A DNA stretch of 64,000 nucleotides from Boswellia sacra. Lineage: Eukaryota; Streptophyta; Magnoliopsida; Sapindales; Burseraceae. The notes below the pieces were generated by a model, which had not been told where the DNA came from, made no database searches, and saw nothing but the letters and a program-made list of their open reading frames with translations. This document shows positions 1-64,000 of this stretch, piece after piece (position 1 is the first letter of the stretch; the number at the start of each line of letters is the position of its first letter). The position numbers and the translations under genes were made by a program. The DNA lies in the NCBI GenBank assembly GCA_013180625.2, contig SNVD02013278.1:1-64000 (forward strand), written 5' to 3'.

Positions 1-420
1 CATAGTCACATGTTGTAGATACGCTGTTTTTGGTGAAACTTGAGAGTTGCTGTGTATTTTTCTAAACAAGTTCTCTCGAATGATGTCTCTGGGCTACCTA
101 TGATTATTTTCTTTGCTAAGTAGTTTGTCTGATTAATAAATGAAAACATCGCAAGAATGGCGTCTGTTATATAAAAATTTTGGTTGTGTCCACACTTTAC
201 ATATTTGTATGTTTGGTTTATTTATCATTTTCTCAAACTTTTTGTGTCAAGAAAATGAAACATGGTAGTTGCAAGCTTGAAATTTTTGCCTGCAATTTGC
301 TTATTAAAAGAAAATCTCTCTCCCTCTTCCTGTATTTGTGTGGGTTTGCTTCAAGTCATGGATTTTTCCGCAATGTGCCTATACTAAAAATTGTTTCTTG
401 ATCCTCCTGACCCCCAACAG
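1..420. other. No gene recognised; AT-rich, intron-like
   Basis: Only short chance reading frames are present. The stretch ends in a pyrimidine-rich tract and AG at 419-420, which looks like a splice acceptor for the exon-like block that follows. Confidence 0.5.
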
Positions 421-680
421 CCTGGGACCTTCCAAATCTTTGATGTAGACAGATTGCTTTCTTTTACCAACTCTTATACGTTGGGAGAAGAAATGATAAG
501 AGGTAATTAAAGATTTCTTTTCCCAGGTTAAATAATTAATTGGTGGTAACTTAAGGAAAAAAATATTTACCCTATCTTTTTATTTGCAGGTTTAGGGGGT
601 CTATGTGCTTCACCTTGGACACCAGACTTGCACCAGAGCATGTACTATGCCTTTGCTTGGAGCATGACCAGAAATATGTT
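421..680 (+). pseudogene. Two-exon gene fragment, not recognised
   Basis: Two exon-like blocks join in frame through a GT-AG intron. Block 1 (421-502) encodes a peptide starting PGTFQIFDVDRLLSF and ends G|gtaatt. Block 2 starts at 590 after a tttgcag acceptor and continues GLGGLCASPWTPDLHQ and on through MYYAFAWS. Codon phase is preserved across the junction, and block 2 has the composition of a coding exon, but I do not recognise the family. No start codon or further exons were found, so this is probably another captured fragment. Its right border after about 680 is uncertain, because the frame runs on into AT-rich sequence. Confidence 0.4.
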
Positions 681-1429
681 CCATTTCACAACTCATCTTG
701 CAAATACAATTTTTACAAGGTTTTGCAAACTTCATCACCATATTGGGACAACAGTTGTTATTAATTTCATCATTGTAGTTTTCATTTCCTCATATTTTAA
801 TTTTCTATTTTTCTCTTCCAAACCATTTAAAGATAAGCGGTGCTGACAAAAAAGTGAATGAACAGAGTTGCTTTGATGGTGTTAAAAGTTCCTCAACAAA
901 TTTTATCAATGCAAGTGAATCTAGTATAGGTCTTCATCTTGGTTTAATTGTGGGCTCCATTTTATCTAGTAATTTTTTCAGTGTACTTATTTTGCATCTT
1001 TCGATCTTCTTAGGTTCTATTTCATTATATTGTAGTATGAATGGTTTATTTATTTTTTTGCATATCTTACTGCAAGTATTTATCATCACATTTAAATGTT
1101 TGTGGTTTTGTTTTCTAGATAATTTATGTGGCTCTGTGATTTCATGATCTAAATGATGGGTAGACTTGTAATTTGTATCCTCACCTGCTCAACAGCAAAA
1201 TTCATTTCTTGATTTTGTTTGGATGAGAAATGTTATGAATTATAATTGATTGAAACTGGCCAATAAGTGATCTTGACAATGACTTGCTTTGTGTTATGCT
1301 AGTGGGAAGATAATAAAATCTAATGAGCATTAGTAGAAATCTAGTTCAAATTCTTTTGATTGAAATTTATATTTCAAAAACATTTGAAGAGAAATAAACA
1401 ATAAAAAAAATTACTGGCCATCCTTGCCA
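681..1429. other. No gene recognised
   Basis: AT-rich intron-like sequence. Open frames at 854-1147 look compositional (Phe/Leu/Ile-rich) and have no recognisable domain. Confidence 0.4.
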
Positions 1430-1624
1430 TATTATCACACGGTTCCTCGAAGTTCTTCACCAACATCTAATCCTAACCCAACTTATTCAGGCCCCGTGCG
1501 TTCTCTGTGGCTAGCTCCTAGTCTGTGAACACTACCTGAAGTATCTTATGGTTCTAATCCAAGCCATGACATGGGATGTGCAACAGCCCCCGTCGCTCCA
1601 TCACTTGTACCATCTGCATTATGT
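1430..1624 (+). pseudogene. Possible exon fragment, family unknown
   Basis: This block is clearly richer in G+C than its surroundings and can be read in one frame with a single internal TGA. The predicted peptide is Ser/Pro-rich, for example YWPSLPYYHTVPRSSSPTS and later SYGSNPSHDMGCATAP. It runs into a GT-containing border near 1623. I see no known domain. It may be part of a captured gene, and the single TGA would fit decay. Confidence 0.25.
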
Positions 1625-1767
1625 AAGTGACTATGCCTGAGTTATATGCATGTGTTGCCTGTTTATTCCTATGCATGCTTTGTTTCATGATCTATGAGTT
1701 GCTTTTTCCATATTTTACTGGTATTATGGTATAGACTTTCCAAATTTTACTAGTGTTAAAAATGATT

Positions 1768-1860
1768 TGGTTTAGAAGTGATCTCATAGAGGCACCTGAG
1801 GAGTTTCCAAAGAAGGCTAAATTGTTCTTTGCCTATGCTGTAGATAAGTGGAATGTTGAA
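1768..1860 (+). pseudogene. Possible exon fragment, family unknown
   Basis: A short coding-like block reads LIEAPEEFPKKAKLFFAYAV followed by DKWNVE. Charged residues and codon use differ from the AT-rich surroundings. I cannot assign it. It lies about 270 bp upstream of the first RPN2 exon, but it does not resemble the RPN2 N terminus as I know it. Confidence 0.25.
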
Positions 1861-2131
1861 TTTTATCTATTTTTGTGTGTCTGTATACTGATCATTCCTG
1901 CTGATCATGTGTTTCACTGCCAGCATATTGCAAATAATTTTTATAGGTGCTTTAGTCTTTATGTGCAGATAATTTGGTTACATTTGTTGTCATTTTTCCT
2001 GGCATCTATACTGATAATATTGAAATCTTTGTATCTTGAGACTTTTATTGATATAGTTTCTTAGTGGCCTTATTTTACATTTAAAAAATCATGGGTATGA
2101 ATGGTAATTCTTTTTGCTTTATTTCATTGAA

Positions 2132-3401
2132 GAGAAACTATGTATGAGGATGAAGAGTTTGATCAGCACCAAAGACAACTTGCTGCACTTCTAGTTTCGA
2201 AGGTTGGTACTAATTTTTATTTTCATATGTGATTTTTCTAGACAGAACAAGTGTTTACCTTATGGAAATAATCATCTTTAAATGTCAACCTCTCGAGGGT
2301 TAGAAGTGATTATAATAACATGTTTTCTTCTTGGATGGAGGTTAAATTACCAAAAGTTTCTCCCTAGTATCATCGCTTCTAATAAAATAGAAATATATCT
2401 GAATTCTCATTGTGGTGACCCTAATCTAGATATTCAAATGCCATTTGTTAGGTAACTTCACTCATAAAGCTCATTTTGTGGAAAGTGTCCTTGTTTTCTA
2501 ATCTTTTTAATTTCATAACTTTGTTAGAATCCATCTTTTTCTTATGCTAAAGATGGATATGATAAAAATTTGGAGGTTTCTTTTTTGGGTTATTTTTGTT
2601 GTAGGATAAGTGGATTTTGTGAGATTCTTTCAATAAACTATGTTAAGTGTTAAAATTCGAATCAGTAGAACTTAAAGGACCACTGTTAACATCTATAAAT
2701 ATTTTTTGTTTACATCACATATATGAATTCAAGTAATTGATATGTTAAAACATGACATTTAATGTCTTGTCAACTTTCCGATATGTTCTATACTTGATTC
2801 TGCCTATTCTGCTTCCAACAGGTTTTCTATTACTTGGGTGAACTTAATGATTCACTTTCATATGCTCTTGGAGCTGGTTCCTTCTTTGATGTTTCAGAGG
2901 ATTCCGACTATGTTCATACACTTCTAGGTAAGGATATTAACTGTCAAACTCTATTATGATCAGTGGACAAGGAATGGTGTAGGCTAGGAGCTTGTTAAGT
3001 TAGTCAAAATTTCAATTGATTATTAATTATGATTTTCTCTATCATTAAAAGCTTTTTTTATTAACGTTATGTTTTTAACCCCTATCATCAGTTAAGGCTA
3101 TGGATGAATATGCCAGTATTAAGTCAAAGGCAGCTGAATCAAATGAAGAAGCAGCAAATATTGACCCTAGGTTGGAGGCAATTGTGGAAAGAATGCTTGA
3201 TACGCATGTAAATCGATACTATTGTAATGTGATGTTTCTTGTAAGTCTTTTAGCTCGCTAAACATTCCTTTTTCATGTAGGTGTATTACGGATGGAAAGT
3301 ACCAACAAGCAATGGGTATTGCAATTGAATGCCGGAGACTGGATAAACTTGAGGAAGCAATTACTAGGAGTGATAATGTACAAGGGACATTATCTTATTG
3401 C
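2132..3401 (+). pseudogene. RPN2: 26S proteasome regulatory subunit RPN2 (PSMD1), 5'-part fragment
   Basis: RPN2 is a scaffold subunit of the base of the 19S proteasome particle. Four exon blocks match its N-terminal region in order. Block 2132-2202 encodes YEDEEFDQHQRQLAALLVSK. Block 2822-2937 encodes VFYYLGELNDSLSYALGAGS and onward. Block 3092-3207 includes IDPRLEAIVERML. Block 3281-3401 includes DGKYQQAMGIAIECRRLDKL and DNVQGTLSYC. Introns 1 and 2 are GT-AG. The third junction is out of frame: the block end reads LDTH where LDK would be expected. After LSYC the family sequence stops and unrelated sequence follows. The first exon and about 80% of the protein are missing. Identity is firm; the copy cannot make a working subunit. 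Confidence 0.85.
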
Positions 3402-4613
3402 TTAATTTATGTTCTTCAAACGCTCTATAAGTGTCTCTTCTCAAGCCTATCATTACTGGTGTATATGGAGGTTGACATAGGTTTAATCTTGCATTTGAAA
3501 ATCTCTATTCATGGTAAATCTATAAGAAATTGCTCAAAGGTTTGTGCATGAAACATCTGTATCTATTTTAGAACAAAATCCATTAATATAGATTGATTTG
3601 CTAGCTTCATGTTGTTCAACCAAATCCAAGGAATAACTGCTCTTTGAAGGCACAAGCCAATTTTCCTGCTTATATTAGAAATTATTGGTTTAAGTTTGCA
3701 TGTACATGTAAAGATGCTTTGGGGGCTAATTCATGATAGCATTTTTACCCTTTTGAAGTGATGTTAATCAATTGGTCGTCAAACTTTCTTAGATTTAAGT
3801 TAGAGATATTCAACAAAGTTTTTCTTTACGGTCATCATGCTTCTCTTAGATTCTGTTTAGCTTGAAGCTGAATCATTGCAACCTTATCTAATGGAAAGAT
3901 AAATGCCTATAACAGAATTAAGCTGTGTTTGTAACTTCAGGCTCTCTCCGCCTCTATCTTGCTACCTATATCTTCATGCAGTTCATATTTTATTTCAATA
4001 ATTGTTGGATTGTTTGATTGATTTCTTTAATGAGTATCACATACGCAATATGTATAAGTCTATGAGACTTTTCAAAATTTTTTAAATTTCTTTTGTTTAT
4101 TGTGCATTATGGCCTGCAGTAGAGCGATTTTCTCTAGCTGGAGCCTTGGTTAGTTTAATTTTTTTCTTTTATCTTCCTCCTATCTTTGGGTTAGCGGGAA
4201 TGAAGTGTTTCAAAGATTTTGTGATAAGAAGTAGAGTTGAAGGAAAAATGAAATCGGCAAACTTATTAGTAGATGAAGAAAATTGGGCAAGAATGTAATT
4301 TTGGGGCAAGATACTTTAGTAAATTAAATATTGAATCTTTAACCTCTGTCATTTTGTGTAATTTTGGATCTTGATGTCTATGTCATACATGCTCCGTCTA
4401 TATTTAGTAATAGCTTATTATGGTGATCATCTGGATGAACTCACATGCTCTTATCTGAATGCAGGGTATATCTCTAGATTTTTTCTTTACTAGAGTTTGT
4501 TGTGGTGGCTTGATCACTCTGCCAGTTCAGGTAAACGTTTGCCTAGTGTCTGATGTTTTGTTTGATCTTTGGGATTTTGACCATAATTACTTGCTTGCTT
4601 GTTGATATTTTAG
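3402..4613. other. No gene recognised between RPN2 and eL28 fragments
   Basis: AT-rich sequence without a recognisable exon. An open frame from the last RPN2 block runs on to 3551, but the residues after LSYC do not resemble RPN2. Confidence 0.4.
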
Positions 4614-4732
4614 GTAATAGATAACTACTACGACTAGATTTGAAGAAGGCAGCCCTTGCCCGGCTTATTACTGTTCACAGAAGCCTTAAGGTCACCAAAT
4701 CTGGCATCGAAAAGAGAAAAGCAGGCCATTAA
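4614..4732 (+). pseudogene. RPL28: 60S ribosomal protein eL28, last-exon fragment
   Basis: eL28 is a eukaryote-specific large-subunit ribosomal protein. After a pyrimidine tract and TAG acceptor (ends 4613) the sequence reads VIDNYY. One base is then missing, and the frame resumes as DLKKAALARLITVHRSLKV followed by TKSGIEKRKA and a stop. This matches the C-terminal exon of plant eL28 (family consensus NYYRPDLKKAALARL). The one-base deletion and a neighbouring substitution create stops right after NYY, so the fragment is non-functional. No other eL28 exon is seen nearby. Identity is from remembered family sequence and looks firm. Confidence 0.7.
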
Positions 4733-5158
4733 GATTAGTGGTAGGAAGTGAAAGTAGGAGGAAACTTGTAATGCTTTGATCCTTGAAACGGTTTTCTTTT
4801 AGTTCTAGAGTTATAAAGACGAGTTTTTTGTTATCTATGTTCAATTTCTTTTATGTAGTGGGAAGACTATCCGCTTCTACTATGCTGAGAAAGGGTAAAA
4901 TCTAAATTTTGACTTAGATTTGTTTCAGGTTTAATTGGCACTTTATTTTGTTATGTGAAAAATTAAGGAGAAAAGTAAGCTAAAGTAATTAAGGGTATGA
5001 ATTAATCAAGTTGAGTACTTGAAGAAGAATTAAATTAAGACAACTTGTCTACACGCTTCAGCTATATATCAATGTACCTAGAAATTTTATAGTAAATGTT
5101 TTTCATTTTAGATCAAGTTTTTGACAGTGCTAATTTAGTTATTATTTCTTGAATTCAG
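4733..5158. other. No gene recognised
   Basis: AT-rich spacer between the eL28 and SET-domain fragments. The end at 5156-5158 (CAG) is a plausible splice acceptor. Confidence 0.4.
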
Positions 5159-5250
5159 AGTTACCACTGTAGATGATCAATATCAGATTGGAATTTATAC
5201 AGTACGTGAAATTCAATATGGTGAGGAGATCACATTCGTGTATAGTCAAG
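5159..5250 (+). pseudogene. ATXR3/SDG2-like SET-domain exon fragment
   Basis: A single exon-like block reads VTTVDDQYQIGIYTVREI followed by QYGEEITFVYS. It resembles the C-terminal half of the SET domain of plant ATXR3/SDG2-type histone H3K4 methyltransferases, whose consensus has AVDGHYQIGIY and YGEEITFDYN. The conserved Asp of the FDY motif, part of the active-site region, is Val here. Only about 30 residues of a very large protein are present and no neighbouring exon was found, so this is a fragment. Assignment to ATXR3 rather than another SET protein rests on the AVDxxYQIGIY stretch. Confidence 0.6.
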
Positions 5251-5980
5251 TTGGTTATTTCTCGAATAATAAAGGACTCAGACATGGCTTGACTGAATTT
5301 ATGCTGAAATCTACCTAGAATAAGAAATAATAGGATAGAAAACTCCTTGAATCTCTTCCAAATAGTTCTTCTATTTGAATTACCAGCAATTTCAAGAAAT
5401 TCTAGACAAATGATGATAGGATAAGTTTAATTGTATTGATTATTTGGTCATAAGGGAAATTCAAAGGGAAAAAATTTCAGAAGTTAGATATAATTATCTT
5501 AGTTATCAATGAGATTCTGAATACGGGTGAATGGTTGATTCTATGCATTTTCTATTTGGTGGAAGCTTTTACTGGTTTGCATCTGTGAAGTTTCTATAGG
5601 CGTTATCTTGCTTGCCTTAAAAAGGAAAAGGGATTTGCAAATGTAACAACTAGCGCTAGTGTTTGTGAAGTTTCATTGAATTTCCATTTTTGTTTCTCTT
5701 TTCTACATCACAAATCTTATCTGTGAATTCATTGAATTCAATTTCAAGTAGCCTAATTTTTAGTGGCTAATATGCTTTTATATTGAGATAGTGTTCTGTT
5801 TGATAGTTCCTTCTGTGTTATGTATCTTATTTGCCCTTTTCCTCGTTACTTAACCCTGTTTCAAATAAACAATTTCATTTGATGGAAGTTGTATTTTTAG
5901 ATCTGTGGGCTTTTTATACTCGTTGGCTTATATACTTATAATTTGATGCTCATAGTAATGCACATTTTATCTGGCCTTAG
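5251..5980. other. No gene recognised
   Basis: AT-rich sequence between the SET fragment and the ANTH fragment. It ends in a CTTAG splice acceptor at 5976-5980. Confidence 0.4.
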
Positions 5981-7278
5981 GTTGCATTAAAAACTTTAAT
6001 TGTAATTGATCGTGCTTTGAAGGAAATGGACCCCACATTTCATGAAGAAGTCATCAATTATGGTCGAAGCACGAGCTATATGCTTAACATGGCTCATTTT
6101 AAGGATGATTCCAGCCTAAATGGTACTTTATACGATCCGCAACTTATGATTATTTTGTTAGAATTTCAAGTTATCTGTTTATGAATATAATATGTGGTAT
6201 TCTGCTCAGCATGGGATTATTCCGCTTGGGTGCGTTCTTATGCCTTATTTTTGGAGGAGAGGTTGGAATGTTTTCATGTTTTGAAGTATGATGTTGAGAC
6301 AGACTGCCCTGTAAGCAATTCATCCTTTAATATGATTATATGAATTGTTGAACAACCATATGTATGCCTAACAATTTCTTTTAGGAAGAGTTAATTGCCC
6401 ATTCAATTTCAATATGATTATTGACCATTTAAGAAGTTTAATCTGTTTTTATAGGTTAGTTTTTGGTGTGGTCAAAAGAAACAAATAAATTCTAAAGAAC
6501 TTCCTTTTTTGGGAAAATCTGTTAAACTTGAATGGACAAGAATTTAGTGTCAGATATATTTTAACTCAAACAAACAAGATTTTATTTCAGACAATGAATT
6601 TTTCTTAAAGGAGCTACAGTTATTAACCTCTACTCTGCTTTGGAACTAGATTATGTTGATACATTGTCTCTTTGTAAATTGTTTCCCTAATACCTACATG
6701 AACGCACATTTGAAGTATGGTTTATGTTGCTGATTGGTTAAAAAGATCCTGTTAGACTTTATCTCCATTGCTCTTTCTAAAACTGGGAATATATTTCTAT
6801 AGTATCTCTATAAATTTGTTAGAGAAATGCTTTCCTTCGGGAACTTATAGATTCAATTCCTGACACACACCCACATATAAATCAAAAAGAGAAGAACTCC
6901 TTATAAATATGATCTTTCATGCAGAGAACCAAGGATATGGACACTGCTGAATTGCTTGAGCATTTACCAGCTTTGCAGCTTCTTCTTTTCTGTGTGCTTG
7001 GTTGTCAGGTAATTATTTGAATGATGTCAATTAGGTATAGAAGCTTTTATATTCTACATGATATTGTGTCCTTGTTAGTTGCAAATGATGGTTTTGACTG
7101 AACTATGATTGTTGTATCCCTTTTATGGAATAACGGGACATAACACGAGATTTTACAGTATTTTATATTTTTTGGTTTCTTCTTAGTTTTGTATTTGATG
7201 GATTACTTTTGTTAAATATTTTTACAGCCGCAAGGGGAAGCAGTTAATAATTTTGTGATTCAGTTGGCTCTTTCACTG
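5981..7278 (+). pseudogene. ANTH-domain clathrin assembly protein (AP180/CALM family), internal fragment
   Basis: ANTH proteins bind phosphoinositides and clathrin at endocytic membranes. Four exons with good GT-AG borders encode a continuous internal part of the ANTH domain. Exon 5981-6122 has [20 protein letters not shown] and, later, [12 protein letters not shown]. Exon 6210-6310 has [20 protein letters not shown]. Exon 6925-7008 has RTKDMDTAELLEHLPALQLL and ends LGCQ. Exon 7228-7278 has PQGEAVNNFVIQLALSL. Phases join correctly and no stop interrupts them. The N-terminal exons and everything after ALSL are absent, so it cannot encode a whole adaptor. It is the best preserved of the captured fragments in this element. 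Identity is firm at family level. Confidence 0.8.
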
Positions 7279-7780
7279 GTATGTGAAGTTTAAACATATG
7301 GATATTTTTGTGAAATTTGTTAGTTGATACATTTTTTTTTTAATTTCTAGTTAGTCAGTTAACTGATATAGCATGTTGAAAAGGATATTTCAATGCTTAA
7401 TGGATATCCTTTTGGGCCATGATTACATGATGAAAAGAGCAATTTGGAAGTAAATGGATAGGAACCATTTAAATAGGATAAATCTTTTAGGGAATTTTTT
7501 GTGAACAATGTAGAAACTATTATTGTCAAGTTTTTGGAGTACTCCTCTTACGTATATATTGCTCAAGTTGAATGTGGCTCTTTACTATCCATGTTTTATT
7601 ACTAATAGATTTGGTAGAATTTAATTCTGTTTATTCAAAAAGATTTTATTTATTTATGCTAAAAAGTAGCATAAGAAGCAAGAAAGTTGAAGTTGGTTAT
7701 GGTGGTGGGGCTATGACTCGAGCACTGTGAAGTCGCATGATTGTTAACTACTAGATAGTGGGTTCATATGGTCTGCGGGA
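7279..7780. other. No gene recognised
   Basis: AT-rich spacer after the ANTH fragment. The next ANTH exon expected from the family is not present. Confidence 0.4.
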
Positions 7781-7784
7781 TTTG

Positions 7785-8240
7785 GACAGGAACACGAAGC
7801 CCAAATGTTGATACTATGAGTGCATTTTATGTGTCTAGTGCTTCCCGTCACAAAGCAAATGTGGTAAGCTTTGAAATTAGTGAACTGACTGGATGCTTAG
7901 TTGCATAGATTTATGTCTATTTTTGAAACCTTGACTTTTAATCTAGTTGTGCCTGTAATTTTGCAGTTTTCTCTTGTGGTAGGAATATGTTGGTTTCTTA
8001 ACTCTAATGTGTTAAATATTGTAATAATCATCATTCTTTCAAGTTTGTGTGGTGTCTATACAATCCTTTGTGATTGATTTATTATACAACTAAATGAACT
8101 TGTCACTGATGGATGTTGGGTGTTTTTACAGGATGCCGAAATGTTGATACCATGAGTGCGTTTTATGTGTCGGGTGCTTCCTGTCACAAAGCAAATGTGG
8201 TAAGCTTTGAACTTAGTGAACTGACTGGATGCTTATTAAT
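7785..8240 (+). repeat. Direct duplication of an exon-like block
   Basis: A block of about 110 bp at 7797-7912 recurs at 8136-8240 with few differences, about 340 bp apart. The second copy can be read as NVDTMSAFYVSGASCHKANV followed by a gtaagc donor-like sequence; the first copy reads almost the same. The protein family is not recognised. The two copies may mark a local tandem duplication inside the captured segment. Confidence 0.6.
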
Positions 8241-8432
8241 TCTGAAAATTAATGAAAATATCTGAATACTAATGAATACGTGCTTTGTTAGTTTTTAATT
8301 CCTTGTTTGTTTTCTGGAATTTGATGGATTCTTGCTGCATGCTACTTGGAAATGGTAATATTTGGCCGTGTTTGGGTCAAAACAAAGTTTTGCAAGGTTT
8401 GGTACTGCTTCATTGTATTTTATTTACTTTTT

Positions 8433-9374
8433 CCAGAATTGAGATGGAGACTTTGGCTGCTGGAAATATGTTAAGACTGGCTGAAGAACAAAAGGTTTAT
8501 TTATTTATTCATTTTTTCAATCTTGAGCTGATCAGCATTTAATGTATGGTTGGTTACTTATATATGCATCACTTTTAGGTGTTTTCAATTTAATTTGTGA
8601 CTAAATTGTCAATGGCAAAGAGAAAGAGAGGAACTGCTCAAAATAATAATCAACCTACAAAAAACACTTGATGCCAAACAAACACTGGAATTAGAGATAG
8701 AGCAAAAGAGGGGTAGATATGGAGGTCCAGAAAAATATGGATGCAATTATGCAAGATATAAAGGAGAAGGAAGAAGAAATGGAGCATATTAAAAAACTTA
8801 ATCAAGTTCTTATTCTCAAGGAGCGCAAAAGCAATGATGAATTGTAGGAAGCTCGCAAGGAGCTAATGCATGTAAGTTATTCTCTGCATGTTTTCAACCA
8901 AGAATTGAAGTTACCTTCCCTTTAAAGACTTCAATATTGAGATGAATTTTGCGAAGCTACGAAGTAATTTTTGTTCATCATGCTTGAATCCTCATATGGT
9001 GTGTCTTGTATCTGTATACTTTTAGGTTACTTACTCACAAATATGATTGCTTGGCTATGACTTTGAATTTGTTAGGTATATAGTTGGAATTGCATTATCG
9101 TCAATCTTGATTTATTAATATGGAAATGCATGCATGATTTTGGTTCTATTTTGTTGTTCAGATTTTGAAGGAGGTGACTATGTATTCTATCATTGGTGTG
9201 AAGAGAATGGGAGAGCTTGACCATAAACCATTCCTTACTGTTCTAAAGACAAAATTTGTTGGTGTAGAAGTAGAGGAGAAAGCAATTGAACTGTCTTCTG
9301 TATGGGAGGATTATCTAAGGGATCCTAGTTGGCATCCTTTTAAAAAAATCATGGATATGGAAGGAAATTGTGAG
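8433..9374 (+). pseudogene. FDM/IDN2-type XH-domain protein, 3'-part fragment
   Basis: FDM/IDN2 proteins act in RNA-directed DNA methylation and have XS, coiled-coil and XH domains. The possible first block (8433-8495) ends MLRLAEEQK. Block 8618-8872 encodes coiled-coil sequence: REREELLKIIINLQKTLDAK, then LELEIEQ. A frame change follows, then MEVQKNMDAIMQDIKEKEEE and LKERKSNDEL. There a TAG replaces the Gln expected in the family motif NDELQEARKEL. Block 9162-9374 encodes the start of the XH domain: IGVKRMGELDHKPF and, later, WEDYLRDPSWHPFKKI, ending at a GT donor. The rest of XH and the XS domain are missing. The frameshift and stop show decay. Family assignment is strong; the exact paralogue is unknown. 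Confidence 0.8.
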
Positions 9375-10270
9375 GTATGCAACCGCCTTCTGTTTTTTAT
9401 CTTAAGCTATGCATCTCTCATTTCTATTATGTAAAAAACAAAGAAGAAAATACTTTTTTTGTGATAATATCCATTATATTATAAAAAATTATTGGTTGAG
9501 AAAATATACTTATACATTTTAAAAGGGATTTATTGCAAGGGGTGCAAATCCTTAGGAGATTTCTGGCACTTTCATCAGTTTTAGTTTGGCCATTCACTTG
9601 ATGTCAATTAATTTAATGTGCATGGTTGTGGACTACAATGATGGTTCTATCCACTCAAATATTCCTATGTCAAGATGGTCTTAGGTTCTCTTAGCTCATT
9701 TAAGTAATTTGTTGTTCTTTATTTTTTTTTATGTCCCTCCCTAAGTGGTTCACAAATTATATCTTTAATACCTTCTTTTTACAATTTTGAGTAACATTTG
9801 TGTTATTCCATTTTTTTGCTATTCACTATACTGATGTTTTTAATCTATGTGTCATGGAGCATTAATAGTTATTAATGATGTTGTTGCTGTTAGTTCAATT
9901 GGATATATATATAGTTTCAATTTAATTCTTTTTCTGTTGCGTTTGAATTATGAGTGTGGTTGTTTTTATTGGCTGAGATGCAGGAGCAACGGGTGAAAAC
10001 GAGTGAAAAGTGCAGCTGCTGTTTAAGATCTGCAAGTGTCTTTATATGCTTCAGTTGTTCTTTTTCTGATACTATTTAATTTGCTTGTTGACATGTCTAC
10101 TATTATGATTGTTATAAGGAACTATTTATATATCCCTTTAATTAAACACTCACACAGATCATTTATTTTAATAGTGTATAATAAATCTAGAAGAGATATT
10201 TGTGTGTTGTATATGCCAAATTGGAGTATTGACAGAATCGCATAGGGTAAAAAAATCGGTGTGATTGTAA
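9375..10270. other. No gene recognised
   Basis: AT-rich sequence after the XH exon; the following XH exon of the family is not found. Short open frames here have no domain. Confidence 0.4.
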
Positions 10271-11060
10271 TACGCCAAATATTGTAAATCTAAAAAAATT
10301 TACTGTTTCAAACAAAATTTTTCGGTCAAAAGCGCCAAATATAATAAAGATTAAAAATATATTTGTCAGATCGAAATGACAAATATGATCAAATTTAAAA
10401 ATCATATTTATTGGTAAAAAAAGGTCAAATTTTATGAAATTTAAAAAATTTAGCCGTTAACAAGCCATATTTATCGGGCAAAAAGCGATAAATATGATAC
10501 AATTTAAAAAATTTAACCTATGAAACCTAACAAATTTGTCAAAAAAAGTGACAAATATGTGACATCTCTACAGTCCAAAATACGCCAAATATTGTAAATA
10601 TAAAAATTTACTATTTCAAACAATATTTATCCTTGAAAGCGCCAAATATAATAAAGATTAACAAAATATTTGTCAGTTCGAAGTGACAAATATAATCAAT
10701 TTTAAAAAAGTTACCGTTGTAAAATCATATTTACCTGTAAAAAAGCGTCAAATATGGTAAAATTTAAAAAATTTAACCGTTAGCAATCCATATGTATCGG
10801 TCATAAAGCGATAAATATAGTACAATTTAAAAAATTTGACCGTTGGAACCAACCAAATTTGTCAAAAAAGTGACAAATATGTGATTTCTTCTACAGTATA
10901 TATTCAGTTATACTTGGCGTTTTTATGTGACAAATATTATTTATACTATATTTGACGTTTTGACCGACCGCCAAATATTGTCAAATATACCATATTTGGC
11001 GGTGCCATTGGTGTCGTTTTTTTGACCGTCAAATATTGTCATATTTGACGGGCAAAGACC
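10271..11060. repeat. Subterminal repeat block of the left CACTA element
   Basis: A unit of about 310 bp starting TACGCCAAATATTG occurs twice head to tail (10271-10580 and 10581-10890). Within it the motifs CGCCAAATAT, GACAAATAT and CGATAAATAT recur many times. From about 10915 they also appear inverted (ATATTTGACG, ATATTTGGCG). Dense direct and inverted short motifs near a terminus are the usual binding region for CACTA transposase. Confidence 0.7.
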
Positions 11061-11088
11061 ACCAAATATGGATTTTTTTCTTGTAGTG
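11061..11088 (-). repeat. CACTA terminal inverted repeat (right end)
   Basis: On the minus strand the sequence begins CACTACAAGAAAAAAATCC at 11088, then ATATTTGGT. The flanking bases are TAT (11089-11091), a candidate 3-bp target duplication that cannot be tested without the left end. Confidence 0.7.
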
Positions 11089-11900
11089 TATATGATTAAA
11101 AGTTGAAATAGCAAAGAACAAAAGATAATGCATCAATATGACCAAAGTTGAAGGTAACTAAGAACAAAAGATAATGCATCAATATGACCAAAAATTGGGG
11201 GTAGTTGAATTATTATAATCCAAAGACCATAGCTGCATAAAGCACTGATGATGAGTTTGTTTTGAATAGTATGCCTTATATGGTCCATGAAGACAACTAT
11301 ATAAAGCATAATTTTCATCAACTTTACCAAGAAAAAAAAAATCAAAGCTTTAAGCCTAGATAAAGGACTGTATAAGTTCCTTTACAAAAAAATAAAGCAA
11401 TCCCTATACAATAATATGCAAAATATTCCCTACACAATAACTTGACTAAAGGTTGCACTTCATAATGTAACAAAACCTACCAAAAACATCTACCAAATTA
11501 AGTTGTCTTCAACATGATTCCTTTTTTTTTTTTTTAACCCTTCATTGTGATTGTATGATTAGTTAGATAAAATTAGCAAGAGACTTTGAAATATTAAATT
11601 TAACATACACTCAACTTATTGCAAATCATTACTTGTCCCTCATCTAGTAATTCTATTAGCCCCCTCTGACTGTTAAGATGTTGGAGTAGGTAAGATCGCG
11701 ACATCTTATGATGATTGTGGTCGCTGAGAAAGTGGTGGAAGAGCCTGAAATGATGTTATAGGTTGCTAAGATTATGTACTAGGAAGTGAAGCTAATGTAG
11801 GCTAAGATGAATTGCAAGGCTTAAACATCATGGAAAAAAAGGAATGAAGAACAAAAGAGTTAGTAAATTTGTATAATCACAAACTCATATATAATAACAA
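11089..11900. other. No gene; short tandem duplication at 11110-11195
   Basis: A 30-bp stretch (AACAAAAGATAATGCATCAA and onward) occurs at 11116 and again at 11163. Otherwise the region is AT-rich with no recognised coding sequence. It may be the 3' flank of the MuDR-type element to its right. Confidence 0.4.
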
Positions 11901-11907
11901 TTGAAAT

Positions 11908-13117
11908 TAATAGGTTATGACCTTTTTGTTTGTGGCTATGGCAGATTTGCCACTCCTCCTATTGTAATTGTACCCACCACATTTTTTACACCTTATTGTA
12001 AACAACTTACTAGCAAAAAGGTCTTCACTAGAGCCCTTCTCCTTGCTTTCTATGGCCTCTTTGCCTTTGTTCTCTTCTTTGGTGCTTCCAGTTCGTTGCA
12101 AGGCACCTCTGGCCATTCACTCTAATATGATATGGGCCTTATCTACTGATTGTTTGCAGCAATGTATCTATCTCTCAACAACATCTAGTCCACAAACTGA
12201 TGGACATCTACCCTCCTCTCATTTGCACATGCAATTGCACGGACACAGGGTATTCCATAAATTTGGAAAAACCACTTGAGCAATATCTTTCATTTAGCCT
12301 AACAATATAAGTTCTTCCTTTAAATACTACCTCAAACTCGAGACCACCACACCATATGACCTCTATCAACCTACTCATCTTTCCTTTATGACTAATAAAA
12401 GCCCTAATATTCGGTCTATGTCAGTATGCCACCTTATAAATTCTGTAAACCTGTAGACAGGAAAAAGAAAATGAATTAGCACATATTTAAATAACTTTAA
12501 AAGTACCAAAATTGTAATTGCACTTACTTGCTTTGCATCCTTTTCATGACCTTTTTTTTATGTTTTCCATCATGCTTAGATAAGTTTGACTTTGATGACA
12601 GTTGATCCATGAGTTGAATGACACTATTTTGTTGTTGTTCACATGATCGACCTTTACTCTTTTATCAAAGGCATGTTTGCTCTAACTTATAGGGGGAATG
12701 TTTGCCAACCAGTCATATGCAGTAGCATCCATATTTTTAATCTCTAATATGGTAGATTGGAAGTAATTCACATTCACTACTTTGCAAGCCCTCCAAAATA
12801 ATCCTTGTAGAGCTGATCCTGTGTTTTCTTTCTTGAAATTGTCATACAGGTGTTTACCACAATACTTATGAGATACGTATGACCATTGCTGACTTAAAGT
12901 ATTAATAACCCATTTTTGCCTATATAAAGGTCATTGGAAGCCCATATCCATCTATCCCTCCTATGTGTTCATTAAAAATATTAAAGGAACCAATTCCATG
13001 TTGAGTTGCACTCAACTTCACAAACTTCTAAAACTAGGGGAAACATAGCATTATTTGCGTCTATGCGCATAGCAATTAGTAACACCCTTCCCATAGTCCT
13101 TTAAGGTGGCAACCATT
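11908..13117 (-). pseudogene. MuDR/Mutator-like transposase, broken and truncated
   Basis: Reading the minus strand from right to left gives the usual order of a plant MULE transposase. It starts near GCHLKG at the right edge, then LLIAMRIDANNAMFPL, then DNFKKENTGSALQGLFWRAC, DATAYDWLANIPP and KIVSFNSW. A SWIM-like region follows (YIVRLNERYCSS), and a C-terminal zinc-knuckle-like RCKKCGGYN lies at about 11.95 kb. Many frameshifts and stops interrupt it. The N-terminal half is missing: the sequence stops where the gypsy/copia complex begins. The expected CxxxHxxxxC residues of the SWIM motif and the knuckle are only partly kept. Clearly inactive; superfamily assignment is good. Confidence 0.7.
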
Positions 13118-13499
13118 TGTTAGCCCTAAGGCTATATGATAATTTTGATGATAACAATACACATTGATTCATTGAGATTTACTAATATATTTATTTATGT
13201 GCAAGAATAAGATTATTGAAATAATTATAAAATCAAGAAGGGGTTTATTAAAATGAAGTGTTGAAGCTTAGGAGAAGACTACATGTTAAAGGCACCAAAG
13301 TTTAAGTACAAGGTTTGATTCAAGGAATGTGATATATGAGCAATGTTCTATCAATTGGTCATATATTTCTCTACAAATGTCCAAATAATGATTCTTGAGC
13401 CTTTGGAAAACTTACTCAATTTATAACATTTCATATGTTTTAAAGAAATTCAAATTTAAGTGCAAGATCGTCCAAATCATCATGCAAAGTGAAAGACAA

Positions 13500-14060
13500 A
13501 TGGAAGCAGCTGACATGAGCACCGAATACTCTTTTGGACATATCTGAGCTAGAAAAATCAAAATGACTTGATTCTTGCGGCATTAGAAAGATACTTAATG
13601 AGGAACATTTCATATGTTTTGAAAAAATTCAAATTTCAAATGGAAGGCCGACATAATTGACATGCAATTCGGTGGACTGACACAGAGAAGAAAAATCAAC
13701 TCACATGAGCACCGAATGGTGTTTTGGCCATATCTTAAGATAGAGATATCCAAATGCTTTGATTCTTAATGTTTTAGAAAGCTTATTCAAATATGAATAT
13801 CTTTTATGTTTTGAAGAAATTCAAATTTCAAACGGAAGGCTGACAGAATTATCATTCAAGTCAGTGGACTGACACATGGAAGAAAAATCAAGTCACATGA
13901 GCACCGAATGGTGTTTTGGCCATATCTTGAGCTACAGATATCCAAATGACTTGGTTCTTGATGCGTTGGAAAGTTTATTCAAATGTGCAGATCTTTTATG
14001 TTTTACAGATTTTCAAATTTCAAACGGAACATTGACAAAAATGGCAGACAAGATTACGGT
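13500..14060 (+). repeat. Three ~190-bp tandem units in the copia LTR
   Basis: Each unit carries GAGCACCGAAT, a variant of TTGGCCATATCTTGAGCTA, and then an AAATTCAAATTTCAAA-like segment followed by GGA(A)GGC(T)GACA. Units start about 190 and 192 bp apart. They lie upstream of the TATA box, where plant LTR enhancer repeats are often found. Confidence 0.75.
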
Positions 14061-14123
14061 TTTTATGGTGGGCAGAAAATTTGGAGATGGTGTCTTCACT
14101 TGATTAAGTTCATCTCATTTGCC

Positions 14124-14130
14124 TATAAAA
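14124..14130 (+). promoter_or_regulatory. TATA box of copia 5' LTR
   Basis: TATAAAA within GCCTATAAAAGGAGCC. The same box is at 20834-20840 in the 3' LTR. Transcription would start some 30 bp downstream; this is inferred from position. Confidence 0.6.
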
Positions 14131-14760
14131 GGAGCCATTCTCCCATGCATTCAATAAGTGCAAGAGAAGCATTTTATCAAGCAAAAAGCAAGAGAAATAT
14201 CAAGTCTAGAGAGCTTTTATATTCTTTATCTACTCTTTGAAGAGAGTTGTACTTTTGTTGTAAAAATTATCCTTGTTCTTGTATTGTGGTGAGAGTGAGA
14301 TATTCTTGTAAAGGATAAAAAGTTATCCTTGAGAGAACTTTTTCCTTGGTGAGGTTGTTCATCAAGAAGAACTCTTGGTGTGGTGTTATCAAGGGTTGAA
14401 GGAAAAAGTCTTGGTGAGGTTGTTCATCAAGCAAGTTGTAAAGATTTTTACAACTTAGTGGAAAGCTTAGCTCGTGGAGCTAGGAGCCAGTGGACGTAGG
14501 CAAGGTTTGCCGAACCACGTAAATTGAGTTTGCACTCTCTCTATCCCTATACTCTTAACATTTACTTGCACTTGAGATTATTTATTATTGCTATTCTCTT
14601 GATTGCTTCTTAGATAACTTCTATTTTCATCTTCTTCACTTCTATTCTCAAAAGAAAAAGTGAAATAATTTTTATCTTTCAAGAAAAGTTTTATAAATTC
14701 GTTTTGATAAATAAAACCCAATTCACCCCCCCTCTGGGGTTGTCATACCTGGGTCACAAG

Positions 14761-14771
14761 TGGATCAGAGC
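14761..14771 (+). promoter_or_regulatory. Primer binding site (initiator Met tRNA-like)
   Basis: TGGATCAGAGC, two bases after the LTR, resembles the standard plant copia primer site TGGTATCAGAGC with one T missing. Confidence 0.65.
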
Positions 14772-14849
14772 AAGGTTGCTCATTTTTTTAAATCTTAACC
14801 GATTTTGAGCTATTGGCAACTTAAGGCGTTCATATGTTGAGGGGCTTTC

Positions 14850-15880
14850 ATTTCTAGACCTCCATCTTTAATGGAAGTGATTACTCTTATTGGAAAACTA
14901 GAATGAGTATTTTCTTGAAATATTTTGATTATGATTTGTGGTCTATTGTTTTGGAAGGACCTTTTGTTCCTACCAAAATTGAAAATGGGGAATGCATGCT
15001 TAAAGAACCTAAAGCGTTTAGTGAAGATGATAAAAAGAAATTGAGTTTGAATGCTAAAGCTATGAATGTGTTATATTGTGCTCTAGATAGAAATGAGTTA
15101 ATAGAATATCTACTTGTTCTACGGCACAAGAAATATGGCACACACTTGAAGTAACTCATGAAGGAACTAGTCAAGTTAAAGAATCCAAAATTAGTATGCT
15201 AGTTCATAGTTATGAGCTTTTAAGATGAAATCGGATGAATCAATTTCTGAAATGTTTACTAGATTTACGGATATTATTAATAGTTTGAAATCTCTTGGTA
15301 AATCTTATTCTAATGTTGAAATGGTGAGAAAGATTCTTAGGTGTCTACCAAAATCTTGGGAACCAAAGGTGACGGCAATTCAAGAAGCAAAGGACCTTAC
15401 CAAACTACCATTAGAAGAACTTATGGGTTCTCTCATGACTCATGAAATCACCTTGAAGGAGAACGAAGAAGATTTCAAGAAAAAGAAAAATATCGCTTTC
15501 AAATCTTCAACAAAAGAAGATGATGAGTCCAACGATGAAGGAGATGATGAAGATCTTGCATTCATCACAAGAAAGCTAAAAAGGATGATTAGAAGAAAAC
15601 CAAGGATTCAAGAAGAACTCTAGAAGGGAGTACAAAGGGCAAAGCTCAAAGCAAGATAAGAAAAATGATCAAGTCATTTGCTATGAGTGCAAGAAACGGG
15701 ACATGTAAAGATGGATTGTCCTTACTTCAAGAGTCAAAACAAGAAATCCAAAGCAATGAAAGCCACAAATTGGGATGATAGTGAAGCTAGCTCCAACGAA
15801 GAAGAAGATTGCGAAGTGGCAAACATGGGCTTCATGGCTTTAAGTGACGATGAGGGTAAGTATTCAAAACTATGATCCTA
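14850..15880 (+). pseudogene. Copia gag (UBN2-type) with broken zinc knuckle
   Basis: The frame resumes at 14903 with MSIFLKYFDYDLWSIVLEGP, a gag/UBN2 N-terminal motif. Further right are ESISEMFTRFTDIINSLKSL and KILRCLPKSWEPK, typical of copia gag. The CCHC knuckle region at about 15680 reads CYECKK, then loses one base, and resumes as GHVKMDCPYFK. At least four frameshifts are visible: before 14903, near 15125, near 15225 and at the knuckle. An acidic Glu/Asp-rich stretch precedes and follows the knuckle. No functional gag can be made. Confidence 0.8.
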
Positions 15881-16530
15881 AGCTTTCATATGATGAATTA
15901 CTTGAAGCATTCCAAAATTTACATGTGCAAGTTGATAAACAAAATTCAAAAATCAATGCTTTCAAAAAGAAGTCAAAATTCATGTTATCTCAATTAGAAG
16001 AGTTGGTGGAAATAAATGAAGCTTTAGAAAATGAAAATGAAATTTTAAAGCAAAAAGATTTTGAAAGTTTGGAAAGTCAAATGCATTTTTTAAAAACTGA
16101 AAATGAGATTTTAAAACAAAAGGATTTGATAAATTAGAGAAAGAAAATGTTAATTTGAAAAAGGAAAATAATGACTTAAGAAATATTGTTGATAGTTTTA
16201 CAAAAAGCACAAAAATTTTGAATTCTATGTTACAAAACCAAAGGTGTGTTTTTGATAAAAGAGGTTTAGGATATAAAACTCATAAAAATCAAAAGTATTT
16301 TAAAAATTATTTTGCTCATGCATCTTTTAGGAATAATCCTAATAATTCATGTACTTATTGTGGAAGAAAAGGACACAATATGCATTCTTGCTCCATTAAA
16401 AGAAATCCTAATTTGAAACAAATATGGGTTCCAAAAAGTATCATAACTAACCCCCAAGGACCCAAGAACTTTTGGGTACCAAAAGGTTACTCCTTGAATG
16501 TTGATTGTAGAGACAAAGGAGTGGCAAACA
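15844..16530 (+). pseudogene. Copia gag-pol linker: coiled coil plus second zinc knuckle
   Basis: A Lys/Glu/Asn-rich stretch with heptad-like spacing (for example NEALENENEILKQKDFESL) is probably a coiled coil. It is followed by a CCHC knuckle at 16348-16392 reading CTYCGRKGHNMHSC. A repeated segment (ENEILKQKD, twice) lies inside the coiled coil. The frame is broken near 16135 and again before the protease. Confidence 0.6.
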
Positions 16531-16760
16531 CAAGTGGTACTTAGATAGTGGATGCTCAAGGCATATGACCGGAGATGCCTCCAAATTTTCAAGATTAATC
16601 ATGAAGAAAGGAGGATATGTGACCTTCGGTGATAATGCCAAAGGAAGTGTAATCGGACATGGTGATATGGGTAACCCTTCTTCACCTATTATTAAAGATG
16701 TTTTGCTTGTTTATGGTTTAAAACATGATTTGATTAGCATTAGTCAATTGTGTGATAAGG
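16531..16760 (+). pseudogene. Copia aspartic protease
   Basis: The active-site region reads LDSGCSRHMTG at about 16543-16573, the D-S-G motif of plant copia proteases. It is followed by GYVTFGDNAKGSVIGHG and LKHDLISISQLCDKG. A frameshift falls just upstream of the catalytic Asp, so the motif is split between frames. The frame then runs without a break into the pre-integrase region. Confidence 0.75.
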
Positions 16761-17570
16761 GATATTTTGTTACTTTTGAGCCCAATAGATGTGTGATTAA
16801 GGATGTTAGTAACAATAAGACATTATTTGTTGGTAATAGATGTGGTAATATTTATACAATTGATATTGATGCTAATGATCATGTAAAAAATTGTTTCATT
16901 GTTAATGATGATGCTTGGTTATGGCATAGAAGGTTAGGTCATGCTAGCATGGACACAATTTCAAAAATTTCTAAAAATGATTTAGTTGATGGTCTTCAAA
17001 AAATAAAATTTGAAAAGGATAAGATTTGTGATGCTTGTCAATTTGGAAAACAAGTGAGAACTTCTTTTAAACAAAAGAAATTTATTTCAACAAATAAACC
17101 TCTACAATTACGTCATTTGGATTTATTTGGACCATCAAGAACTCAAAGTCTTGGTGGAAAGTATTATGTTTTTGTTATTGTGGAGATTATTCAAGATTCA
17201 CTTGGGTGTTATTCTTGAAAACTAAAAATGAGGCCATACAAGCTTTTTCAAAATTTACAAAAAAAGAGTCCAAAATCAAAAAGGGCATTTATTGTATCCC
17301 ATTAGAGGTGATAATGGTGGGTGTGAAGGAGGGACAATGTGCATTGAAAAATCTATTGTGATGAAAATGGTTTTGAGCATAATTTTTTTTTTTTTTTTTT
17401 TTTCCTCACCTAGAAATCCACAACAAAATGGTGTTGTTGAGAGGAAAAATAGGACTATCCAAGAAATGGCTAGGACCATGTTACTTGAAAATAATTTGCC
17501 AAAATATTTTTGGGCGAAGCCATTAATACCGCATGCTTTATAATCAATAGAGTCCATATTAGAGCTTTAA
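16761..17570 (+). pseudogene. Copia integrase (GAG-pre-integrase and core)
   Basis: The His-His-Cys-Cys zinc region reads WHRRLGHASMDTISKIS followed by CDACQFGKQ at about 16920-17050. The core begins LRHLDLFGP, but the next part is scrambled by frameshifts and stops (17190-17300). A run of 25 T lies at 17378-17402, exactly before SPRNPQQNGVVERKNR, which contains the core Glu. Downstream LLENNLPKYFWAKPL is normal for copia. The catalytic Asp residues cannot be followed in one frame. Inactive. Confidence 0.8.
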
Positions 17571-18750
17571 TAAAGAAAACTCCTTATGAACTTTGGAAAG
17601 GAAGAAAACCAAAAATTGGATTTTTTAAAGTTTTTGGATGTAAATGTTTTATTTTAAACACTAAGGATAACCTTGGAAAATTTGATGCAAAGCCGATGTT
17701 GGAATTTTTGTTGGCTACTCCAACCATAGTAAAGCATATAGAGTTTTTAACAAAAAGACTCTTACTATTGAAGAATCTATGCATGTTGAATTTGATGCAA
17801 CTAATGTTATCTCTTCAAAGATTTAGATGATGATATTGTGAAGTAGAAAGGCAAATCAAGAATCAAGGCTGATGAAAAGAAGTCAGATGATTACAACTTC
17901 AACAAGAAAAAGCTGAGAAAAGTAAATGATTCTTCTCAAAGAAATTAACCAAAGGAATTGAGGTATGCCAAAAGCTCACCCCTAAAGATATTATTATTGG
18001 TGAACCATCAAAGGTATGAGAACTAGATCTTCTTTTAGAAACTTTTGTAACATTTTGCATTTGTCTCTCAATTTGAACCAAAAAACTTTTAAAGAAGAAG
18101 CCGAAAATGACGAAAGTTGGATTTTGCTATGCAAGAAAGAATTGAATCAATTTGAGAGAAATCAAGTTTGGAAATTAGTCCCAAGACCCAAAAATCATTT
18201 TATTATAGGCACTAAATGGATTTTTAGAAATAAAGTAGATGAAAATGGCACCATTATTAGAAACAAAGCTAGACTTATTGCTCAATGATACAATCAAGAA
18301 GAAGGTATTGATTATGAGGAAACCTTTGCACCGGTTGCTAGATTAGAATCCATTAGAATGTTGTGTGCATTTGCATGTTATAAAAATTTTACATTATACC
18401 AAATGGTTGTCAAAAGTGCATTTTTAAATGGTTACATTATGGAGGAAGTATATGTAGAGCAACCTCTTAGTTTTCAAAATCATGATTTTCCAAACCATGT
18501 TTTCAAACTCAAAAAGCCACTTTATGGCTTGAAACAAGCACCAAGAGCATGGTATGATAGATTGAGCAAATTTCTCATTGATAATGTTTTCGAAATAAAA
18601 AAAGTTGATACTACTCTTTTTGTTAAAACAAAAAATGATGATTTATTAATTGTTCAAATCTATGTTGATGATATTATATTTGTGCTACTAATATTTCTAT
18701 GTGTGAAGAATTTTCCAAGTGTATGCAACAAGAATTTGAAATGAGCTTAA
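17571..18750 (+). pseudogene. Copia reverse transcriptase
   Basis: A short linker (about 17580-18020) is frameshifted. Reverse transcriptase starts near 18110: WKLVPRPKNHFIIGTKWIF and NKARLIAQ, where a TGA (18286-18288) interrupts the frame. Then come YEETFAPVARLESIRM, VYVEQPLSFQN, KKPLYGLKQAPRAWYDRLSK and the catalytic YVDD motif (IYVDDIIF, about 18660). A frameshift follows the YVDD box. The motif VKSAFLNG (normally DVKSAFLNG) has Val before it, so the first catalytic Asp appears to be lost. Confidence 0.85.
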
Positions 18751-19604
18751 TGGGAGAATTAAATTTCTTCCTTGGACTTCAAATCAAGCAATCAATAGAT
18801 GGGATCTTCATTAATCAAGCTAAATACACAAGAGATTTTCTCAAGAAGTTTGGCATGGATAATTCAAGGACATATAACACACCTATGGGTACATAAACCA
18901 AGCTTGACAAAGATGAGAAAGGAAAAGATGTTGAGGTAACAAAATATCGAGGTATGATTGGCTCTCTTTTGTATTTAACTGCTAGTAGACCTGATATTAT
19001 GTTTAGTGTGTGTATGTGTGCTAGATTTCAATCTTGTCCAAAGGAATTTCACCTTAAAGCTGTCAAAAGGATATTTAGATATCTTCTTGGAACCATAAAT
19101 CTAGGTCTTTGGTATCCTAAGTGTGATAATTTTGATCTAATTAGTTATTCGGATGCGCACTTTGCTGGAAGTCTTCTTGATAGAAAGAGCACTAGTGGCT
19201 CTTGCCATTTTCTAGGACATGCATTAGTATCATGGTTTAGTAGAAAACAAAATTCTGTTGCATTATCAACCGCGGAAGCCGAGTATATTGCAGTCGGAAG
19301 TTGTTGTGCACAAGCTCTTTGGATGAAACAAATTTTAAAAGATTATGGTGTGGTATTTGATCATATTCCCATCAAATGTGACAATACAAGTGCCATCAAC
19401 ATTTCAAAAAATCCAATACAACACTCTAGGACTAAGCATATAGAGATTAGACAGCATTTTATTAGAGATCATGTGCAAAAAGGTAATATTTCTTTAGAAT
19501 TTGTTCCCACCGAGAAACAATTAGCCGATATATTTACTAAACCCCTTAGTCAAGATAGATTTAGCATAATTAGAAGAGAATTAGGCATGTTGGATATGTC
19601 TTAA
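18751..19604 (+). pseudogene. Copia RNase H and C terminus
   Basis: FFLGLQIKQS and the connection region are followed, after a stop at about 18896, by an open frame at 18954-19604. That frame reads MIGSLLYLTASRPDIMFSVC, VSWFSRKQNSVALSTAEAEY, ALWMKQILKDYG and KHIEIRQHFIRDHV, and ends DIFTKPLSQDRF. This is the typical copia RNase H end with STAEAEY. The last 216 codons are uninterrupted. Confidence 0.85.
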
Positions 19605-19826
19605 TTTTGCTTTAATATGATAATCTTTGAATGATAGCATATGTTAAGGGGGAGTAGTTAATTTGATTACATTTTTTGATGATAACAAAAGGGGGAGAAA
19701 TAGTTGGATTGCTTATATTCATAACAAGTGCCATTCTTTTGCTTATTGTTGATTTTATTTTCATTCTTGATTTTAGATTATATTTTAAAGCAATCAATGG
19801 TTTGTCATCATCAAAAAGGGGGAGAT
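19605..19826 (+). other. Copia 3' leader with polypurine tract
   Basis: Purine-rich AAAAAGGGGGAGAT (19813-19826) lies directly before the 3' LTR. Similar GGGGGAGTAG and GGGGGAGAAA tracts at about 19650 and 19691 precede it. Confidence 0.7.
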
Positions 19827-21474
19827 TGTTAGCCCTAAGGCTACATGATAATTTTGATGATAACAATACACATTGATTAATTGAGATGTACTAACATGTT
19901 TATTTATGTGCAAGAGTAAGATCATTGAAATAATTTTAAAATCAAGAAGAGGCTTATTAAAATGAAGTGTTGAAGCTAAGGAGAAGACTACATGTTAAAG
20001 GCACCAAAGTTAAGAACAAGGTTTGATTCAAGGAATGTGACACATGAGTAATGTTTAATCAATTAGTCATATATTTCTCTACAAATGTCTAAATAATGTG
20101 ATTCTTGAGCATTTGGAAAGCTTACTCAATTTATAACATTTCATGTGTTTTAAATAAATTCAAATTTCAAGTGTGCAAGATGTCCAAATCACATGCACGT
20201 TGAAAGACAAAATGGGAAGCGCTGACATGAGCACCCCGAATACTCCTTTGGACATATCTGGAGCTAGAAAAAATCAAAATAACTGCGATTCTTGCGGCAT
20301 TAGAAAGAGCTTAATCGGGCACATTTCATATGTGTTTGAAGAAATTCAATTCAAATGAAGACATAATAATGACATGCAATCGGTGGACTGACACAGAGAA
20401 GAAAAATCAACTCACATAAGACAACGAATGGTGTTTTGGCATATCTTAGATAGAGATATCCAATTGCTTTGATTCTTAATGTTTTGGAAATCTTATTCAA
20501 ATATAAAGATCTTTTATGTTTTGAAGAAATTCAAAATTCAAATGGAAAGCTGACAGAATTATCATTCAAGTCAGTGGACAGACACATGGAAGAAAAATCA
20601 AGTCACTTGAGCACCAAATGGTGTTTTGGCCATATCTTGAGCTACAGATATCCAAATGACTTGGTTCTTGATGCGTTGGAAAGCTTATTCAAATGTGCAG
20701 ATCTTTTATGTTTTACATATTTTCAAAATTCAAACGAAACATTGACAAAAATGGCAGACAAGATTACGGTTTTTATGGTGGGCAGAAAATTTAGAGATGG
20801 TGTCTTCACTTGATTAAGTTCATCTCATTTGCCTATAAAAGGAGCCATTCTCCTATGCATTCAACAAGTGCAAGAGAAGCATTTTATCAAGCAAAAAAGC
20901 CAAGAGAAATATCAAGTTTATAGAGCTTTTATATTCTTTATCTACTCTTTGAAGAGAGTTGTACTTTTGTTGTAAAAACTTTTCTTTGTTCTTATATTGT
21001 GTGAGAGTGAGATCTTCTGTAAAGGATAAAAGATATCCTTGAGAGAACTCTTTCCTTGGTGAGGTTGTTCATCAAGAAGAACTCTTGGTGTGGTGTTATC
21101 AAGAGTTGAAGGAAAAAAAGTCTTGGTGAAGTTGTTCATCAAGCAAGTTGTAAAGTATTCTACAACTTAATGGAAAGCCTAGCTTGTGGAGGAGCTAGGA
21201 GCCCGTGGACGTAGGCAAGGTTTGCCGAACCACGTAAATTGAGTTTGCACTCTCTCTATCCCTATACTATTTACATTTACTTGCACTTGAGATTATTTAT
21301 TATTGCTATTCTCTTGATTGCATCTTAAACAACTTCTATTTTCATCTTCTTCACTTCTATTCTCAAAAGAAAAAGTGAAATAATTTTTATCTTTCAAGAA
21401 AAGTTTTATAAATTCGTTTTAATAAATAAAACCCAATTCACCCCCCCTCTAGGGTTGTCATACCTGGGTCAACA
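19827..21474 (+). repeat. Copia 3' LTR
   Basis: Same structure as the 5' LTR, with TATA box at 20834-20840 and the ~190-bp internal units. Several indels are concentrated at 20170-20460. It ends GGGTCAACA and is followed by ACCATT. Confidence 0.9.
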
Positions 21475-22180
21475 ACCATTCTACTGATGATTGCCCAACT
21501 TTGCCTGCCTTTAGGGAATGTCTCCATGAAGAAGCCAATGCCTTAAACACTTTCAAAAGGCCAAATCACAATCCATATTCACAAACCTATAATCCTGGTT
21601 GGAGAAATCATCCAAATTTTAGCTGGAAAAATGACAATCATGCACAATCTTCACAAGTCCCTTTTCAAACACGACAAAATTTTCAAAATTCTCATGATCA
21701 TGCATATGCTCCTCATCCTAGGAATGACTTTGAAGAAACATTGCATTCATTCATTACAAAGCAAGAGACTTTCAATAGTCAAACTACTCAAACACTAGCA
21801 AATTTGTCAGAAAATCTTGCAAAATTTGCATCTACATTAGCATCCAAGAGAAGGAAAATCCTTCCAAACATTGCAAAACCCCAAAGGATCAATTAAACTC
21901 AAATGAGGGACGTTCAAATAACATTATTTTGACCAAGCAAGTCAGTCATGGAACCTTCGCAATGAAGGTGTTGAAAAACCATATTCATAAAACCGTGTGA
22001 GAAAGAAGGAAGAATCGATTCTCTAAAGGGCAGGAGGGTGCTGAACCAACACCTAGCGAAGAGGAAACCAAATCCTCATCTGTGCCTCCATTTCCTCAAG
22101 CATTAGCCACACAAAAGAAGCCAACTCACAATTCTGAAATCTTTAAAATTTTCAAACAGGTAAGGTCAACATTCCCTTAC
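21475..22180 (+). pseudogene. Gypsy gag, C-terminal part
   Basis: The frame reads NHSTDDCPTLPAFRE, the end of a zinc knuckle (the upstream Gly-Gly codons sit on the other side of the copia at 13104). It then continues NPYSQTYNPGWRNHPNFSWK, typical of this gypsy type, and a Gln/Asn/Thr-rich C terminus to 21896. Stops and frameshifts follow before the protease region. Confidence 0.75.
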
Positions 22181-22760
22181 TTGATGTGATCAAACAGGTA
22201 CCTTCTTATGCAAAATTTTTGAAAGACTTGTGCACTGTGAAAAGAAAACTGAATGTGAAAAAGAAGGCCTTTCTAGCTGAGCAAGTAAGTGCTATCCTTC
22301 AAAATAATAATACAGTGAAATATAAGGATCCAGGTTGTCCTACAATTTCATGTGTTATTAGAGACCATAAAATTTAACAAGCTTTACTTGATCTTGGTGC
22401 TAGTGTGAATTTGCTTCCATACTCGGTTTGTCAAAAACTCAATCTAGGTGAGTTAAAACCGACTTCTGTGACTCTTTTGCTTGCTGATAGATCAATTAAA
22501 GTACCAAGAGGAGTAGTAGAAGATGTATTAGTTCAAGTCAATAAAATTCATTTACCCAGTGGATTTTATCGTCTTGGACACACAACCAGTGGAAGTAAGC
22601 AATTCAATTCTTGTTAATTTAGGGCGTCCATTTCTAGCTACCTCTAATGCTTTGATTAATTGCAGGAATAGAGTCATGAAGCTATCATTTGGGAACATGA
22701 CATTGAAACTTAATGTTTTCAATATGTGCAAACAACCAAATGAAGAAGAAGATGAAATTG
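22181..22760 (+). pseudogene. Gypsy aspartic protease
   Basis: VPSYAKFLKDLCTVKRKL leads into the protease. The active site reads ALLDLGASVNLLPYSVCQKL at about 22380-22440, with DLG in place of the more usual DLGAS/DTGAS variants of this group. A stop precedes it (ITQALLD region, 22376) and a frameshift lies near 22560, after which DFIVLD and LGRPFLATSNALI continue. Processing activity is not possible from this copy. Confidence 0.75.
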
Positions 22761-24170
22761 ATGAGGCCAATGTAATTGAATCTATTCTGGAAGATCACAT
22801 CCAAAAAGGGAGTTCTTCTGACCCTTTGGAAACTTGTTTAGTGAATTCGTTAGAATCAAGTATGGAACTAGAACATGATCTTTCTAATATGTGTTCCTTA
22901 CTGGATTGTGCACAGGTATTGGAAAAAGGCTCAAAATCAAGATTTGAAGAATTGGGACAAATGAATGAAAGCAAGGAAGATGAAGCTCCCAAGCTAGAAT
23001 TGAAGCCCTTACCTGAAGGACTGAAATATGCATATCTTGGGGAGAATCAGACATATACGGTGGTAATTTCTTCATCCCTCACATGCGAGCAACAAGGTAA
23101 GTTGATAGAAGTGCTTAAAAGGCATAAAAATGCAATTGGGTGGACTTTAAAAGATATAAAAGGCGTTAACCCTTTAATTTGCACACATAGAATACATTTA
23201 GAGGAAAATGCCAAAACATCTCAACAACCTCAAAGGAGATTAAATCCACACATGAAAGAGGTCATTAGGGCTGAAGTTCTCAAACTACTTGATATGGGAA
23301 TTATCTATCATATTTTTGATAGTAAGTGGGTAAGCCCTACACAAGTAGTACCTAAAAAAATCTGGCATTACAGTTGTTAAAAATGAAAAGGAGGAATCAT
23401 TGCCAACTCGTGTCTCGTCTAGTTGGAGGATGTGCATTGATTATAGAAAATTAAATGCTGTCACTAGAAAAGACCATTTTCCCCTACCCTTCCTTGACCA
23501 AATTCTTGAAAGAGTAGCAGGAAACCCCTACTATTGCTTTCTTGATGGATACTCAGGCTACTATCAAATTCCCATTGCACTTGAAGACCAAGAAAAGACC
23601 ACATTCACGTGCCCCTTTGGCACCTTTGCATTTAGGAGAATGCCTTTTGGACTTTGTAATGCTCCAGCTACTTTTCAAAGATGCATGCTAAGCAATTTTA
23701 GTGACATGGTCGAGCATTGTTTAGAAGTTTTCATGGATGATTTAACTGTCTTTGGAAACTCTTTTTATAATTGTCTTGGAAACTTAGAAAAAGTCTTAAA
23801 AAGGTGTGTAGAAAAAGGTCTTATTTTGAATTGGGAAAAATGTCATTATATGGTCACTTCGGGAATTGTCTTAGGCCATGTGGTGTCTTCTAAGGGAATT
23901 GAAGTGGATAAAGCAAAAGTGGAATTAATTTCCCATTTGCCTCCACCAAAAACAGTTAAAGAGGTTCGTTCATTCTTAGGGCATGCTGGATTTTATAGGA
24001 GGTTCATAAGAAATTTCAGTGCTATATCTAAACCTCTTTGTAACCTCTTAATAAAAGATACTTCCTTTGAATGGACTCAAGAATGTCAAAATGCCTTTGA
24101 TACACTAATTGGACTTTTAACAACTGCTCCAATTATGCAATCTCCTGATTGGTCCTTGCCTTTGAATTGA
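22761..24170 (+). pseudogene. Gypsy reverse transcriptase
   Basis: An acidic linker (22740-23030) precedes the domain. Reverse transcriptase motifs follow: TQVVPKK (23340), RMCIDYRKLNAVTRKDHFPL (about 23430), FLDGYSGYYQIPI, FGLCNAPATFQRCM, the catalytic box FMDDLTVFG (about 23733), and LGHVVSSKGIEVD, KTVKEVRSFLGHAGFYRRFI. One frameshift splits the domain at about 23360 in an A-run, and another falls at the RNase H border near 24165. The catalytic residues themselves are kept. Confidence 0.85.
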
Positions 24171-24962
24171 TGTGTGATGCAAGTGACTATACCGTTGGTG
24201 CTGTCCTAGGACAAAGAAAAGAAGGTAAGCCTTATGTAATATACTATGCAAGTAGGACTTTAAATGATGCACAAATGAATTACACAACAACTGAGAAAGA
24301 ACTACTTGCAGTAGTATTTGAATTGGACAAATTTCGATCTTATTTAATTGGCTCTCCAACAATTGTTTACACTGACCATGCAGCTGTGAGATATTTAATG
24401 ACTAAACAGGATGCAAAACCTAGATTGATACGGTGGATCTTATTGCTCCAAGAATTCAACATCACAATAAAGGATAAGAAAGGAGCCGAAAATGTCGTTG
24501 CAGATCATCTTTCAAGATTAACGACAGAGACATTAATTGAAACTTCACCTTCAATGATTCTTTTCCTGCGGTAATTCGGATTGCATATGCATGACATGTA
24601 ATTTTCTATCTTTCTGTTGCTACTTGTACATTGGTGCCAAACATTGTAAATTTTCTGCGACCAGGGAAAAATGCCAACCTCATTGGAATGCTCAAGGACA
24701 AAAAGAAATTAACCGAGTGAAAAAATTTTATCGGGAGGACCCATATTGTTGCAAAATATTGTCTCAGGACCAACTAATGAGAAGATGGAAGTACCCGACA
24801 ATGAAGGAAGTAGCTGTCATTAACTTTGTCCTTTGAAGCATGTGGAGGACATCCTTTTAATCTAGAAAAACAGCTGCTAAGATCGTACAATGTGGATTTT
24901 ATTGGCCCACCTTATTTAAAGATGCACATGCATTTTGCAAAAAGTGTGAAAATTGTCAAAAA
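24149..24962 (+). pseudogene. Gypsy RNase H and linker
   Basis: [20 protein letters not shown], then [20 protein letters not shown] and [10 protein letters not shown] carry the expected Asp/Glu residues. The domain ends with VADHLSRL. The linker (24575-24960) keeps traces of the integrase zinc finger (HKFYREDPYCCK-like and CKKCENCQK at about 24940) in several frames. Confidence 0.8.
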
Positions 24963-25915
24963 TTGGGATCTATTTCAAAAAGAAACATGATGCCGTTGAA
25001 TCCCATTCTTATCGTTGAAATCTTTGACTGTTGGGGTATTGATTTTATGGGACCCTTTCCACCGTCATTTGGTTTTGTGTACATCCTTGTTGCAGTAGAC
25101 TATGTTTCAAAATGGGTCGAGGCAATTCCATGTCGAAACAATGATCACAAAACAGTTGTCAAATTCTTGAAGGAGAATATCTTAAGTAGATTTGGAATTC
25201 CTCGAGCCATTATTAGTGATGGGGGTACACATTTTTGTAACAAACCATTTGAAACTTTAATGAAGAAATATGGAATAACCCATAAAATTTCTACACCTTA
25301 TCACCCACAAACAAGTGGACAAGTTGAATTAGCTAATAGGGAGATAAAACAGATCTTAGAAAAAACGGTTAACCCAAATCGTAAAGATTGGTCTTTAAGA
25401 CTTAATGATGCACTCTGGGCTTACCGAAATGCTTTCAAAACATCATTGGGAATGTCTCCTTATAGATTAGTTTATGGAAAACCTTGTCACTTGCCAGTGG
25501 AAATTGAACATAAAGCTTAATGGGCCATTAAAACATTTAACACAAACTTGAATGATGCTTGCAAGTTACGAAAACTCCAACTGAGTGAACTTGAAGAAAT
25601 CAGGAATGAGGCTTATGAAAATTCTAAAATCTACAAAGAAAAAAATGAAGGTTTTTCATGACAAATTTATTGTTAGAAAATCTTTTGAACCTTTACAAAA
25701 AGTTCTTTTGTATGATTCAAGATTGCACTTATTTCCTGGTAAACTTCGATCACGTTGGACTGGGCCTTTCATTGTTAAAAATGTTTTCCCTTATGGAGCA
25801 GTTGAAATTGAGAACCCAAAGAATGGTAATGTGTTTAAAGTTAATGGACAACGGTTAAAACCATTCTTTCAAAATTTTGCCCAAAACGAAGAGTCCATTG
25901 CTTTAATCGATCCTT
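24940..25915 (+). pseudogene. Gypsy integrase
   Basis: The core reads [16 protein letters not shown] (first Asp), [12 protein letters not shown] (second Asp) and [18 protein letters not shown] (Glu). It continues to [21 protein letters not shown] and a TAA at 25518-25520. The C-terminal domain follows in the same frame after the stop, and at 25585-25917 as SRWTGPFIVKNVFPYGAVEI and NGQRLKPFF. No chromodomain is seen, which fits the Athila/Tat side of gypsy. The DDE residues are intact. Confidence 0.85.
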
Positions 25916-26003
25916 TTTAAGGATTGATTTTTCCCAGTCAAGTGGCGGATACGGTACTCCGTGACTATTAAAGTCGGTTTTTCAGTTCCCTAAAAACTGT
26001 TGC

Positions 26004-26591
26004 TTGCATCCATTTTCTTTTCTTCTCTCTCATTTTCTTCACATGGATACCAATCTCTCAAAATTGCACAAACATTTTCCCTCTCTTCCTCAAAATGATT
26101 TGCTTAAAATTTATACAGCTCGTGCAGAAAGTCTAAGGTTGTTGATGCGTAAGGGTATTCCTGCTGATTTAAGATGGTTAATTGAAGCCAAGGTTCGATT
26201 CTCTTGTGAGTTTTCAGATAATCTTGTTTCCCATATGCCAGGTTTGGGAAAAAGCTCTTATGCCAAAAAGCGACGAGCGAAAAGGTTACAAGTTTGTCCC
26301 AGATGTGCAAGATGGACTTGTAACCAGCGTTGCCGCTCCTTGGGATATTTGTCTAACAATCGAGAGGATAAACTACAGTTCATCAAGAATGGACTGAGTA
26401 AGGAGTCTTTGGATGATATGCGAACGACTCTTGAGACGCATTCTTGTGGACTTGTGCAGCGTGAAATTTTTAATTTGTGGACACAATTCCGAGATGAGCA
26501 CGAACGCTATAGTCTTGGGAATCTGACTCAAAACGACCCTCTTTGCCAGTTTATAAGAAAACTGGATGGGAAGCATATCCCCAACTCATAG
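26004..26591 (+). CDS. Uncharacterised 195-codon ORF downstream of pol, cysteine cluster
   Basis: An uninterrupted frame follows integrase by about 85 bp, in the place where Athila elements have an env-like or other extra ORF. I do not recognise the family. The protein is basic in its centre (SSYAKKRRAKRLQ), followed at once by CPRCARWTCNQRC, a Cys-x2-Cys-x5-Cys-x3-Cys pattern that could bind zinc. The N terminus (from Met 1 or the Met at 26043) is Ser/Phe/Leu-rich, and the C-terminal half is charged and helical in character. No clear membrane segment or signal peptide apart from the first 12 residues. It stays open although pol upstream and LOG downstream are broken. The second Met (MDTNLSKLHK) may be the true start. 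Function unknown. Confidence 0.6.
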   Translation: MHPFSFLLSHFLHMDTNLSKLHKHFPSLPQNDLLKIYTARAESLRLLMRKGIPADLRWLIEAKVRFSCEFSDNLVSHMPGLGKSSYAKKRRAKRLQVCPRCARWTCNQRCRSLGYLSNNREDKLQFIKNGLSKESLDDMRTTLETHSCGLVQREIFNLWTQFRDEHERYSLGNLTQNDPLCQFIRKLDGKHIPNS

Positions 26592-26907
26592 AAGGTGTTT
26601 AAGCCGTTTCTGGACGTAAAACCAGAGGAAGATGTGAGCCACAGTCACAAATACCTGTACATATGCATGTGTGCCATCATTTTTGAATTTTAATACCTCA
26701 TAGCTGTCATTTTTGAATTTGTATCTTTTGTTTGACTTATGGTGTCTTATTTCATCATCTTTTGACCTTTTTTTTCATTATTGTCAACTTTTTCAACAAA
26801 CAATCGAGCTACCTAGATAGATATCATCATTAACATACCTTTTTGCACTCCATAAATACCACATGTCTTGTTCTCTTCTTCACACATAGTTAGAGAGTCA
26901 CATAGAC
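26592..26907 (+). other. Spacer before LOG-like gene, with TATA-like box
   Basis: AT-rich. A short direct repeat (CATTTTTGAATTT, 26679 and 26707) is followed by CCATAAATACC at about 26851, then a 5'-UTR-like stretch CTTCTTCACACATAGTTAG before the ATG at 26908. Whether this is a promoter captured with the gene is not known. Confidence 0.4.
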
Positions 26908-27557
26908 ATGGAGGGAACTTCAAAACGTCGAATCCAAAGGATATGTGTATTCTGTGGATCTCGACCAGGTAAAAGTGAAGAGTTCGTAGAAGTAGCGAAT
27001 TATCTTGGTAGGCTACTGGCTGAAAGAAAGATTCATGTGGTTTATGGGGGAGGTAGCCTCGGGTTAATGGGTTGCGTATCAACAGCTGCACATGTAGGAG
27101 GTAGTCAAGTGTTAGGAGTTATTCCTAAAGCTTTGGCTGTAGAAAGCATTGTTGGAAAACGGTTGGGAAGGAGTTACAGGTCTCCTCTATGCATGAACGC
27201 ATGGCACATATGCTCATCAATTCAGATGCCTTTATTGCTTTACCAGGTGGCTTTGGCACTCTTGAAGAAATTTTTCAAATTGCCTCTTGGGCCCAACTGA
27301 ATCTCCATCAAAAACCCATAGGTTTGTTGAATGTCAAAAATTTCTTTGATCCTTTGATAAGTTTTGTTGATGCAGCTGTGGAACAGAATTTTATCCCTCA
27401 TTCAGCGAGAAAGATCCTTATTTTTGCCACTTCTGCTGGTGAGCTACTTGACAAATTACAAGAAGTTGAGTATGAACCTGACCCAGCTAGTACTCAAATT
27501 AATTGGGCAGGAGGGCAAAACAAAAAGTGCAAATTGGATTTGAATCTCCGTTTGTAA
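26908..27557 (+). pseudogene. LOG-like cytokinin riboside 5'-monophosphate phosphoribohydrolase, intronless, one frameshift
   Basis: LOG enzymes release active cytokinin bases from their nucleotides in the cytosol. From ATG 26908 the frame reads RICVFCGSRPGKSEEF, then VVYGGGSLGLMG (nucleotide-binding loop) and VLGVIPKAL. One base is missing in the A-run at about 27155-27159. The frame then resumes as MHERMAHMLINSDAFIALPG, with the family signature PGGFGTLEE and SWAQLNLHQKPIGLLNV, and ends LDLNLRL-TAA. Total coding length (about 216 codons) equals the plant LOG family. Plant LOG genes have several introns and this copy has none, so an mRNA-derived origin is likely. The Lys usual after MHER is Met. 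The gene lies inside the gypsy element between the extra ORF and the 3' noncoding tract. Family identity is firm; activity is excluded unless the frameshift is absent from other copies. Confidence 0.85.
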
Positions 27558-28947
27558 TTTTTTTTCTTCTTGTCCTTTATTTTATTTTATTTTACTTTTA
27601 GCATGTTATTTTATGAGTCTTTCAGGTCATCTCTCTTGAATAACAGAAGCTTCAGATAATGTCTCCTATACTTTATCTCTCTACATTTAAACATTGAGGA
27701 CAATGTTTCATTTGGTTGGGGGGGAAGGATAGTAGACATAAGTGTGTCTTGAAATTTTACTTTTTCTTGAAAAAAAAAAAAAGAAAGCGAGTTAGTAATT
27801 AGATTCAGAGTGCGGTGTAAGGAGTTCAAATCCTCTTGAGACGCATTCTGGGTCAGGAATGGCAGAGTAGGGAGGACCAGTTTGAACTCTTGAAACCCAT
27901 TCTAACCAATTTGTCATTTTATTCTTGCATTTTGAAGACTATTTGATATTATTTAGTCTTGATTTTTGAATTTTATAACAAGGAGGTCTTATTCATTTCA
28001 CTTTGAATCATTCAAATCTATGAACTCTCTCAACCTTATCATTTAATAAATTGAGTGCTTATGTGCTCATTAAGCAAGTATCTATGAATCTTTCTTCACA
28101 CACACACATACCTTGATGTATGATTGTGGGTGGCGAAATGAAATATTGCAATATTTGAGTTCTTTTGTTTTGTTTAGGAAAACAACAAAAGGAAGGGGAA
28201 AGTTAAAAAAAAATGAAAAAAATGAAAAATAAAAAAAAAGAAAAAAAAGAAAGAAAAAAAGAAAAGAAAGAAAGAGAAAAAAGAAAAAAGAAAGAAAGTA
28301 ATGGTGGATAAGTTTGGTCTTGTAGCCTCCTTAATTCGAGCAATTAAGCCCGAGGGGTGCCTCAATACCTAATACCCTAAGACCAACTGGTTTGGGAGCT
28401 ATTGGCCCAAAGCTCGCTACATGGATTAAGGAGAAAGCTTAATGGGATTGAACCTTGCACTATCCACAAGTTTCTAAGCAAAAATAAAGTATCGGCAACC
28501 CGAGTCGTTAAGCTCGTAGGGGTGTCTTAACACCTAATGCCCTAAGGCCAACTGGTCTGGGAGTCATTAGCCTAAGGCTCGCTACATGGGTTAAAGATGC
28601 ATTCTTTCAAAAAAAAAAAAAAGAGAAAAAAAAAGAAAAAAATGTATAAAATGAATGAATATCCCCTACCTAAGGTTGTTAGCCTTAACAAATACTAGAA
28701 CCGATATGGCTTATTTCTAATAAGCCCCATAGTCATGTGTCAACTGAGCACAAAAGAAGGTTTGTGGATATCTTGACTGAAGGGTACATGAGTCATATAA
28801 AAAAAAAAAATCAGTTGAGAGTTTGTTTATTTGGATAAAATCAAGGAGAGTGCAATAATGACCACCTTGGATGTAAAATTCTATAAATCACTTCTAAATA
28901 ATAACGCTTTAATTGCTAGGGACTAGCAATAAGCTAGTTGGGGGGTG
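27558..28947 (+). other. Gypsy 3' noncoding region
   Basis: It contains a G-run at 27716-27725 after GAGGACAATGTTTCATTTGG, long purine tracts (28205-28300, 28606-28640), and a tandem duplication at 28320-28600. The polypurine tract GTTGGGGGG (28937-28945) directly precedes the LTR. No gene is seen. Confidence 0.65.
28320..28600 (+). repeat. Two imperfect ~175-bp tandem units
   Basis: Both units carry TTAAGC(C/T)CG, then AGGGGTG followed by CCTAAGRCCAACTGGTYTGGGAG, and end GCTCGCTACATGG. They start near 28330 and 28500. Each is separated by purine-rich filler. Confidence 0.6.
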
Positions 28948-30335
28948 TGATGAACACTTAAATATGCATGTTTAATAAGAGTTTAGTTCATCATATTGCA
29001 TTAATAGTGTCATTAAATTCCTCAACTTAAGCATATTTGTAGCATTTGCATCTTTGGAATTAATTTCTCTTAATTTTGGTTTTGTTACAGGTTCGGTAAA
29101 ATGGGCATAACTCTCTATTTATAGATCAGAATGGTGCAATTCTTAATGTTTTGGAAAGCTGATTCAATTGTCTACAAGATTGCATTTCACAAGCATCATC
29201 AAATTCGGGCTCTTAGTGGACCAAAATTGGGCTTGAAGTGAACCCATCTACAGTCTCGGCCCAGTCTGACCAGGCCTCAGTATTTGGACTGTATCTCTCA
29301 AAATACGTATCCAAATTGTGCAAATCAATATGTTCTAGAAAGCTGAGAGAAATATCTACAACTTTCATGAAGACATGTGATTAAAATTCACAACATTTCA
29401 ATGTCAAAATTGATGGTCAAAGTCGGTGCCTAATGATCCCAATTGTCAAAGATATTTACAACTAATATTTGACAATTATGCCCTTGTAATTTGACAAGTT
29501 TGCCCCTGGATGTATCTATAAATAGAGGTGCCTTGTGACCCATTAGGGCATCTTGGCCTTGGCTGGAACATTTTGGCTTTGGCTAGGATCTTGTATTGTG
29601 TTTTGTGGTTTTATGTTATTAATGAATTTCCTTTTTCTTGCATTTTATTTTCTTTCTATTATAATGTTCTTCTAATTTCTCTTTTGCTAAGGTGAAAGGG
29701 TGAAACCCTTGATATGAGAATAAGGATTCTCTAACCCTTAATATATGCTTAATAATCTTAATCTTATAATGTTTATTCAATATGATTTATATTTAATTTC
29801 TTAATCAATCTTGACACCACTCGTAAAGTGGAGGTCTTGATCCATTGTCGACAATCCTTGGCACATCAAATGCTTGGATCCTTTCTAGATGATGTATGGT
29901 TCTTCCTTACCGACACGAATCTAGTTAGGAACCTTGATTTGTTGTAGACATATGGTGATTGGCACATTGGATGCTTGAACCCATTTACAAGAAGTGGTAT
30001 AAATATTGGTAATGAAACAAATATAATTCATATAACTAAAATGGGTTAATTATCCTTATTCGAAATATCAAGGGCGGATCCCCTAACCTTAGCTTTCATT
30101 ATTATTGTGTTAATTTCTTTTACTTGCGTATTTTAATCATTCTCATCTATTGTTGATATTATCTTGTCATATCTTCGAATCATCCATATCACATTTGCTT
30201 AACTTATAATTTGTAGCGCTAAAATCTCCTTCCTCGTGGATCGACCCCGGTCTCACCGGGTTTATTACTTCGACACTCCTATACTTGGGAGACAATCCTT
30301 TTTCGGATGTGTCAAGTCCTTATCAATAATCATCA
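28948..30335 (+). repeat. Gypsy 3' LTR
   Basis: It starts TGATGAACACTTAAATATG after the polypurine tract and probably ends AATAATCATCA, giving TGATGA/TCATCA inverted ends. A TATA-like TATAAATAGAGG lies at 29516-29527. A related, rearranged copy lies on the minus strand at 63350-64000. The downstream target site (TGTAG) cannot be paired, because the 5' side is lost. Confidence 0.75.
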
Positions 30336-32086
30336 TGTAGGGGGCTACTTTGCAAGAATTGAATAAGAAGGTGTTTCTAGAAATCTGGATAGGAGCCATT
30401 TTCTATATTATAGTTGAGAGAGAATGGCAGATTTTAGAGGTGAAGATAATGGGCCTGTGAGTCCTGAGTTTTAAGAAGGCAGGGACCCACTTAGCTTCTT
30501 CATGATAAGCTTCATTTTGTTTCTTTCAAGCTAAATTACTATTATCTATTTTTTAATTTCCTCTTCTATTAAAAAGAACCCACTTTAACTTTACTATATT
30601 AATTGCTCTATAACGGATGTACTCTTTTTTTTTTTATCTCTGTTGACAGTTTTAAATTAGAATGATGAAATTTATAATTCGAATAATTTAACTATCTATT
30701 TCAATCTAATTTCTAATAGCGGTTTAGAAAGTTCTAGAGTTGGTTAGTATTTTAGTTATCGAATCATTTATTATCTATCATATTTGTTAATTCGAACTTA
30801 TTTATTTATTCATTTTACTCAACATTTAAATTTTATTTGCTTCTATTTTTTGAAAGTAACTTTGTTTTCAATATGCCTATTTGTAAGGTTTTGTTCCTGA
30901 GGCTTAACTAGTTACTGCAGAAGAGGTTGTGTATGTTGATGATTCAGGGCCACCACCATCATCAACGTCAACATCAGCTTGTGATTAATTTTCCCTGGCT
31001 ACTTGTATTTGTTTTCATAGTAAAGGGGTTATACTTTGGAGATTATGTATCAAATGATGGATTTAGCTTGGTATCGTTATTTGCTTTGTAGGTCTACTTC
31101 ATATTTTATTGGTGTCATGTTTCAAGTTTTATACAGTTTAATTATGTCTACACTTCTTGTGGACCAACTGTGTTATCTACTTACCTTAATTTTGGTGGAG
31201 TGTTTTTAACTTTATTTTTATGTGGTAGCTTTTGAATTTTGATGAAGTGTTTTTAACTTTATTTTTATGTGTTAGCTTTCAAATTTTGATGGAGTGTTTT
31301 TAACTTTGTTGATCTAGGCATATATATCATTATTTAACAAATAGTGATTATGGAATGTTTAATTTTACGGACAAATTAGAATGGAGAAGTCTTGTGTCAT
31401 ATGTATGTATTATACATGGATTTAGGATGTATGTGTGTAAATATGTTATATATGTTTTTGTGTGTGTGAATGTGGTCAAAATTTGACACTAGTGTTCTTG
31501 TGCTTATAAAATGACTAGTTGGTGAAGATGAGTTGCTTGCACTTAGATTGGGAAAGTTAACTCTAGGCCTTGTGGCAAAAGTAAATCTTTTTCCATGGTA
31601 TGATTCATGTCATCTTTAATATTGTCTTTTCTATGATATTATTATGTTTTCAACTCGCCCCTTATGATCAAAGTTTCCCCTAATTTTTTAGGTACTTTAG
31701 TGTAATTAGTAAAGCTAGTGGATATTATCTATAACATTTGTAAAAAAAAACCAAAGTATAAAAAAATAAAAAAAGCGCTTTTTATTATATAAATACCTAT
31801 TATAAACCAAAGGAGGCAGCAATCTACACTGCATGTGCAACGAGCCACATGGCAGTCCAAAACTGATCTTTGTAAAATAAATTAAATGAGTTGCAATGGA
31901 AAAGATTCAAACTTGGTCCACATCGAACCATGAGACAATGTAATGCAAGACACCACTAGGCCAAAGCCACTTTATGATTATAGGTACAATATACAAATAT
32001 ATCACCTCTTTAAATAAATTCAATGAGTTGTAAAGAAATGCAATATAAAAGATTTGAACCTGTTCCCTATAGTAAACCATAAAAGT
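30336..32086. other. No gene recognised; small tandem repeat inside
   Basis: A coding-like tail at 30905-30987 reads VTAEEVVYVDDSGPPPSSTS and ends CD-stop; it could be the last exon of an unknown gene. Three 47-bp tandem units lie at 31194-31310. The rest is AT-rich without recognisable sequence. Confidence 0.35.
31194..31310 (+). repeat. 47-bp tandem repeat, about 2.5 copies
   Basis: GGAGTGTTTTTAACTTTATT recurs with a period of 47 bp (31197, 31244, 31291), with substitutions between copies. Confidence 0.75.
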
Positions 32087-32280
32087 AATGCTAGATATAT
32101 AACCAAGTTGTACAACCTAACTCATACAACCTGACATGGCACAAATTCACTAGGTGGGTAAAAAAGAAAAATGAATTAACTAATTTTTAATAAATAAAAT
32201 AAGACCCACACTTCCAATGAATTTATACCATGTTAAGTTATATGAGTTAGGTTGTACAACTTGATTGTATACCTAGTATT
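32087..32280. mobile_element. MITE with ~55-bp terminal inverted repeats
   Basis: The left end AATGCTAGATATATAACCAA and onward is mirrored by the right end, whose reverse complement reads AATACTAGGTATACAATCAA. Both continue into GTTGTACAACCTAACTCAT. The total length of 194 bp with no coding capacity fits a MITE. The target duplication is unclear. Confidence 0.75.
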
Positions 32281-33729
32281 ATTGAAACCATAAACCATCC
32301 ATGATAAGAAGACGCCGTTAGGCTGCAACCCACTTTGCACCAAAAGCTACATGCTATAATGGAGAGAAAAGAATAAGAATTAAAAAAAAAAAATTACACA
32401 ACCCAAGTTATTGGAAAACCCAGCCTTGCCCGGGGTACCTCGGCCCTGACCTTGGAAAAAAAAATTCGGGTAATTTTTCGGGATGGGGGTTTGCAATTGA
32501 TGGCCGGGGTCGGGGGCCACCGGCCTCGGGTTTTGCCATCCCTCGTCTCTATAATGCTGAAATTTCAGTTTCTTTGCATGATATTAGTTTTAGCAAAATT
32601 ATTTGAGATACCTAGAGGTCTCATAAAATTATAAAATTAGTCAGATTTATTTGTATTTATGTCTAGTTTAAATCTGAAATTTTTTTATGATTTTAGGAAC
32701 TCGTAATGAATTGTCATATATTGTTGAATGAAATGAGGTCAACCCTAAATATTGTAAGGCAGAGTTGTTGTATATGAAAACTTTAATTATCTGAGGTACT
32801 TATCAAATTTAGAATACTATGAAACAGTACATGGTGTTAGATACATATTCCTAAGAGGTTTGTGTAAAATCTTAGATAATTTAGATGAGTAAATTATTTA
32901 TAAAAAATAAAGAACCTACATTTGGGGAAAATGAGGTTTTTTTTAAAAAAAAAATTGGTGTGTGATGACCAAATACATGTAATATGATAGTTTTATAGTA
33001 TTATTCCATTGCATGCATGAATTTGTTGGTTTTTTTTTTGGAAATGATACGATAACTAATTATTATGTTTTCATGATTTATTTTCTCTTTTTTTATTTTT
33101 TTATTTTATGTGATTTTTATACTTTTTTATGCATATGGCAGTAGATATGGTACAATCATAAATTGATCTACTCTTGATTTTTCATATAAGGAGTATTTTG
33201 GTAAAAAAAAGGATATTAATTAAATAAAAAGGTCATTTTTAAATATAATACTTATCAAAGGTATACCGGTTATTTCACTATCCAAAGTTTATTGTATTAT
33301 ACACATGCATTTTTTTAAATAATCAGAAGGGTAAAAAACTAATTAAAATCCTACTATTTAGTCAATTGATAGAATCTATTATCGGAGGGCTTATTTGATG
33401 AATTTTGTAAATTATTAGGTATTTACTGATTAAATTTTCAACAGTTACATCTAAGTGATTTTTTTGTGAAAAGGTAGGGGTAATATCTGATAGAACAACA
33501 TTGCACTTACAACTCATTTACATCTGACTCTCGTAACCTGAGTTAGCAAAATCCTACTAAATATTTAAATATTATTTTTCATTTTTATTTTTTATAGTAA
33601 ATTTTTGTCAAATCATATTGTAAGGAGTTAGTTATAGATATAGTATTACTTTATCACATATTAACTTATTTACTATTTAAATCAATTATTTTTAGAGATA
33701 AATGTTCGTTAAAAATGTGAAAAAAAAAA
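32281..33729. other. No gene recognised
   Basis: Includes a short G+C-rich patch at 32410-32550 (possibly from an old insertion) and otherwise very AT-rich sequence with long A/T runs. Confidence 0.4.
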
Positions 33730-34520
33730 TCACTTTTAAACAATAGTCGCTCACCTTTCCTGCTTTCGCTTTCCTGTGTGTGATTACTCTATAAAGTTGA
33801 CGGTGACAATTTTCGACGACAATCCGATGATTACATAAGCAAGTGGCCCTTGACAATATAGGCATCCAAATGATAATCTCTTTATGATCTACATGGCTGT
33901 TTATATTTTTTTTGAAAAATAAATCGTTATTTCATTGTTGGAAGCACAAAAAGATAACGGCTTCGAACCGTTCTCGACTTCCAACAACCAATAGACCCTT
34001 TTTTTGACAAAACTAATCTAGTAGGCTTATTGATCTTGAAAAGTTGATCGTTATAGTACTGGTGGTATTGCCAAAGGCGTAATATCAGTGTGGACAACGG
34101 CAGAGGATATAGTGGCTCCAGCAACCAAATTTTCAAAAAAATTTTTATTTTTGTTTTCATTTTAAATAAAATAATTAAGTGATATAATGTTATTTACATG
34201 CATTTGAATTTCAAATTTTAACTCTTTTATATGTATTTTAAATTGGTTATTATATATGATATGAAATTATTGTATAAATGAAACCATTAATATTAGATAA
34301 TTTATTTAGTGTGTACGTGTATTATGCATTTATTTATTTGATTTTTTCAGAATAGTTAATTAAATTTCTCTTATATGCATTGGTTAATAAAATTAAAAAA
34401 ATAAAAGTTTAATACGATCAATTAATTAAGAAATAATTAAAACATATAACCATTGATTATCTTAATTCATAACGAACAAAAAACAAATATATTGCACTTC
34501 CCATTATAAGGCTAAATTAG
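33730..34520. repeat. Dispersed repeat copy 1
   Basis: Aligns by eye with 48350-49090 in the same orientation. Shared marks are CCCTTGACA-A-ATA, TTTCATTG(T/C)T-GAAGCACA, TTGTTATAGTA-type segments, AAATAAAATAATTAA-TGATATAAT, and TATAAGG(C/T)TAAATTAGTCA at the end. The copies are strongly diverged. The element type is unknown. Confidence 0.6.
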
Positions 34521-34826
34521 TCAAATACAAAATAACATGTCGTCTCATCACTCTTTTAAGGATGCATCGCGAAGGAAAACCAAACATGTTTTTAAATTGC
34601 ATAAATTAAGATCTTAAGATTCAAATCTGAGAAAGTGCTAGGGTGGGGACATTTGTACCCATAAAAATGATTTGAACACCCAAAATTTCAATATATCTAT
34701 CAATAACATTCAAGAAATAAATTCTCACATGATATATTCTTCTTAATACCAAAATTATCCTTCCAAACTAGTTTAAATTATCTCAAACAAAATGAATACA
34801 AAATGTCTTATTGGTTATTACCGTCC
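34521..34826. other. No gene recognised
   Basis: AT-rich spacer before the solo LTR. Confidence 0.4.
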
Positions 34827-34831
34827 GAGAA

Positions 34832-37800
34832 TGACACGACCTGCCCTTAACTACACAGGCGAATAATTCCTAAAACTGTGGACTATTGGCTGTTTCTTAA
34901 TTCTTGTCTTTCTTATGGAACAAATTTAAAATAATTCTCATTACATCCACAAATGAAATTTAAAATAAAACAATTTAACTATTACAACCTTACATATCCT
35001 TGCACCATCACGTGGTTGAGCCTCCACACTTCCTAACTAGGTCACATTTTGCTTTCACCCTGGAGGGAGAAATTTTAAAAACAAAGAAAAATAAAAGCAA
35101 AGATGTGAGTATAAAACTCAGTGAGTGGGGATAAAAAATTGTATTTGTAAATAAATCCAAAAGAAATGATATTGTTATAAAATAAATATTTGCTTTATAA
35201 AAAAATAGTCTTTATAATCTATAACTTTCATATCATCTAAAATGTCATAAAACTTTAAAATAAATAACTATTGAATGATTAAATTCATCAAAATACTAGT
35301 TATAGTTAAAACAATTAAATAATCCTCTTTAATCGTATAATACGATGCTCTTGATGATCATGCTAAAATCATTGCTTCAGTTATTTACTATGCAAAACAT
35401 AATTTTCTTAAAAATCTTCTTTCAAAAGAAACTCTTCTGAATCATGCTTCTTTTTCAAACTAACTCATATAAACATATTCAAAACTCTTTTCATTATGCT
35501 AAACAAGTACCCTTGGAACTGTCTCATCCTGCCTGGCGAGATCTAACATCGCATAGGCAGAGCTATCTATACCTGGCGAGATCTAACATCGCGCAGGCCT
35601 ACTATCTGGTCATACGCATGCGTAGAGCTGCCCCCAAAGGGCTAATGCGCCCAGATCACACGGCCCAAAGCCTCTATGTGTGTCTGAACGGGCCCCAAAG
35701 GCCTCTATCTGTATAATTTTCTGTCTGAAATCTGCTGTCTCACTGTCTAAGTGAGCTGGGTACTAGCTTAGTATAATATAATTAAACTTTCTTATTTTTG
35801 CTGAAACTGATTTCTTTTCAAAATATACTTCATATACTAAACTATTGCTTCTCAAACAGATTTATTAAAATCTGTAAAAACTTATGTAAACTGAAACTAA
35901 TAATATATGAATCCTTGAAAATCCATGATAAATATTTAAAAGAGTAATTGTAAATACTTTAAGAGATCATTGAAATCAAATTACTACAAAGAAATGATCG
36001 TAATTATTCTGCTTTTACACTTTCTATAAAATGGTAAAATATGCATCTATAATAATATAGAAAACAATTCATATATAAAATATGAATCTTTCTTTCAAAG
36101 CGCTATATCTTTGTTCAAAAATAATTTTTAAAAACTAAAATTTATGTCTACAACCATTTTGAAAATTAGCTTTGAAATATCTTAATAATTAAAAGTAAGT
36201 ATAACAAATGGGTCTATCTACCCTCAAGAAATACTATAGAAACTAACTTGAATTCTTCTAAATTCGCTAAAATTCTCGGTAATTCTATAAAATGCTAAAT
36301 AAATATAACTAAGTAAATACTAAAACATATTTCTAATTATCCAGAAAATAAATCTTCTACTCTTTCTAAAACTTTCTAAAGTATCCATAAAGATAACATT
36401 CAGAAAAATCGTTATAACCTATAAAATAGAATACTTTTCCACTCACTATAAACTATCTCAAAATCTAATACTTTCTATATAACATTCTACATAACATCCT
36501 TTCCTATAATTATACTTCAAAGTTTAACTAATTTCCCTAATATTTCAATTCAGAATTTCAAGATTTCTAAATTCTTAAATATCATGCTTTAACTGCAATC
36601 TTTATGACTATCCTAAAATTTTCAGAATCTGCATTTAGGTCCCTGTAAATTCTGGAATAGTTTTCTACCTTTACAATTCAGCCCATACTGTTGGGCAGTT
36701 TTAGAATTTGGCATTATCACCCCTACAGAATTAAATTCTAATTTCCAAAACTTTTTCTCAACATGTGTATTTATTTAAAGAAAATAACTAAATACTTTAA
36801 TTTTCTATACGAATTCATTTGATTATAAATGTCTATTTTCTAATCATGAAAAAAAAAAACTTTCTACTTTCCCTTAACACATAACATACACTCATTCTAC
36901 AATCTTCACTTTAAATTTATTTTTCTCTTGTACTCAAACTAATCGAAACAACACTTACTATATATTCAAAAACTAATCTATTAGCACCACACATAACCAT
37001 CATTCTATCCAAAATCTAATACTTTACACACACTTTTTTTTTTACAAAGTACATAAATCATTATCATCTATTCTAAAAACCTTATAACTCAATTAATTAA
37101 ACTAATAACTTAAATCATATGAAAAACCATAAATTTAATACACTTTAATACAATATGAAATTCTCAAAACATAATCCACTCACTGATTTGATTGCACAAC
37201 TCAATTAGCTCGGATTTGATTCCAAAATCAACGTTCCATCTAGTTGGCCACATCCTTCAACAAAGAATTAATCCTTCATTATCCTAATATCATAAAAGAG
37301 CTCATCACATCATATTCAATTAGTAATCAACTTGAATATTTAAAATTCTCAATATCCAACTTCATATCTTAATCCAATCAATCCTAATTAATTCTATTTC
37401 CAAACTTCTTAAACAAGCAGTTCTTGTTCTCTGATTTTTAATAAATAATTGACTTATCAGAATGGTCTAAAATTTTATACAGACCTTCTACACATACATA
37501 AATAATGATATATAAAATTTCATAGCATTCTATGCTCATTAGATACCTCAAATCCTTCATTTTTCCAGATACACAAATTCTGTAAATTCATTTTCAGAAC
37601 TGACCTCTCCCTATTCCAAAATATATGATAAATTGTAATAAATTCGTAAAATCACAAAACTCTCCAGATTTAAACTAGACATATACACAAACTCGTATCC
37701 CCAATTTCATAATTTTTGAAGACCTCTAGATACCTCAAATCACTTACCCAAAACTGATTTTCTGCAGAAAAATTGAATTTCCAATAGTGAACAGTAAACT

Positions 37801-38374
37801 TCGAAAATTCATATAAAATTGCATACTCAACATTTTTCAGTGATTCCAACCTTAAACAAATTCTTATGATGTCTATTTTAACATATATAAATTTAAGAAT
37901 CAAATTCAAATCCAATAAATTGCAGGAATTTTCGGAATTGTTACTGTTCACAGAACCCTAAATTTAATTTCTACTTCTTAAACCTTTAAATTCACCAAAA
38001 CATACCATAAACATCAAGAAATTGATCAATTACCTTAAATAAGACTTCAATTCCATCTTGATCTTCTTTCTCTCTCTCTAAAAATTCTAAAACCTCCAAA
38101 TATCTCTTTAAATCTCAATTTTCTTACATAAAAATACATAAATAGCTTAAAATTACCTTGGAATTATGAAAATTACCTTAAGAAGACCCTAAAAAAATCC
38201 TCCAATTTGTCACTTCCCTTGAGCTCTCTCCCCTCTTCTCCTGTCTGCCTTCTTCTCTTTTATCTCCAGAATTCTCTCTTTTTTTTTTTTTTGTCTTATA
38301 ATTAGTTTTTTTTAAGGGCTGGGCTTATATAAAATAAAGGGGCTTGGGCTTTTTTAAATCTCATTGGCTTTACA
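34832..38374 (-). repeat. Solo LTR of a gypsy-type element, 3.5 kb
   Basis: On the minus strand it starts TGTAAAGCCAATGAG (38374) and ends GGGCAGGTCGTGTCA (34832), a common end of plant gypsy LTRs. The 5-bp direct repeat GAGAA flanks both ends (34827-34831 and 38375-38379). A TATA box (TATATAAGCCC on the minus strand, about 38325) is followed by a leader. A duplicated GGCGAGATCTAACATCGC segment lies at 35536 and 35576. No internal retroelement genes are present, so this is best read as an LTR left by unequal recombination. The large size is unusual but known for such families. Confidence 0.8.
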
Positions 38375-38379
38375 GAGAA

Positions 38380-39345
38380 ACTTGAGGCTTTCTATGCTTT
38401 GCAACATGCTGATAATTAAATATGCAGTTGAAGTGTTGTTAAGCTTCAATTTTAGTTTCAGGATTATTTTAGGGCTGCATGCAAAAAAAATAAAGAAGTA
38501 AGAAAAAGAGAGATCTTTCACAAAATTTGAGGTAATCATACATTTTTCTAGTTAATTACTATATTTTGCATTTAATTTTATGAAAAAATATTAGAAAAAG
38601 TTAGGATTTATGTTAAGGAAGATGAAGGAAGGAGGCTGAAGATGCTTCTTCCTATGTAAATTACTAAATAAATATATTAGTGATAAAATTTGTTTTCAAA
38701 ACTGGATGCCTAGAACAACTTCCACAATTTCCAATTTCGTGGGTGCCGACATTGTTAACATTAGATTCTATTTCTAAAATGCCGTCATGTATTTGTGAGA
38801 AAGCTAATTATTTTTTCAAACATGAAAAATCTCACTGTCCCACCCAGCTGAACCTGGAACAAACAGCAAAGCTTGCCCCGGAAACGGAAAGTGAACGATA
38901 CTGCCGATACTTGAGCAGAGGACTGAACCTCTCATTCACAGTCAAACACATATAAAAACTCCATTAAACTAAGAACAAATACTTGTACGAGTGCTTGGCA
39001 TGATAAGAATTTTAAAAGTCCATCTCATCAATGGTTTTATTTAATCCCCATCCCCGTCCGTTCAGTATTTTCCATTAATAATCAAATGGGATGACCAAAT
39101 CGCACAGAATGCAATAACTCAAATCAAAGACGTATCTCAATTTCAACATAAATCTTATACCCTGCAAAGCAAGTACAAACTAAAGAAATATAATAAACCT
39201 AACCAAATCAATAATGGAAGAAATATTATATTCATTCAACTAAACCAAATTGAAATTGAAGTATTTAATTAACACTATACTAGACAAAAACACAGGGAAG
39301 GGAAGAAAACACACCAAAATTAAAATTCCTTAATCAACATGGGCT
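38380..39345. other. 3' flank of the YlmG gene, no gene recognised
   Basis: It holds an open frame at 38680-38955 without a recognisable domain. The part next to 39345 is the presumed 3' UTR region of the minus-strand gene. Confidence 0.4.
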
Positions 39346-39954
39346 CTACATTCCCTTAGTACCATTCAAAATAGAAGCAAGCGCTCCCAAGACGGTGAAA
39401 GCTAATAACGGGCTGACATCCAAGGTATCAAAAATCGGAGGGATTATATTCCTAAACAGATTCAAATAGGGATCACACAAGTCCCGAATCGCTGAAAGCG
39501 GTTGTCGGTCCCACGGAATGTTGGGAAACCAGCTCAGCAGAACCCTAACCAGCAAAACCCCACTGTAGATATCCAGCCACTTGGCCAGTCCCGCTGCCAC
39601 AACCGTCAGCGGCGTGTTGAGGGTCCCAGTCGGTCGGTCGCGCAGCGTCGCGAAGAACAACGGACCCGCCGAGAGGGCCAAATTGTTTGGTAAAAACGAG
39701 TGGGGATTTGGAAGGTGAGAGAGAGCGGATTTCAGGAGCAACCCGGATAGAGAGAAGAGCACGGTGAGGGTGCGAGTTGATTGGGTGAGTAGAGGGGAGC
39801 GAGTGGGGGGTTTGAGAGTCAAGGGAGGAAGAGAGGTGGAAGAGGAGGCTCTCATGGGAAGGAGAGGGGGAGAGATTTGGCGGTGGGAATGGTAGGGGAT
39901 TCTAGGGTTAGGGTTTGGGGCTCCAAGGGAGAGAAGAGCAGCCACAGAAGCCAT
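39346..39954 (-). CDS. YLMG1: YlmG/YGGT-family protein, chloroplastic (YLMG1-like)
   Basis: YlmG proteins are small membrane proteins of cyanobacterial origin. In Arabidopsis a YLMG1 member sits in the thylakoid and influences nucleoid distribution in chloroplasts. The frame gives 202 residues from the ATG at 39954-39952. I prefer this over a start at 40095, because MASVAALLSL begins a Ser/Pro-rich transit-peptide-like N terminus and the upstream extension is AT-rich and unlike the family. The YGGT domain lies in the C-terminal half: GLAKWLDIYSG, VLLVRVLLSWFPNIPWDRQP, AIRDLCDPYLNLFRNIIPP and DVSPLLAFTVLG, with two hydrophobic helices. A hydrophobic stretch near residue 65 (LTVLFSLSGLLL) may be a third. 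No intron, stop or frameshift. It is richer in G+C than its surroundings. An inverted-repeat element begins about 160 bp upstream. Confidence 0.9.
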   Translation of the reverse strand: MASVAALLSLGAPNPNPRIPYHSHRQISPPLLPMRASSSTSLPPLTLKPPTRSPLLTQSTRTLTVLFSLSGLLLKSALSHLPNPHSFLPNNLALSAGPLFFATLRDRPTGTLNTPLTVVAAGLAKWLDIYSGVLLVRVLLSWFPNIPWDRQPLSAIRDLCDPYLNLFRNIIPPIFDTLDVSPLLAFTVLGALASILNGTKGM

Positions 39955-40115
39955 TTGGTAAGTACAGGGAGGAAGCGATGAAGAAGCTGACGACGATGAG
40001 AGGATTTTGGTTTCTATTATGGTTGGCCTATTTTCTACCCTTACAATAATTTCGTTTAAAACACTAATAACCAAAATATCTTTAAATAAAATCACCTAAC
40101 AGATGAGACAAAAAA
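39955..40115 (-). promoter_or_regulatory. Remaining proximal upstream region of the YlmG gene
   Basis: Only about 160 bp lie between the start codon and the arm of the inverted-repeat element at 40116. No clear TATA box is seen. The 5' UTR and any core promoter must lie here or within the inserted element; this is inference. Confidence 0.4.
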
Positions 40116-40992
40116 TTAAGAAAAATTTGAAAAAATAGATATTTTTAGGAGCCTTAAGTAAAATTTAGATAAATTCCGAAAAATTTTCATACTTTCTTCA
40201 TAAAATAACTAAAATATCCTTTGAAATTCAATTTATTCCTAAACTCTTTATTTCCCTCTTTCCTTCACTTACCTCTTCCTATTTCTATAACCGTCTGTTG
40301 TTATCCAACTTCTAATACCCCTTGACACCGTTGAAAATGTAGTCCAAAATGCAGCAAGAGGAACGAGAAACTTATTCTGTGTTTGGGGATTTGGGGTAGA
40401 TTTTAGGGATTTTGAATTTAGGATTTGAGTTTGAGCTCGTATTTTGTATTTATTTTGTGTTTGTGGGGCTAAACAAAGTGTTATTTAGTTGATTTTTTTG
40501 GTTTGATATGTGTAAAAATGGTAAAAACTGACGTGTTTCATCATGACGAAGAGGACACTCGACATGTCGAGTCCTGTCGAATGCTTCAACCGACACTCGC
40601 CATCATCGTCGGTGTTCACTCGACACTAGACATAACGTGTCGAGTCTTGTCGGATGCACAGACCGATAGTCGACATAACGTGTCGAGTCTTCGAAAATGC
40701 CTTGATGGCCAGTGTCGGTCTGTGCATCTGACAAGACTCGACACGTTATATCTAATGTCGAGTGAACATCGACGATGATGGCGAGTGTTAGTTGAAGCAT
40801 CCGACAGGACTCGACATGTCGAGTGTCCTATTCATCACGACGAAACGCCTTTTTTTTTTTTTTAAGTTTGAGTCTCAAAGGATATTTTAGTCATCTTTTC
40901 AAGAAAGTGTATATGACATGAAAATTTTTCAGAATGTGTCTAAATTTTATTTAAGGCCTCTAATTTTGTCAATTTTTTCAATTTTCCTAAAA
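40116..40992. mobile_element. Nested inverted-repeat (foldback) element upstream of YlmG
   Basis: The outer arms are 40116-40232 and 40866-40992. They share, in inverse orientation, AGTAAAATTTAGA, AAAAATTTTCAT and ACTAAAATATCCTTTGA. Between them lies an inner, G+C-richer palindrome (40530-40850). No coding capacity. Flanking duplications could not be defined. Confidence 0.7.
40530..40850. repeat. Inner palindrome with ~140-bp arms
   Basis: Left arm 40530-40670 and right arm 40712-40850 are near-perfect inverse copies around a 41-bp loop. Shared marks are GACACTCGACATGTCGAGTC, CACTCGCCATCATCGTCG, AACGTGTCGAGTCTTGTC and GATGCACAGACCGA. The arms contain the self-complementary ACTCGACATGTCGAGT. 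A transcript would fold into a long hairpin. Confidence 0.85.
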
Positions 40993-41242
40993 ATTAACCT
41001 CCAAAGCGTTGATGAGGATCTTTGATAGTGAAGGCGATAAATTAAAATTGGAAAAATTATGAAAATAAACCTTTTTCTTTTTTTTTTTACCGCAAAAATG
41101 GTTAGGACAGTTTGATTTCATCACTTCAATATGAATTTAATTAAATGATTTAAAATTTTATTTTTATTTGTTTGCTATTTTAATCACTTACTTTTAGATA
41201 TAATTGTCTGAAATAACAAAGTCACTTTTTTCTTTAAAAAAA
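40993..41242. other. Spacer between two inverted-repeat elements
   Basis: AT-rich; ends in the A-run that flanks the next element. Confidence 0.4.
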
Positions 41243-42724
41243 CAGTAATGTTATACATCTTAACTAAATATCTCAACTTTATATCCCAACTAAGGTGACA
41301 GCTCACATGTCAACCCATGTAAATTATCACTTGATACATCTTTTAATATATTAATTAACACCTCTTTTAGGTATTTAATTAACACAGCTTTAGTCATCCT
41401 AACGCTACTCTTCTCCATTAACGATTGATTTGCAATCGATTTTCCTTCACTAACGCAATTGATTTGCAATCGATTTTTTGCCCTTGTCCGCTAACTTTGT
41501 CACCGTGTTGTTTGGCATTGAAATAGTCCTTTCCTTCAATAGTGAATGAGAATACAACAGATTTTTCAAATCCAAACCCAGCTTAGGTTGCATCAATTGA
41601 ATGGAAATAAATTGATTTGTCACAGCAGTATCTCCATTAGAATCCAATCCCACTCGCTATGAACCAACCAAACCATTATTGAAATAAGCCCTACTCCTGG
41701 ATGGGTTCTGTAATTGAACCCCCTTATTAGTCCAAGCCCTTCCTAGTTCCTCTCTCTGACAAAACACATTATCGTAGTATGGATCAGAATGCAGAGCATT
41801 GCATTGAGTGTAGGAATAATTAGAACCCTTTAACTCACCCTCACTGTATCTACTAGGCAAACCAAGCAACACAAACTTCATCTCATTATCATGAGTCCTA
41901 GAGGCGGCACCAGGAGAGGCAGCAGACCCTTGACAATCAAAAGCAATATTGTTGGAACCATCAAACGTGGTATACTTTTCAACATTACATGGTACACTGC
42001 TATCCAAAGGAACATAACCATAACCGAAACCTAAGCCAACCTTGTTTGGTTCCATCTTAAGTCTCTTCATTCTAATACTATGATGATCCTTTTGTTCCCC
42101 TCCAACATTAATTTTACAAAAACTTTGATGGAAATCATCCAACCTCGCATTAACATTCACATTCTTCCTAAACTGGCTGAGAATCCGTGCTTAGTCCATT
42201 AACATAATAATCTATGACACTCAGTGTTTTCCACTTTTTAGCATCGTTAGTAGCGTCAGCATTATAGGTGAAACTTATTGGTGAGGAATCCTCAGATAAG
42301 CAAAACCCATTGTTGGAAAAACAAGAGCTTGAAGGAGATGAAGAGTGCTCTATTGAAAGCAAAGAAACTCCACCAAAGGGTGAAGTAGAACCACTCACAA
42401 ATGAGTTGGGTTGATGAGCAATATTGAGATATTGACCATGACCATATATATGACCTTGACGAATCATATTCGCCATCTAAAATTGATTGCTGATAGCAGA
42501 CAAGAGCAAAAAATTGATTGCAGATCAATTGCATTAGCCAAGAAAAATCGATTGCAAATCAATTGCTTTGAGTTGCATTAAGACGGCTTAGACGGTGTTA
42601 ATTGAATACCTAAAAGACGTGATAATTGGTGTATTAAAATATGTGTGATATGAGAATTTATATGGGTTGACATGTCAACTGCCATCTTAGTTGGGATACA
42701 TGGTTGGGATGTATAACATTACTG
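41243..42724. mobile_element. Element with long (~245 bp) terminal inverted repeats around a broken ORF
   Basis: The ends read CAGTAATGTTATACATC on both strands. The arms (41243-41490 and 42485-42724) match along their whole length, including TGACATGTCAACCCAT-like, CTTTTAGGTATT-AATTAACAC and ATTGATTTGCAATCGATTTT segments. It is flanked by A-runs of 7-10 bp that may be the target duplication. Long arms with a gene-like cargo resemble Mutator-type (Pack-MULE) elements, but superfamily assignment is not secure. Confidence 0.65.
41450..42476 (-). pseudogene. Unrecognised ORF inside the long-TIR element, broken
   Basis: On the minus strand from ATG 42476 a frame of 102 codons (start MANMIRQGHIYGHGQYLNIA, Ser/Gly/Asn-rich) ends at a TAG. 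It continues after a small frame change as 167 codons from about 42160 (with KMEPNKVGLGFGYGYVPLDS), ending at TAG 41657. The same frame runs on for 67 codons (LGLDLKNLLYSHSLLKER). Together about 335 residues, hydrophilic, without a domain I know. Amino-acid use resembles the low-complexity N terminus of plant regulatory proteins, but I make no functional claim. It lies exactly between the two inverted arms. Two lesions suggest decay of a captured gene part. Confidence 0.5.
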
Positions 42725-44656
42725 AAAAAAAAAATCTCAAAGTTTAAAATGTCTTTAATACTCCCACCTTATATTTTAAAAATGGACAATATCAATAACT
42801 ATCCTCGAGTTTTTGCTTAATTTCAAGCAGAGAATGACTATACTTTTTAATTAATTAAAATCATCATCTAACATTTCTCGTTAAAATTTAGACTGATGGT
42901 CAAGGGTACTCTAGATGTATGCCCTTAAACCACATAATTAAAATCAATTTTTCTAATAAATGAAGATTATTTTAAGCAAAAATATATTTATTATTTGAGC
43001 AAATTACAATTTAAGGTCTTATAATTACATTATATGTGAATTATTTATATGGTTTGTTTAATCATATAAAGAAGACATAATTCATAGGATCCTTATAGTT
43101 ATAAAGTTTGCTCACAATCAGTAAGTAAAGCTGACACTCTATTTGAAAGATTGTGGTTTTCCTATTTCATAAAGATGGATGATTTATCATAAGCATTGAA
43201 TCGGTGACTTCAAATAGAAATACTAGTGCAATTAATTTGCATTGAATAGGACCTCCATGAGATTTAATTGATGTAAGAACTGTCACATAAATTAAATCTC
43301 ATAGGCACTAATAAAATAACACTCTTAATCCTGAGTGAGTAATGAACTTGTACTCATGTCCTCTATTTTTTAAGCTATTACGGACTGGGATTTCATCTAA
43401 AATCAAAACTTTTATGGTTTGGAAATATAAGATTATGATTTATAGGACCATATATTCACAACATAGAATCTATAACTCCTATTAGAGAGAATGATATTCC
43501 CTAGAGCTGACTTTGGTACTTGGTCATTAAAACTTAGGCCTGAGTATTCTTGATAAAGAGTTTATTGAGAATTAACGGTTATTTATGAATTATTTCACAA
43601 GTCTAGACACATATAAAATAACCATTAGAGAATATAAGATGTAACTGAATGGTACGACAGTAATTATATATCTAGTTTTAATTACAGATATCAGATAGAG
43701 GAGTATTTATATGGTATTAGTGTGATATGAGTTTTGGCTTTGCCAAACAAAGTAAATTAAATTATGAGCTTCTTTTAATTTGTTCATAGACTTTAGAGTG
43801 TAGTCTTGAGCCCATAGTGGAGGGCAACAAGATTAATAATTATGTCCAATTAATTATGAGGTAATTAGAACTGGGCTTAATTATTGGAGATAAGGCTTAC
43901 ATGAGCCCATTTGGCTCCCGGGCTAGCTCATAAAAGCTACTACACATTTATTGTGCTTTTATTATTAAATAAAGAATTGTTCTATTTATTCCCTGCTTTT
44001 AAATACACCTAATAAAAAGTATTAAACCCATGTATCTTTCTCATTACGCCCTTTTAATTTCGTAAATACCCTTTTTAATCTATAAACTCAAGTTTTTCGG
44101 TGCATCCAGTTTTACATTGATGTTCCATTGTTTAACAATCGCAGGTATGTTTGTAATTTCTCTCAATTTCTCAGTTTTAATTTTAACACTTCTAATTTCT
44201 TTATATTGGAGGATAGAGTTTAAAGACAATTAAAGTTGCCAGTTTCAAAGGCTATGCTAAATATACATGATATTTCATGAGAATGATATCTCTATAGCCT
44301 AGATGGCACCTTGTTGTAGTAAATAGATTCCTTGAGAAACTATTATGTTCTTCGATGCTTTGGTCGGTGGTGCTTTTGGCAGAAATGCACTAACAAATAG
44401 ACGCACAAGGAGAGACTTAGAACACACGAGGTAGTTAAACTTTCATAAAAGAGCAATTTATACATTAAAATGATGACTTCTGTTTTGAAAGGGCGAGGTC
44501 GATCAGTTTCCTATAGTTTAGAAAGAGATCTTCTTGTGTAGGAAAGGGAAGTTTCATGTTTTAAATTCCTTACCTAATGCCATGATTATTGTGATATAGG
44601 ACATCATACAGCCCAAGCATCCAGAAGCACTGGCACCCCAGCACCTACCATAGGCC
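42725..44656. other. No gene recognised; possibly an old noncoding retroelement
   Basis: AT-rich, with only short frames. A block from about 42905 to 44110 has the texture of a plant LTR (start near TGTATGCCCTTAAACC), but no paired ends or target duplication could be shown. A likely old insertion, not proven. Confidence 0.35.
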
Positions 44657-44661
44657 CCCAA

Positions 44662-46076
44662 TGATGCGTTCGAAACTAGCAAGTATACTAGTCGCACAAG
44701 TAATAAAGTGATGAGTAAGATATCGTTCCCACGAGGATTGATTCTAATTAAATTTGTTATTTGAAAGCGAAAACAGAATAAATGGGGGGTTTTGTTGATT
44801 GATTAACTAGATGAAATATTAATGCAAATAAAGAATAATACAATGCTAACTTAATTGAGGTGAGAATTAATCACTGACGAAAATCTGGTTAAGGGATCAT
44901 TCTCTGCCACAAGATATGGATTTGCGAATTAATCATAGAATTGTCATCCAATTACACCATTGAAATTATCAACCGTAGATAACAATAAGCTCTGTTATCC
45001 CAATCTTTCGTTACTTTGTTGTTAAATAAAACAGTCTCTTTATTTAATCTCTATCCATTAAACAACCTAGAACAAGCTCTCTAAATTTAATTCAATGGAT
45101 GCATTACGATAAGAAAGATAGGTTGATCTAAGCAATAAACACACAAGCTCGGATTATTTAACTTAGGTTGTATTCTCCAATTGCAATCTCTGATCACAAT
45201 TTTGCTTCTAAGGATTAGAAATTCAAGACAATTACGGATCAAGATTTCTACTCTAGCAATAGACAACAACCAGATTATATTCAGTTGGCCATTCCAAATA
45301 CAATCAGCAAGCAATCATAAGCATTAGATATGGAAAATACAAGCAACTTCAATTAGAGAATTGGATAACAACTTCTTGCACAATTAACTCACAAAAACCA
45401 TATCAGGGGCTTTGAAATCACCCTCAACCAATTCAGATTCAGTTACACATGTTTAAGAACGTGGTAAATACAATACAACATGGAGACATTCCAGAAAATG
45501 AAAGGGAAGGGAAAAACTTAGCAATTTTGATGTAAATCTCTTTGAATTGTAGTTCTTCCTCTTTCCAAGCTTTCTTTCTCCTTCAAGAACTCCAAGAAAT
45601 GAAAGAAATCCAGAGTTGCAGCCTCTTCCACGTTCTCCCCTCTTCAAGTTATTCAAATAAAACCCTAAAATGTGTTTATATACTCTGCTACAGTAACCTG
45701 CTACAGTGTCCCGTATTATACATGCTACAGTGATTTGTGGAATTATATTTCTACACTTCTCACACTGTTTTGATTATAACTTTTTGGTACACTGAATGGA
45801 TTCATGAACCGTAAATTTCTCTAGAAAATAGACTTCGAGAGCTTTCCAACGGTATATAACATGTTATCCGGTTCATTGTATATCAATACAATTAAATCCG
45901 AGAAGATGGTTGACTAGTAGAGGTGAAAATGAAGGGTTTTACTTCACTTTGGTGCAAGTTCCTCCAAAACTCCTACAAACATCGAAAACCACACAAAAAC
46001 ATAAAAATACCAAGGATCATAGCAAAGAAACATAGATGAATTGATATAAAAATGATACATAAATAGACACCTATCA
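44662..46076 (-). repeat. Solo LTR, gypsy-type, 1.4 kb
   Basis: On the minus strand it starts TGATAGGTGTCTATTTATG (46076) and ends TTCGAACGCATCA (44662). The direct repeat CCCAA flanks both ends (44657-44661 and 46077-46081). The terminal region (CTCGTGGGAACGA, TATACTTGCTAG) resembles the end of the gypsy LTR at 30230-30335 in layout but is a different family. No internal genes, so it is a solo LTR. Confidence 0.85.
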
Positions 46077-46081
46077 CCCAA

Positions 46082-47329
46082 CACCTACTGTCAATGTTGC
46101 AGCGCTGCGATGCCCACCAACAAAGCTGTAGCCACTGAGCTTCTAAGTTGTATTTTGGTTCATTCGTAGTAACACAACCCTGTATCTCAACACTGTAGCT
46201 AATATGCAAAATGTTTTTTTGAGATCAAACATGGGAAGAAAGAAGTACAAGTAGCCAAAATTAGATATGGGGTTTGGAGAAAGAGTGGAACAACCTAGAG
46301 ATTGTCACGGTTGCCAAGTTGATAGAGAACATAGAAGATTAATAGAAAGAGCAAGATTTCGGATAACTGGAGATGAGTAAAGTGGAAAGTTTGACTCAAG
46401 TCAAGTAGAACGTAACTTTGTAAAACCTAAAAAGTGCAAGAAGGATGCCGCTAATAATTTTAGTTTAGGGCAAATTTGTAAACCAAAATCAAAATAAAAG
46501 TGGGGGTTGAAAAGGTGAAAAGTGAGGGCCAAATAGAACAATTCTTAAATAAAAGAAAGACCTAATAACAACTCTTAAATAAAAGAAAGACCCAATCTCT
46601 AGAGTGACTTCGACTTCAAATTTGATTAGATAATTATCTAAGATATTATTTTATAATAATTAGATATTTATCTCTATTTTTCCTAATGTGAGAAAAGCTA
46701 ATTATAATCCTATATCAGTTGGGATTTTAATAGAACATCTATTCCCTAAGACTTAGGAATTTAACATGAATCTCTCTAATATACTTAAGTACACTTCGTT
46801 ACTTTTGTTAAATAATCATAATTGGGAACGTGAGAGATATAGAGAGGAGGAAACATGATTTTTAAAGAGAAACACAAGAGAGAAAAGATATAAGCAGTAG
46901 AGAGAAAAAATCTAGTTTTCTATATTGGTTTATACGATCTCTTTGCTAATTTCTTTTGGTTTTTCATGTAGATTCTAAGGTGCCCATTGACTTGTTCTTG
47001 TGTAGAGAGTCATAGCGTGGAATATAGTGCAGTTTGAAGCACTAGATATGCTTCATAATAATATAAATAACATCATAATGAGGAACTAAAGATCCTGTTT
47101 TTTTAATTTATGTTTCCGTTGAATTTTTGTGAAAATTTTGTAACCGATACCAACAGAAATAACTCCCATGAAAACCAAACACAATAGATCAAAAAAAAAA
47201 TCATCGGGTTAATTCTCCATAACCCCAACAACAAGCATAGCCAAACACCATATTAAGCCCCTAAATTATTGAATCTATAATCCTACTAGCTTACATGTCT
47301 CATGACTATTGCTATTTTTCTCTATTCTT
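46082..47329. other. No gene recognised
   Basis: AT-rich. Short dispersed similarities to LTR leaders (46600-47050) are not sufficient for a call. Confidence 0.35.
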
Positions 47330-47784
47330 ACATGTCTTTTTGATTTTCTTCCAAATCTTCGAACATAATTGGCTCGCAACATGTCTTTTTAGTTGTTCTT
47401 ATAATAGGAATTATACCTTCTGGACATGATTCACCATACATGCTCCACAACTGATAGCCTTCATTTACCAGTTTTGTAGGATTGTGGCCACTTGGTCTTG
47501 CCAGAGGATCCTGCAATTAAATAAATAAAGAAATATTTAGAGGCTTAATTTCATTAATTAAATTTTGTTAAATAAGTCCATTAAAAGAGTTGAAAATTTT
47601 ATGCAATGAATTCATTTACCAATGGTCTCCGCCCTTTCAATTGAGGATGATCAAAAGGTTGTTGCATATGAGATTTAACACAATCTATTATATCAATAGT
47701 TTCCCCCCTTACTTCTTGCTGTCGCTTCACTCCTCTTGTCATCAGCCTTGCCCACCGTCTTACCCACCTCATATACCTCGCCAT
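47330..47784 (-). pseudogene. Neprosin-domain family protein, N-terminal fragment
   Basis: Neprosin-type proteins are secreted plant proteins with an N-terminal activation region (DUF4409) and a peptidase-like domain (DUF239). On the minus strand, exon A (to 47621) reads TIDIIDCVKSHMQQPFDHPQ and LKGRRPLV and ends at a GT donor. After an intron of about 110 bp with a TTGCAG acceptor (47511-47516), exon B (47510 downward) reads YQLWSMYGESCPEGIIPIIR followed by TTKK. These are the hallmark motifs of the N-terminal region (IDCV, FDHP, CPEGTIPIRRT). The signal peptide exon and the whole C-terminal Neprosin domain are missing, and the frame ends soon after. A truncated gene copy. Confidence 0.7.
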
Positions 47785-48349
47785 CGGTCGTTGCCACTCT
47801 TCCTTGCATGCAAGAGCATTATAAATGGGAAACCAACATTGATTCTAGTTCCTGCCATTGATTCCTCTAATCTCTTCATCTTCTCTTTATCCAATCTCTC
47901 CCCTCCGGTTCCAACCATTGATTCCGGTAGTTATCAAGCAGTTAACATAGCCAACATATTGATTTAAGAAATTTAGATATTTAGGTTTTGTATTTAGAAT
48001 TGAATAGTGATTCTAGAGTTAGTATTGAATAAGTAAAAGAGGAATCGAAGAGGAAGAAGAGCTGAACGGGACGAGGTGAAGCAGAGAGGGTTAAGCGGAG
48101 GGGAAGATTGTGAATTAAATTAAAAAAAGAATTAGGGTTTTGTTTTTTATTTGAATAAAACATATGAATCATATATTAGGTAAAAGTATTTTCGCACTTC
48201 CATTGGGATTGAAACTAATGGTTGATTGATTTTAAAAAATATTAGGGTGTGATTAATTAAAACGCATAGTTATTTCTGCTTAAAATTAGTCCAAAACTCA
48301 AAGATACCAATTGATATTGTCCCATTTTGAAATAAATCAATTTTACTAA
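47785..48349. other. No gene recognised
   Basis: AT-rich upstream side of the Neprosin fragment; its first exon is not found. Confidence 0.4.
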
Positions 48350-49090
48350 GAGCCCTAGCCTCTACTCGTCTCTCCGCTCCTCTGTATGATGAGTTTGCAA
48401 AGCTGGCATCGTGAGCATCCCTTGACAAAATAGGTATTCTCTTCACAATCTATATGACTATTAAAATCTTTCATCAAATTCATTGTTGTTTCATTGCTAG
48501 AAGCACATAACGATCATGGCATTGAATCTTACTCAACTTCTAGTAGCCAAATGCCACTTTATTTGCCAGAATTAATTCGATAGTTTGTAGATTGTGAAGA
48601 GCTTATTGTTATAGTATTGACAATGTCGCTAGATGCATGGAACTAGCAACAAACGTAGTAGCTCTTACATTGAAATTTTTGATTATTTTTTTAAGTAAAA
48701 TAATTAAATGATATAATATTATATATATATATGATTTTCAAATTCATATAATTTTATATGTAATTAAATTTTTAGTTTTATGTTTTAAAAATAAATTGTT
48801 TATTAGATATTATATAAATTTATTGTAAATAAATAAAATAATTAACATAATATAATTTATTTTAATATATATGTGTATATATGTGTTTGAATTTCACAAA
48901 TTTAATTTAAAAATTTCTTTTATATGAATTAGTTAATAAAATTAAAAAATTAAAGTTTAACATAATAAACTAATTATAAAATATTTAAAGTATATAATTA
49001 TTGATGATCTTGGTTTATAACAAATAAAATATAAATACATTGTATTTACTATTATAAGGTTAAATTAGTCATATATATATATAAACAAAC
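48350..49090. repeat. Dispersed repeat copy 2
   Basis: Partner of 33730-34520 (same orientation, strongly diverged). Both end in the TATAAGG(C/T)TAAATTAGTCA segment. Confidence 0.6.
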
Positions 49091-49500
49091 ATAATTTAAA
49101 TGGTACAAGTTAAGGTCTAAATAGTCTTAAGACCTATTTAGATCCAAAAGTTTTAAGTGAAAAAAATACACTCCTTAATATCATTTTTTTGGACAAAAAT
49201 ATTCCTTTTACTTAAAATAAGAAAACTCTTTCATTCTTCTTCTACAATAAGACTCACTTCCCATTCAAAGTACTAAGAAACTATATTTCTTTGTTTATCT
49301 ATATCTCTTTTTTTCTCTAATTTTTTTAAGTTTTCTTTCCTTTTCTTTTAATTTTTTCCCCTTCCTTCTTGGTTACTTTTGAAGACTCCATTCTCGATCA
49401 ATTTGGTTTTAGAGCCTAATCTTGATTTTAGAGCCTAATTTTGATCACTCACTTCCAAACCCATTGATGTCCCATTGATATGAAGAGAAGAAGAGCGGCC
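49091..49500. other. Left flank of the chromovirus
   Basis: Pyrimidine-rich sequence. A segment at about 49366-49410 (GGTTACTTTTGAAGACTCCA and onward) has a close match on the other side of the chromovirus at about 55964-55995. Confidence 0.45.
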
Positions 49501-50045
49501 TGTCACGAGCTTAGAGGTTTGTGCAGCACGCTCGTGCGGCACTTAGGTAACTTGAACTCAAAAGTTGTTAAGTAAGCCTAGTGATTGCCTTCTCGCTCAA
49601 GGAGAAAAGAGGATCGTTGAGCCAAAGAGCTTTGTAGGCAAGTAGAGAAGAGATAGAGACAAGTATTGCTAAGCAAGAGAGCTTTGTATTACACAAGAAA
49701 GCTTTACAATGTTTTGCTTTGTATTTGCTTGGATGGCTTGGATGCTTGGATGATTTACAAATGAGCATTGGAGGGGTTTATATAGTGAACTACCTCTCAA
49801 ATGAATGGCTAAGATCTAATACATCTAAGGGTCGTAATTCATTATCATCTACTAAATTATCTAGATATGTATAAGAGAGTATTATTTACTAAATTATCTA
49901 GATAAATACAAGAGATAATTCTAGAAACTTATCTTGTTAGAGAATTCTAGAAGATGGGCTTGGGCTTGTAAGCTTTCTAAAAGCTAGGCCAAGCCTCTAG
50001 GCATATTTGGGCCACTCTAACAAATAAATTGGGTGGGTCGTAACA
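49501..50045 (-). repeat. Chromovirus 3' LTR
   Basis: Plus-strand ends are TGTCACGAGC and GGTCGTAACA. Directly right of it, on the minus strand, TCAGGTGGGAGAGGA (50060-50046) is the polypurine tract. Confidence 0.9.
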
Positions 50046-50089
50046 TCCTCTCCCACCTGATTCTACGACGTCCTCGGTGTGTCTTGTCC

Positions 50090-50508
50090 TTGTAGCGTCG
50101 GATGTGCTCGCCAAATTACCACAAGACGTCTTCGCGTTCCCAACTTGTCTCACTATCTGGAAGGTTTTTCCACTTTACCAAGTATTCAGTGTATGGTGAA
50201 ACTCTTCTCCTTCATATCACACGCTCTGCAAGGATGCATTCCACGTCTTTGTCGAATGCAGTGACGATGGCTGTGGGTGCTCTCTTGAACTCGCTTCTAC
50301 TTGGATCTTCATTCTCTTCATAATAGGGCTTTAGAAAACTCACATGGAAGACCGGATGGATCTTGAGGTTGGGTGGCAATTGAACTTTGTAGGAGACTTC
50401 GCCTACTCGCTTGACAATAGGGAAGGGACCTTCGTATTTCCGTACCAACCCCTTGTGTACTTTACGAAGTGACTTGTATTGTTGGAGTAGTAGCTTGATA
50501 AGCACCAA
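50090..50508 (-). pseudogene. Integrase C terminus and chromodomain remnant
   Basis: The frame from 50508 reads VHKGLVRKYEGPFPIVKRVG, VSYKVQLPPNLKIHPVFHVS and FLKPYYE, the integrase C-terminal domain of chromoviruses. It then reaches the chromodomain start (CILAERVI), where a TGA interrupts it (50209-50211). Beyond the stop, YEGEEFHHTL is followed by a small frame change and the remains of the usual VKWKNLPDSETSWE region. The chromodomain normally steers integration to heterochromatin; this copy cannot make it. Confidence 0.75.
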
Positions 50509-50604
50509 GCCCCCCTTTTGAAATGCGAGGTGTCATCTCATAGTGTTCGCCCATTTCTTCATTTTCTTGGCGGCCTTGTCCAAGGAAGCTCTTGTAATGT
50601 CGGC

Positions 50605-51370
50605 TTATTCATGCCACTCTTTCACGAGCTTGTAGGCTGCTGGACTCTTCCCTCCATAGGTTGAGGCTATGGCATGTGGAGTCGTAGGTTGTTGTCCCGT
50701 CACAATCTCAAACAGACTCTTACTCATTGCCTTACTCATTTGAAGATTATATGAGAATTGGGTAACGTCTAGCAACTTTGCCCAATCATGTTGATGAGCG
50801 CTCACATAATGCCTCAAGTATAGCTCAAGTATAGCAGTGATGCGCTCGGTTTGCTCATCGGTTTGGGGATGGAAGCTTGTTGAGAAGTTCAAGTCAGTCC
50901 CCAATATTTTGAAGAGCTCTCCCCAAAAGCGACCGGTGAATCGAGGGTCACAATCACTCACGATGTTTTGTGGGACTCCCCAAAGCTTCACGATGTGCTT
51001 GAGGAATGCTCGAGCGACTTCGTCCGCGGTACAATCTGTAGAGACGGGTATGAAGGTGGCATATTTGCTAAACCGATCAACAACCACCATTATGCTTTCA
51101 TACCCTTCAGATTTTGGCAAGGCCACAATAAAGTCCATCGACACGCTTTGCCATGGCCTTTCCGCAATAGGTAGGGGTTCAAGCAACCCCGCCGGACGTT
51201 GGTGCTCAACCTTGTCTTGTTGGCACACAAGACAAGTCCTTACATAGCCCTCCACGTCTTCTCGCATTTGAGGCCAATAATAGGAATCTTGCACGAGTGC
51301 AAGGGTTCGTGCCATACTTGGGTGACCAACCCACTTGGAGTTGTGGCACTCCTTGATGATCTGCTTTCAC
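50605..51370 (-). pseudogene. Chromovirus integrase
   Basis: The zinc-binding part (HNSKWVGHPSM, then RTCLVCQQDK) is followed by the core: SMDFIVALPKSEGYESIMVV (first Asp), SDCDPRFTGRFWGELF (second Asp) and FHPQTDEQTERI (Glu). A TGA separates it from RNase H at about 51365, and the frame ends at 50605. Catalytic residues are kept. Confidence 0.85.
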
Positions 51371-51987
51371 AAATTTCCATGTCTTGGTACGAAAAGGCGA
51401 TTCTCGATTATGAGGAGTAGGCCTTCGTCAAGCCAAAAGCATCGTATCTTCCCCTCACTTGCCAAGTTTAAGAGATTCTTGGCTATGGGGTCGTATTCTA
51501 AGCCTTGTTTGATGCGATCGACAAGCACACTTTGTGGGTGACTTATGCTCAAAGTGACGAGTTTCGCTTTGCGACTTAGGGCATCGGCCACAATGTTTGC
51601 CTTACCCACTTTGTATTCGAGCCTATAGTTGAACTCGGCTAAGAAGTCTTCCCATCGTGCTTGCTTGGGGCTTAGCTTCTTTTGCGTTTGGAAGTAGCTT
51701 GTGGCCACATTGTCAGTTTTGATGACAAAGTGGGAACCAAGCAAGTAATGTCGCCAAACCCGTAGGCAATGGATGATGGCGATCATTTCCTTCTCTTGGA
51801 CCTTGTATTGCCGCTCTGTGTCATTGAGCTTGCGGCTCTCATACGTAATAGGGTGCCCTTCTTGCCTGAGAACTCCCCCAATGGCAAAGTCAGAGGCGTC
51901 CGTGTGCATCTCGAATGGTTTCGTATGGTCGGGTAGCACCAATACTGGTTCTTCGCATATTGCCTTCTTCAACCCCTCAAAGGCATG
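51367..51987 (-). pseudogene. Chromovirus RNase H
   Basis: PFEMHTDASDFAIGGVLRQE, YKVQEKEMIAIIHCLRVWRH, FVIKTDNVATSYFQ and VADALSRKAKLV are the usual RNase H motifs with Asp-Glu-Asp-Asp positions. A TAG near 51988 separates it from reverse transcriptase. Confidence 0.85.
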
Positions 51988-53004
51988 TTAGCACTCTTCG
52001 GACCAGTGCCATGTGCAGTTCTTCTTGAGAAGATCCGTGAGTGGGACGGCTTTGGCTGAGTTGCCCTTGATAAACCGCTGACAATAATTCACCAACCCAA
52101 GAAAAGATCGTAGCTCTAGTACCTTGGTAGGAGGCTCCCATTCTTGAATGGCCTTCACCTTCGCTTGGTCCATCATAAGCTTACCATCTCGTATTCGGTG
52201 GCCAAGGAACTCTACTTCTTGTTGAGCAAAGGAACATTTTTCCTTCTTGACGTAGAGTTTGTTGTCGCGAAGTACTTGGAAGACTTGTTGGAGGTGTTGC
52301 ACATGCTCTTCAAGAGTTGTGCTATAAATGACAATGTCATCCAAATAGACTACTATGAACAGATCAAGGTAGGGATGGAAGAGCTCGTTCATGAGGGTAC
52401 AGAATGTGGCGGGTGCATTGGTGAGGCCAAATGACATGATAAGAAATTCATATGCACCATACCTTGTCACACACGCAGTCTTTGGTTCATCACCCTTGGC
52501 AATGCGCACTTGGTAGTACCCCGATCTTAAATCAAGCTTGGTGAAGTATCGAGCCTTCCCAAGTTGGTCGAACAACTCCACAATTAGTGGAATCGGATAC
52601 TTGTTCTTGATGGTTACCTTGCTGAGTGCCCGATAGTCAATGCACATGCGGAGGGATCCATCTTTCTTCTTTTGGAAGAGGATGGGTGTACCGTATGGAG
52701 CTTTTAAGGGCTGGATGTATTCGGCATTAAGGAGATCTTGGAGTTGCTTCTTTAACTCTGCAAGTTTGGGTGGCGCCATGCAGTAAGGCGCCATGGCTGG
52801 GGGTTTGGCACCGAGCTCTAACTCGATTTGGTAATCCACTTCCTGTCGTGGAGGCAACTTCTTTGGAAGCTCTTGGGGCATGGTGTCCTTGTATTCTTCA
52901 AGGACGGCCTGGACTTGCCTTGGCATTGGGTCCTTGGCAATCGTGATGTCCTCCCTATCATTTAGTTCTCGAACGGTGGTAAGGAAACTTGGATCCATCT
53001 TCAT
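51988..53004 (-). pseudogene. Chromovirus reverse transcriptase
   Basis: An open frame of 338 codons has DGSLRMCIDYRALSKVTIKN, FTKLDLRSGYYQVRI, FGLTNAPATFCTLMNELF, the catalytic box VVYLDDIVIYS (about 52340), and EVELLGHRI-like and ELRSFLGLVNYCQRFI motifs. It is open in itself but cut off from the protease (at 53005-53016) and RNase H by stops. Confidence 0.9.
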
Positions 53005-53016
53005 CCCCCGTTTGAA

Positions 53017-53559
53017 TTATAGTGCGGATAGCATCTTGCTTTCGACCTTCATTTCACGTTCCGCCATGACCATGCATGAATGACTCCCATCGAGTATGTT
53101 GAGGGAGTTAGAAGATGGTATGGGGAAGTTATGAACTTGGTCGAAGAATTCCATGTCTAGCACTACTTGAAAGTCATCCATGGGAACGATGGAGAAATTA
53201 AGCTTTCCACTCCAAGTGCCAAGTTCTACTACTGTTGCCTTGGACACCCCCAAGATTGCCTTGGCGGGTGAGTTTACCGCCTTGATGGTGCCTCCTCCAT
53301 TGGTATATTTGAGGCCTAGTCGTGTGGCCTTTTCCATGGAGATGAAGTTGTGTGTGGCTCCTGTATCAAACATCGCACGCACATCCTTACGATTGATGGT
53401 GGCACTCACATATATTAGACCCTTTTGAACATGTGTGGGTCTTTTGAGTGCGCCAATTGTGCGGAGAGAACCCATCCCCGCTTGAAGCTCCTCATTTTGT
53501 ACGCCCTCATGTTGAGCGGCTAGGGCATTGAGGGCCTTCTTCTTTGGGCAATCCTGCAC
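53017..53559 (-). pseudogene. Chromovirus protease
   Basis: The active site reads VRAMFDTGATHNFIS at about 53380-53340, the D-T-G motif of retroviral-type aspartic proteases. The frame begins just after the gag zinc knuckle (VQDCPKKKALNAL) and ends at 53017. Confidence 0.85.
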
Positions 53560-54627
53560 CTATTGAGGACCATCACAAATGAAGCAAGGACTTTTTGGTT
53601 TAGGGGCATCAGACTTACCTTTGTTAGATGTGTTGCGCTTGTCTCCCTCGGATGGTTTACGTGCACCACCTTTCTTTTTAGTATAGTATTTCTTGGTATT
53701 CCGCTCTCCCCCACCTTTACCGTGGTTGGTCTTCCTCTCTTTCGATTGGAATGAGTAGTCTACGAGGAATTCGGCTATAGCTACAGCATCATCAAGATTT
53801 TGCACGCCGGGCCTTTCAAGCTCAACCCTCACCCAATCCTTTAACCCGTCGAGGAAGTAGAAGAGAGAATCTTTTTCGGACATACCTTTGATTTCAAGAA
53901 TAATGGTGGTGAAATCTTTGATGTACTCCTGAATGGTGCCGTTTTGCTTCAATTGATGAAGGCGGCCTCTTGCCTCCTTTTTGGCATTGCTAGGAGAGAA
54001 GTGTTTTCGAAGTTCTCTCTTGAAGTCCTCCTATGTGCGAAGGAAGAAGATGCCTCTGCCGACATCGCCATGCTCTCGATGCCACCACAATTGGGCTACA
54101 TCTCGTAGGAATGTGGGTGCAATGTCGATCCTCAAAGCGTCATCATGGACACGTTTGGCTTCGAAGTATTGCTCCAAGCCGAATAGGAAGTTTTCAACTT
54201 CCGTGGCGTTGTGAGTGCCATTATATGTGGCTGGAATAGGAGCGTGCATCTCCCATTCCGTGTGAGTTTCCTCCACTTCCACATGGATTACTCGCAACTC
54301 ATGCTCCACAAAGGTCCGCAAGCCCACGACCTCTCGTGTAAGGTTGTGTAGCTTCTTTTCATAGGCATTGCTAAAATGAAGGATGTTGGACTTTGTTGCT
54401 TAGGGGATCTCTCCATAATCCGTCTCTAGGCCTTCGAGACGGTCGAAGAGGCCCTCAATTGCATTGTCCATCCCCGCGATAGCTTGCTCTAAGCTAGCAA
54501 CATAAGGCTCTAAAGACTCTGAGGGTAGAGCCTTAAACTTACCTCATTTTCCTTGTTGGTGTGGTTGAGGTTGCTCCTCTCGTCCATGAACTTGCTCCTC
54601 CATGGTCACTTCAAGGTCGGATGCCAT
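53560..54627 (-). pseudogene. Chromovirus gag
   Basis: The likely ATG is at 54627-54625. Stops at about 54540 and 54402 break the N-terminal part. The retrotransposon-gag domain reads WEMHAPIPATYNGTHNA, VENFLFGLEQYFEAKRVHDD and VAQLWWHREHGD, stops near 54031, then continues as EYIKDFTTIILEIKGMSEKD and LKDWVRVELERP. A basic Lys/Gly-rich tail and a CCHC knuckle CFICDGPQ-stop-VQDC follow, where the stop replaces the knuckle residue before Val. Confidence 0.85.
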
Positions 54628-54645
54628 GCTCTTGTGCTCGAACTG

Positions 54646-54660
54646 TGCTTTGATATCAAC
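54646..54660 (-). promoter_or_regulatory. Chromovirus primer binding site
   Basis: Next to the 5' LTR, the minus strand reads GTTGATATCAAAGCA, a degenerate form of the Met-tRNA-type TGGTATCAGAGC. Confidence 0.5.
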
Positions 54661-55205
54661 TGTCACGAGCTTAAAGGTTTGCGCAGCACGCTCGTGCGAC
54701 ACTTAGGTAACTTGAACTCAAAAGTTGCTAAGTAAGCCTAGTGATTGCCTTCTCGCTTAAGGAGTAGAGAGGATGGTTGAGCCAAAGAACTTTGTAGGCA
54801 AGAAGAGAAGAGATGGAGACAAGTATTGCTAAGCAAGAGAGCTTTGTATTACACAAGAAAGCTTTATAATGCTTTGCTTTGTATTTGTTTGGATGGCTTG
54901 GATGCTTGGATGATTTACAAATAAGCATTGGAGGGGTTTATATAGTGAACCGCCTCTCAAATGAATAACTAAGATCTAATGCATCCAAGGGTCCTAATTC
55001 ATTATCATCTACTAAATTATCTAGATATATACAAGAGAGTATTATCTATTAAATTATCTAGATAAATACAAGAGATAATTCTAGAAACTTATCTTGCTAG
55101 AGAATTCTAGAAGATAAGCTTGGGCTCGTAAGCTTTCTAGAAGCTAGGCCAAGCCTCTAGGCAAATTTGGGCCACTCTAACAAGTAAATTGGGCGGGTCG
55201 CAACA
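54661..55205 (-). repeat. Chromovirus 5' LTR
   Basis: Same length as the other LTR. Plus-strand ends are TGTCACGAGC and GGTCGCAACA. Confidence 0.9.
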
Positions 55206-55209
55206 GGCC

Positions 55210-57771
55210 GCTCTGAGCCTGCTAGCACATTTGAAAGATTCCTTTCTTAACTATCCCAAATAAAATTTCCATCAAGTTATTACCATCATAAACAAGAAAA
55301 AAAATTAAAAAAAAATTCTTAAAGTCACCACTCATAGAAAAACACAATTGTCAAATCAAGTTTTGCAATGGGAATCAATCTACCCCTAAACTTATGAAAA
55401 ACTATAGTCCATAAGCACTCAATTGTTGCATTTCCAACCCACCAGATTGATAACATGTTTTTTTTTCCCTACCAACTTCAGAAGCCAAGTTCATTGTCAA
55501 TAGAGGAGAATTGATGTAGGATCAACAATAAGAGTTTTAGATATTTTTTAAGGATTTTGATTTGTAATAAAATTGGAATTATTTTCCCATTCAAATAGGA
55601 TCTCAATTAGATTACAATTTAAGCAATAATTTTTTTCCTTCTTAAGGGTTTTTCCTTTTTATTTTAGTTTTTTGGCCACTATAACAAGATGCTTTGACTG
55701 TTATGTTTCTCAAGTATTGAACATGAATTTAGAAACATTGATTTCTCCTTTTTTATTTATCACCTATTCTCCTACTTTTTTTTATCTCCCACTTTTTTTT
55801 TCAATAATTTCTCCTCTTTCTTTTCTTTCAATACCTCTCCCCTTTTTTCGTCTATTTCTTTGTCTATATATTCATCTTTACTACCCAAATTTTTTCTTTT
55901 TTTTTTGTTATTTCTTTTGGATTTTTTTCCTTTTCTCTTATATTATTCCCTCATTTCTTATAGGTTACTTTTGCAGACTCCATTCTCCATCAAAAGGTTG
56001 GATGAATAATTTGTTGTTAATATGCATAAATTGATAATTAGGGCTTATGTTGTTATTGAATAAGTGTCTGTAGTGTTCATAAAGATCTGTATATATTTTC
56101 CATTGAAATTGGTTGTTTGTTGTTTATGATTTTTTTGAAGGAAAATATGTCTTTTTGACGAATGCTGCTTAGTGTCATAAATATTACTAAAGCCCCTAAA
56201 ATTTAATATAATTTCAAATTTATCCTGTAGATTAAACTAAAATTAGAATTATCCATCACTATTCTTAATCTACTTGTTGAGTCTCGCTTTTACAACAAGA
56301 ATACAAAGACAGATCTGCCCTTGGCAGGAATGGATGAATTACATAAATACCCTATGTATTTAGAAAGAAGAAAATGTCTTGAATGCCTTTTGTTGTTGCG
56401 CAACTTCCACTTGAGTTCAAGTAGCTAGTCCACATCATCTTGAGATCGTTGACTAACCAAGAGGTGCCACATTGCAGATATTTGATAGGAAACATCACGA
56501 GGAAACAAGTCGAGGATCTTGGAAGACGCTTTGCAGTGGAAGCAAACAAGAAGTATGAGTGATGGTATGTTTGAAAGGTTGATGCTTAAATGCTGACTGG
56601 ACTTAAATCCCTAAAAGCTTGTATAAAAACTGAATCAAAATTACTGCCTGAGGCACTATATCTATAATGAATTTTGAGAATGAAAGGCCTCTAGACGATG
56701 CTCCTTATGATAGTATGAATGACTCAAAAAAGGTGACTCAGGTAGATAGTGGACATCTGTTTAGGCAAAATAACTCTACGTTGGACTGGGAAAGAACAAT
56801 GTTATGTTGTAACTAGATCCTTCTATATGTAATTGACTTGAATGTGTACATGTGCCTAAGGAGACAATTCTAAATGCCTATCTGGATTAGAATCCTAGAA
56901 GGAATGACTTTAGGGCGATTTGGAATGTAATAGTGTAAACAAACGGTTTATGCGTGGTTAGGCTGATGGTGAACATGTTTTGGGGTATTGTATGCATAAG
57001 ATGGAATGAACTTAAGTACTGCAATGGTTTAGACTAAATCCTAGAACTTGGTATACGTATGGACGACTGTGTTTAGCCTCGATGCTAAGATGTATATGGC
57101 TTGATGAGTAATGGACGTGCTTAGGTAACATTTTGGGCAAGGAGGAATGAGCTTAATTACTTTTGAACTAAAACCTAAGACTTATACACATGAATGACTA
57201 TGCTTGACTCTATGCTAAGGTTTGTGTATGATTTGAATGGCTTGGTGGTGATTGTAACTGTCTTGCTTGACTGGGTGATGAATGTGGTGTCTAAGTCCAT
57301 TTATAGTTAGTGAAGGATGTTGTAGTTAATGCTAGTTTGGCTAGGATAATGATAATGATAATATAATTCTATTTATCTAAATGATAATGCCTGAGATAAA
57401 GGCTTAAGTTAATTTATCTAGGATAAATATGCATGATAATTATAAGGATAATGCATGAGGGAAATCCTACTCTAATCAATCCTTTTACCATCTTGCCCTC
57501 TTTTAGCCTCAATTGTCAATAACCAAAGTTCTCCCAAAGTGGACTTTGGGTTTAATAGATTGGGCTAAAATGGGTTTCACTTCTCTTGTTTGTGTCAACT
57601 AGATCACAACCCATCCAAGAGCCCAATGGGTGGCTTTGATCCACTTGGTTTAAAGAGTTGAATTTAGATTCAGATTCATGGTATTTGGCCCAAGGCTTGA
57701 AGATACCATACGAATAACCCAATTGCATTATGAGCCAGCTAGACTTTAAGTTTTTTGGGATATGGCATATA
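55210..57771. other. No gene recognised; pyrimidine tracts and weak tandem repeats
   Basis: 55740-55995 is T/C-rich and resembles 49240-49440 left of the chromovirus. From about 56600 to 57240, imperfect units recur (GAATGA(A/G)CTTAA, AAA(T/C)CCTA(G/A)(A/G)A, (G/T)GATGCTAAG); the clearest pair starts at 57004 and 57143. The open frame at 55672-56034 is low-complexity Phe/Leu/Ser. No gene is supported. Confidence 0.4.
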
Positions 57772-57799
57772 CACTACAAGAGAAATGGGTATATACTGC

Positions 57800-57890
57800 A
57801 ACCTTCTGCGGCGGTTTTTAAAAACCGCCTTAAATGGTAATACACATACACTATTTTCGGCTGTTTGACAAACCGCCGTCTAAAGGGCAT
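57800..57890. repeat. Left subterminal repeats of the second CACTA element
   Basis: GCGGCGGTTTTTAAAAACCGCC forms a short palindrome at 57810-57831, followed by ACAAACCGCCGTC at about 57869. Confidence 0.65.
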
Positions 57891-57939
57891 AAAAAACCCC
57901 AAATAGCTTTTACCCTAATCTCGTATGTTTATTCAGTTT

Positions 57940-58060
57940 GCGTCTCTTCCATCTCTCTCTAAATGTCTCTTCCTTTCTCGCACACCGACACTACCCCCCA
58001 CCCTCTCTATATGTCTCTTCCTTTCTCGCACAACCTCTCGAGACATAAAGAAGCGATAGC
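57940..58060 (+). repeat. Short tandem duplication
   Basis: ATGTCTCTTCCTTTCTCGCA occurs at 57963 and again at 58010, about 47 bp apart, in CT-rich 5'-leader-like sequence. Confidence 0.7.
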
Positions 58061-58256
58061 TTGCTCATAGAGAGCACCCGGTTTGGTTGTATTAGCAATC
58101 ATCTTATTCGGCGAGTTCTTTTTTTTGATTTTTTTGAAAAAAAGTTGGATTAGATTTTATATGTTATTTGTTTGAGAGGAAGATGTAGTGGATCTAGGTA
58201 GTCAAGAGAATTAGGACGGTTAGCTGAATCTAAGAGCCTAGAATCTGAGCAGAAAG

Positions 58257-58860
58257 ATGTAGGCCAAGAGGAAAGATTTGGTGAGCAAAAATTTGTTCTC
58301 AGATGGGGAGATTAAAGGCAGAGAGAAAATGGGTTGGTGTTGTTTCAGATTAAAATGGTGTTTAGAGGAAGAAAAGGAGAAGAAAGAAAAGGAAAGGGAG
58401 AGAAGGAAGCAAAGAAGAGAGACGAGGAAGGAGAAAGGGAAAAAGGAGAAAAAGGGGGAAGAGCGGAGGAAAGGGAGAAGAGAGTAGAGGGAACGAAGCG
58501 AGAAGAGCATGAGGAAGAGAAACGAAAGGGACGATTTGTTGGAATTGGATGGAGAGAACAGTACTTGGATGGCATTGCCATTGGCGTGGACGAAGGGTAT
58601 CGAGTTGTAGGGGTGGCAGTGACGTTGGTGGTGGCTCGTGGAGGAACAGAGATGCAGTGAGGACGGTGGTGATGGTGGTGGTTGTGTTCATCCATGGCGA
58701 AGAAAAAGAAGAAAATCAAGACTTTGGTCATGATATTTTTGCTGCCATTCAGGGTGTCTTCACTCATCTGGAGGATAGAGGTTCGCCTTTATATATTGCA
58801 GATTACTTGAAGATTCTTTTTCTTCCTGGATTAGCAAATAGCCAGAATTATATATATAAT
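58257..58860 (+). other. Purine-rich block with overlapping open frames; no gene assigned
   Basis: 58340-58530 is a long G/A tract that keeps several frames open on both strands (Lys/Glu/Arg-rich or Phe/Ser/Leu-rich). I regard these as compositional. A coding-like tail at 58735-58830 (IQGVFTHLEDRGSPLYIADY) could be part of a captured exon, but the family is not recognised. Confidence 0.4.
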
Positions 58861-60330
58861 TAAATTCATGTTTGAATTTGCTAAAGCTTATCTTCTTGTC
58901 TCCCCTTTTAGCATCTTCTTTTCAAGGCATACCCTGTTATGGCTAAAAATTGTTAAAATAATAATCTTGATCATAACCAATATAAGTTTTCACTTAATAA
59001 TAAGTTTTTTATAGATTGTACCCATGACATTCTCTTTTGGAAATTTTTAGGCTATAATAGAAATGGTTGCATGCTCTTGCACACTATATATACAGCAATT
59101 AAACAGCCATTATAGGATTAATCAATTAATGTGTTTCAGGGACATAAATATTTGTTATTATTTCATACAGAACAAATTATGCATTCTTCATGTTGCAATG
59201 CATTAAGTTTGCAAAAATTGGTGTTTTCGTTTGATGTTCTGCATGTGGAGAAATTTTTCAACCTTAGTGATACCTAACTTGTGATTGTTAATTTCAGCTA
59301 ACATACGCCAAGTGTCCAGCTTTGAGGCCCTCCATTTTGCTTATGTTACTAACAGTTCCACTCTTTGAGATTATATATTAGAAACTTCACTTTATATTAG
59401 AAACTTGTACAATATGAATTGTACATAAGAAGGAGAAAACACCAAGAGACCACTTGTACTCAAGACTCCAATATGAGCATAACACCTTATGTGACTCATG
59501 CACTAAGCTTGTTTTGATTTCTCCACTTGCTCATGTTACTTGCACTCAAGTGTGTTTGTTGACTCACACTTGCACACACAAGGCTAAGACACTCACTCTT
59601 TCTTCACGTCACTCACACACTTATTATATGCACTCAAAAGCTAGACTTCATTCTTACTAACTCCTACTGATACCTACGGACTTCACTTTGCACTCTACTA
59701 ACTTAGCTACTGACTTCCTTTCTCTCATTACTCCAATTACATGTAAGCTCTTCTATTTATAGGCAGTAAGAGTCATTTCCAACTAAGCTCACCCAACTTG
59801 CAAGAATTCTCCAGATTGTCGGTGAAGTAGTTGCGAAACTAATTAATTAAAATTTTCTGGATTATACCAGATTGAGATGTAGAAATCTCTGGATTAGGCA
59901 GTAAGAGTCATCACTTCATATTTTTATAATTTTTTAAAACGACCTCTTCATATATTTTTCAAAAATAATCATTTTCAAACAAATATATATCATTTCCTAT
60001 TTCTTGAAAATAGCCCATTTTTTGAAAGGGCGAATTCAATTTTTTTGAAAATATTCATTTTTTAAAAAAATGACCATTGGATATATTTTTTTAAAAATAA
60101 TTATTTTATGAAATGATCATTTTCATATTTTTTTTAAATACTCATTTTTAAAAATGAGAACTTCATAGTTTTTTTTTTTTTTAAAAAATAGCCATTCTGA
60201 ATTTTTGGAGAAGATATGATAGAAGTCGTTAACAGTTGCAATGCAAACCTAAGAAGATGTTGACTTTATTTTTTTTCTTTAAGGTGCTGATTTTGCATAT
60301 TTGTTTAAAATCTTAACACATTCTGATTTT
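58861..60330. other. No gene recognised
   Basis: AT-rich interior of the second CACTA element. 59940-60200 has A/T-rich imperfect repeats containing TTTTTGAAA / ATGACCATT. A 29-bp segment (CTGATTTTGCATATTTGTTT and on) is repeated directly before the GNOM fragment (60288 and 60322). Confidence 0.4.
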
Positions 60331-60344
60331 GCATATTTGTTTAA

Positions 60345-60770
60345 ATTCTGATGAGACCAATTACCAGTATTGCTTTATCGTCTGCCTACAAAATCTTAAC
60401 ACTTGATGTGATTGATCAAGATACTGCTAATGTTGAAGAGGCTATGCACTTGGTAGTAGATGCTGTGACAAGCTGTCAATTTGAAGTGACCGATCCTATA
60501 TCAGAGGAAGTGGTGCTGATGAAGATACTTCAGGTTTTTCTGGCTTGTATGAAAAGCAAAGCATCTGTTATGTTGAGTAATCAGCATGTTTGCACCATAG
60601 TGAATACTTGTTTTTGAATAGTTCATCAAGCAGGATCAAAAGGTGAGTTGTTACAGCGGATAGCTCATCACACAATGCATGAACTTGTTAGGCGTATTTT
60701 TTAACACCTGCCAGATGTTGATAACACTGAACATGCATTGGTTAATGGAGTTCGTGTTGTCAAGAAAGAG
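60345..60770 (+). pseudogene. GNOM: GNOM-type ARF-GEF, N-terminal-region exon fragment
   Basis: GNOM is a Sec7-domain guanine-nucleotide exchange factor for ARF GTPases in vesicle traffic. The block encodes part of its N-terminal (DCB-HUS) region: PITSIALSSAYKILTLDVID, AMHLVVDAVTSCQFEVTDP, EEVVLMKILQVFLACMKSKA and LSNQHVCTIVNTCF. There CGA has become TGA (60615-60617). The frame continues IVHQAGSKGELLQRIAHHTM and HELVRRIF, a second stop, then HLPDVDNTEHALVNG, and ends at a GT donor (60770). Upstream of PITS a small deletion breaks the frame after SDET. Two stops and a frameshift show it is a dead fragment. Sec7 and later parts are absent. Confidence 0.85.
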
Positions 60771-61680
60771 GTACAATACATATTCCATCTTCCTTTTTCA
60801 TTGCAATATCTTCTCCTCTCTTATGCTTTCTGTTAGTTGCGGGGAAGTTGGGGGATAAAACATCAGGGTAGAATTAAAAAATGATGATGGATTTTGCTCA
60901 TTTTGTGTAAGCTAACTTTATGGAGGCTGGTGTTGTAGAAGAGTTACTTCATTTTTCTAAACTGCTCTTTGTTCTTGAAAGTCAAAATACATATGATATA
61001 GGATTTCTACTGTTTTTCTCTCTTCTTCATCTTTGTACTGTATAAATCCTCATGTTTCAAAATTATTTATGGTGGGATGGTAGGTGCTGCTTATTGCAGG
61101 CAAGTTACTGCATTTACTTTGAATTGTTATGTGGAAGTGGGTTGCCTTAACAGATTCTTATTGTTTTAGATTTAAGCTATTTATTTTTCCTTGGCCATGT
61201 TTGTTGGTGAGTTAGTTTGAGGATTGATTTAACTCAAGCTCAAATAGTATTTTATAGTTGAAAAAAAAAACAGTATATACCTTTAGCTATTTTTTGTTTA
61301 CTGACACAAGAAACAGTAAATAGGAACCACAAATAATGCATGCGTAGATGAAAGCCTCTTCTATTTGTAATGCTTATGATGTCTAGCATTTCACCAGATC
61401 CTAATATTCCTACAGAACTTTATTGATGTGTAACAACTTTTGTAGCATTAAATATGTTCCTGCTTTTGTCCCTTATTTCAAGTTCATATTGGAATTGTGT
61501 GCGGGGGTGTATGCTGTATGTACTTGTCTATGTCAGTTTGTGCTTCTAACAAGTAGCTTCAACTTGTCTTATAATTTGTCTATTCAGCCTTATCATTTAG
61601 TTTTGATAAACGCAACGCATTTTTTTCATTGAATTTATTACTGTACTAGCTATTTAGTGTCTTAATGTTATTTTGCAGGA
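60771..61680. other. Intron-like spacer between GNOM and GCP4 fragments
   Basis: AT-rich, ends in a TTGCAG acceptor at about 61678. No other exon is recognised. Confidence 0.45.
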
Positions 61681-61935
61681 TATGCTACCTGAATATATCC
61701 ACATGCGTGTTGTAGAATCAATTCTTTTTGCTAGTTAGTCAGGGTTCTCTAGAATCGGGCAATTGCAGCCAGTCATCTTTGGCAAGTGCTGAATTTGTTG
61801 AACTTCTTCCCAGTATCACTTAGAGCTTCTGTTTACTGTAGTTGCTCTATTTTCGCAGCTTGTGGTTGTACGTGTTGACTTGACTGGCCGTTTGAAGGCA
61901 TTGAAGGACTATTTTCTTTCAGCAAATATTGAAGT
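61680..61935 (+). pseudogene. GCP4: Gamma-tubulin complex component 4 (GCP4) exon fragments
   Basis: GCP4 is a Spc97/Spc98-family subunit of the gamma-tubulin ring complex that nucleates microtubules. Three short pieces match plant GCP4 in order: DMLPEYIHMRVVESILFA (61680-61733, followed by a stop), RAIAASHLWQ (about 61757-61786) and, after a CAG acceptor at 61859, LVVVRVDLTGRLKALKDYFL. Exon sequence between the first two pieces, about 80 residues in the family, is missing, so this is an internally deleted fragment. Identity rests on remembered family sequence and the correct order of the three pieces. Confidence 0.75.
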
Positions 61936-62330
61936 ACATTCCTTTTTTTCAATAAAGTTAGTATCTGATAATGTTTACCGGTTGGTTGCAGGTTGTTTAC
62001 CAAGTTTTGTGTAAATTTACTTATCAGATGATTAAATTATGTGAAAGTTGTTGAACTATCTAACTGACATGTTGTTTAACTATTTGATTATAACATGTTG
62101 AATAGAGTGGATGATAATTGTGTTATATTTGGTTTTCTTGGATTATGAATTTATGATTGAACCATTATATGAGATATTTTTGTATTTGATTTGATTTTAT
62201 TATATTCATTGAATGAATGATTACAAAATTATATCAAAACATTCTTCTGAGACATGTAATTATTTTGTAAATAGCAAATAAACATATAATATCACAAGCA
62301 GCGAAATTTTGAAAAATTTTTGTTAACTAT
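61936..62330. other. No gene recognised
   Basis: AT-rich interior of the second CACTA element up to its right subterminal repeats. Confidence 0.4.
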
Positions 62331-62332
62331 TT

Positions 62333-62724
62333 ACAACGGTTTCCTAGTCGACGCAACAAAAATTTTCTTAACTATTTATGGCGGTCCCTCATCAACCATG
62401 ACAGTTGTACAAAAACTGTATAAAACCTTTTTACGGCGGTTTTGTGACTTTTTACGGCGGTTTTTGTTCGTCGTAAATACTAAATTTTTACGACGGACAC
62501 AAAACCGCCGTAAAAAGGTGTGATCATTGTCGATCCTGCTTCGTCGTTTGTTTTTACGTCGAACAACCAAACCGTCATATAAGACTATTTACGGCGGGCC
62601 AAAACCACCGTAAAATCTTTTACTACGGTTGTTTTTGCGTCGGTTGAGAACCGCCGCATAACCGCCGTAAAAGACTATTTACGACGGTTTTGGCCTGCCG
62701 TAAATAGTCTTTCCTGTTGTAGTA
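62333..62724. repeat. Right subterminal repeats and terminus of the second CACTA element
   Basis: TTTACGGCGG-type motifs occur in direct and inverse orientation more than ten times. The last 45 bp contain an inverted pair (AAAGACTATTTACGACGG and CCGTAAATAGTCTTT). Confidence 0.75.
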
Positions 62725-63349
62725 TATAGCATGATATAAGGCCTTATACGTTTATAGTGCATGAACTTTGCATGTAGCATGAGGCGTGTAGCATGTAATG
62801 TTTTATAGTCCCTACACTTTGAGTTTGTTTTATAGTCCGTAGACTTTGCATGATGATGTATTAAGAAGGCTGCATGTGGTTGTTTGGTCCTTTGTCATTG
62901 ACCCACTAGATTTGAGCAACATCGAGCATTATCACTACTAAGTATCAATAGTGCTTAACAAATGTAATTAAATAGTTCCATTGAGAAATAAAAAAGCATG
63001 TACCTCAACTTAATTTACATATCTTAATATTAATCTCAATTGTTTGTTGTCTAATATATATATATTGATGGAAAAGTCTTGTCACATTCTTCTACATGAT
63101 TGTGTACTTATTTTTCATGATAAATCATGTTTATGTAATCAATAGGATTTAACGTTTAATTAATAAAAACTTATTTTTCATTGTATGTCTCTTTAATAAT
63201 AATGAGAGTACTATATGCCTTCGGAATACAAAATCACGATGAGAAAAATTATAGATATTTTTATAGCTAATAAATAGGAAATTTTACTAATTATTTAATA
63301 ATTAATATGCGAAATATTTTAGATTGTATCACTTTATTAATAGAATATG
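62725..63349. other. No gene recognised
   Basis: Short repeats of TTTATAGTCC and GACTTTGCATG at 62750-62850, otherwise AT-rich. Confidence 0.4.
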
Positions 63350-64000
63350 TCCTTCCCAATATTATTAAGCACATTTCAAAGAGTTAGAAAATCCTTATTC
63401 TCATATCAAGGGTTTCACCATTTCACCTTAGTAAGAGAGAATTTAGCAAGACATTATAAAAGAAAGAAAACAAATTGCAAAAAAAAGAAGATTTATTAAT
63501 AACATTAAGAAAACAAACACGAGAGAAAACACAATAATAAGAGATCCCAACCAAAGCCAAGATGTCTTAATAGGTCACAATGCACTTTCCATTTATAGAT
63601 ACATTCGGGGCAAACTTGTCAAATTATGAAAGGACAATTGTAAAATATCTTGTTGACAATTTGGGTCATCATGTGCACCTACGTTGACCACCGATTTTGA
63701 CACAAAACTATTTAGAATTTTGATCACATGTCTCAACAAAAGTTGTAGATATTTCTTTTAGCTTTCTAGAACATCTTGATTCATACAATTTGGATATGAA
63801 TATCAAGAGATATAGTCAAAATACGGAGGCATGGTCAGACTGGGTTGAAACTACAGATAGGTTCATTTCAAGCCCATTTTTGTTCCACTAAGAGCTTGAA
63901 TTTCATGATGCTTATTGACACATTTGAAAAAGGATTGTCTCCCAAGTATAGGAGTGTCGAAGTAATAAACCTGGTGAGACCGAGGTCGATCCACGAGGAA
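63350..64000 (-). repeat. Rearranged LTR fragment related to the LTR at 28948-30335
   Basis: On the minus strand, 64000-63925 matches the last part of that LTR (about 30230-30318: CTTCGACACTCCTATACTTG and onward). It is joined directly to sequence matching the LTR middle (about 29190-29740: CTCTTAGTGGA, TTCTAGAAAGCT, CTTGATATGAGAATAAGGAT), running down to about 63350. The order end-then-middle is not that of an intact LTR. The element continues past the window edge. Confidence 0.7.

What the first reader, a model, noticed from the sequence alone, without database searches (positions are those of the whole stretch)
26908..27557. A LOG-type cytokinin-activating gene carried inside a gypsy retrotransposon
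The sequence shows an intronless, nearly full-length LOG-like coding region (YGGGSLGLMG, MHER, PGGFGTLEE) between the post-pol ORF and the 3' noncoding tract of an Athila-like element. It has a single one-base lesion. Plant LOG genes are normally split by several introns, so the copy was probably acquired from mRNA. If other copies of this element carry it open, the retrotransposon may spread, or once have spread, a gene for hormone activation.
Basis: partly seen in the sequence, partly recalled or inferred. Interest (0 to 1): 0.88.

Follow-up and report, generated by a model that had tools for sequence, protein, structure and literature searches.

The report
Retrotransposon carrying LOG and virus-type genes
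A family of plant jumping genes carries, in many copies, an intron-free relative of a plant hormone-activating enzyme beside a plant-virus-type nucleic-acid-binding protein, and this pair likely helps the element to copy itself in its host.

Summary
Confirmed and enlarged. Window 26908-27557 is an intronless LOG-family frame with a one-base lesion, near the 3' end of a 5'-truncated Ty3/gypsy element. It is no one-off. In the same 639-Mb plant genome the retro-LOG motif occurs 5,574 times; the host-type motif occurs 15 times, in genes split into exon pieces. Of 30 copies read, 21 have a full-length open LOG frame, and all 29 with enough upstream DNA have the neighbouring ORF or its remains. That ORF is a carlavirus-type nucleic-acid-binding protein (NABP), not env. 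Annotated fusions join NABP with LOG, pol or both in other plants. LOG variants shared between copies are mostly synonymous; private ones are not (p=0.0007). The retro-LOG rows tested form one clade apart from host LOGs. Of 120 listed homologues 103 keep the catalytic set, but 117 replace the pocket Lys/Glu pair, so cytokinin activation is not assured. A second form has gag, NABP and LOG but no pol. LOG domains in Citrus and Populus gypsy elements are in print; the NABP link was not found in our searches.

The parts
21475..25920 (+). gag remnant, protease, RT, RNase H and integrase of the gypsy element (several frames, decayed); front of gag and 5' LTR absent from the window
   Evidence: Pfam RVT_1, RT_RNaseH, rve; tblastn with element proteins; 95% identity to copy L053 from 21475 on
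26043..26591 (+). NABP: intact 182-aa ORF of carlavirus nucleic-acid-binding type, with a basic stretch KKRRAKR and a Cys cluster C-x2-C-x4-C-x3-C
   Evidence: PF05515 E 6.3e-8 and PF01623 E 5.2e-7; 24 and 22 of 25 aligned homologues match PF01623 and PF05515; alignment
26592..26665 (+). sequence just after the NABP stop, conserved between the window and L005 beyond what the NABP codons show
   Evidence: pairwise alignment; no unusual RNA fold (z -0.43)
26908..27557 (+). LOG-family frame, intronless, one-base lesion near 27155-27188
27558..28947 (+). 3' noncoding tract ending in the polypurine tract (GTTGGGGGGTG)
   Evidence: sequence and the same junction in 8 elements
28948..30314 (+). 3' LTR, TG...CA
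   Evidence: matched at both ends of 8 elements of the same genome; ends read

Best explanation
A Ty3/gypsy retrotransposon lineage of flowering plants carries between integrase and 3' LTR two accessory genes, a carlavirus-type nucleic-acid-binding protein and an intronless LOG-family enzyme; both show the mark of purifying selection, and together they likely make the host cell more permissive for copying of the element. Shown here: the architecture, the multi-copy spread, open frames, one clade of retro-LOGs, kept catalytic residues and changed pocket residues. Inferred: LOG came from a host mRNA, probably once. Inferred from viral relatives: NABP enters the nucleus, binds nucleic acid and weakens small-RNA silencing. 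Inferred: LOG is an active phosphoribohydrolase on nucleoside 5'-monophosphates with an altered base pocket, which shifts cytokinin or another nucleotide signal towards dividing, transcriptionally open cells. Unknown: how the two ORFs are expressed.
For: IN-NABP-LOG order in this genome and in fused gene models of other plants. Both LTRs in 8 elements, LTR divergence 0.9-2.8%, perfect 5-bp target duplications in 5 of 8. LOG open in 21 of 30 copies, NABP in 13 of 30. Shared versus private variants: LOG 13 syn/5 non against 15/42, p=0.0007; NABP 15/15 against 31/79, p=0.03. NABP dN/dS 0.25 against L005. Retro-LOGs one clade, 100/97. NABP and LOG distances correlate, r 0.62, 1 of 5000 permutations as high. 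A pol-less form keeps gag, NABP and LOG. A carlavirus relative, p12, is a silencing suppressor and transcription activator (PMC7588395, abstract and passages).
Against: No expression or activity data. With transversions only, the LOG variant test is not significant (4/20 against 2/1, p=0.11). Pocket Lys100 and Glu125 are replaced in 117 of 120 listed LOGs; alanine changes at the adenine-pocket residues of a bacterial LOG nearly abolished activity (PMC4979012, section 6). 10 of 13 Orobanche fused models have lost Arg99 and two Citrus models the PGGxGTxxE motif. One NABP-bearing relative, L005, shows no LOG by tblastn. The four retro-LOG models tested score below the cut-off of the NCBIfam model for cytokinin phosphoribohydrolase. 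The NABP model was too poor for a fold test.
Confidence: 0.55

Rival explanations
1. The retro-LOG is an ordinary cytokinin-activating enzyme, and the element spreads hormone activation as such.
For: Catalytic Arg99/Glu122 and the nucleotide motif kept in 103 of 120 listed homologues; constraint on LOG; Acer and Xanthoceras copies keep even the pocket pair.
Against: Lys100/Glu125 replaced together in 117 of 120, one change on the tree, in a pocket described for adenine and prenyl binding (PMC4979012).
Confidence: 0.25
2. LOG and NABP are inert passengers that multiply only because the element does.
For: Lesions in the window copy and in 9 of 30 LOG frames; catalytic residues lost in Orobanche and Citrus models; LOG not found in L005; LTR elements often pick up gene pieces.
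Against: Excess of synonymous among shared variants; full-length open relatives at 60-72% identity in many species; both genes kept in a form that lost pol.
Confidence: 0.12
3. The NABP is an old retrotransposon or plant gene that carlaviruses acquired, not the reverse.
For: It is widespread in elements of rosids and asterids (grouping of the plants recalled); no tool here gave viral sequences for a rooted tree.
Against: The matched Pfam families are described as viral, and capture of RNA-virus genes by retrotransposons is known in insects (PMC5563155, passages).
Confidence: 0.2

Closest known systems
Ty3/gypsy elements of Citrus and Populus with a YgdH (LOG) domain (PMC9289625, section 12 read; it cites Steinbauerova et al. 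2011, not held)
   Same: LOG-type domain in gypsy elements of two genera that also turn up here
   Different: That text gives no partner gene, clade, selection, pocket or copy analysis; the word carlavirus does not occur in it
Athila lineage of Ty3/gypsy (PMC6317226, passages)
   Same: Ty3/gypsy RT, RNase H and IN, no chromodomain, extra ORFs after pol, large noncoding regions
   Different: The extra ORFs are NABP and LOG; Athila ORF-1 (PF03078) was not found in the ORFs scanned
Phalaenopsis gypsy elements with an AlkB-type m6A RNA demethylase (PMC9289625)
   Same: An accessory enzyme gene fixed in a gypsy lineage and kept over many copies
   Different: Other enzyme, one orchid genus, no viral partner gene
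Insect LINEs with an RNA-virus helicase (PMC5563155, passages)
   Same: Retrotransposon with a domain of RNA-virus type, silencing suppression proposed
   Different: Non-LTR elements of insects, replicase helicase instead of NABP, no host enzyme
Carlavirus NABP / p12 (PMC7588395, PMC12172455, passages)
   Same: Pfam families, basic stretch and Cys cluster
   Different: Longer (182 aa), in a retrotransposon; activity untested
Gag-only non-autonomous LTR elements (TR-GAG; name recalled, paper not held)
   Same: LTRs plus gag without pol in the short form
   Different: Also carries NABP and LOG

Membership tests
LOG phosphoribohydrolase family | Family profile (PF03641, TIGR00730) | tested here: met
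   PF03641 E 2.6e-30 for the window's C-terminal half; TIGR00730 172-180 bits, cut-off 96, in four relatives; the window half alone scores 92.6, just below
LOG phosphoribohydrolase family | PGGxGTxxE motif with the proposed catalytic Arg and Glu | tested here: met
   Present in the window; Arg99, G, T, Glu121 and Glu122 kept in 103 of 120 listed homologues
Cytokinin-activating LOG | Lys100 and Glu125 of the adenine/prenyl pocket | tested here: not met
   Met and Gln in the window; replaced in 117 of 120
Cytokinin-activating LOG | Score above the NCBIfam equivalog cut-off (NF058542) | tested here: not met
   110-124 bits in four relatives and 53 for the window half, cut-off 300; no plant host LOG was scanned for comparison
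Cytokinin-activating LOG | Hydrolysis of cytokinin riboside monophosphates | not testable with these tools
   needs an enzyme assay
Carlavirus-type NABP (PF01623, PF05515) | Pfam scores above the curated cut-offs | tested here: met
   30.0 bits (cut-off 20.9) and 33.3 bits (cut-off 23)
Carlavirus-type NABP (PF01623, PF05515) | Same fold | tested here: inconclusive
   model pLDDT 52; no PDB sequence match to the profile
Carlavirus-type NABP (PF01623, PF05515) | Silencing suppression or transcription activation | not testable with these tools
   needs a bench assay
Athila lineage of Ty3/gypsy | Ty3/gypsy pol without chromodomain and without a second (archaeal-type) RNase H | tested here: met
   RVT_1, one RT_RNaseH, rve; no Pfam family in the integrase C-terminus; in the long copy L053 only H2C2 and rve after the RNase H part
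Athila lineage of Ty3/gypsy | Position in a tree of RT, RNase H and IN | not tested
Gag-only non-autonomous LTR element | Two LTRs, primer binding site, gag, no pol | tested here: met
   6 of 8 elements with both LTRs: about 2.7-3.2 kb from 5' LTR to LOG, gag-type frame but no pol

The most novel reading that the evidence does not exclude
A retrotransposon lineage spread through rosids and asterids carries a two-gene host-conditioning cassette: a silencing suppressor of RNA-virus type and a host hormone enzyme re-tooled to a new nucleotide substrate. The cassette, with its LTR, is handed by recombination to gag-only elements, which multiply it without any pol of their own.
Probability: 0.3. 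Interest if true: 0.92.

Novelty: new variant of a known kind. Interest (0 to 1): 0.82.

Why it matters
Extra ORFs of plant gypsy elements most often lack known domains (PMC9289625, passage), and what they do is open. Here are two with recognisable relatives, linked, multi-copy, under constraint and open in present-day copies, so their function can be tested directly. If the NABP suppresses silencing, plant LTR elements would share a counter-defence with RNA viruses. If the LOG acts on cytokinin or another nucleotide signal, a transposon would be altering host signalling with very many gene copies, and some 'LOGL' genes in plant annotations would be element genes.

Tried and rejected
One-off retrocopy: rejected, LOG lies at the same place in other copies and in fused models of other species. 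Env-like ORF: rejected, it is NABP. Viral-contig scans: none for NABP, four distant LOGs for LOG. PDB profile search for NABP: none. NABP model too poor, so no fold search was run. Rfam: only one SAM riboswitch hit below its gathering score. Equal contig lengths as a sign of linkage: 7 exact pairs, but a jitter control reached that in 19 of 2000 draws (mean 2.3); only the 8,723-base pair was used, as an inference. misread minus-strand loci and is replaced. The NABP count was misaligned and is replaced (24 of 30 rows kept). Six of 15 host loci were too incomplete for the tree; one Orobanche row was left out and 4 rows had no state. LOG dN/dS between the two motif variants could not be done: the fetch did not complete.

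Full report
What is there. Window 26908-27557 encodes a LOG-family protein in two overlapping frames split by a one-base lesion. It follows the RT, RNase H and integrase of a Ty3/gypsy element and precedes a noncoding tract, a polypurine tract and a 3' LTR at 28948-30314. The window copy lacks its 5' LTR and the front of gag: its internal part is 95% identical to the longer copy L053 only from 21475 on, where a Ty1/copia element ends. Between integrase and LOG lies an intact 182-aa ORF (26043-26588) that matches two viral families above their cut-offs, Carla_C4 and Viral_NABP. Of 25 aligned sequences (the window's and 24 of the 120 listed homologues), 24 and 22 match them.

The same architecture elsewhere. 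A search aimed at gene models longer than the NABP alone gave 40. Of these, 23 also hold a LOG domain (Orobanche gracilis and minor, Citrus x changshan-huyou, Rhamnella, Acer, Primulina, Henckelia), 10 a pol or protease domain (Citrus sinensis, Melia, Populus nigra, Orobanche minor, Primulina, Henckelia), 2 of them both (Primulina, Henckelia), and 9 neither. Distances of NABP and LOG correlate across 11 paired sequences (r 0.62; 1 of 5000 permutations as high); one of the pairs rests on equal contig length only. L005, a 3.3-kb contig filed under a bacterial MAG but of plant-element type, has integrase and NABP and no LOG by tblastn.

The same genome. The assembly has 639 Mb. A 24-base degenerate pattern for the retro-LOG motif gives 5,574 places and none in the control. 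These are motif matches, not checked one by one. The host-type motif gives 15 and none in the control, and all 15 lie in at least two exon pieces. The 30 loci cut out of the 40 best matches to the window's LOG (2,737 first-look candidates) include the window itself. 21 of 30 have an open frame of about 216 aa (one of them starts with ATT), 13 an NABP frame of at least 180 aa, 10 both; NABP homology lies upstream in 29, and the 30th is cut by a contig end. To avoid choosing by LOG, 8 of the 39 other integrase hits listed were read where LOG should be: 8 of 8 have it, 2 of 8 open.

Mobility and two forms. Both LTRs were found for 8 elements picked from the 30. LTR pairs differ by 0.9-2.8%, and 5 of 8 have perfect 5-base target duplications; two do not and one end is unresolved. 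Two of the 8 are long (about 6.6 kb from 5' LTR to LOG) and six short (about 2.7-3.2 kb). The short form has a gag ORF, NABP and LOG but no pol. Frames of 600 aa or more in its gag part are seen in 4 of the 6, one of them running into NABP. In the short copy L051 the gag part is about 72% identical to that of the long copy L053, but leader, NABP and LOG start are 98% identical; the part shared with the window begins at 25930, just after the integrase frame. I read this as exchange of the 3' module between two element lineages. Of 30 loci, 18 have integrase and 10 the gag tail before NABP; 2 could not be classed.

Selection. Among the 30 copies LOG shows 15 synonymous and 42 amino-acid variants private to one copy, against 13 and 5 shared by two or more (p=0.0007). 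This is expected if copies decay freely after insertion while the replicating lineage is constrained. NABP shows 31/79 against 15/15 (p=0.03, 24 of 30 rows). With transversions only, LOG gives 4/20 against 2/1 (p=0.11). NABP against L005 has dN/dS 0.25, the integrase core 0.08. Gag of the short against the long form has 0.37.

LOG itself. 23 retro-LOG rows form one clade (100/97) apart from 9 host LOGs of this genome and two from Arabidopsis. Of the 120 best homologues listed (7,952 matched), 103 keep Arg99, the second G and the T of the motif, Glu121 and Glu122. In 117 of 120 both Lys100 and Glu125 are replaced, mostly by Ile, Met or Leu and by Gln or His; the 3 that keep one keep the other. 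On a tree built with these two sites masked this needs one change (95/90; one change in 94% of 200 bootstrap trees), with Acer and Xanthoceras on the unchanged side. In a bacterial LOG, Lys100 is placed at the adenine and with Glu125 in the proposed prenyl pocket (PMC4979012, section 6 read). The change is therefore predicted to alter substrate choice. In 10 of 13 Orobanche fused models and two Citrus ones even catalytic residues are lost.

How it likely works. Carlavirus p12 activates host transcription in the nucleus and suppresses silencing in the cytoplasm (PMC7588395, abstract and passages). A retroelement with such a protein could blunt the small-RNA silencing that controls it; the insect LINE helicase is a precedent (PMC5563155, passages). 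A LOG-type enzyme could add a shift in nucleotide or cytokinin signalling towards dividing cells. Both steps are inference.

What is known. YgdH (LOG) domains in gypsy elements of two Citrus species, and of Populus trichocarpa below that paper's five-copy filter, were reported in PMC9289625 (section 12 read), which cites Steinbauerova 2011 (not held). The NABP partner was not found in the paper searches, whose library holds open-licence papers only.

Noticed in passing
window 13118-21474: Ty1/copia element with two LTRs (93% identical) whose 3' end abuts the gag remnant; the DNA on its 5' side does not match the gag of the full copy L053, so the gypsy 5' part is lost, not just interrupted.
   Followed up: partly
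window 63358-64000, minus strand: A second, about 78% identical and rearranged piece of the same type of LTR.
   Followed up: partly
window 49500-55205, minus strand: Another LTR retrotransposon with gypsy-type pol ORFs and LTRs 94% identical.
   Followed up: no
window 39346-40095, minus strand: Plant gene-like ORF of 249 aa that resembles a chloroplast YGGT/YLMG protein (recalled, not searched).
   Followed up: no
window 26592-26665: The DNA after the NABP stop is better conserved towards L005 than the NABP codons, and reads on in frame in Acer gene models; it may be a cis element or a read-through tail.
   Followed up: partly
L005: Contig filed under a Nomurabacteria MAG that is almost surely plant DNA: its integrase and NABP match a Melia azedarach gene model (P0260).
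   Followed up: partly
P0012-P0119 (proteins): Reevesia, Diplodiscus and Pterospermum annotations hold many retro-LOG-type 'genes' on many chromosomes (one Pterospermum cluster has 327 members); Populus LOGL10 entries (P0054, P0084) fall in the same clade.
   Followed up: partly
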